Positions 1 to 33,202 of a stretch of DNA of 33,202 bases are shown piece after piece; the stretch's first letter is position 1; each line of letters begins with the position of its first letter. The notes beneath the pieces were generated by a model, which worked only from the letters and a program-made list of their open reading frames with translations, ran no database searches and had not been told where the DNA came from. The stretch is from Candidatus Dormiibacterota bacterium (GTDB lineage Bacteria; Chloroflexota; Dormibacteria; Aeolococcales; Bog-877). The stretch is taken from positions 1-33,202 of the forward strand of contig DAHUYV010000049.1 in NCBI GenBank assembly GCA_027306885.1, written 5' to 3'. The translations under genes were made by a program, and so were the position numbers.

Positions 1-294
1 GCGGCGCGAGCCGCTGGCGCCGTGGGGCGCTGCCAGCCCATTGGGCGCGCACCCTCGCCCCAGGTAGCTTGGCGGCCGGGGAGTCGCGAAGTTCTGGCCA
101 TCGGTCGACATGATCCCCGGTCGCCCGGCGCCGGTGCCGCCACGGTCATGAATGTCCGTCCCCTGGAGGTGGGCTCGCGGGACCAGGGGGGATGCTCCGC
201 AGCGCCGGCCCCGGTCGCCCCGCGGGAGGCGTCGGGCGAAGACGGTGCCACCCGCTGGTGCGATCCACCGTCTGGGACCGGCGAGGCGGACGCC
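1..294. other. window edge, no gene recognised
   Basis: Open frames exist on both strands here, but their translations are Arg/Pro/Gly-rich without hydrophobic periodicity or any family motif. I take them as high-GC shadows. This is the region downstream of the minus-strand membrane protein gene that ends at 295. I see no clear hairpin terminator or promoter. Confidence 0.5.
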
Positions 295-828
295 CTAGCG
301 CCACGCGCCGTGGCGCACCAAGGCGACCCCGATCAAGCCCAAGCTCAGGCCCACCCCGATGTAGATGGCCTGCAGCGGGGGGCTGCTGGTATACCCAACG
401 ATCCAGATCTCCACGGCGAGCCAAATCAGCAACTCGGCAGCGACGCCCAGGGTGAGCAGCGGCGCCCAGCGCTGACCCCGCCACGCCAGGCCCGCCACCG
501 CCAGGGGACCAAGCCCGAGAGCGGTGAAGAGGATCAGGCCCGGGAGGAAGTAGCTGTCGAAGGGCGACCCGGCCAAGTCCGAGACCTGAAGAGGCAGAAT
601 CTGGCCTTGGGGCCCGATCATGAGTGCCAGTCCGCCGGCCAGCGCCCCAACGGCCAGCAGGCCCTCGAGGGCGGCCGCCAGGTGCGCCCAACGACTGGGC
701 TGGGGCGTTCGCCGATCGATGCCAGCGCTGGGCTGGCCTGATCGCCCATCGGCTGCTCCGAGACTTGGCGCTCGACCCGGCACGCTTGCTCCCTCTTGGT
801 GGGGGGACTCAGCGCCCTCCCTGAACAT
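295..828 (-). CDS. small four-helix integral membrane protein, function unknown
   Basis: The product is about 177 residues: a hydrophilic N-terminus of roughly 45 residues, then four hydrophobic stretches separated by short loops. Examples are a Leu/Ala/Gly-rich helix before LALMIGPQG, one at YFLPGLILFTALGLG, one at LLTLGVAAELLIWLAV and a last one at IYIGVGLSLGLIGVAL. It should be an inner-membrane protein; I do not recognise the family. The frame stays open upstream to about 1002, but those extra 58 residues are low-complexity Arg/Gly/Ser, so I prefer the ATG at 828. There is no strong Shine-Dalgarno, so the start is uncertain. It is divergent from the Lon-like gene and stands alone on its strand. 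Confidence 0.6.
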   Translation of the reverse strand: MFREGAESPHQEGASVPGRAPSLGAADGRSGQPSAGIDRRTPQPSRWAHLAAALEGLLAVGALAGGLALMIGPQGQILPLQVSDLAGSPFDSYFLPGLILFTALGLGPLAVAGLAWRGQRWAPLLTLGVAAELLIWLAVEIWIVGYTSSPPLQAIYIGVGLSLGLIGVALVRHGAWR

Positions 829-1289
829 GAGGATTCTCGCCTGGGGTCGTCCCCAACCAGCGCGGTTTCCCCGGGGGCGAGCGGGTGTTTCACCAGGGCG
901 CGCCCTCGCCCCGGCGTCCCCGGTTCCTAGCCAATCGCGCCCCGAACTCCGGCTCGAGGATGATCCGGCAGCCCCGCGTTCCCTGGTTCCTGCGCAAGCC
1001 ATCGGGCTGAGCGGGCGCAGCGCCGGTGCGGGCAGTTGGCGTTGCGAGCGGAGTCGCGGGCGAGGGGCCCGCGGTGGGGACGCTCGCCCCAGGTGGATTC
1101 GCGCGAGGGTCCGGGATGGATTCCCGCTGGGGAACGGGGGACTGTGACGACAGACTGGACCCCTATACCGCTAGAGTCGGGTCACCGAGAACTCGGGAGC
1201 AGAGCGATGTCACATCCGGGCCTTCATCGATTGGTGGCGTTGGCTAGCACTTCTGGCGGCGCCCTGGGTGTCCGGCCGATCCCAGGGCA
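829..1289. other. divergent intergenic region before the Lon-like gene
   Basis: About 460 bases without a convincing gene lie between a minus-strand membrane protein and a plus-strand protease, so promoters for both should be here. The only AT-richer patch is around 1143-1175. It has a TGTGAC hexamer at 1143-1148 and TATACC at 1164-1169, with a spacer of 15, which is short for a housekeeping promoter. A short reading frame at 1207-1293 is listed separately. Confidence 0.4.
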
Positions 1290-1293
1290 GTGA
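1207..1293 (+). CDS. possible 28-residue upstream ORF overlapping the Lon-like start
   Basis: An ATG at 1207 follows a purine-rich GGGAGCAGAG stretch and opens a 28-codon frame. Its TGA at 1291-1293 overlaps the GTG at 1290 of the Lon-like gene (GTGA overlap). The peptide begins MSHPGLHRLVALAS and resembles nothing I know. It could be a leader peptide coupling translation to the protease, or chance. The overlap is what makes it worth noting; coding potential is not demonstrated. Confidence 0.2.
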   Translation: MSHPGLHRLVALASTSGGALGVRPIPGQ

Positions 1294-3755
1294 CCGAGAT
1301 GGCAGCGAGTCGTCCCCGGCCGGACGCCGGCGCGCAGGCGCCTGAGCTGGGCCCGGAGCAGTTGCGTCGGCACCTGGATCCCGCTTCCCTCCCCTTCGCC
1401 ACCACCGCGGAGGTCGACAGCCTGACGGAGACTGTGGGCCAGCCTCGGGCTGTTGAGGCGCTGCAGTTTGGCCTCGGCATACACACCCCGGGATACAACC
1501 TCTTCGTCACGGGGACTCCGGGGTCCGGCCGCGTCACCGCGGTGCTGGACCACCTCCGGCGCTGGTCTGCGCAGCGTGCCGTCCCCAGCGACTGGGTCTA
1601 CGTCAACAACTTCCAAAATGCCAGCCAGCCCGCCGCGATCGCGCTTCCGCCGGGTCGGGGGATGGAGTTTGCCGCCGACATGGACTCGTTCATCGAGACG
1701 GTGCGCCGGGACCTGGACCGGGCTTTCGAGAGTGATGCCTACCAGCAGCACCGCCGGGAGCAGATCGCCGAGATCAACGAGCACCGTCAGGGCCTGCGTC
1801 GGGAGTTGGACGCCTTCGCTGCCGAGCGTGGCTTCGCGCTGCAGGCGACGCCGTTCGGGGTGGCGGTGGTGCCGGTGAAGGGCGACCAGCCGTTGTCGCC
1901 GGAGGAGCTGGACCACCTGCCCGGCGATCGGAGAGCGGCCCTAGAGCGTGCCGGCAGGGAGATTCAGGAGCATCTCCAGGTCCACGCGCACCAGCTGCGA
2001 CTGCTGGAGAAGGAGGCCACCGAGAAGCTGGCCGACCTCGACCGCAGCGTGGTGATGGCCGCCGTCTCCCCCCAGGTCTCGGGGCTGCGCGAGAAGTACA
2101 GCGAGCAGGAGGCGGTCCTGGCGCACCTCAGCGCTTTGGAGCTGGACATCCCCCACCACCTGACCGCCCTGCGCCGCCGCGAGCACCCCGAGGACGACGG
2201 CTCGGCGGAGCTGATCCAGGAGCTGCGTCCGAGCGACGACGGCGCCCGCTACCGGGTCAACGTCCTGGTGGACAACCGTGCCCTTCAGGCCGCGCCGGTG
2301 GTGGTCGAGCGCAATCCCACCTACTACAACCTCTTCGGCCGGGTGGAGTACCAGTCGAAGTTCGGCTCCCTCGTCACCGACTTCAGTCACATCCGGCCGG
2401 GCGCCCTGCACCGGGCCAACGGCGGCGTCCTGGTCCTGGAGGCGATCGACGTGCTCCGCAACCCCTTCTCGTGGGAGGCGCTCAAGCGAGCGCTCCGGTC
2501 CGCCGAGGTCGCCGTGGAGAACCTCACCGAGCAGCTGGTCCTGGTCCCGACTCCGACCCTTCGCCCCGAGCCGATCCCGCTGGACGTCAAGGTGGTGCTG
2601 ATCGGCGCGCCGGCCCTGTACCGCCTGTTGCAGGCGGTGGACGAGGACGTCCGCGAGCTCTTCAAGGTGAAGGCCGACTTCGCGCCGGACATGGACTGGG
2701 ACCCGCAGCACGTGCTGGACTATGCGGCGTTCATCAGCCGGCGGGTCCGGGAGGCAGGGCTGATCCACTTCGACCGCGGCGCCGTCGGCCGGGTCGTCGA
2801 GTGGGGTGCTCGGCTCCGGGATCATCGCGGAAAGCTCTCCACCCGGCTGCTCGACATATCGGACCTGGTCGACGAGGCCAGCTACTGGGCGGTGACCAGG
2901 GCTCACCCGGTGGTTGGGGCCGAGGATGTGGACCAGGCGGTGGCTCGGAAGCGCTACCGCTCCAACCTGATCGAGGAGCGCGTCCGCGAGCTGATCCAGG
3001 AGCGGGTCCTGGTGGTGGAGACCGTGGCGGAGCGTGTCGGCTGCGTCAACGGGCTCAGCGTGATCGACCTCGGGGACCACCGCTTCGGCCAGCCCACCCG
3101 CATCTCCGCGCGGGTGTCGCCGGGACCGGGGACGCTGCAGAGCGTGGAGCGGGAGATCAACCTCTCGGGGCCGATCCACTCCAAGGGGTTCCTCATCCTC
3201 TCCGGCTACCTGGCCGGCAAGTACGCCCAGAGGTGGCCGCTGGCCCTTCGCGCCAGCATCACCTTCGAGCAGGCCTACGACGAGGTGGATGGGGACTCGG
3301 CGTCCTCGACCGAGCTGTACGCCCTGCTCTCGGCGCTCTCGGGGATACCGATCCACCAGGGGATCGCGGTCACCGGCTCCATCGACCAGCGCGGCGCCGT
3401 TCAGGCGGTGGGCGGGGTGAACGAGAAGATCGAGGGCTTCTTCGCAGTTTGCGAGGCCCAGGGGCTCACCGGCGACCAGGGGGTCCTGATCCCGACCGCC
3501 AACCAGGCCAACCTCATGCTCTCCGCCAACGTGGTGGAGGCGGTGGCTCGACACGACTTCCATGTCTGGACGGTGTCCACAGTTGACGAGGGGCTGGAGC
3601 TGCTCACCGGCGTCGCCAGCGGCGAGCGCGTGGACGGCGAGTTCGCGGTCGGAACGCTGCACCGCGCCGTCGAGGACCGGCTCCGGACCTACGCCGAGGC
3701 GCTGCGGGCGTTCGGTGCGCCGAGGGATGGCCAGGGGAGCTCACCTTCGGCCTGA
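1290..3755 (+). CDS. Lon-like ATP-dependent serine protease (AAA_32/LonB-like, S16 family)
   Basis: The product is an 821-residue AAA+ protease of the type that carries its own N-terminal ATPase and helical domains and ends in an S16 Lon proteolytic domain. A P-loop lies at residues 75-83 (GTPGSGRVT), with Arg81 where the Walker A Lys is usual. A long charged helical insertion spans about 150-300. A conserved HRANGGVLVLEAID segment follows, corresponding to the Walker B area of this family. In the protease domain, Ser670 in the DGDSAS motif and Lys713 in VNEKIEG form the catalytic dyad, 43 residues apart as in classical Lon. A cytosolic role in degrading damaged or regulatory proteins is inferred from the family. 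The start is GTG 1290 or ATG 1299 (same frame); neither has a strong ribosome site. It is apparently monocistronic. Confidence 0.9.
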   Translation: MTEMAASRPRPDAGAQAPELGPEQLRRHLDPASLPFATTAEVDSLTETVGQPRAVEALQFGLGIHTPGYNLFVTGTPGSGRVTAVLDHLRRWSAQRAVPSDWVYVNNFQNASQPAAIALPPGRGMEFAADMDSFIETVRRDLDRAFESDAYQQHRREQIAEINEHRQGLRRELDAFAAERGFALQATPFGVAVVPVKGDQPLSPEELDHLPGDRRAALERAGREIQEHLQVHAHQLRLLEKEATEKLADLDRSVVMAAVSPQVSGLREKYSEQEAVLAHLSALELDIPHHLTALRRREHPEDDGSAELIQELRPSDDGARYRVNVLVDNRALQAAPVVVERNPTYYNLFGRVEYQSKFGSLVTDFSHIRPGALHRANGGVLVLEAIDVLRNPFSWEALKRALRSAEVAVENLTEQLVLVPTPTLRPEPIPLDVKVVLIGAPALYRLLQAVDEDVRELFKVKADFAPDMDWDPQHVLDYAAFISRRVREAGLIHFDRGAVGRVVEWGARLRDHRGKLSTRLLDISDLVDEASYWAVTRAHPVVGAEDVDQAVARKRYRSNLIEERVRELIQERVLVVETVAERVGCVNGLSVIDLGDHRFGQPTRISARVSPGPGTLQSVEREINLSGPIHSKGFLILSGYLAGKYAQRWPLALRASITFEQAYDEVDGDSASSTELYALLSALSGIPIHQGIAVTGSIDQRGAVQAVGGVNEKIEGFFAVCEAQGLTGDQGVLIPTANQANLMLSANVVEAVARHDFHVWTVSTVDEGLELLTGVASGERVDGEFAVGTLHRAVEDRLRTYAEALRAFGAPRDGQGSSPSA

Positions 3756-3873
3756 CCCGCACCTTCGGGCTCGCCCGCCCCGGCTTCAGCCCCGCTTCAG
3801 CTTTGGGGCCCAGCCTATTGCCGGTGGGGCATCAGCCCCGAGCCGGGAGCGACCGGGAGGAAATCGTCGGCCG

Positions 3874-5064
3874 ATGGAGATACTGCGCAACCTCTGGCGG
3901 CGCAAGCTGCGCACCATCCTCACCATCAGCGGAATCGTGATGGGGATCTTCGCGCTCACCACCATGGGCTCGATGGCCGAGCACTTCAACTACCTCCTCC
4001 AGGGTGGCGTCACCTACTACGGCAAGAGCGTGCAGGTGGGCGATGCCAATGGCGGGGCCTTCTCCGGCGGCTACATGTCGGCATCCACCCTCGCCGAGGT
4101 TCGCCAGGTGGAGGGGGTGGCCGCCGCCTTCCCGTCGGTAGGGGTCGTGGCCAAGCCCGGGTCCACCAACGTGGTCACCTTCGGGATCCCCGACTACATC
4201 ACCAACTACAGCCCCGGGTCGGATCAGTACTCGGCCTTCAAGCTGTCGCTGGCCGACGGCCGCTGGGTGACCGACGCCTCGCGCTATGAGGTGGTCCTGG
4301 GGTCCTCCTTCGCCGCCGAGTTCCACAAGCAGGTCGGCGACGCCATCTACCTCCCGGTCCGTCCCTCCGACGCGCCGCCGGGGTTCATCAACCACCGCTT
4401 CACCGTTGTGGGGGTCCTCAACCGGACCCTCACCGCGCCGGACAGCTCCGCCATGGTCAGCACCCACGACGCCCAGACGCTCCAGGGCGAGAGCCTACCC
4501 GTGGCGCTGCGCGGCAAGGTGGACACGTATTCCCTGATCTCGGGGATCGTGGCCTACGGCAAGCCCGGGGTTGACCTCGACGCCCTCGCCGGCCGGATCA
4601 ATGCCGAGGTCCCCTCGGTGAAGGCGGCCAAGCCCAGCACCCTGGTTGAGACCTTCAAGTCGGGCGGCGCCGTGTTCACCTTCATCACCACCGCGGCGGC
4701 GCTGCTGGCACTGCTCATCGGCGGACTCTCGGTGGTGAACACCATGATCATGTCGGTGACCGAACGGGTCCGGGAGATCGGGCTGAAGAAGGCCCTCGGG
4801 GCCAAGACCGGCAACATCCTCACCGAGTTCCTCGCCGAGGCCGCCCTCATCGGACTGATCGGGGGGGTGATCGGCTTCCTGCTCGGGGTGGCGCTCACCG
4901 TGGCCCTCAATGCCGGTGACCCGACGGGGGGCCTGTTCCTCGTGACCCCGCGCCTGGCGTTGCTCTCGCTCGGCTTCGCCATCGCCCTCGGCGCCGGGGC
5001 GGGGCTGCTGCCCGCGATCCGAGCCGCCCGGATGGACCCGGTGACCGCCCTGCGGTCCCAGTAG
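3874..5064 (+). CDS. MacB/FtsX-type ABC transporter permease
   Basis: The product is 396 residues with the standard MacB-family layout. An N-terminal transmembrane helix follows a short basic tail (about residues 13-35). A large extracytoplasmic domain of about 220 residues comes next, then three C-terminal helices (about 268-295, 313-345 and 355-385). A conserved MSVTERVREIGLKKALGA segment lies between helices 2 and 3, and the C-terminus has PAIRAARMDPVTALR. MacB-type permeases act by mechanotransmission on extracytoplasmic substrates (antibiotics, lipoproteins, peptides); the substrate here is not evident. The frame extends upstream, but ATG 3874 is preceded by GGGAGG at 3855-3860 and begins MEILRNLWRRKLRT, typical for the family. 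It is followed 11 bases later by its ATPase. Confidence 0.88.
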   Translation: MEILRNLWRRKLRTILTISGIVMGIFALTTMGSMAEHFNYLLQGGVTYYGKSVQVGDANGGAFSGGYMSASTLAEVRQVEGVAAAFPSVGVVAKPGSTNVVTFGIPDYITNYSPGSDQYSAFKLSLADGRWVTDASRYEVVLGSSFAAEFHKQVGDAIYLPVRPSDAPPGFINHRFTVVGVLNRTLTAPDSSAMVSTHDAQTLQGESLPVALRGKVDTYSLISGIVAYGKPGVDLDALAGRINAEVPSVKAAKPSTLVETFKSGGAVFTFITTAAALLALLIGGLSVVNTMIMSVTERVREIGLKKALGAKTGNILTEFLAEAALIGLIGGVIGFLLGVALTVALNAGDPTGGLFLVTPRLALLSLGFAIALGAGAGLLPAIRAARMDPVTALRSQ

Positions 5065-5075
5065 GAGGGCTGACG

Positions 5076-5765
5076 ATGCCGGCAATGCGCCTCGAGGGGC
5101 TCACCAAGCACTACGGCGATCCCGTTCACGGGGTGACGGCGCTGGCCGGCGTCGACCTGAAGGTCGATCAGGGAGAGTTCGTCGCCGTGGTGGGCCGGTC
5201 GGGGAGCGGCAAGACCACGATGCTCGACTGCGTCGGCCTCCTGATGCAGCCCAGTGCGGGGCGAGTCCTGCTCGACGGGGTGGACGCGGGGACCCTGAAT
5301 GAACGCCAGCGGGCCGAGCTCCGCAGCCACCGGATCGGGTTCATCTTTCAGGAGTTCAACCTGCTCCCCACCATGACCGCGATGGAGAACATCCTGCTGC
5401 CGCTGCGGTACTCCAAGGGTGACCGACGGGCGGCCAGGGCCCGGGCCGAGGCGCTCCTGGCGGAGGTCGGCCTGGCCGATCGCGCCAACCACCGCCCGAC
5501 GCAGCTCTCAGGCGGCGAGCAGCAGCGCATCGCGATCGCCCGCTCGCTCATCAACCAGCCCAGCCTGGTGCTGGGGGACGAGCCGATGGGGGAGGTGGAC
5601 ACCGAGACTTCCGACCTGCTGCTGGGGCTGATGCGGCGCATCAACCTGGAGAGCTCGGTCACGTTCCTCATAGTGACCCACGACCTCGAGCTGGCGGCGC
5701 GCACCGATCGGCAGATCCGCCTGCGCGACGGGCACCTGGTCAGCGACGAGAGGCTGGCCGCCTAG
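5076..5765 (+). CDS. MacB/LolD-type ABC transporter ATP-binding protein
   Basis: The 229-residue ATPase has Walker A GRSGSGKTT, Q-loop FQEFNLLPTMTAMENI, signature LSGGEQQR, Walker B LVLGDEP and the switch His in VTHD, all in canonical order. After Walker B the sequence is DEPMGEVD rather than the usual DEPTGxLD, a minor variation. It should energise the permease encoded just upstream. The pair is tightly coupled: the Shine-Dalgarno GGAGGG at 5064-5069 overlaps the permease stop codon and sits 6 bases before ATG 5076. No MacA-like periplasmic adaptor is nearby, so this is a two-component FtsX-type system, plausibly served by the convergent sensor/regulator genes downstream (inference only). 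Confidence 0.92.
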   Translation: MPAMRLEGLTKHYGDPVHGVTALAGVDLKVDQGEFVAVVGRSGSGKTTMLDCVGLLMQPSAGRVLLDGVDAGTLNERQRAELRSHRIGFIFQEFNLLPTMTAMENILLPLRYSKGDRRAARARAEALLAEVGLADRANHRPTQLSGGEQQRIAIARSLINQPSLVLGDEPMGEVDTETSDLLLGLMRRINLESSVTFLIVTHDLELAARTDRQIRLRDGHLVSDERLAA

Positions 5766-5782
5766 CGCTGGGGGAGGCAGCC

Positions 5783-6052
5783 GTGCGCCTCGCCACCAGT
5801 GGAAGCGGGGGCCGGGGGAGGCCCTGCCTCATCGCCCGGCTCCGGCAGCGCCACTGGGCTCGCGTCCTGGAGCGCTGGGCGCCCGAGCGCGGCACTCTCG
5901 CAACCGCGGCCGCCATCCTTGGAGTGAGCGTGGACCGGCTGGCCCGGTCGCTCTCCCCGGGCCTCGGCCGCCGCGACCTGACCGCGGGCACCCTCCTGGC
6001 CCGCCGGGACGTGGTGGCGGCGCTCCGGGGAACTGGGGCGCACCGTCCCTGA
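5783..6052 (+). CDS. small putative helix-turn-helix protein
   Basis: The product is an 89-residue basic protein starting with GTG 5783 behind a good Shine-Dalgarno (GGGGAGG at 5771-5777, 5-base spacer), 17 bases after the ATPase stop, so probably the third gene of the ABC operon. Residues 38-57 (TLATAAAILGVSVDRLARSL) have the spacing of a Fis/NtrC-type helix-turn-helix: Ala-rich first helix, Gly turn, recognition helix. The remaining C-terminal part is short and basic. It may be a small DNA-binding regulator of the ABC genes. No family is recognised with certainty, and the HTH assignment is by eye. Confidence 0.55.
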   Translation: MRLATSGSGGRGRPCLIARLRQRHWARVLERWAPERGTLATAAAILGVSVDRLARSLSPGLGRRDLTAGTLLARRDVVAALRGTGAHRP

Positions 6053-6068
6053 CCGGACCGCCCTCCGG
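6053..6068. terminator. short hairpin between convergent genes
   Basis: CCGGA and TCCGG (5 bp) flank a six-base loop in the 35-base gap between the convergent small HTH gene and the histidine kinase gene. Position suggests a bidirectional terminator, but the stem is short and there is no U tract. Confidence 0.3.
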
Positions 6069-6087
6069 GTGCCGGTGGCCGTGTCCC

Positions 6088-7494
6088 TCAGGCCGGGCCA
6101 CAGGGAAGCTCGACCAAGAAGTGGGCTCCCTCGGGCGGACCCTCCTCGAGCGAGATGGTGCCTTTGTGGGCCCGGGTTATGGCCGCCGCCAGCGCCAGCC
6201 CCAGCCCGGCGCCGCCGCCCTCGCGGCTCCGGCCCGGATCTGAGCCGGCGAATGGGAGGAAGAGGATCGGCCGCAGAGCTGGGTCCACGCCGGCTCCGGT
6301 GTCCTGCACCCCGAGCCGCCAGCGGGTTCGGCCCAGCTGGCAGGAGAGGGTGACCGTGCCCCCCGGCGGGGTGTGGCGGATGGCGTTGTCTATGAGGTTG
6401 TTGAGGAGCCGGCGCAGGAGGTCGGGGTCGCCCCAGACGGTGCCCTCCTGGGGCAGGTGGACGGCGACATTCACCCTGGTCCCCGCCGCGAGGGGGCGCC
6501 AGCGCTCGGCGGTCTCCTCCAAGAGGTCGAAGGCGTCGATCGTCCGGCAGGCCGGCTCCAGCGTCCCGACGTCCGCCCGGGCCAGCAGGAGGAGCTGGTC
6601 GGTGACCCGGCTGAGGCGCTCGGTCTCCGCGAGCACTATCCCCAGGGAGTCGCGGTATGCCTCCGGCCCCCGAGGTCGCTGGAGCACCACCTCCACCTCA
6701 GAACGGAGGGCCGTGAGCGGACCGCGCAGCTCATGGGCGGCGTCCGCAGTGAATCGTTGCAGGGCGGAGAAGGCGGCTTCGAGCCGGTCCAGCATCTGGT
6801 TGAAGGTCTGGGCGAGGGAGCCGAGCTCGTCGTCGGGCAGGTTGAGGTTCAGACGCCGGTCCAGGCTGTGCTCGCTGAGGTCCCGGGCGGTGAGGGTGAT
6901 GATCCGGACCGGGCGGAGCACCCGGCCCGCCAGCCAGTACGCGGAGAGGGCCGAGCCCACCGCCAGCACCAGGCCGGTCACCCCAAGGAGGGCGGCGGCC
7001 AGGTTCAGTGACTGCTGGTACTCATCGAGGGGGCGGTTTAGGACCAGCGCGTCAGTCTGCCCCCCGCCCACGTCGATGCGCTGGACCAGGGCCCTCTGGC
7101 TCACCCCGCCGGCCACCACCGTGTCCAGCACCGGGGCCCCACCCGTCTTGGGGCTCGCTCGCAGGGAGGCCAGCACGGTTCTGGCCCGGACCGCCTGCCC
7201 GGCCTGGTCAACCACTCGGCCGTCGCTGGCGACCACCATGGCACCGATGGAAGAGCCGTCCGGGGCCCGGCTGGGCAGGGTCGAGCTGCCGTTGAAGAGC
7301 ACTGACTCGCCGCTGGCGTGGAGGCCGGCGGCCAGGATCTGGGCCTCACCGCGCAGGCTGTTGTCGATGGCGGCGAGGGAGAGGTCGCTGAAGACCAGCC
7401 AGAAGGCCACCCCGCCGGCGCTGAGCACCACCGCCGCGCCGACGGTGTACGCCAGCGTCAGCCGGACGCGGGTGCGGCGGAGGAATGCGACCAC
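6088..7494 (-). CDS. sensor histidine kinase, HAMP-containing, OmpR-partner type
   Basis: The product is 468 residues. An N-terminal transmembrane helix (about residues 14-36) is followed by an extracytoplasmic sensor segment of about 120 residues. A second helix (LLGVTGLVLAVGSALSAYWLAG) leads into a HAMP linker. The HisKA H-box AAHELRGPLT has the phospho-acceptor His254, and the HATPase domain has N-box NLIDNAIRHTP, G1 DTGAGVDP and G2 GGAGLGLAL. It should phosphorylate the regulator encoded immediately upstream. Its GTG start at 7494 lies inside the 3' end of the regulator gene (37-base overlap), implying translational coupling. The sensor segment matches no ligand domain I recognise. The gene is convergent with the MacB-type ABC operon, which makes that operon a candidate target, unproven. 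Confidence 0.9.
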   Translation of the reverse strand: MVAFLRRTRVRLTLAYTVGAAVVLSAGGVAFWLVFSDLSLAAIDNSLRGEAQILAAGLHASGESVLFNGSSTLPSRAPDGSSIGAMVVASDGRVVDQAGQAVRARTVLASLRASPKTGGAPVLDTVVAGGVSQRALVQRIDVGGGQTDALVLNRPLDEYQQSLNLAAALLGVTGLVLAVGSALSAYWLAGRVLRPVRIITLTARDLSEHSLDRRLNLNLPDDELGSLAQTFNQMLDRLEAAFSALQRFTADAAHELRGPLTALRSEVEVVLQRPRGPEAYRDSLGIVLAETERLSRVTDQLLLLARADVGTLEPACRTIDAFDLLEETAERWRPLAAGTRVNVAVHLPQEGTVWGDPDLLRRLLNNLIDNAIRHTPPGGTVTLSCQLGRTRWRLGVQDTGAGVDPALRPILFLPFAGSDPGRSREGGGAGLGLALAAAITRAHKGTISLEEGPPEGAHFLVELPCGPA

Positions 7495-8171
7495 AGGCGA
7501 TCGGAGTCAAAGCGGTAGCCGGAGCCCCGGAGCGTCGCCAACGGATCGGGGAGCCCGTTGTCCGCCAGCTTGCGCCGGATGCGCGCTATGTAGACCTCGA
7601 CCAGGTTCGAGGTGCCGTCGAAGCTGTAGCTCCAGACGTGCTCTTCGATCTGGGAGCGGCTCAGCACCTGGCCCGGGTGATGGAGGAAGAACTCCAGGAT
7701 CGCGAACTCCTTGGCGGTGAGGATGAGCGGCACGCCTCGAACCGTGGCGCGCTTGGCGGCGACGTCCAGGGCCAGCTCCCCAGCCACCAGCAGGTTGGCC
7801 CGGTCCTCCACCTGGCGCCGCGCCAGTGCCCTCACCCGAGCCAGGAGCTCGCGGAAGGCGAAGGGCTTCACCAGGTAGTCGTCGGCTCCCGCCTCCAGCC
7901 CGCGCACCCGGTCGTCGATCCGGTCGCGGGCGGTGAGCATCAAAACGCAGGACGGCACTCGCAGCCGGCGAAGCCGGGCACAGACCGCGAAGCCGTCGAG
8001 CTCTCCCGGAAGCATCACGTCCAGCACGATCACATCGAATGCGGTGGTCATGGCGGCGGCCACCGCCTGCTCTCCGTTCTCGACCAGATCGACGGCGAGG
8101 CCCGCCTCTGCCAGCCCCCGATGTAGCGAAGCGGCCGTGGACCGGTCGTCCTCAACGATCAGGACGCGCAC
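7458..8171 (-). CDS. OmpR/PhoB-family response regulator
   Basis: From the chosen start the product is 237 residues. The receiver domain has acidic residues Asp8/Asp9, phospho-acceptor Asp51 (VIVLDVMLPG), the conserved Thr in LMLTARD and Lys in DDYLVKPF. The C-terminal winged helix contains LTAKEFAILEFFLHHPGQVLSR and the recognition region TSNLVEVYIARIRRKL, ending in LRGSGYRF. I place the start at GTG 8171, which begins VRVLIVEDD and has a purine-rich AGGGGGCGG just upstream. The frame extends to 8234 but adds only low-complexity residues. It heads a two-gene operon with the histidine kinase. Confidence 0.92.
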   Translation of the reverse strand: MRVLIVEDDRSTAASLHRGLAEAGLAVDLVENGEQAVAAAMTTAFDVIVLDVMLPGELDGFAVCARLRRLRVPSCVLMLTARDRIDDRVRGLEAGADDYLVKPFAFRELLARVRALARRQVEDRANLLVAGELALDVAAKRATVRGVPLILTAKEFAILEFFLHHPGQVLSRSQIEEHVWSYSFDGTSNLVEVYIARIRRKLADNGLPDPLATLRGSGYRFDSDRLWSHSSAAPASG

Positions 8172-8608
8172 CGTCGCCGCCCCCTGTCCCGACGCCGGTG
8201 GAGACCGCGGCAGATGGCCCCGGACGCTGCCCACCTCCGGGACCGGCAGTCTGCCCCCCGGCCGTCATCGGCAGAGGGGCCCCCGCCGGCCCGGGCTGGT
8301 CGCCTTGGGCACACCACCGATCCACCCCCACCCAGACCCGCCGCCTTCGGCTAGGTCCCGACTCCCGCCCTCGTCCCCGGCGCCCGAGCGAGCCCGGAGC
8401 CTGACCGAGGTCCGGCGGCTGAAGGGGCGGCCAGGAAGACGAGCATGGGGGAAGCGTACGTCTCGGGCCGGCCGTGGTCAAAGATCCTCGGCGAACACGC
8501 CGGAAGGAACGCTCCGGATGCCCGGCGCTGGAGCCATCCCCGTCCCGCCGGCTCGCCGCGCCTCCTAGCCCACCGGAGCACCCCTCGGGCTCGATACCCT
8601 GGGCGCCC
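8172..8608. other. divergent intergenic region, response regulator / deaminase-decarboxylase
   Basis: About 437 bases separate divergently transcribed genes. Translations in all frames are low-complexity and lack motifs. A TACCCT hexamer at 8595-8600 sits 8 bases before the plus-strand ATG, matching the -10/start spacing seen at other genes in this window, but no -35 is visible at the right distance. I find no convincing minus-strand promoter or operator. Confidence 0.4.
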
Positions 8609-10771
8609 ATGAGCAGTGGGGCGTCTCCGGAGCTTGTCCTCGGTCCGATCGGCGAGGCTTGGGCCCGGGCCGTGGAGCTCAGCTGGGAGGCCAACCAGCG
8701 GGGGAGCGTCCCGGTGGGAGCGGTCGTCACCGACCCCACCGGCCGCGTGGTGGCTGCCGGGCGCAGCCGCCGTGGGGAAGGGGAGGGGCTGCCCGGGCAA
8801 CTGACGGGCGGCAACCTGGCCCACGCGGAGATCAACGCTCTCGCCGGCCTGGGTCCCGGAGCCTACCTCGGCCACACTCTGTACACGACCCTGGAGCCCT
8901 GCCTCCTCTGCACCGCGGCCTCAGTGCATGCCCACATCGGCACCGTCCGGTTCGCGGCGCCGGACCCCCTGTGGGAGGGGGTGGACGGCCTGCCAGCCCT
9001 AAATCCCCAGGTGGCCCGGTGGTGGCCCCGGCGAGAAGGCCCGTTGGGGGGCCCACTTGGGGCCTGGACCCTCCTGCTCGCGATGTCGTGGCACCTCCGG
9101 ACCAACCCCAGCTCGCAGGTCGTCGGCGCGTATGAGAGGTCCGACCCAGCCGCCCTGGCGGTGGCGCGGCAGGCGGTGGCGGAGGGCCTGCCCCGGGCGC
9201 AGGACACCCTGGCGGATGCCCTGCGCTCCGTCTGGCACCTGATCGGTCCCGAGACGCCCCTCGCCACCCGGGGGCGGCTCACGCCTCCAGCCTTTGAGCA
9301 GGGCGCCAGGGGGTTTCCCCTCTCCCGACCGCCTCGGCCCACTCCGCTGATGGAGGCCTACCTCGCCGCCCGCCGCCGCCCCGCCCCCTCGTTCACGATC
9401 CCTGGGCACAAGGGCCGAATCGCCACCCTGGACCCCCGACTGGCGGTGGCGGTGGACTCCGACCGACCGCTCTTCGGCGGCCTCGACACGCCCAAGCTGG
9501 CGGTCGGCGTGCTCGATCGTGCCGAGCAGCTGGCCGCCGAGCACTACGGCGCTGACTGGTGCCGGTTCTCGGTTGGGGGGTCGACCCAGGCCAATCAGGC
9601 GCTCTGCCTGGCGATCGGCCAGCCGGGGGACCGGGTGATCGTCAGCCGCTCGCTGCACCGGTCTTTGCTCCTCGGCCTCATCCTGGCGGGGCTGGAGCCG
9701 CGATGGCTTCCAACCCGGAGCGACGAGGTCACCGGGCTGCCGATCGGGACCAGCCCCGTCGACCTGCGGGAGGCGCTCGCCGCCAACCCCGACGCCAAGG
9801 CGGTCCTGCTGACCGAGCCGGGGTACCTCGGAACGCTCTCCGACCTGCCGCAGCTGGCCGCCCTGGCCCACCAGGCGGGGATGCCAGTCCTCGTGGACCA
9901 GGCGTGGGGCGCACACTTTGGCTTCCACCCTGACCTGCCCTCCCACGCTCTGGCCGTCGGTGCCGACGCCCTCGTCACCAGCATCCACAAGCTGCTGCCC
10001 GGACACAGCCAGGCAAGCCTGGTTTGCGCCCGGCTGGAGCGGATGGACCGAGGCCGACTGGAGCGGGCGTTTCAGGCCACCCACACCACCAGCCCCGCCG
10101 GCTCGATCCTCGCCAGCATCGACGGGTCGCTCGGCCTCATGGAGACGAGGGGCCCGGAGCTGCTGGAGCCGGCCCTGCAGTTGGTGCGCTCGGCGCGGCG
10201 GGCACTGGCGGCGGCGCTCCCGGGCGTCGGGGTCCCTGACGAGTCCACCCTGAGCCGACTGGGGCCGGCGCGATTCGACCCCCTGAGGCTGGTGGTCCAG
10301 CTGGCGCCAATTGGGGCGGATGGGGTCGCGGTGGAGATGGCACTCCTGGAGCGGGACCTGGCCCTGGAGTTCGCCGATCGCGACACCCTGGTCCCGGTGG
10401 TCACCATCGCGGACGACCAGGGCACGGTGGCGGCGCTCACCGGAGGGATCGCCGAGGCGGTGAAGTCGTCCGGTTTCGGCCCGGCCCGTCCCCTGGGGCC
10501 GGCGGCCAGCTGGCAGGTGCGGCCGACCCTCGCCATGAGCCCCCGTGCCGCCTTCTTCGCCGCCCACGAGCGAGTCCCGGCCGACCTGGCGATCGGCCGG
10601 ACCGCGGCTGAGTTGGTGGCCCCATATCCCCCGGGGATACCGGTGCTGTCTCCCGGGGAGGTGATAACCGCGCCGCTGCTTGAGGCGCTGCGGGTGGCGG
10701 CCGCATCCGGGGTGCGGATCGCCTACGCGGCCGATCCCAGCCTTGAGACCCTGGAGGTGGTGCGGGATTAG
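8609..10771 (+). CDS. fusion: CDA/TadA-type deaminase + PLP Orn/Lys/Arg decarboxylase-like enzyme
   Basis: This is one uninterrupted frame of 720 residues. The N-terminal part (about 1-150) is a zinc-dependent nucleoside/base deaminase: His72-Ala-Glu74 (zinc ligand and proton shuttle) and Cys98/Cys101 in EPCLLC. A helical connector (about 150-245) follows. Residues from about 250 form a fold-type I PLP enzyme of the Orn/Lys/Arg decarboxylase class: FTIPGHKGR, GGSTQANQA, Asp430 in VLVDQAWGAHF (PLP ring contact) and the Schiff-base Lys461 in SIHKLLPGHSQAS. The C-terminal small domain has PPGIPVLSPGE. Both active sites look intact. ATG 8609 is preferred because residues upstream are low-complexity. 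Substrates are unknown, and the PLP half could be a decarboxylase or a related lyase. Neighbours give no pathway. A frame error joining two genes is unlikely, because the linker shows no stop or frame change. Confidence 0.82.
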   Translation: MSSGASPELVLGPIGEAWARAVELSWEANQRGSVPVGAVVTDPTGRVVAAGRSRRGEGEGLPGQLTGGNLAHAEINALAGLGPGAYLGHTLYTTLEPCLLCTAASVHAHIGTVRFAAPDPLWEGVDGLPALNPQVARWWPRREGPLGGPLGAWTLLLAMSWHLRTNPSSQVVGAYERSDPAALAVARQAVAEGLPRAQDTLADALRSVWHLIGPETPLATRGRLTPPAFEQGARGFPLSRPPRPTPLMEAYLAARRRPAPSFTIPGHKGRIATLDPRLAVAVDSDRPLFGGLDTPKLAVGVLDRAEQLAAEHYGADWCRFSVGGSTQANQALCLAIGQPGDRVIVSRSLHRSLLLGLILAGLEPRWLPTRSDEVTGLPIGTSPVDLREALAANPDAKAVLLTEPGYLGTLSDLPQLAALAHQAGMPVLVDQAWGAHFGFHPDLPSHALAVGADALVTSIHKLLPGHSQASLVCARLERMDRGRLERAFQATHTTSPAGSILASIDGSLGLMETRGPELLEPALQLVRSARRALAAALPGVGVPDESTLSRLGPARFDPLRLVVQLAPIGADGVAVEMALLERDLALEFADRDTLVPVVTIADDQGTVAALTGGIAEAVKSSGFGPARPLGPAASWQVRPTLAMSPRAAFFAAHERVPADLAIGRTAAELVAPYPPGIPVLSPGEVITAPLLEALRVAAASGVRIAYAADPSLETLEVVRD

Positions 10772-10790
10772 CCGACCGCCTGAAGCTTCC

Positions 10791-10819
10791 TTGACCTGTG
10801 GGGAGGGGAGGTTGATAAT
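10791..10819 (+). promoter_or_regulatory. promoter of the ABC-2/TetR operon
   Basis: A -35 TTGACC (10791-10796), a 17-base spacer and a -10 GATAAT (10814-10819), followed by ATG 10830 only 10 bases later, so the transcript would have at most a few leader bases. It is the closest match to a consensus housekeeping promoter in the window. Confidence 0.7.
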
Positions 10820-10836
10820 TCAACACTTGATGAATT
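10817..10836. promoter_or_regulatory. putative TetR-family operator over the transcription and translation start
   Basis: A 20-base imperfect palindrome, AATTCAACACTTGATGAATT, has matching half-sites in 8 of 10 positions. It overlaps the end of the -10, the expected +1 and ATG 10830. It is AT-rich against a GC-rich background, and a TetR-family gene is the last gene of this operon. Size and placement fit an autorepressor site. Confidence 0.6.
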
Positions 10837-11549
10837 ACGCGGTCGAGGTCCGGGGTCTCACCGTGGTGCGGGGGGGCCGTGCCGTGGTGGAGGGGGTCGA
10901 CCTTGTCGTTCCCGCCGGCACCCTGGTGGGGCTGCTGGGACCGAGTGGGGCGGGCAAGACGACGCTCATGCGAGCGATGGTCGGCGTCCAGCGGATCAGC
11001 GCGGGCAGCGTCACGGTGGTCGGTCATCCGGCCGGCTCTCCCGGGGCGCGCCCGTTGGTGGGGTACGTCACCCAGGCGCCCGCCGTCTATGGGGACCTCA
11101 CGGTGCGGGAGAATCTCGCCTACTTCGCCTCCATCCTGGGGGTCTCCGGGACCCGGGTCGGCGCGGCGATCCGCGAGGTCTCACTGGAAGGTCGGGCGGA
11201 GGACCGGGTGGGCAACCTGTCTGGCGGCGAGGTCTCGCGAGTGTCGCTGGCGACCGCCCTCCTGGCCAGCCCCCCACTCCTGATCCTGGACGAGCCCACA
11301 GTGGGGCTGGACCCCCTGCTCCGTGAGGACCTGTGGTCACTCTTCGCGCGACTGGCCGCCGAGGGCACCACCGTGCTGGTCTCGAGCCACGCGATGGACG
11401 AGGCCCGGCGCTGCCAACGGCTGGTCCTGCTCCGCGCCGGACGGGTGGTTGCCGATGAAGCCCCCACCGCCCTCCTTCGGCGGACAGGGGCTTCGGACCT
11501 GGACCGGGCCTTCCTGCAGGTGGTCCGGCAGCTGGAGCAGCCCGGGTGA
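10830..11549 (+). CDS. ABC-2 type exporter, ATP-binding protein
   Basis: The 239-residue ATPase has Walker A GPSGAGKTT, Q-loop VTQAPAVYGDLTVREN, signature LSGGEVSR, Walker B LLILDEPTVGLD and switch His in VSSHAMDE. It is of the DrrA/CcmA-like subfamily that drives ABC-2 exporters of drugs or lipids. ATG 10830 (MNYAVEVRGLTVVRGG) is chosen because a strong promoter lies immediately upstream and family homology begins here; there is no room for a Shine-Dalgarno, consistent with a near-leaderless message. The stop overlaps the GTG of the permease gene (GTGA), so the two should be translationally coupled. A TetR gene completes the operon. Confidence 0.9.
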   Translation: MNYAVEVRGLTVVRGGRAVVEGVDLVVPAGTLVGLLGPSGAGKTTLMRAMVGVQRISAGSVTVVGHPAGSPGARPLVGYVTQAPAVYGDLTVRENLAYFASILGVSGTRVGAAIREVSLEGRAEDRVGNLSGGEVSRVSLATALLASPPLLILDEPTVGLDPLLREDLWSLFARLAAEGTTVLVSSHAMDEARRCQRLVLLRAGRVVADEAPTALLRRTGASDLDRAFLQVVRQLEQPG

Positions 11550-12283
11550 GCCTCCGCCGCACCGCGGCCACCGCGTGGCGAGTGCTGCGCCAGCTGCGCC
11601 GGGACCCCCGCACCCTGGCCCTCATGATGCTGGTCCCCCTGGTCCTCATGGCCCTGCTCCGCTACATGTTCAACGACGATCGGAGCGTCTTCGATCGCAT
11701 CGCCCCCGAGCTGATCGGCCTCTTCCCCTTCGTCCTCATGTTCGTGGTCACCTCGGTGGCGATGCTCCGAGAGCGGTCCAGCGGTACCCTGGAGCGTCTC
11801 CTCGCCACCCCGGTGGCCAAGCTGGACATCCTCATTGGCTACGCTCTGGCCTTCGCGGCGACCGCGCTGGTACAGGTGGGCCTGGTCCTGGCGTTGGTGC
11901 TCGGGCCCCTCCAGGTGACGGTGAGGGGGAGCCTTCTGCTGATCGTCGTCTTCGCGGTGCTGGACGCCCTGCTCGGGGCCGGTTTGGGCCTCTGCTTCAG
12001 TGCGCTCGCCCGGACCGAGTTCCAGGCCGTGCAGCTCATGCCCGCCCTGGTCTTTCCGCAGGCCCTCCTCTGTGGCCTCTTCGTCCCCCGGAGCGCAATG
12101 ATCCCACCCCTCCAGGGGCTGGCCAACGCGCTGCCCCTCACCTATGCGGTGGACGGCATCACCCGCGCCGCCAGCTCCACGGCGTTCGGCACCGAGCTGC
12201 TCAAGGATCTCCTGGTGGTGCTGCTCTGCTGGCCCCTCGCCCTCCTGGTCGGCGCCCTCACCCTGCGACGGCGCACGCCTTGA
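11546..12283 (+). CDS. ABC-2 type exporter, permease
   Basis: The 245-residue membrane protein has the ABC-2 pattern. A cytoplasmic N-terminus has a LRRDPRTLALMMLVPLVLM entry helix. About six helices in total follow, with the conserved LRERSSGTLERLLATPV cytoplasmic segment after helix 2 and LPLTYAVDGITRA before the last helix. It forms the membrane channel for the ATPase encoded upstream, with which it overlaps by 4 bases. Its TGA overlaps the TTG of the TetR gene. Substrate is likely an antibiotic-like or lipophilic compound by analogy to DrrAB systems; this is inference. Confidence 0.9.
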   Translation: MSLRRTAATAWRVLRQLRRDPRTLALMMLVPLVLMALLRYMFNDDRSVFDRIAPELIGLFPFVLMFVVTSVAMLRERSSGTLERLLATPVAKLDILIGYALAFAATALVQVGLVLALVLGPLQVTVRGSLLLIVVFAVLDALLGAGLGLCFSALARTEFQAVQLMPALVFPQALLCGLFVPRSAMIPPLQGLANALPLTYAVDGITRAASSTAFGTELLKDLLVVLLCWPLALLVGALTLRRRTP

Positions 12284-12861
12284 GCCCGCGGTCGGGCCGC
12301 CGGCCGGGGAGCGAGGACACCAAGGCGGAGATCCTCGCCGTGGCCCGGCGGCTGTTCGCGCAGCGCGGGTACCGCGAGACCACCCTCCGGGACATCGGCG
12401 CCGCGGCCGGGGTCGACCCGTCCCTGGTCTCCCACTACTTCCAGTGCAAGGAGCGCCTCTTCTCGGTCGCCCTCGAGGTGCCCCTGGTTCCCGCCGAGAT
12501 CCTCGACCTGCTCCGCGGCGGCGACCCCTCGGGAGCCGGCGAGCGGGTCATCCGCTTCTTTTTCAGGCTGTGGGAGGGGCCGCCCACCCGCGAGCCCCTG
12601 CTGGCCATGCTGCGCTCCGCGGTCAGCGACGACCGGGCGCGGGAGCTTCTGGCCGGCTTCCTCGGGGCGGCGGTGGTCGAGCCGGTGGGGACCGTCCTCA
12701 AGGGTGCCGAGCGGGAGCTGCGCGCCACGCTGGTGGGCAGCCAGCTGGTGGGCCTGGCGGTGGCTCGCTACCTGCTTTGCATCGAGCCGCTGGCCTCTGC
12801 CGATCCTGAGCTGGTTGTCGCGTGGATCGCGCCCACCCTCCAGGGCTATCTGGCTGGGTGA
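12280..12861 (+). CDS. TetR-family transcriptional repressor of the ABC-2 operon
   Basis: The 193-residue protein has an N-terminal TetR DNA-binding domain. AEILAVARRLFAQRGYRETTLRDIGAAAGV (about 17-45) is followed by the recognition helix DPSLVSHYFQCKERLF. A helical ligand-binding domain ends in a C-terminal QGYLAG. The only plausible start is TTG 12280, whose bases overlap the permease stop TGA (TTGA), so expression depends on coupling. The first 10 residues are Arg/Gly/Pro-rich. Being the last gene of the exporter operon, it most likely represses the promoter at 10791-10819 through the palindrome at 10817-10836 and releases it on binding an exported compound. Confidence 0.9.
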   Translation: MSPRSGRRPGSEDTKAEILAVARRLFAQRGYRETTLRDIGAAAGVDPSLVSHYFQCKERLFSVALEVPLVPAEILDLLRGGDPSGAGERVIRFFFRLWEGPPTREPLLAMLRSAVSDDRARELLAGFLGAAVVEPVGTVLKGAERELRATLVGSQLVGLAVARYLLCIEPLASADPELVVAWIAPTLQGYLAG

Positions 12862-12927
12862 GGCGGGGCCAATCTCCTCCCTCGGTGGAACCGCAACCGG
12901 CGAGCTCTCCGCCCTGGTTGTGGGGGA

Positions 12928-12945
12928 GGTGGACCGATCTCCACC
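12928..12945. terminator. hairpin between convergent TetR and EamA genes
   Basis: GGTGGA and TCCACC form a perfect 6-bp stem with loop CCGATC in the gap between convergent genes. It lies 67 bases after the TetR stop. There is no U tract, so it is only a candidate terminator. Confidence 0.3.
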
Positions 12946-13124
12946 GCCATGGGCCCATCACCTGCGGCCCGTGACTCCCCCCCGGGGCGGCCGGGCACCG
13001 GCGCGGATGAACCGGGGCGGTCCAAGACGCGGTGGAGGGCAGGCCGCCCTCCGGCGGTCGCCCCAGGGGCGCAGGGCGTCGCTCGCGGCATCCAGCCGCC
13101 CACCGAGGGCGCGGGTCCCCGTGG

Positions 13125-13952
13125 TCACACGCCGATCAGGACCACGGCCATGGCGGCCACCGCCAGCCCCAGCTTCTGGATCCCGCTCCATCGCTCCCCG
13201 AGGCCGAACCTCGCTAGCACCCCGGTGACGGCCGGGTACAGGGAGCTGATCACGGCGACGATGGCGAGCTGGGAGACCCCGGTGGCTTCGAGGAAGAGGA
13301 TGTTCCCGATTCCCCCGAGGGCGCCCGCCGCGATCGCCAGCGGAGCCACCCTCCGCCAGCTGCGCCGCTGGCCGCCAAGGCGCGTGGCCACGGTCGCGAT
13401 GGTCACCAGCGCGACCAGCTGGCCCGCCACCAGCGGCCAGGTTCCTGAGCCGGTCCCGGCCCGGTCCAGGCTGATGAAGAGCAAAGCGAAGCTGGCCCCG
13501 GCGACAACCGCCTCGGGGATCCCCCGCGGCCGACGGTGCGCCCTCCCGCCCTGCCAGGAAACCATCGCCACCGCCGGGATCGCCACCACAATGCCCACCA
13601 GCGCCAGCTGCCCCGGGCGGTCGCCCAGGGCGAGCCCCACCGCCGCGGGGATGAGGGCGGTGAGCACCCCGGCCAGGGTCGCGACCACCGTCATCTCACC
13701 GATGGCCAGCCCTCGGTACAGGGCGAGGATCCCAACCGCGCTGCCCACGCCGCTGACCGCCCCCCATCCCAGGCTGGCCGGGGCCGGCCCGGTCCAGGGG
13801 AAAAGCCAGAGCCCCAACACGGCGGTGACCAGGCCGAGCGGCTGGCTCAGCAGGGCCACGATGGCGGCGTGGCCCCGGCGTCCCGCCACCCCCGCCAGGA
13901 AGTCCGAGGCGCCGTAGCCCACCGCCGCGGCCAGGCTGAGAGCTATCCCCAT
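13125..13952 (-). CDS. EamA/DMT-family transporter
   Basis: The product is 275 residues made almost entirely of hydrophobic helices (about ten), arranged as two EamA repeats. The first repeat starts MGIALSLAAAVGYGASDFLAG and contains VSGVGSAVGILALYRGLAIGEMTVVATLAGVLTALIP. The second starts near PEAVVAGASFALLFISL and contains NILFLEATGVSQLAIVAVISSLYPAVTGVLA, the typical signature before the last helix. Such proteins export or import amino acids, purines or other metabolites. I choose ATG 13952, where the hydrophobic core begins; the open frame further upstream translates to shadow sequence of the divergent CGNR gene. It is divergent from the CGNR regulator, which could control it. Confidence 0.85.
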   Translation of the reverse strand: MGIALSLAAAVGYGASDFLAGVAGRRGHAAIVALLSQPLGLVTAVLGLWLFPWTGPAPASLGWGAVSGVGSAVGILALYRGLAIGEMTVVATLAGVLTALIPAAVGLALGDRPGQLALVGIVVAIPAVAMVSWQGGRAHRRPRGIPEAVVAGASFALLFISLDRAGTGSGTWPLVAGQLVALVTIATVATRLGGQRRSWRRVAPLAIAAGALGGIGNILFLEATGVSQLAIVAVISSLYPAVTGVLARFGLGERWSGIQKLGLAVAAMAVVLIGV

Positions 13953-14043
13953 CGCCAAGCGTCGGCCGGCGAAGAGAGGGTGAACCGGGGCTGCCCGGTG
14001 GCGGCGGTGGGAGCGGTCAGGACGCGGGGCACGATTTGTGATG

Positions 14044-14070
14044 TTACCAGCGAAAGCTGTTTTCAGGTAA
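14044..14070. promoter_or_regulatory. imperfect palindrome between divergent EamA and CGNR genes
   Basis: TTACC (14044-14048) and GGTAA (14066-14070) are exact inverted arms around a 17-base AT-richer centre. The right arm touches the -35 of the CGNR gene promoter. The left side is at a TAACAT hexamer that could be a minus-strand -10 for the EamA gene. A plausible operator for the CGNR regulator or another factor. Confidence 0.4.
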
Positions 14071-14098
14071 GACAAAGCGGGCTGCCTTCGACTACAGT
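14069..14098 (+). promoter_or_regulatory. promoter of the CGNR regulator gene, near-leaderless
   Basis: AAGACA (14069-14074), an 18-base spacer and TACAGT (14093-14098), followed after 7 bases by ATG 14106. The -35 matches consensus at four of six positions. The start codon would lie at about +2. Confidence 0.55.
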
Positions 14099-14105
14099 GG
14101 AGGCG

Positions 14106-14792
14106 ATGGGCCGCGTTCCGCCAGCGTTCACCGACGGGTCCGAGCAGCGGCACCGTGCCGGTCGGGCTCCCGGCGATCTGGCCCTGCTGCAGTCCTTCGT
14201 CAACACCTGGGATGCCGAGGGCGGCCGCGACCTCCTGGACTCCCCGGCGGCGGTGGGGGCGTGGCTTTCCGCCCACGGCTGGACGGGCGAGTCCGAGGAG
14301 ATCACTCCTGTCGATCAGCGCCGGACCACGGAGTTTCGCGAGGCCCTCCGGCTCCTGCTGGCGGCCAACAACCCGGCCCTGTTCGTGGAGGAAAAGGCGC
14401 TGGCCCGCGCCGCTGCCCAGCTGACCGCGGCGGCCCGGCGAGGCCGCCCTGCCCTCCGCGTCGGCGCCGAAGGTCGCGTCGAACTGGGGGCGGTGGATGG
14501 CGGGGTCGATGGGGCGCTGATTCGCCTCCTGGCGATCGCCCTCCACGCCCAGGCTGAGGGGCGCTGGTCGCGGATCAAGGTCTGTCGGGCGCAGGGCTGC
14601 CGCTGGGCCTTCTACGACCGCTCGAGGGGCCGCACAGCCACCTGGTGTGCCATGGCCACCTGTGGGAGCCGGGCCAAGATGCGCTCGTATCACCGTCGGC
14701 GCTCGGTGGGGGTGGGCGCTCCGCTCAGTGCCGCCCTCGGCGATCCCGGAGTGGCCGGGCGCCCCCCGCCCCCGCTGCTACCCTCGCCCTGA
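14106..14792 (+). CDS. CGNR zinc-finger transcriptional regulator
   Basis: The 228-residue protein has an N-terminal helical ABATE-like domain (about 20-155; LLQSFVNTWDAE, then FREALRLLLAAN), the putative ligand-sensing part. A C-terminal zinc finger has Cys160, Cys165, Cys181 and Cys186 in the CRAQGC...WCAMATCGSR pattern, followed by a basic KMRSYHRRR tail. The family motif CGNR is CGSR here (Ser188). A Pro-rich C-terminus of about 25 residues follows. ATG 14106 is positioned at about +2 of the predicted promoter. The TGA overlaps the ATG of the S9 peptidase gene by one base, so the two are an operon. Confidence 0.88.
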   Translation: MGRVPPAFTDGSEQRHRAGRAPGDLALLQSFVNTWDAEGGRDLLDSPAAVGAWLSAHGWTGESEEITPVDQRRTTEFREALRLLLAANNPALFVEEKALARAAAQLTAAARRGRPALRVGAEGRVELGAVDGGVDGALIRLLAIALHAQAEGRWSRIKVCRAQGCRWAFYDRSRGRTATWCAMATCGSRAKMRSYHRRRSVGVGAPLSAALGDPGVAGRPPPPLLPSP

Positions 14793-16618
14793 TGGACGTA
14801 GGCATCTCAACCTTCCTCGGGCTTCCCGTCTGGCGCGCCTTCGACGTGGACGACCAGGGCCGGGTGCTGGCGGGTTGCGATGCCCCGGGTTCGGTGCAGC
14901 TGGTGGAGCTGGACCCGGCGGGGGGGAGCAGCTGGCTCACAGCGCTCTCCGGCAACTGCTCGGGTCGCTACCTGACCGGCCTGCGGACGGTGGTGGTCCA
15001 GCACGATGAGGGTGGCGACGAGCGCCAGCAGCTCTCCACCCTGGCCCTCCAGCCCGCGCCCGCCGCCCCGGTCGCCCTGGAGGGGCTGACGCCCCTGGTG
15101 CGCGACCCCCGGTTCCTGCACAACCTCATCGACGTCCTGCCCGGCCGGGTGGTGTACGCCACCAACCGGCGCAACTCCGTCGACTTCGATGTCGTGGTGC
15201 GGACGATCGACACCGGCGAGGAGACCGTGGTGTACGACGAGGGCGGTGCGGTCGAGGACTTCGCGATGGCCGACGACGGGCTGACCGCCGTCGTGTCGCG
15301 CTCGGCGAGCCGCCCGATGTCCCAGCAGCTCCTGCTGCTCGGCCTCGCCGGGCGGCCGACCACGGCGCTCACCGATTCCGAGGAACCGGCCCAGCACCTC
15401 CTCCCCCGCTGGGCCGGAGGGTCCCTTATCGTCACCACCGACCGGGCCCGGGAGAACACGGTGGTCGCTCGCCTCGATCCGTTCGGGGGCGGCTGGGCCG
15501 ACCTTGTCGTGGCGCCGGGCCGGGACCTCACCGCCTGGCCCTCCCCCGACGGGCGCCTTCTGCTGGTGCGGACCAACGAGGACGGGGTCGCGCGGCTGGC
15601 CCTGCACGACGGCACCAGTGGCGAGTGGCTCAGGACCCTGGCCCTCCCTGACGAGGGCTGGGTGGGGGAGCCAGGGCTGCCGGCCCCGGTGTGGGCGCCG
15701 GGGTCCCGCTTCCTGGCCATCTCCTTCAGCAGCCCGGGGGTGCCGGGCAACGTGCTCCTGGTCGACGCGCAGTCGGGGTCGGTCAGCACCGTGGCGGACA
15801 GCACCGCGCCGCTGGACGGGGCCGCCGTCGCCCGTCCCACCAGCCACCGGGTGCCCACCCCCGACGGCCGGTCGATCCCCTGCTTCGTCTACGGCCCCTC
15901 GGCCTCCCCCCAGCCCGAGCTGGCCGGGTCTTCGGTGCTGCACATCCACGGAGGACCGGAGTCGCAGTCGGTCTGCGCATTCAACCCGGTGATCCAGGGG
16001 CTGGCGGCCGCGGGTCACACGGTGGTGGTGCCCAACGTGCGCGGCTCGACGGGGTATGGCCGGAGCTGGTACTCCGCCGATGACGTTCGCCTGCGCCTCG
16101 ATTCCGTGGCCGACCTGGCCGCGGTTCACTCATTCCTGCCGACCCTGGGGCTGGACCCAGCTCGCGCCGCCCTCTGGGGTGGGTCGTACGGCGGCTACAT
16201 GGTCCTGGCCGGCCTCTCCTTCCAGCCGGGGCTCTGGGCCGCCGGGGTGGACATCGTGGGCATCTCCTCTCTGGTCTCCTTCCTGGAGAACACCTCCGCC
16301 TACCGGCGCTCCCAGAGGGAGCCGGAGTACGGGTCGCTGGAGCGCGATCGCGACTTCCTGGAGGCGGCCTCGCCGCTCAACCGCGTCGATCAGATGCGGG
16401 CCCCTCTGTTCGTCATCCACGGCGCCAACGACCCCCGGGTGCCCCTTGGCGAGGCCCAGCAGCTGACCGCGGCGCTCCGGGCCCGGGGGGTGGAGTGCCA
16501 GTTGCTGGTCTACCTCGACGAGGGCCACGGCCTCGCCAAGCGGGCCAACCGGCTGGACGCGTACCCGAGGGCCCTGGACTTCCTCGCCCGCCACCTCGGA
16601 GGTGGGCCGGCGCGCTGA
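14792..16618 (+). CDS. S9 family (prolyl oligopeptidase-like) serine peptidase
   Basis: The product is 608 residues. The N-terminal part (about 1-360) is rich in short beta repeats of WD/TolB-propeller kind (for example AWPSPDGRLLLVRTNEDG and WAPGSRFLAISFS). The C-terminal alpha/beta hydrolase has oxyanion-side HIHGGPE, nucleophile Ser465 in WGGSYGGYM, Asp547 in HGANDPRVP and His579 in DEGHGLAK. It is probably an acylaminoacyl- or dipeptidyl-peptidase-like enzyme. I see no signal peptide, so it should be cytoplasmic. The start ATG 14792 overlaps the regulator's TGA (TGATG). A TACCCT hexamer 7 bases upstream could give an extra internal leaderless promoter, but no -35 is evident. Confidence 0.9.
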   Translation: MDVGISTFLGLPVWRAFDVDDQGRVLAGCDAPGSVQLVELDPAGGSSWLTALSGNCSGRYLTGLRTVVVQHDEGGDERQQLSTLALQPAPAAPVALEGLTPLVRDPRFLHNLIDVLPGRVVYATNRRNSVDFDVVVRTIDTGEETVVYDEGGAVEDFAMADDGLTAVVSRSASRPMSQQLLLLGLAGRPTTALTDSEEPAQHLLPRWAGGSLIVTTDRARENTVVARLDPFGGGWADLVVAPGRDLTAWPSPDGRLLLVRTNEDGVARLALHDGTSGEWLRTLALPDEGWVGEPGLPAPVWAPGSRFLAISFSSPGVPGNVLLVDAQSGSVSTVADSTAPLDGAAVARPTSHRVPTPDGRSIPCFVYGPSASPQPELAGSSVLHIHGGPESQSVCAFNPVIQGLAAAGHTVVVPNVRGSTGYGRSWYSADDVRLRLDSVADLAAVHSFLPTLGLDPARAALWGGSYGGYMVLAGLSFQPGLWAAGVDIVGISSLVSFLENTSAYRRSQREPEYGSLERDRDFLEAASPLNRVDQMRAPLFVIHGANDPRVPLGEAQQLTAALRARGVECQLLVYLDEGHGLAKRANRLDAYPRALDFLARHLGGGPAR

Positions 16619-16648
16619 GTCGCCGCTGCCGCCGACCTTCCGGTCTCG

Positions 16649-16663
16649 AAGCGCACAGCGCTT
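16649..16663. promoter_or_regulatory. perfect short palindrome upstream of the MFS gene
   Basis: AAGCGC-ACA-GCGCTT, a 6-bp perfect inverted repeat, 30 bases after the peptidase stop and about 44 bases (centre) before the TATACT -10 at 16700. It could terminate the peptidase transcript or be an operator for the exporter gene. Confidence 0.35.
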
Positions 16664-16699
16664 GGCGCCCGGGGAAGCTGGAGGTCCTGCGGTGGACCC

Positions 16700-16705
16700 T
16701 ATACT
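16700..16705 (+). promoter_or_regulatory. -10 element of the MFS gene
   Basis: TATACT, an excellent -10, stands in the short GC-rich gap after the peptidase gene. No good -35 occurs 16-19 bases upstream, so activator dependence is possible. Confidence 0.4.
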
Positions 16706-16729
16706 GAGATCAGCTTTCGGTGGCGGCTG

Positions 16730-18268
16730 GTGCCAGCCGTGCCTCCCTTCCCCCTCACAGGTGCTGTGTTGTCCCTGGTGCCCGCGGCTCCCGGCCACCC
16801 TCGGCGGTGGCTGATCCTGGCGGTGGTCACCGTGGTGGCCTTCATCGGCAACGTGGACGGAACCATCGTGGTGGTGGGCCTGCCCCGGATCGTGGCCGGC
16901 CTCCACACCACGGTCACCACCGGCCTCTGGACCCTCACCGGCTACATCATCACCAGCACCGTCTTCCTGCTTCCGGCCGGCCGCTGGTCGGATGTGATCG
17001 GCCGCAAACGGATCTTCCTTGTCGGGGTCGGCCTGTTCACGGTGGGCACGATGCTGTGCGGCCTCGCCTCCAGCGGCGAGGTGCTGGTCGGGTGGCGGCT
17101 GCTCCAGGGCGTCGGAGCGGCGCTCTCCTCAGCCACCGCGGTGCCGCTCATCGTGGGCGCCTTCCGCCCATCTGAGACCGGCCGGGCGCTGGGGATCAAC
17201 TCAACAGCCTGGGTGATGGGCTCGATCGTCGGCCCGGTCGCCGGCGGCGCCCTGGTGGGCACCCTGGGCTGGCGCTGGATCTTCTATGTCACGGTGCCCT
17301 TCGCCGCAGCTGGCCTCGTGGCCGGGGCGCTCCTGCTGCCCAACGACCACGCCTCGGGGCGCGGGCTGGCCACCGACTGGGCGGGCGCCGGCGCTTTCAC
17401 GGCGGCGCTGGTGGCGCGTCTCGTCGCGCTCTCGGAGGGGCTGGCGTGGGGTTGGGGCTCGGCTCGGATCATCGGCCTCCTGGCGGTGAGCGCGGTCTGC
17501 CTCGCCTTCTTCGTGGCCTGGGAGCTGCGCGCGCGCCGGCCCACCTTCGATCTGCGGCTGCTGCGCAACCGGCAGCTGCGGGTGGCCCTGGCGGTGGTCA
17601 GCTTCTACGCCACCGGGATGTTCGCGACCACCTTCCTTCTCACCTTCTACCTGCAGGGAGCCTTGCGCCTCAGCCCCCTCGAAGCGGGTCTGGCGCTTCT
17701 GCCGATCGCGGTGCCGCAGCTGGTGCTGGCTCCGCTGGGCGGGGCGCTGGCCGACCGGCTGGGTCCGGCCCGCCCGGTGATCCTCGGGCTCGCCTTCCTC
17801 ATCTTGGGCGCCGTCCTGCTGAGCCGGCTCGGAACTCGGCTCGACCTGGTGGCCGTCGTGGTTCCCCTGCTGTGCGTCTCGGCCGGCAACGGGTTTGCCT
17901 GGCCCGCCCTGACCAAGGCGGTGGTCTCCTCAGCGCCCCGGGAGCGGACCGGGGTGGCCTCGGGCATGTTCTTCACCCTGCGCAACGTGGGGATGGCCCT
18001 CTCCTTCACCCTCGCTCTGGTGGTCGCCGAGGCCAGCCTGCCACCCTCGGTGGCGGTTCGGGTCTTCCTCGGGGCGGGTGGGGTGCTGAGCGGGCACCTG
18101 GGCCGGGCCCTGGTCCAGTCCACCGATGCTGGCTTCCGGGTCTTCGCCGGCTTCTGCGCGGTGGCCTTCCTCTTGGCTTTCCTGCTCCTGCGCACCCACC
18201 TGGCCCCGGTGGCGGCGACCGAGCGGGCCGGGGAGCCGCATCCCGAGAGGGCCGCCAGCGCCAGCTGA
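16730..18268 (+). CDS. MFS multidrug-type exporter, DHA2 (EmrB/QacA-like, 14 helices)
   Basis: The 512-residue protein has about 14 hydrophobic helices. The first helix carries the DHA2 signature (VAFIGNVDGTIVVVGLPRI, cf. LDxTIVNVALP). The loop 2-3 motif A appears as GRWSDVIGRKRIF, and motif C-like GSIVGPVAGGALVGTLGWRWIF ends helix 5, followed by ATPs typical of proton-driven drug exporters. A degenerate motif A repeat, GALADRLGPARPV, marks the second half. It probably extrudes hydrophobic toxic compounds. Start GTG 16730 is approximate: there is no Shine-Dalgarno, and a GTG at about 16769 (MLSLVPAAPGHPRRW) would also precede the first helix. Orientation matches the upstream peptidase operon, but a separate -10 is visible. 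Confidence 0.88.
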   Translation: MPAVPPFPLTGAVLSLVPAAPGHPRRWLILAVVTVVAFIGNVDGTIVVVGLPRIVAGLHTTVTTGLWTLTGYIITSTVFLLPAGRWSDVIGRKRIFLVGVGLFTVGTMLCGLASSGEVLVGWRLLQGVGAALSSATAVPLIVGAFRPSETGRALGINSTAWVMGSIVGPVAGGALVGTLGWRWIFYVTVPFAAAGLVAGALLLPNDHASGRGLATDWAGAGAFTAALVARLVALSEGLAWGWGSARIIGLLAVSAVCLAFFVAWELRARRPTFDLRLLRNRQLRVALAVVSFYATGMFATTFLLTFYLQGALRLSPLEAGLALLPIAVPQLVLAPLGGALADRLGPARPVILGLAFLILGAVLLSRLGTRLDLVAVVVPLLCVSAGNGFAWPALTKAVVSSAPRERTGVASGMFFTLRNVGMALSFTLALVVAEASLPPSVAVRVFLGAGGVLSGHLGRALVQSTDAGFRVFAGFCAVAFLLAFLLLRTHLAPVAATERAGEPHPERAASAS

Positions 18269-18269
18269 G

Positions 18270-18296
18270 CGGCCGGCGCCGGTCTGCCCCCGGCCG
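18270..18296. terminator. GC-rich hairpin after the MFS gene
   Basis: CGGCCGG and CCGGCCG form a perfect 7-bp stem with a 13-base loop, starting two bases after the stop codon. Position supports a terminator; a U tract is missing, as is common in such GC-rich genomes. Confidence 0.4.
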
Positions 18297-18415
18297 GTGT
18301 GCTCGCCCCGGCACTTGGGCTGCGGCGACGGCGCGAGGTGACCGCCCCTCCCATCTGACCCGGCCGGTGACCACCTGTCGCGGCGGCGCCCCTGGGGTCG
18401 CCCCACCCGAGACGA

Positions 18416-18445
18416 TTGACACCTTTCGTCCACGTGTCCTACTTT
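18416..18445 (+). promoter_or_regulatory. leaderless promoter of the maleylpyruvate-isomerase-like gene
   Basis: A perfect -35 TTGACA (18416-18421), an 18-base spacer and -10 TACTTT (18440-18445), then six bases and GTG 18452. With usual geometry the first base of the start codon is +1. Confidence 0.75.
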
Positions 18446-18451
18446 GACGCC

Positions 18452-19198
18452 GTGCCCGAACCAAGCTTCGATCGCCTTGCCGCCATCGAGGGGCACAGCG
18501 CGGGCTTCGCCGCCGCCGCCGACGGCAACCTCGAGGCGAAGGTGGCGGGCTGCCCGGGCTGGACGGTTGGCGACCTGGTGCGGCACCTCACCGAGGTCCA
18601 TTGGTTCTGGACCACGGTGGTGGAGGAGCAGCAGCCCGCGCCGCCCGACGAATCCCGGCGCCCGGCGGATGCCTCAGAAGATCACCTGATCGAGGTCTTC
18701 CGGGCCGGCGCGGCCCGGCTGGTGTCGGTGCTCCGGCTGGCGGACCCCAAGGCGCGGTGCTGGACCTGGGCGCCCGCCCAGCAGGACGTGGCGTTCGTCG
18801 TGCGCCACCAGGTGCAGGAGGCGGCGGTCCACCACTGGGACGCCGCCCACGCCGCGGGCCGGCAGCTGGTGATCGACCCCGAGGTCGCGGCCGACGCGGT
18901 GGACGAGTTCCTCACCTTCTCGGTCTCCAGCCCGGCCGACCCCGCCGATCCTCCGCGACCGGCCCTGGAGGGTCGCCTGGCCCTGATCTGCAGCGACATC
19001 GACGCGGCCTGGACCGTCGAGGATGGGGAGGTCCAGGGGACTGTGGTCCACTCCCGGGGGGCGCCCGCGGCGACTCCGGCGATGGTTGCCCGGGCCTCCG
19101 ACCTGCTCCTCTGGCTGTACCGGCGGGTTGAGCTGGACACCGGAGCTGTGGACGGCGCTCTGGCCGAGCGCCTCCGGGCGCTCTGCTTCACGGGCTGA
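18452..19198 (+). CDS. maleylpyruvate isomerase/mycothiol-dependent (MDMPI, DinB-fold) family protein
   Basis: The 248-residue protein has an N-terminal DinB-like four-helix bundle carrying the metal triad pattern His45 (DLVRHL), Glu123 and His127 (VQEAAVHHWD), and the CPGWTVGDLVRHLTEVH segment typical of MDMPI_N proteins. A C-terminal alpha/beta domain (about 150-245) ends in DLLLWLYRR, typical of the family's second domain. Family members act as thiol-dependent isomerases or S-transferases using mycothiol or bacillithiol; the substrate here is unknown. The start GTG 18452 sits exactly at the predicted +1. The 3' end overlaps the convergent FtsH-like gene by 11 bases. Confidence 0.85.
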   Translation: MPEPSFDRLAAIEGHSAGFAAAADGNLEAKVAGCPGWTVGDLVRHLTEVHWFWTTVVEEQQPAPPDESRRPADASEDHLIEVFRAGAARLVSVLRLADPKARCWTWAPAQQDVAFVVRHQVQEAAVHHWDAAHAAGRQLVIDPEVAADAVDEFLTFSVSSPADPADPPRPALEGRLALICSDIDAAWTVEDGEVQGTVVHSRGAPAATPAMVARASDLLLWLYRRVELDTGAVDGALAERLRALCFTG

Positions 19199-20786
19199 GG
19201 CCGGGAGGCGCTTCGAGGGAGGTCTCCGGCTGCGCCCGCCACTCCGGGCTGCGGCCCAGGATCGCGCCGACCTCTCCCGCGTTAAGGGTCTCGCGGGCCA
19301 CCAGCTCCTGCGCCAGCGAGCGCACCGCGTCCCAGCTGGCCTCGAGCTGAGCCCGCGCCCGCCCCTGAGCGGAATCCAGGAGCTGGCGGATCGCCTCGTC
19401 GATCAGGTGGGCATAGGCGTCGCTGATCCCGGGTCCGAGCAGCCCGGCGCTGAGGCGCACGGCCTCCAGGGCGGCGTAGTCGGCGGGCCCGATGCTGGAC
19501 ATCCCCCAGCGCCAGACCATGTTGGCGGCGATCATCGTCGCCTCGCGCATGTCGTCCTCGGAGGCGGTGCTCACGTCACCGTCGTAGCGCACCTCCTCGG
19601 CCACCCGTCCGCCGAAGGCCGCCACCATCCGGGCCCGCAGCTCGGAGGCGGTGAAGTCCGAGGTGTCCTTGGCCGAGCCGGCGGCGCTGGTCCCGGTTCG
19701 CCTTCCCCGCGGGGTGATGTTGAGGGCGGCGGGTGCCGCCCGCAGCGGGCCCAGCACCGCCGCCACCGCGCGACCGGCCTCGTGGTACGCGGCCCGCTCC
19801 CGTTCCTCCCGGCTGAGGGTGACAGTCCGGGCGGGCCCCAGGAGCACCTGCTGATACGAGGCCTCGAGAGCGTCCATCCGGATCTCGGCGCGGTCGAGGC
19901 GGGCCGACCAGAGCGCCGCCCGGTTGACCAGGTTCTTCAGGTGGGCCCCGGTCCAGCCGGTGGTCTGCCCGGCGATCCGGTCCAGGTCCACCTCCGAGCC
20001 CAGCGGCATCTGAGAAGTCTGAATCCGAAGGATGGCCAGCCGCCCGGCCCGGTCGGGGACGTGGACCGTGATCTGCTGGTCGAACCGTCCCGGCCGGAGC
20101 AGGGCGGGGTCGAGGACGTCCACCCGGTTGGTGGCGGCGAGCACCACCAGGCGGGAGCGGGGCGTGAACCCATCGAGCTCGGTGAGCAGCTGATTGAGCG
20201 TGTGATTCTGTTCGGCGGTGCCGCCGGCGGCCCCCTGGCGGCGGCCGCCCACGGCGTCCACCTCGTCGATGAAGACGATCGCCGAACCCGCCTCGCGGGC
20301 CTTGGCAAAGAGCTGGCGGACCCGGCTGGCGCCGAGCCCCACGTACACCTCCACGAACTCCGAACCTGCCATGTGGATGAAGGGGACCCCGGCCTCCCCG
20401 GCGACGGCCCGGGCCAGCAGCGTCTTGCCGGTGCCCGGTTCACCCACGAGGAGGACGCCGCGCGGGAGCTGGCAGCGCAGGCGCCAGTACCGCTCCGGAT
20501 GGCGCAGGAAGTCGACGATCTGGACCAGCTCGTCCCGGACCTCATCGATCCCGCCCACACTGGCGAAGGTGATCGGCTCCTCGGGGGGGCCGGGCGTTGC
20601 CACCACGGGCCCTGGGTGCTGACGCCGGCTCCAGATCCCGCCGCGCGTCCCCCCGCCACCTTGGGCGGCCGCCAGCAGCCACCCAAAGGGGGCCCCCACG
20701 CCGGCTTGGGGACCGAGGGCCGCCGGAACCAGCGCCAGCCGCGGACGGCGTGCCCAGTGCGCCCACCCCGGCTCCCACCCGGTCAC
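19188..20786 (-). CDS. FtsH-like AAA protein with disrupted zinc motif (probable pseudoprotease)
   Basis: The product is 532 residues. The AAA module is complete: Walker A GEPGTGKT (Lys121), pore loop FVEVYVGLGASRVR, Walker B IVFIDEVDAVGG and second region of homology NRVDVLDPALLRPGRFDQ. The M41 peptidase region follows, but the HEXXH motif reads HEAGR (His335, Glu336, Arg339). Arg replaces the second zinc-binding His (CGC where CAC is expected). The third-ligand region STASEDDMREAT is kept. The N-terminus has only one weak hydrophobic stretch (about 17-41) instead of two clear transmembrane helices. It is thus probably an ATP-driven unfoldase or remodelling factor without proteolysis, like plant FtsHi proteins; that is inference. 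GTG 20786 is chosen; GGAGAG lies about 12 bases before it. Confidence 0.85.
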   Translation of the reverse strand: MTGWEPGWAHWARRPRLALVPAALGPQAGVGAPFGWLLAAAQGGGGTRGGIWSRRQHPGPVVATPGPPEEPITFASVGGIDEVRDELVQIVDFLRHPERYWRLRCQLPRGVLLVGEPGTGKTLLARAVAGEAGVPFIHMAGSEFVEVYVGLGASRVRQLFAKAREAGSAIVFIDEVDAVGGRRQGAAGGTAEQNHTLNQLLTELDGFTPRSRLVVLAATNRVDVLDPALLRPGRFDQQITVHVPDRAGRLAILRIQTSQMPLGSEVDLDRIAGQTTGWTGAHLKNLVNRAALWSARLDRAEIRMDALEASYQQVLLGPARTVTLSREERERAAYHEAGRAVAAVLGPLRAAPAALNITPRGRRTGTSAAGSAKDTSDFTASELRARMVAAFGGRVAEEVRYDGDVSTASEDDMREATMIAANMVWRWGMSSIGPADYAALEAVRLSAGLLGPGISDAYAHLIDEAIRQLLDSAQGRARAQLEASWDAVRSLAQELVARETLNAGEVGAILGRSPEWRAQPETSLEAPPGLSP

Positions 20787-21023
20787 GGTCTCAGCTCACT
20801 CTCCGGCCGGGGACATGCGCTGACAGCTTCAAGACCGTCGGCGAACCGTTGGAAGGGCCGCTGTACCGGGCCACCTGGGGATTCTAGAAGAGCTGGGACG
20901 TGAGTGCCGCATAGTGGGCAAGAACCGAGCTCCCGACCGGCGCAGCGACCCCTCCCGGAAGCTGATCTTGGCTCCAGTCCGCTGCCGCCGAGAGCGGTAC
21001 GATCGTCAGGAGGCGATGCGGGC

Positions 21024-21077
21024 ATGACGGCCAAGGCGGAGAGCCGGGCACCCCGCCCGACGGAGGGATGGGCATGA
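21024..21077 (+). CDS. possible 17-residue upstream ORF coupled to the flavodoxin gene
   Basis: ATG 21024 opens a 17-codon frame whose TGA at 21075-21077 overlaps the flavodoxin ATG at 21074 (ATGA). AGGAGG at 21008-21013 lies 10 bases upstream. An even smaller frame (ATG 21016, MRA, stop at 21025-21027) overlaps its start in the same way. The peptide (MTAKAESRAPRP...) is unrecognisable. It could be a coupling leader, or an accident of sequence. Confidence 0.25.
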   Translation: MTAKAESRAPRPTEGWA

Positions 21078-21571
21078 ACGCGGTGGTGGTTTTCGAATCC
21101 CTGTGGGGGAACACGGCGGCGGTGGCCCGGGCGATCGCCGATGGCATCGGACCCGGGACCAGGGTCCTCTCCACCGCGGAGGCGACTCCCGAGGTGGTGG
21201 CCGATGCCGGACTGTTGGTCGCGGGCTGTCCGGTCATCGCCTTCGGGGTGCCCACCCAGCAACGGCTGGATGGGGTCAGGACCGAGGTGGGCCGGGCGCC
21301 CAGCGACCCCGACCTCACCCAGCCTCCGATGCAGCAGTGGCTCGACGGCCTGGCCCAGGGCACCGGCCGGTGCGCCGCCTTCGACACCCGGGTGCGGGGC
21401 CCCTTCGGCAGCGCCTCCCCCAAGGTCCTGAGGGCGATGGAGCGCCTGGGGTACCGATCCGTGGCCAAGCCGGAGGCCTTCCAGGTGAGAGGCAAGTACG
21501 GGCCCCTTCGCGACGGTGAGCTGGACCGGGCCCGACGGTGGGGCCAGGAGCTGGGGCGGCAGGCGGCCTGA
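21074..21571 (+). CDS. flavodoxin-fold protein
   Basis: The 165-residue protein begins with beta strand MNAVVVFESLWGNTAAVARAIADG. ESLWGNT is the FMN phosphate-binding loop position (canonical T/S-x-T-G-N-T). A flavodoxin-like strand DAGLLVAGCPVIAFG follows, then a FDTRVRGPFGSASPKVLRAMERLGYR segment typical of flavodoxin-family proteins of actinobacteria. It is probably an FMN-binding electron carrier or regulator. Two in-frame starts exist (ATG 21068 and 21074). GGAGGG at 21062-21067 favours 21074, because it leaves 6 bases of spacing rather than none. It is followed 4 bases later by the coiled-coil gene. Confidence 0.8.
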   Translation: MNAVVVFESLWGNTAAVARAIADGIGPGTRVLSTAEATPEVVADAGLLVAGCPVIAFGVPTQQRLDGVRTEVGRAPSDPDLTQPPMQQWLDGLAQGTGRCAAFDTRVRGPFGSASPKVLRAMERLGYRSVAKPEAFQVRGKYGPLRDGELDRARRWGQELGRQAA

Positions 21572-21575
21572 GGTG

Positions 21576-22367
21576 ATGGGGGAGGCGGCAGCTGGCCGTC
21601 CCGAGACGGTTGGCGTCGCCCGCACGGGGTCACCCTCGGACCACCGCCTGCTGACCGTGGAGGAGCTGGCCCGGCGCACCGGGCTGTCGGTGGAGGAGGC
21701 CAGGGGCCGGATCGTGGCCGGCGACCCGCCCCCCCGGGTGATCGACGTTGACGGCCGGCTCGAGGTCCGGGTCGCGGCCGAGGACGCCGATCGGCTCGCG
21801 GAGTCGATCGCGCGGGGGGAGCCGGACCGGCCCGCAGCCGTGGGGCAGGGTGCGCCTGGTCCTCTCGCCCCGGCCGGTGGGGGGCAGCCGGCAGGAGACC
21901 CGTCGGAGTCCGGCGAGCCGGGGGTGGCGCCCCCGGGAACGGCCCTGGTGGCCGCGCCCGCCGAGATGCGCCAGCTTGCCGCGGGGCTGGCTGACGAGCT
22001 CTTCGAGCGGTGGGAGCTGGCGATGCAGCGCCAGTTCAAGGACGAGCTCACCGTCCGTCTCAGGTCCGAGATCGAGCACCGTCAGCGACAGGTGGCGGAC
22101 CTTCGCGAGGAGGTCGAGCAGAGGGCCGAGGAGAGGTTCGGGCCCCGCGGCCGCAAGGTCGTGGGCACGGCCGACCGCTACGCCACCTGGGAGCGCGAGA
22201 GGACCCTGGTTCGGCAGAGCCGCGAGGTGACGGAGATTGAGCGGCAGATGCAAGAGATGCGCGAGCGGCTGCGTGAGCTGGGCGCGGCCCCCGACGACGC
22301 CACCATAACCGTGGACCAGAGTCATGACGAGGGGGGCAGCGCGAAGGCACCCCTCCAGCCGGACTGA
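21576..22367 (+). CDS. putative DNA-binding-like N-terminus with long coiled coil, unknown function
   Basis: The 263-residue hydrophilic protein is of no family I recognise. Residues about 24-45 (LTVEELARRTGLSVEEARGRI) look like a MerR/AsnC-style helix-turn-helix followed by a small beta wing (VIDVDGRLEVRVAAED). A Gly/Pro/Ala-rich linker (about 85-130) leads to a long charged helix (about 135-245) rich in Glu, Arg and Gln with heptad-like spacing, for example LRSEIEHRQRQVADLREEVEQRAEER and VTEIERQMQEMRERLREL. This predicts a coiled coil. The start ATG 21576 lies 4 bases after the flavodoxin stop, so the two genes are coupled. Confidence 0.6.
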   Translation: MGEAAAGRPETVGVARTGSPSDHRLLTVEELARRTGLSVEEARGRIVAGDPPPRVIDVDGRLEVRVAAEDADRLAESIARGEPDRPAAVGQGAPGPLAPAGGGQPAGDPSESGEPGVAPPGTALVAAPAEMRQLAAGLADELFERWELAMQRQFKDELTVRLRSEIEHRQRQVADLREEVEQRAEERFGPRGRKVVGTADRYATWERERTLVRQSREVTEIERQMQEMRERLRELGAAPDDATITVDQSHDEGGSAKAPLQPD

Positions 22368-22398
22368 GGGCCGGCGCCACCCCGACCGCCCCGCCCCG

Positions 22399-22428
22399 GT
22401 AGGGGCCGCTCGCGTGAGCTGCCCCTAC
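22399..22428. terminator. strong bidirectional hairpin between convergent genes
   Basis: GTAGGGGC (22399-22406) pairs perfectly with GCCCCTAC (22421-22428). After one mismatch, GCTC pairs with GAGC around a GCGT tetraloop. The 12-bp total stem contains the stop codon of the minus-strand P1B ATPase gene (22425-22427) and lies 31 bases after the plus-strand stop. It very likely ends both transcripts. Confidence 0.6.
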
Positions 22429-24743
22429 TCCTCGGCGAGGGAGAGGTAGTACTCCTCCTCCTGCTCGGTGTGGAGTCGCAGCACCGCGTAGAGGCCGAAC
22501 AGGAGGCGACGGAGCTCGGCGAGGTCGGCGGGCCCGGGGGCATCCGAGCCCATCTGGTCGAGCAGGCGGCCCAGAAGCCGGATCTGGTGGAGGATCTCGC
22601 CGTGGGCCCGGCTCATCGTCCCGGTGGCGTCGGTGCCGCCCAGCAGCCGGTCCAGCACCGGGTAAAGGACTGTCTGCTCCGCCTCCTCGTGGGGCTGGAC
22701 CTCGCGCACCAGCGAGGCCCGCAGCTCTCGGACGCCGCGAAGGGCGTCCGCCGGCTCCTCGGTGTCCAGCGCCTCCGCCGCGGTCCGGATGCCCTCGATC
22801 GCGGCCCGGATGGCGGGGTGCTGCCCGCGGACCTCCCGGATCACCTCAGCGTCCGGCGCCGGAAGAGCCCGGGAGCCGCCTCCCGGGCGCAGCGCCCGAA
22901 GCGCGTTGAGGATGACGATGACGTCGATCGCCTCCTGCAGCACCGCGCCGGCCACCGGTGGGAGATAGCCCGCCGCGGCCACCCCCATCGCCGCCAGGGA
23001 CATCACCATCCCGGCGACCACGCTCTGCATGGCGATCGACCGGGAGCGGCGGGCCACCGCCATCGCCTCCCCGAGCCGATCCAGGCGGTTCACGGTCAGC
23101 ACCACGTCGGCGGTTTCGGAGGAAACGCTGGCGCCGCGGGCTCCGATCGCCACTCCGACGTCGGCCAGGGCCAGCGCCGGAGCGTCGTTAACGCCGTCCC
23201 CGACCATCATCACCGGGCCCCGGCGGCGCTCCATCTGCACCACGTCGGACTTGTCCGCCGGGGCGCGCTCGGCGAAGATGTCGTCCACCCCGACGGCGGC
23301 GCCGATCGCCTGGGCGACCTCCGGACGGTCCCCGGTGACCATCGCCACCCTCTCGATCCCGGCTCGCCGGAGGGCTCGAAGCGTCCGGGCCGCGTCGGGC
23401 CGCACCGGATCGGCGAGCAGGAGGACGCCCGCGGCGGTGGGGCCGACCTGGACGAAGACGGTGGCAGCGCCCTCCAGCGCCGCGCGGCGGCGCGCGGCGC
23501 GGACCCAGGGGAGCTCCTCGGTGGCTCCGGCGAACGCCGCCCGACCGATGGCGACCGGGATGCCCTCGACGACGCCGGAGATCCCCGAGCCGGCCACCTC
23601 CCGGGCACCGGTCGGTGCGCTGAGGGTCTGACCGGCGAGGCGAGCCGCGCGCACGATGGCGCCCGCCAGGACGTGGGAGGAGGCCTGGTCCAGGGAGGCC
23701 GCGAGGCGCAGGATCTCGGTGCCGGGCCGGGGCCCGGCGCTGAGAACGTCGGCCACCTCGGGCTGGCCGATCGTCAGGGTCCCGGTCTTGTCCAGGAGCA
23801 GCACCCGGCAGCGGGCCAGCTGTTCCAGGGACCGTCCCCCCTTGACCACCACGCCCCGGCGTGCGGCGAGGGACAGCCCGGCGACGATGGCGACCGGCGC
23901 CGCCAGGATCAGCGGGCAGGGGGTGGCAACCACCAGCACCGCCACGGCCCGGACCAGGTCGCCGGAGTAGGCCCAGGCCCCCCCGGCGATCAGCAGCGTG
24001 GCCAAGAGGAACCAGGCGGCGTAGCGGTCGGCCAGGCGCACGAAGGGCGCCGTGGAGGACTCGGCCTCCCGGACCAGCCGCACGATCGCCGCGTAGCTGC
24101 TGTCCGCCTCGCGGGCGGTGACCCGGAGGTCGAACGGGTCCCCGGAGTTGACTACTCCGCTCCGAACCGGCTCCCCCGCGGGGTGCTCGACCGGCAGCGG
24201 CTCGCCGGTGAGGGCCGACTCGTCCAGCACCGCCAGCTGGCTGGCGACAACTCCGTCCACCGGGACCACGTCTCCGGACCCCACCAGCAGGAGGTCGCCC
24301 ACCTCGACCTGCTGCAGCGGGATCGTCTCCACGCCGGCGGGTGTGTGCCGCTTGCCCACCTTGGGGGCTCGCTGGAGGAGGGAGCTCAGCTCGCGTCGGG
24401 CGCTGGCCGCCGCCCACGCCTCGAGCGCCCGCCCGCTGGCCACCATGACGCCGATCACCGCTCCGGCGAGGTACTCGCCCACCAGCAGGGCCCCGACCAG
24501 GGCCAGGAGGGCGATCACGTCGACCCCCAGCCGGGAGCGGCGTAGCCCGTCGACCACCCACCAGAGGCTGGGAGCCATCGCCAGCGCCGTGGTCGCCACC
24601 CAGCTGGCGCTGCCGGCCCTGGAGAGACCGAGGAGCGTCAGCCCGCCGCCGGCCGCCAGCCCCGCCAGCGTCGCCGCCAACAACACCATCCCCCCGCGGC
24701 GACCAACCAGCTCCTGGAGTCGCATCTGGCCGTCAGTGACCAT
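22425..24743 (-). CDS. P1B-5-type heavy-metal ATPase with C-terminal hemerythrin domain
   Basis: The 772-residue P-type ATPase has an actuator SALTGEP loop, the metal-channel motif TPC (Thr274-Pro275-Cys276, ATPCPL), phosphorylation site DKTGT (Asp318), the nucleotide-domain HP-like dipeptide as SSHVLAGAI, hinge GDGVNDAPAL and a C-terminal helix pair. There is no N-terminal CxxC metal-binding domain. From about residue 625 it continues into a hemerythrin-like four-helix domain (GQHPAIRAAIEG, QPHEEAEQTVLYPVLDRLL, MSRAHGEILHQI, LRLHTEQEEEYYL). The TPC motif plus a hemerythrin tail is the hallmark of P1B-5 ATPases such as Sinorhizobium Nia (Ni/Fe export). Here it is likely an Fe or Ni exporter sensed through a di-iron site. 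ATG 24743 overlaps the upstream ATPase gene by 11 bases. Confidence 0.9.
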   Translation of the reverse strand: MVTDGQMRLQELVGRRGGMVLLAATLAGLAAGGGLTLLGLSRAGSASWVATTALAMAPSLWWVVDGLRRSRLGVDVIALLALVGALLVGEYLAGAVIGVMVASGRALEAWAAASARRELSSLLQRAPKVGKRHTPAGVETIPLQQVEVGDLLLVGSGDVVPVDGVVASQLAVLDESALTGEPLPVEHPAGEPVRSGVVNSGDPFDLRVTAREADSSYAAIVRLVREAESSTAPFVRLADRYAAWFLLATLLIAGGAWAYSGDLVRAVAVLVVATPCPLILAAPVAIVAGLSLAARRGVVVKGGRSLEQLARCRVLLLDKTGTLTIGQPEVADVLSAGPRPGTEILRLAASLDQASSHVLAGAIVRAARLAGQTLSAPTGAREVAGSGISGVVEGIPVAIGRAAFAGATEELPWVRAARRRAALEGAATVFVQVGPTAAGVLLLADPVRPDAARTLRALRRAGIERVAMVTGDRPEVAQAIGAAVGVDDIFAERAPADKSDVVQMERRRGPVMMVGDGVNDAPALALADVGVAIGARGASVSSETADVVLTVNRLDRLGEAMAVARRSRSIAMQSVVAGMVMSLAAMGVAAAGYLPPVAGAVLQEAIDVIVILNALRALRPGGGSRALPAPDAEVIREVRGQHPAIRAAIEGIRTAAEALDTEEPADALRGVRELRASLVREVQPHEEAEQTVLYPVLDRLLGGTDATGTMSRAHGEILHQIRLLGRLLDQMGSDAPGPADLAELRRLLFGLYAVLRLHTEQEEEYYLSLAEE

Positions 24744-27093
24744 GGGAGCGCTCCGGCAGGGCTCGTCTGACGGCTGGTTCCAGCCGCAGCCAGAGGGCCG
24801 CCACTCCGACCGCGCCCGCCGCCACCGCGGCGGTCTCGACCAGCACCTCGGGGGGTGGGAACGAGATTGAGAAGACCTGCCGGGTGAGCGGGACGGCGAC
24901 GGCCGCGGCCCCCAGCACCACCATCGCCCCCACCAGCGCCGCCCTCGGCCCGTTCAGGGGCCGACTGAGCCTCGCCAGCACCCAGATGCCCACCACGAAC
25001 AGGGCCAGGGCGGCCGCCGTCTGGTCCTGGACCGCGGTGACCTGGGGATTGGCCCGCGCCAGCTGGTAGGCCCCGAGCACCGCGCCGCCGGCGGCCAGGC
25101 CGGCCGGTAGGGTGAAGGCGAGAACCCTGGAGGTGAAGCCGGCGCGGGCGCGCGGGTTGCGGCGGCCGAGGGCCAGGAAGAAACCCGGGATCCCGATGGT
25201 GAAGGCGCTGACCACCGTCAGGTGGCGGGGGTAGAAGGGGTAGGGCACCGCCAGGATGCCGATCGCCAGCGCCAGCATGGCGGCGTACACCGTCTTGGTC
25301 ACCACCACTCCGGCGACTCGCTCCACGTTGTCGATGACCCGCCGCCCCTCCGACAGGATCATCGGCACCGCGGCGAACGAGCTGTCCAGCAGCACCACCT
25401 GCCCCACCGCCCGGCTGGCCTGGCTGCCCGAGCCCATGGCGATCCCGATGTCCGCCTGCTTCAGCGCCGCCACGTCGTTAACCCCGTCGCCGGTCATGGC
25501 CACGACGTGGCCCGCCGACTGCAGGGCGGCGATCATCGCCCGCTTCTGCTGGGGTCCGACGCGCCCGAAGACCGAGCCGCCGGCCATGGCCGCGGCCAGA
25601 GCCTCCTGGTCATCGCCGAGATGGCCGGCGTCCACCCCATGCTCGCTCTGGGGGATCCCGACCCGGCGGGCGACCGCAGCCACCGTCCGGGGATCGTCTC
25701 CGGAGAGCACCTTCACCGTTATTCCCTGGCGGAGCAGGTAGGCGACGGTGGGCTCGGCCTCGGGCCGGAGCTCCTCCTGGAGGCGGACGACGGCCGCCGG
25801 GCGCAGGTCCTGGGGCAGGGACGAATCCGCCAGACCGCCGGGCGCCGCCGCCAGCAGGACCACCCGCTCCCCGGCGGCGGCGCCGCGGTCGAGGAGCTCC
25901 GCCACCGCTGGAGCCTGGGCGCCGGGCCCGAGGAGGGCATCGGCCGCCCCCAGCACCCAGGCGCCGTGGCCGGCAAACTCGGCGGCGCTCCACCGCCGGG
26001 CCGATGAGAAGGGCACTGTCTTCGAGCAGGGCCAGTCCGGAGGGGCCGGGTACTCCCGGGCGAGGGCGATCATGGTGGCGTTGGGGGTCGGGTCGGCGGC
26101 GCCCAGTGCGCTCAGGACCGGCTCGGGGTCGGCCGGGCCGAGGCGGTCCACCGCCGCGACCCGCATGGTGGGCTGGGTGAGGGTGCCGGTCTTGTCGATG
26201 CAGAGCACGTCGACCCGGGCCAGCCCCTCCACGGCGGGAAGGGTCTGGATCAGGACCCGACGCTGGGCAAGACGGATGGCTCCGAGGGCGAAGGCGATCG
26301 AGGTGAGCAGCACCAGCCCCTCGGGGATCATCGCCCCCACCCCGGCCACTGACCCGCGCAGGGCGGAGTCGATGGGGGAGCCGGAGCGAATGACCTGGGC
26401 GCTGACCAGCAGGACCGCCGCCGGGACCATGACCCAGGTGACCCCGCGCAGGATCCGGTTGGTCCCGGCCTGGAGCTCTGATCTGACCAACTTGAAGGTC
26501 CGGGCCTCCCTCTCCAGCCGCCGAGCGTAGGCGGCCTCCCCGACCGCCTCCGCCCGGATGTCCCCGGAGCCGGCGACGACGAAGGATCCGGAGAGGACCG
26601 GGGCGCCCGCGCCCTTCTCAGCCGGCTCGGACTCGCCCGTGACCAGTGACTCGTCGACCTGCAGCCCCCGGCTGCTCAGCACCCTGCCGTCGGCGATCAG
26701 CTGGTCGCCGGGGCGAAGCTCGATCGTGTCCCCTGGGACCACCGACTCCACCGGGAGTTCCAGCACCTTTCCGTCCCGGCGAACCCTTGCGCGGGGCGCG
26801 GTGACCACAGCGAGTCGGGCCAGCGCGCGGCGCGCCCGCAGCTCCTGGAGGACGCCGATCGCGGTGTTCACCGCAGGAACCAGGGCGAACAGGCCGTCCT
26901 GAGGGGGCCCGACCACCGCGACCACGATCAAGAGGCCGGCCAGGATGGCGTTGAAGCGGGTGAACACGTTGGCGCGGAGAATCTCCAGAATCCCCCGCCC
27001 CGCCTTGGGGGGGTGGTTCGTCGGCTCCCGCCCGCGCCGGGCCGGCCCCCTGCGCCAACTCGGGGCGAGGGATGCTCGCCGACCCGCCGGCAC
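24733..27093 (-). CDS. ctpE-like: CtpE-like cation-transporting P-type ATPase (Ca2+-type)
   Basis: The 786-residue P-type ATPase resembles mycobacterial CtpE. Its N-terminal segment is ILEILRANVFTRFNAILAG. The actuator has VDESLVTGESEP, and the ion-site helix contains MIPEGLVLLTS (Pro257-Glu258-Gly-Leu, as in Ca2+ pumps). The phosphorylation motif is DKTGT (Asp300) and the hinge GDGVNDVAAL, with TM helices at the C-terminus starting VVVTKTVYAAMLALAI. CtpE is reported as a Ca2+ transporter; the ion here is inferred. Start GTG 27093 is forced to lie downstream of an in-frame TAG (27106-27108), so the N-terminus is shorter than usual for CtpE by some 20-30 residues, or a later start is used. It is the middle gene of a three-gene operon. 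Confidence 0.85.
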   Translation of the reverse strand: MPAGRRASLAPSWRRGPARRGREPTNHPPKAGRGILEILRANVFTRFNAILAGLLIVVAVVGPPQDGLFALVPAVNTAIGVLQELRARRALARLAVVTAPRARVRRDGKVLELPVESVVPGDTIELRPGDQLIADGRVLSSRGLQVDESLVTGESEPAEKGAGAPVLSGSFVVAGSGDIRAEAVGEAAYARRLEREARTFKLVRSELQAGTNRILRGVTWVMVPAAVLLVSAQVIRSGSPIDSALRGSVAGVGAMIPEGLVLLTSIAFALGAIRLAQRRVLIQTLPAVEGLARVDVLCIDKTGTLTQPTMRVAAVDRLGPADPEPVLSALGAADPTPNATMIALAREYPAPPDWPCSKTVPFSSARRWSAAEFAGHGAWVLGAADALLGPGAQAPAVAELLDRGAAAGERVVLLAAAPGGLADSSLPQDLRPAAVVRLQEELRPEAEPTVAYLLRQGITVKVLSGDDPRTVAAVARRVGIPQSEHGVDAGHLGDDQEALAAAMAGGSVFGRVGPQQKRAMIAALQSAGHVVAMTGDGVNDVAALKQADIGIAMGSGSQASRAVGQVVLLDSSFAAVPMILSEGRRVIDNVERVAGVVVTKTVYAAMLALAIGILAVPYPFYPRHLTVVSAFTIGIPGFFLALGRRNPRARAGFTSRVLAFTLPAGLAAGGAVLGAYQLARANPQVTAVQDQTAAALALFVVGIWVLARLSRPLNGPRAALVGAMVVLGAAAVAVPLTRQVFSISFPPPEVLVETAAVAAGAVGVAALWLRLEPAVRRALPERSHGH

Positions 27094-27105
27094 CGGGCCG
27101 CTGCC

Positions 27106-27330
27106 CTAGGAGGTGACGGGGCCGGCCGGGCCCGTCTTCCCGCTCCTCGCGCCGGGCGGGGAGGCGGCAACGCGTCCCCAGCGGAGGTAGGCGAGCGGAC
27201 CGACGTAGTTCACCCCGATCAGGAGGGCCCACCGCCACTTGGGGCCGCGGACCTGCTCCGGCCTGCGCCGTGCCAGGTCGGTCCCCGCCAGGGCGGCCAG
27301 CCCCAGCTGAACCGTTGCTGCCACCACCAT
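27106..27330 (-). CDS. small PLDc_N-domain membrane protein
   Basis: The 74-residue protein has one N-terminal helix (VVAATVQLGLAALAGTDLARRRPEQVRGPKW begins the domain) and a second helix (LIGVNYVGPLAYLRWGR). DLxRR, QVRGPKWRWALLI and GPLAYLxxGR are the signature of the cardiolipin-synthase N-terminal (PLDc_N) family, small two-helix membrane proteins of unknown separate function. It ends 12 bases before the P-type ATPase start, so it is the first gene of that operon and may be an accessory membrane subunit. ATG 27330 is the only convenient start, with a weak ribosome site. Confidence 0.75.
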   Translation of the reverse strand: MVVAATVQLGLAALAGTDLARRRPEQVRGPKWRWALLIGVNYVGPLAYLRWGRVAASPPGARSGKTGPAGPVTS

Positions 27331-27758
27331 CCCGGCCCGCTGCTACCGGTTCATCCGTCTCCAGCCACGCATCCCCTTCCTCCTCACGACGGCGCGGCGC
27401 CGGCCGCCCCATCGCTCCCGAACTCCACTCCCAGCAGCCCGGCTGGGCTCATCATCACGGCCGTCGGGTGAGGGGGCTCCCCCGGGAGCCACAACGCCAG
27501 TCTGCGCCACCCTGGGCGGACCGCGGGCGGCCCGGCGCGGCCGGTCGTCACGAGGGTGCCCGGCGGCGGGGATCCCCTCTCCGAACCGCCGGTCCCGCCG
27601 GAGGTGCGTGCGCGGGCCGCCTCGGCGTCCGTCCGGAAGGGCTCGCGCAACCCGGAGCTCGGCCGGAGCCGCGTGGACTCGAACCACGAGTTCCCTTCAA
27701 GGGAACTGAGGTTGTGAGGGCGCCTAGGCCGGCCCGGGGCAGGATGCCGGCCCCGCGC
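27331..27758. other. intergenic region upstream of the metal-pump operon
   Basis: About 430 bases between two minus-strand units; it should contain the promoter of the PLDc_N-CtpE-P1B operon. I see no convincing -35/-10 pair. A minus-strand frame at 27384-27650 (88 codons, starting with TTG) has a patch (WLPGEPPHPTAVMMSP) that looks less random than the rest, but no motif or ribosome site supports it. A tRNA-like relic and hairpin at 27665-27707 are listed separately. Confidence 0.4.
27665..27707 (-). other. tRNA-like T-arm plus hairpin, possible tRNA relic
   Basis: Read on the minus strand, CGTGG-TTCGAGT-CCACG (27688-27672) is a perfect T-arm with the invariant TTCGA loop. Just before it, GTTCC-CTTGAAG-GGAAC (27706-27690) has the form of an anticodon arm with UGA (Ser). 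Only one base separates the two arms, and no D-arm can be found. The 3' CGGCTCC can pair with GGGGCCG at 27754-27748, but the intervening 40 bases do not fold as a tRNA. It is probably a decayed tRNA or a mimic, not a working tRNA. Confidence 0.3.
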
Positions 27759-28481
27759 TCAGGCCGGCGCCGCACGGCCGCCTCTGGCAGGGCCGGCCGT
27801 CGCGTGGACCGTGGCCGAGGACTCGGTTCCGCCGCAGTCGAGCCGGAAGGGCGGGTACTGGTCGGTCATGAGCGCTGTGTAGGCCAGGACCCGGTAGCAC
27901 CAGCGGTCGAGCCCCATCGTCAGATCGAAGAGCGGGCGGGGGTAGGTGCCGGAGGAGAGCAGAGCCACCGCCGCGATCAGCACCAGAAGGGCGATGAGCC
28001 CGCTGCCGGTGATGATGTGGCCGGGGCCGCCCAGGACCACCCCGAAGCCCCCGGTGAGCACCACCACGACCAGGTACTGCGGGATGGCCAGCAACCACCA
28101 CTTGATCAGGACCAGGCCCCGGGAGAGGTGCTCCGGGTACTCCACGGCGAAGTCGGCCGGGTAGGTGGGGTCGGAGCGCAGGCTGAAGGGTGGATAGCGG
28201 TCCGTGCCCAGCGCCGCATAGGCGTAGAAGGCCACCCGCCAGCTCCACCGCATCACCCCGACGTTGAAGTCAAAGATCGGCCTTGGGTACCGGCCCGTCA
28301 CCAGGATGACCAGCCCGGCGACGAAGGTGAGGACCCCCGCCGCGATCCAGAGAGCGGCCAGGGCCACCACGTGGGGGATTGCCAGCAGCCATTTCACCAG
28401 CCACAGCCAGCGGCTCACCCCCGGATCGAGGCTGCCGGTGAGCGAGGCTGGATAGGAACTCGCGGCGACCTGACTGTCCAT
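27759..28481 (-). CDS. DUF4389 membrane protein with internal duplication
   Basis: The 240-residue membrane protein is made of two DUF4389 repeats, at about residues 10-106 and 107-220. Each begins YPA, has a LVKWLLAIPH / LIKWWLLAIPQ amphipathic start, two hydrophobic helices, a G-x-YPRPxFD motif and ends RYPPF / QYPPF. The C-terminal 25 residues are Ala/Gly/Arg-rich. Function is unknown; such proteins sit in the inner membrane of actinobacteria and relatives. ATG 28481 has a good GGGAGA ribosome site with about 6 bases spacing, preferred over an upstream in-frame start at 28532. Confidence 0.85.
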   Translation of the reverse strand: MDSQVAASSYPASLTGSLDPGVSRWLWLVKWLLAIPHVVALAALWIAAGVLTFVAGLVILVTGRYPRPIFDFNVGVMRWSWRVAFYAYAALGTDRYPPFSLRSDPTYPADFAVEYPEHLSRGLVLIKWWLLAIPQYLVVVVLTGGFGVVLGGPGHIITGSGLIALLVLIAAVALLSSGTYPRPLFDLTMGLDRWCYRVLAYTALMTDQYPPFRLDCGGTESSATVHATAGPARGGRAAPA

Positions 28482-28832
28482 CGCGGTCTCCCTGGGGCGG
28501 AACCAGCGGCCGCTCGCCCCGGACGGCACCACCCGGAAAGGCCCGGGCCCTTGGCTCAGCTTGGCTCCGGGCGCCTTCCCACGTCACCTGGAAAGCGCCC
28601 ACCGCCAGCCGGGTGAATCTACCCGCTGAGGCTCGATGGTCCGCTTCCAGCACCTCAGCCAGCCACGTGCCGACGAGGGGGCCGGCCCCGGCCCGGGGAC
28701 CGGGCGTTTACGCCTAGGCGCGTGCGTGGGATCCGCCATCCTGGCTCGCGAAAGCACTCTTGGCGGGAGGGCGTCTCCGGCCCACAGTCAGAGGGTGGCG
28801 TCCATCGCCGGTGAGCGTCGCAGGGGGCGATC
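28482..28832. other. divergent intergenic region with overlapping palindromes
   Basis: About 350 bases between the divergent DUF4389 and GerMN genes. GGCGTTTACGCC (28703-28714) and CGCCTAGGCG (28711-28720) are two palindromes sharing four bases, so either hairpin or operator could form, but not both hairpins at once. I see no clear promoter hexamers and no convincing coding frame. Confidence 0.35.
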
Positions 28833-29840
28833 ATGAGCGAGACAAACAGCCGAGGAACCGGGGGCCGAGGGGGCCCTCACCGGGACTTCCCGCCCGGTGA
28901 GCGCGCGCGGCGGGCGGGACCGTTGGACTGGGCGGAGGGCGCCAGTCGGTACCTCCGGAGGACCAGGCTTGGCCACCTGCCGACCGCCGCGGCGGTGATG
29001 GCGGCCGTCCTCGGGGTGATGGTGGCGGCGACCGCCTGCGGCGAGGGCCCGTCCCGGCCCACCCCCTCACCATCCGCAGGGGCCACCACCTCGCCAAGCC
29101 CCTCGCCGTCCACCCCCGCCGCAGCCACCACGGTGTACGTGTACCTCATGCGCGGAGATCACCTCGGCACCGCCCACCACCAGGTGCCCGCCACCAAGGC
29201 GATCGCCCTCGCCGCGATGACCGAGCTGCTGAGCGGCCCAACCGCCCTGGAGTCCCAGGCCGGGCTGAGCTCGCAGGTCCCGCTGGGGACCAGGGTGCTC
29301 GGCCTCAGCATCTCGGGGCAGGTCGCGACGGTCAACTTGAGCGGGGAGTTCAGCAGCTCCGGCAGCCCGTCGTCGGCCCTGGCGCGGCTGGCCCAGGTCA
29401 CCTTCACCCTCACCCACTTCCCCGGAGTGACCCGCGTCCAGTTTCAGTTCCAGGGCCAGGTGGTGACCCACCTTCTGGGTGCCGACGTCAGCCTCAGCCA
29501 ACCGGTCCAACGGTCCGACTTCGAGTCGGTGCTCCCGGCGATCTTCGTCGAGACCCCGGCCCCCGGTGACGCCGAGGGGACCTCGATCCGGGTGGAGGGC
29601 ACGGCCAATGTCTTTGAGGCCCAGTTCCGGATCGAGCTGCGCGACTCCGGCGGCAACCTGGTCCTCGATGAGCCGGTGATGGCCACCTCGGGCACCGGGC
29701 AGCGCGGCAATTTCGACCTCACCTTCCCCTATCACACCCATCTCGCGGGCGCCGGGCAGCTCACCGCCTTTGACCTCTCCGCAAAGGACGGCTCCCGGAT
29801 CGACGTGGTCTCGATCCCGGTCGTGCTGACGGCATCCTGA
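28833..29840 (+). CDS. GerMN plus Gmad2 domain lipoprotein
   Basis: The product is 335 residues. A hydrophilic basic N-terminus of about 48 residues is followed by a hydrophobic segment (51-68) ending in a lipobox-like ATAC (Cys69). A Ser/Thr/Pro linker (71-98) leads to a GerMN domain (about 100-222; VYVYLMRGDHLGTAHHQ, AMTELLSGPTALE, VATVNLSGEF, ALARLAQVTFTLTHFPGVTRVQFQFQG). An Ig-like Gmad2 domain follows (about 235-333; FVETPAPGDAEG, VEGTANVFEAQFRIELRD, GNFDLTFPY). It should be anchored outside the membrane and may act in cell-wall or envelope assembly. ATG 28833 follows AGGGGGCGATC; starts nearer the hydrophobic segment would make a more typical lipoprotein signal, so the start is uncertain. 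Confidence 0.82.
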   Translation: MSETNSRGTGGRGGPHRDFPPGERARRAGPLDWAEGASRYLRRTRLGHLPTAAAVMAAVLGVMVAATACGEGPSRPTPSPSAGATTSPSPSPSTPAAATTVYVYLMRGDHLGTAHHQVPATKAIALAAMTELLSGPTALESQAGLSSQVPLGTRVLGLSISGQVATVNLSGEFSSSGSPSSALARLAQVTFTLTHFPGVTRVQFQFQGQVVTHLLGADVSLSQPVQRSDFESVLPAIFVETPAPGDAEGTSIRVEGTANVFEAQFRIELRDSGGNLVLDEPVMATSGTGQRGNFDLTFPYHTHLAGAGQLTAFDLSAKDGSRIDVVSIPVVLTAS

Positions 29841-29900
29841 GCGGCCCGGCGGCGGGTCGGGGCAGGTTGGCCCGGAGCCTCGGCCGCACCGCCAACGCGG

Positions 29901-29930
29901 TTGACGGTTGGCGGCGGCCGGCGGCATCAT
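29901..29930 (+). promoter_or_regulatory. leaderless promoter of the HicB/DinB-like gene
   Basis: TTGACG (29901-29906), an 18-base spacer and CATCAT (29925-29930), then six bases and GTG 29937. The geometry is identical to the promoter at 18416-18445, with the start codon at the expected +1. Confidence 0.6.
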
Positions 29931-29936
29931 GCGCCG

Positions 29937-30545
29937 GTGCCGCCGGCCGCGCGCGTCTATCTGGAGCAGGGCAAGAGCTGGGTGTTCGCCTGCGCCCTGG
30001 ACTGGCCGGGCTGGTGCCGTCGCGGGAAGGGGGCGGACGCCGCCCTGCAGGCGCTGGTTGACTACGCGCCGAGGTACGCCAAGGTGGTGGGGGCGGAGTT
30101 CACCGCTTCCCCGATCGAGGTGGTGGGACGGGTCGAAGGGGGCGTGACGACGGACTTCGGGGCTCCGGGCGAACCGGCCCCATGGGACCGGGAGCCGCTG
30201 AAGGGGCCTGAGCTCGCTCGATTGGTGTCGGTGGTGGAAGACTGCTGGAGAGCCTTCGATCGCGTCCGCTCGCTAGTCCCCGCCGAGCTGCGCAAGGGGC
30301 CGAGGGGAGGAGGCCGCGACCGGGAGGAGATTGTCGCCCACGTCCGTGAGGCCGAGCGGGCGTACGCCCGCAAGAGCGGACTGCGGCTGCCTCCGGGCAC
30401 GCAGTGGGAGGTGCAGCGTGCTCGGCTGGCGACCGTCTGGCGGAGTGGGGCCGCAGATGATCGCTGGCCCCTCCGCTACGCCGTCCGGCGCTGCGCCTGG
30501 CACGTACTCGACCACGCCTGGGAGATGGAGGACCGGGCTGTCTGA
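29937..30545 (+). CDS. HicB-like N-terminus with DinB-like helical domain, unknown function
   Basis: The product is 202 residues. The first 55 or so (ARVYLEQGKSWVFACALDWPGWCRRGKGADAALQAL) have the strand-strand-helix pattern of HicB-type antitoxin or related partial RNase-H-like folds. The rest is helical, with spaced His residues that could bind metal as in DinB bundles (His135 in IVAHVREAE; His189 and His193 in WHVLDHAWEMEDR). I do not recognise a characterised family. No HicA-type toxin gene is adjacent, so a toxin-antitoxin role is not supported. GTG 29937 is chosen because the promoter places +1 there; upstream in-frame residues are artefactual. Confidence 0.65.
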   Translation: MPPAARVYLEQGKSWVFACALDWPGWCRRGKGADAALQALVDYAPRYAKVVGAEFTASPIEVVGRVEGGVTTDFGAPGEPAPWDREPLKGPELARLVSVVEDCWRAFDRVRSLVPAELRKGPRGGGRDREEIVAHVREAERAYARKSGLRLPPGTQWEVQRARLATVWRSGAADDRWPLRYAVRRCAWHVLDHAWEMEDRAV

Positions 30546-30666
30546 GGTGGGCCCGGGAATGCCGGACCCCGATCGAGGGCGGGGACCCGGCCCTGGTGGG
30601 GCGGCGCCCCCCGCCGGGCACCGGGGGCTCGGTCGCACCACCCGCGCCGCGGCCCCGATGACCGGT

Positions 30667-30672
30667 TAGGAT
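30667..30672 (+). promoter_or_regulatory. -10-like TAGGAT directly before the S33 hydrolase start
   Basis: TAGGAT ends 7 bases before GTG 30680, matching the -10/start spacing of the leaderless genes in this window. No recognisable -35 lies 17-18 bases upstream, so this is tentative. Confidence 0.3.
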
Positions 30673-30679
30673 GCGGGGC

Positions 30680-31978
30680 GTGCCAGAGGAGGGGACCGAA
30701 GCTGGGGCGGCCCTCGGGGCGGGGGGCGGCGCGACCAGCCCCGGCGGCGCCCCACGGCCGGTTTCGGGGCTGGTGGTGGTGGACCACGAGTTCTCGGTGC
30801 CGCTGGACCACGCCGTTCCGGCGGGGGCGGCGATCAAGGTGTTCTGCCGCGAGGTCTCAGCTCCTGAGGGCCGGGAGCGGCCCTTCCTCGTCTTCTTCCA
30901 GGGGGGGCCGGGACACGAGGCCCCCCGCCCCGCCGGGAACCCCCTGAACCCCGCTTGGATGGAGCGCGCCCTCAAGGAGTTCCGGGTGCTGCTGCTGGAC
31001 CAGCGCGGGACCGGGAGATCCACCCCAGTGGGGGACCTCGCCGGGTTGACGCCGGCGGCGCAGGCGGAGTACCTCACCCACTTCCGCGCTGATTCGATCG
31101 TGGCCGACGCCGAGCTGATCCGGCGGAGCCTTGGGGTGGACCGATGGAGCGTCCTCGGGCAGTCGTTCGGGGGCTTCTGCGTCCTCAACTACCTCTCCCA
31201 GGCCCCCCTGGGCCTGCGGGAGGCGCTGATCACGGGGGGGCTGCCCCCGGTGGGGCTCCCGGTGGACGAGGTCTACCGGGCCACCTACCAGCGCATCGTG
31301 GAGCGCAACCGCCACTACTACGAGCTGTTCCCCGAGGACCGGCCGCGGGTGCTCGCCCTCCAGGCCCGGATCGGGTCGGGCCCGCTCCAGCTCCCCTCCG
31401 GAGACCGGCTCAGCTGGAGGCGCTTCCGCCAGCTGGGGATCATGCTGGGGATGAGCAACGGCGCCGAGCGGCTGCACCACCTGGTGGAGCTGTCCCCGGA
31501 GTCCCCGGCATTCCGGCACGACCTGGAGGCCCACCTGTCGTTCTCGCGAAACCCCCTCTACGCCGTGGTCCACGAGGCCTGCTACGCCGATGGTGGGGCG
31601 ACGCGGTGGTCGGCCGCGCGGATGCAGCCGGAGGTCTTCCGGGGCCAGCCCGAGCTCTTCACGGGTGAGCACGTCTATCCCTGGATGTTCGAGGAGTACG
31701 GGGCCTTGGCCCCGCTCGCCGGCGCCGCCGAGGCCCTCGCCCAGCACTCCTGGCCGCGGCTGTACGACGAGTCCCAGCTGCATGCCAATGAGGTTCCCAG
31801 CGCGGCACTGGTCTTCGCCGACGACCCCTACGTGGAGCGGAGGTTCTCCGAGGAGACCGCGGCCCTCACGAGGGGCATGCGGCTCTGGCTCACCAACGAG
31901 TACCTGCACAACGCGCTCAGCGCCGACGGCGCCCGGGTGCTGGACCGGCTGCTGGCCCTCGCGCGGGGAGGCGCCTGA
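30680..31978 (+). CDS. proline-iminopeptidase-like alpha/beta hydrolase (S33)
   Basis: The 432-residue alpha/beta hydrolase has the oxyanion segment FFQGGPGHEAPRP (HGGPG-like), LLLDQRGTGRST, the nucleophile elbow Ser162 in VLGQSFGGFC, an acidic residue in VFADDPYVE (Asp381/Asp382) and His410 near the C-terminus (EYLHNAL). This matches the proline iminopeptidase/tricorn-interacting aminopeptidase group. It probably removes N-terminal Pro or other residues from peptides in the cytoplasm. I use GTG 30680 because TAGGAT lies 7 bases before it; ATG 30671 in the same frame is possible and adds three residues. It has no tight operon partner. Confidence 0.85.
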   Translation: MPEEGTEAGAALGAGGGATSPGGAPRPVSGLVVVDHEFSVPLDHAVPAGAAIKVFCREVSAPEGRERPFLVFFQGGPGHEAPRPAGNPLNPAWMERALKEFRVLLLDQRGTGRSTPVGDLAGLTPAAQAEYLTHFRADSIVADAELIRRSLGVDRWSVLGQSFGGFCVLNYLSQAPLGLREALITGGLPPVGLPVDEVYRATYQRIVERNRHYYELFPEDRPRVLALQARIGSGPLQLPSGDRLSWRRFRQLGIMLGMSNGAERLHHLVELSPESPAFRHDLEAHLSFSRNPLYAVVHEACYADGGATRWSAARMQPEVFRGQPELFTGEHVYPWMFEEYGALAPLAGAAEALAQHSWPRLYDESQLHANEVPSAALVFADDPYVERRFSEETAALTRGMRLWLTNEYLHNALSADGARVLDRLLALARGGA

Positions 31979-31979
31979 G

Positions 31980-32004
31980 CCGAGGGGGGCGGGCGCTCCC
32001 TTGG
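31980..32004. terminator. hairpin after the S33 hydrolase gene
   Basis: CCGAGGG and CCCTTGG pair over 7 bp (one G·U) around an 11-base loop, beginning two bases after the stop codon. It separates this gene from the promoter at 32010. There is no U tract. Confidence 0.4.
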
Positions 32005-32009
32005 AGGTG

Positions 32010-32039
32010 TTGCGACCGCCCGACCCGGCGGCATACAGT
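32010..32039 (+). promoter_or_regulatory. promoter of the formamidase gene
   Basis: TTGCGA (32010-32015), an 18-base spacer and TACAGT (32034-32039). Transcription would start near 32046, giving a leader of about 80 bases with a conventional ribosome site, unlike the leaderless genes nearby. Confidence 0.6.
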
Positions 32040-32125
32040 CCTCCTCACTCTCAGAGCGTTTGTCCACCCTGGCGGCTTCCCCACGATGGGGGAGCGGACT
32101 CGGCGGCCGACACGGAGGTGACCAA

Positions 32126-33148
32126 TTGAGCGACTTGGAGGTCCTCTCGTTCACGCCCAGCGCTGGGCAGTACGCCTGGACGTTCGGCGGGGCTGAACCG
32201 GTGGCCCGCGTCCGCCCCGGCACGGTGGTCCAGCTCTTCACCGAGGATTGCTTCGCCGGGCGGGTGCGCAGCGAGCGGGACCTGGTCTCGGAGGTCTGTG
32301 AGTTCCCCTATCTGAACCCCCAGACCGGCCCCTTCTACATCGAGGGGGCGGAGGTTGGCGACACCGTGGCGGTCCACTTCGTGGAGATCGAGCCGGCTCG
32401 GGACTGGGCGGCCTCGACCACGGTCCCGCTCTTCGGCGCCCTCACCGCCACCCACCTAACGGCGCTGCTGCACCCAGCGCTCCCCGAGCTGGTCTGGATC
32501 TGGGAGCTGGACCGAGGGGCGCGGACCTGCCGCTTCCGCGCCCGTCACGGGGACTTCACCGTCGACCTGCCGATGGATCCGATGCACGGGACGGTCGGCG
32601 TCGCCCCGGCGAACCTGGAGGTCCGCTCGGCGCTGGTTCCCGACGCCTTCGGGGGCAACATGGACACCCCCGAGATGCGGGCCGGGGTCACCTGCTATCT
32701 CGGCGTCAACGTCCCCGGGGCGCTCCTCTCCCTGGGCGACGGGCACGCCCGGCAGGGGGAGGGGGAGACCTGCGGGGTGGCGGTGGAGACCGCCATGAAC
32801 TCGGTGATCGCGGTGGATCTGATCAAGGGCCGCCCCTGCCCCTGGCCGCGGATCGAATCCGACACCCACATCATCTCCACCGGCTCCGTGCGTCCCCTGG
32901 AGGACGCCTTCCGGATCGCCCAGACCGACCTGGTTCAGTGGCTCTCCGGGGACTTCGGCCTGGAGGCGATGGACGCCTACCAGCTGGTGACCCAGGCGGT
33001 TCTGAGCCCGCTGGCCAACGTCTGCGACACCAACTACACCTCGGTGGCGAAGTTCCCCAAGGCCTACCTCCCTCCCGGCGCCGCCATGGGCGGTGCCCAC
33101 CAGCGCCTGCGCGAGCTCGCCGGCGAGTACCGGCGGGAGGTGGGCTGA
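32126..33148 (+). CDS. acetamidase/formamidase family amidohydrolase
   Basis: The product is 340 residues of the FmdA_AmdA family, which hydrolyses formamide or short amides to acid plus ammonia. Visible family features are TGPFYIEGAEVGDTVAVHFVEI, GTVGVAPA, FGGNMDTPEM, the GDGHARQGEGE stretch and the ISTGSVRPLEDAFRIA segment. Length is normal for the family. The start is the TTG at 32126: GGAGGT at 32114-32119 is six bases upstream and homology begins shortly after (LSFTPSAG). The frame runs open back to 32060, but that stretch lies in the predicted leader. It is probably a single-gene unit for nitrogen or C1 metabolism. Confidence 0.9.
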   Translation: MSDLEVLSFTPSAGQYAWTFGGAEPVARVRPGTVVQLFTEDCFAGRVRSERDLVSEVCEFPYLNPQTGPFYIEGAEVGDTVAVHFVEIEPARDWAASTTVPLFGALTATHLTALLHPALPELVWIWELDRGARTCRFRARHGDFTVDLPMDPMHGTVGVAPANLEVRSALVPDAFGGNMDTPEMRAGVTCYLGVNVPGALLSLGDGHARQGEGETCGVAVETAMNSVIAVDLIKGRPCPWPRIESDTHIISTGSVRPLEDAFRIAQTDLVQWLSGDFGLEAMDAYQLVTQAVLSPLANVCDTNYTSVAKFPKAYLPPGAAMGGAHQRLRELAGEYRREVG

Positions 33149-33202
33149 GGCGCTGCCGACCAGCTCTCCCGGCCCTGCCCGGGGAGGGGCGGAGCGCGAA
33201 GG

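What the first reader, a model, noticed from the sequence alone, without database searches (positions are those of the whole stretch)
8609..10771. Single-chain fusion of a zinc deaminase and a PLP-dependent decarboxylase-like enzyme
The sequence shows one 720-codon frame in which a CDA/TadA-type deaminase (His72, Glu74, Cys98, Cys101) is followed by a complete Orn/Lys/Arg decarboxylase-like PLP enzyme (Asp430, Schiff-base Lys461, C-terminal small domain). Both families are known, but I know of no characterised protein combining them. If both halves are active, the chain could deaminate an amino-heterocycle or nucleoside-like compound and then act on an amino-acid-type product, or make a modified nucleoside or polyamine conjugate. 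The approximately 100-residue helical linker and the absence of pathway neighbours suggest a self-contained activity.
Basis: partly seen in the sequence, partly recalled or inferred. Interest (0 to 1): 0.8.

Follow-up and report, generated by a model that had tools for sequence, protein, structure and literature searches.

The report
One-off deaminase–decarboxylase gene fusion
In one uncultured bacterium two ordinary, normally separate enzyme genes, a zinc deaminase and a vitamin-B6 (PLP) amino-acid decarboxylase, read as a single 720-residue protein; the joint looks like former spacer DNA, so this is either a recent accidental fusion or a one-base sequence error, not evidence of a new pathway.

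Summary
The reading frame is real as sequenced: 8609-10771 (+) encodes 720 residues with a TadA-like deaminase (His72/Glu74/Cys98/Cys101) followed by a short-form Orn/Lys/Arg-decarboxylase-type PLP enzyme (Asp430, Lys461, C-terminal domain). All named catalytic residues are conserved. The "helical linker" is not a linker: residues about 120-212 are the deaminase family's own C-terminal region, present in stand-alone relatives and folded confidently by AlphaFold2. The true joint is about 30 disordered residues (214-243). In roughly 1,300 searched genomes, a pattern scan of 84,980 species and the plasmid collection, every relative is one half or the other, never both. In the same genus both halves are separate genes on different contigs. 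The joint lacks codon signature (log-odds -6.2; only 4 of 2,150 gene windows as low), looks like intergenic DNA, and carries TGATG (an overlapping stop/start one frame off) at the decarboxylase start. So this is a recent, lineage-specific fusion of two neighbouring genes, or a one-base indel in the assembly; reads would decide. A different deaminase of this family is fused to a GNAT acetyltransferase, so fusion partners are not fixed. No evidence for channelling or a shared pathway. Interest is low to moderate.

The parts
8609..10771 (+). 720-codon ORF: deaminase + short-form OKR decarboxylase
8609..9244 (+). TadA-like zinc deaminase with its family C-terminal helical region (residues 1-212)
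   Evidence: PF00383; 52% over residues 13-218 to a stand-alone relative with a 228-aa open frame, G124; alignment A3; AF2 mean pLDDT 87, below 50 only at 224-236; best fold matches TadA
8822..8830 (+). HAE motif: zinc ligand His72, proton-shuttle Glu74
   Evidence: invariant in 18 relatives
8900..8911 (+). CxxC motif: zinc ligands Cys98 and Cys101
   Evidence: invariant in 18 relatives
9248..9337 (+). true inter-domain joint (residues 214-243), intergenic-like composition, predicted disordered
   Evidence: coding log-odds -6.2, 4 of 2150 gene windows as low; GC3 25/33; pLDDT below 50 at 224-236
9348..9352 (+). TGATG: stop codon in frame +1 overlapping the only ATG near the decarboxylase start
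   Evidence: the dinucleotide TG before an ATG has about 5% chance
9341..10771 (+). short-form (no receiver/wing domain) Orn/Lys/Arg-decarboxylase-type PLP enzyme, residues 245-720
   Evidence: 63-65% identical to stand-alone genes of the same genus
9896..9898 (+). Asp430, pyridine-N aspartate (DQAWGAHF motif)
   Evidence: invariant
9989..9991 (+). Lys461, Schiff-base lysine (SIHK motif)
   Evidence: invariant
10830..12861 (+). downstream ABC-2 exporter ATPase and permease, then a TetR regulator; own promoter-like site at 10791-10819 (neighbour, not part of the fusion)
   Evidence: kept in G007 next to a remnant of the decarboxylase
6088..8171 (-). divergent histidine kinase and response regulator upstream (neighbours, not part of the fusion)
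   Evidence: genus relatives in G003

Best explanation
A recent, lineage-specific fusion of two neighbouring genes. The first encodes a member of a 210-240-residue TadA-like hydrolytic deaminase family (zinc-bound water attacks an amino-purine, amino-pyrimidine or nucleoside, releasing ammonia). The second is a duplicate of the genus's stand-alone short-form PLP decarboxylase homologue (Lys461 holds PLP, an amino acid loses CO2). Loss of the reading-frame break between them turned about 30 codons of spacer into a flexible joint. Each half most likely folds and works on its own, co-expressed at fixed ratio; the fusion need not mean a shared pathway. Shown: frame, domains, conserved catalytic residues, separate relatives, non-coding-like joint. 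Inferred: that each half is active, the substrates, and that the fused message is translated as one protein.
For: Both domains score above Pfam cut-offs with catalytic residues invariant. Stand-alone relatives end or begin close to the joint: deaminases of 210-240 aa, decarboxylases with the conserved core from residue 245 onward and a non-conserved N-terminal stretch before it. Joint residues 214-243 have coding log-odds -6.2 against a gene median of 10.6 (4 of 2150 windows as low), while 25% of intergenic windows score as high. TGATG lies at the decarboxylase start. The decarboxylase half is sister to the genus's stand-alone copies (100/100). G000 has lost the copy at the syntenic genus position: flanks lie 31 bp apart on C60. 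G007 and G001 keep 90-96% identical remnants of this second copy beside the same ABC transporter, so the second locus is genuine. Another family member, in G1015, is fused to a GNAT domain instead.
Against: The fusion is seen in one genome only, a draft of 170 contigs, so an artefact cannot be excluded. The remnants in G007 and G001 cover only about the last 30-60 residues of the decarboxylase and cannot show whether the fusion existed there. No activity data.
Confidence: 0.6

Rival explanations
1. Artefact: the real sequence is a two-gene operon, with the deaminase stop either at 9348 (TGATG overlap with the decarboxylase ATG) or at 9295; a one-base indel error in the GC-rich joint hides the break.
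For: The joint is non-coding-like. Frame +1 has a stop at 9348 overlapping the only in-frame ATG, and frame +2 a stop at 9295 that would give a deaminase of about 229 aa, a normal family length. All relatives are separate genes. The joint has G and C runs.
Against: The sequence as given has one frame throughout. A recent true indel would look the same. Large-scale mis-assembly is less likely: left-flank genes have relatives in G003, right-flank genes are 94-98% identical at protein level in G007, and base composition is even.
Confidence: 0.27
2. A selected bifunctional enzyme: the deaminase makes a substrate for the decarboxylase, or both act in one pathway.
For: Both active sites are intact. 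Short-form decarboxylases with an added domain are known: the F. nucleatum ornithine decarboxylase-arginase-like fusion, confined to Fusobacteriaceae (PMC8503589).
Against: No relative carries both halves in one match in any search. G007 and G002 hold both on different contigs. The joint is non-coding-like. In the F. nucleatum precedent the added domain is probably inactive. The deaminase also occurs fused to an unrelated GNAT domain.
Confidence: 0.08
3. A decaying gene: the second decarboxylase copy is on its way out and the fusion has no function, as with the remnants in G007 and G001.
For: Remnants of this copy in G007 and G001; the genus's other copy is also shortened in G001 and G004; weak codon signature compared with other window genes.
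Against: Full-length frame with all catalytic residues kept; codon signature positive over most of the gene.
Confidence: 0.05

Closest known systems
Short-form ('ancestral form') AAT-fold Orn/Lys/Arg decarboxylase homologues (B. subtilis SpeA/YaaO type; PDB 2x3l, S. aureus; PF01276+PF03711)
   Same: Large PLP domain and small C-terminal domain without the receiver ('wing') domain; Asp/Lys/PYPPG motifs; 2x3l is the best PDB hit; about 475-500 aa alone
   Different: Carries an N-terminal deaminase. Closest named relatives are actinobacterial MAGs; the function of actinobacterial and cyanobacterial short forms is unknown and probably not polyamine synthesis (PMC8503589).
TadA/CDA-type zinc deaminases (PF00383; TadA PDB 3ocq, 7cph, 1z3a)
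   Same: HAE...PCxxC zinc site; TadA structures are the best sequence and fold matches
   Different: 22-32% identity to the TadA chains in the fold search, far below the NCBIfam TadA cut-off (41.5 vs 150 bits), with an added C-terminal helical region; the genome's more likely TadA lies elsewhere (G000:C44).
F. nucleatum short-form ODC-arginase-like fusion (PMC8503589)
   Same: A short-form decarboxylase joined to a second enzyme-like domain in one narrow lineage
   Different: There the extra domain is C-terminal, arginase-like and probably inactive; here it is an N-terminal deaminase with an intact motif.
Deaminase-GNAT fusion in G1015 (L160)
   Same: Same deaminase family with a second enzyme appended at its C-terminus
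   Different: Partner is a GNAT acetyltransferase, so the partner is not conserved.

Membership tests
Short-form Orn/Lys/Arg decarboxylase family (PF01276/PF03711) | Both Pfam domains above cut-off | tested here: met
   135.4 vs 27 bits and 37.1 vs 24.2 bits
Short-form Orn/Lys/Arg decarboxylase family (PF01276/PF03711) | Schiff-base Lys in S-x-H-K and pyridine Asp | tested here: met
   Lys461 and Asp430 invariant in 28 sequences
Short-form Orn/Lys/Arg decarboxylase family (PF01276/PF03711) | No N-terminal receiver/wing domain | tested here: met
   No receiver-domain match in the chain; the N-terminal part is a deaminase
Short-form Orn/Lys/Arg decarboxylase family (PF01276/PF03711) | Decarboxylates Orn, Lys or Arg | not testable with these tools
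   All NCBIfam decarboxylase equivalogs far below cut-off; function of actinobacterial homologues unknown (PMC8503589)
CDA/TadA zinc deaminase superfamily (PF00383) | H-A-E ... P-C-x-x-C zinc/catalytic motif | tested here: met
   His72, Glu74, Cys98, Cys101 invariant; fold matches TadA
tRNA adenosine-34 deaminase TadA | Score above the NCBIfam TadA equivalog cut-off | tested here: not met
   41.5 bits vs cut-off 150
Established bifunctional deaminase-decarboxylase family | Fused architecture conserved in relatives | tested here: not met
   No match spanning both halves outside the window (the one long match, G1100, was read and is a stand-alone deaminase); deaminase-family hits lack a decarboxylase half

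The most novel reading that the evidence does not exclude
A genuine, translated and active bifunctional enzyme in which a nucleobase/nucleoside deaminase and a PLP decarboxylase of unknown substrate work on the same modified nucleoside or amino-acid conjugate, revealing the function of the uncharacterised actinobacterial short-form decarboxylases.
Probability: 0.04. Interest if true: 0.7.

Novelty: new variant of a known kind. Interest (0 to 1): 0.28.

Why it matters
As it stands, it is a domain combination found nowhere else in these searches, caught at or near birth: the joint still looks like spacer DNA. It is mildly useful as an example of recent gene fusion and as a warning about fusions called from single metagenome assemblies. 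The two families are the more interesting open question: short-form decarboxylase homologues in Actinomycetota have no known function (PMC8503589), and I found no name for the deaminase family with the C-terminal helical region.

Tried and rejected
Mixed deaminase/decarboxylase alignments A2 and A4: deaminase tails aligned onto the decarboxylase half, so no full-length fold was submitted; only the deaminase half was modelled, and whether the two active sites face each other was not tested. In one search the decarboxylase query was one base out of frame; corrected. Literature searches for the fusion or for both Pfam names together: nothing. Considered that the deaminase is the genome's TadA: rejected, since another TadA-like gene exists (G000:C44) and the score is far below the TadA cut-off. 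Large-scale mis-assembly is judged unlikely because both flanks have relatives in the genus. Two deaminase hits with long open frames in other genomes (G491, G621) were read: the extra length is upstream and not decarboxylase.

Full report
The observation. Window 8609-10771 (+) is one open frame of 720 codons. Pfam finds a zinc deaminase domain at residues 19-116 and both Orn/Lys/Arg-decarboxylase domains at 292-534 and 636-695, all above the curated cut-offs. G+C by codon position shows coding structure from 8609 to the end of the gene and none upstream, so ATG 8609 is a sensible start.

Correction of the linker. Stand-alone relatives of the first half are 210-240 residues long and align with it to about residue 212. 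The closest found, in G124, is 52% identical over residues 13-218 in an open frame of 228 aa. AlphaFold2 on 18 aligned relatives gives a confident model (mean pLDDT 87.4, pTM 0.85) in which residues 148-212 are mostly helices and only 224-236 fall below 50. The best solved-structure matches are TadA enzymes. The conserved core of stand-alone decarboxylases begins at residue 245. The joint is residues 214-243.

The joint. With a codon table from 16 other genes of the window, residues 214-243 score -6.2, against a median of 10.6 for 30-codon windows in those genes (leave-one-out); 4 of 2150 gene windows are as low, while 25% of intergenic windows score at least as high. GC3 is 25 of 33 codons; 0.5% of gene windows are that low. 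Caution: the fused gene is weaker than its neighbours elsewhere too (residues 121-150 score -4.7), and a Pro/Gly/Arg-rich linker could depress the score by itself. The only ATG in frame near the decarboxylase start is at 9350, and it overlaps a stop in frame +1, TGATG; such an overlap arises by chance in about 5% of cases. Frame +2 has a stop at 9295. My reading (inference) is that two closely spaced genes became one frame through loss of a frame break, in nature or in the assembly. A 33-codon stretch of this composition is open by chance 59% of the time, so openness alone proves little.

Relatives. In 101 genomes from the same genus to the same class, matches cover one half or the other. A pattern scan of 84,980 species gave 24 loci, all decarboxylase only. 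A profile of the deaminase family found it in 12 of 110 genomes of the class and 21 of 400 of the phylum at E <= 1e-12; none but the window carries a decarboxylase half. In 395 genomes each of two further classes, reached through actinobacterial loci, both families occur but no match joins both; in those two searches only the best candidates per genome were scored. One match there ran from residue 18 to 360 (G1100); read directly, it is a stand-alone deaminase of about 220 aa. Plasmids: 118 records, none covering 80% of the query. G002 and G007, same genus, hold both families as separate genes on different contigs, though their deaminases are only about 40% identical to the window's.

History. 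The decarboxylase half is sister to the genus's stand-alone copies (100/100 support). Three of those sit in a conserved gene neighbourhood. At the matching place in the window's genome the flanking genes lie 31 bp apart and the decarboxylase is absent. Window 10594-13122, which includes the last 59 codons of the fused gene and the ABC transporter, is 95% identical in G007, where the rest of the gene is missing; G001 shows a similar 91-bp remnant at a contig end. So a second decarboxylase copy beside this ABC transporter is older than this one genome, and has been lost in its relatives. Whether it was already fused there cannot be told.

Neighbours. A divergent histidine kinase and response regulator lie upstream. 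An ABC-2 exporter and a TetR regulator lie downstream, with a promoter-like site between. None points to a pathway, and deaminase relatives have varied neighbours.

How it works. The deaminase half should carry out zinc-dependent hydrolytic deamination of an amino-purine, amino-pyrimidine or nucleoside (inference from family). The second half should form a Schiff base between Lys461 and PLP and decarboxylate an amino acid (inference from family). Substrates are unknown: the TadA model scores 41.5 against a cut-off of 150, and no decarboxylase equivalog comes near its cut-off. Li et al. 2021 (PMC8503589) report that actinobacterial and cyanobacterial short-form homologues have no known function and are probably not polyamine enzymes. 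They also describe a short-form ornithine decarboxylase fused to a probably inactive arginase-like domain, confined to Fusobacteriaceae, which shows that such fusions need not be functional pairs. In G1015 the same deaminase family is fused to a GNAT acetyltransferase.

Verdict. A real open frame combining two known enzyme families, unique in everything searched; most likely a recent local fusion, with a substantial chance of a one-base artefact.

Noticed in passing
window 22425-24743 (-): P-type ATPase (E1-E2_ATPase and Hydrolase domains) with a C-terminal hemerythrin domain in one chain, next to a second P-type ATPase at 24733-27093 (-).
   Followed up: no
L160 (G1015:C2:1134000-1143000): Deaminase of the same family fused to a GNAT acetyltransferase, 377-aa open frame.
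   Followed up: partly
L062 (G001:C203), L069 (G004:C79), L057 (G002:C25): Decarboxylase copies in G001 and G004 match only part of the gene, and the deaminase of G002 is broken into two frames, suggesting these genes are dispensable in the genus.
   Followed up: partly
L063 (G007:C40) compared with window 13637-18203: G007 is 95% identical over 10594-13122, then carries window segments 13637-13991 (inverted) and 17903-18203 side by side, with the S9 peptidase and most of the MFS gene missing between them.
   Followed up: no
window 19188-20606 (-): AAA+ ATPase with an M41 peptidase domain (FtsH-like), 472 aa.
   Followed up: no
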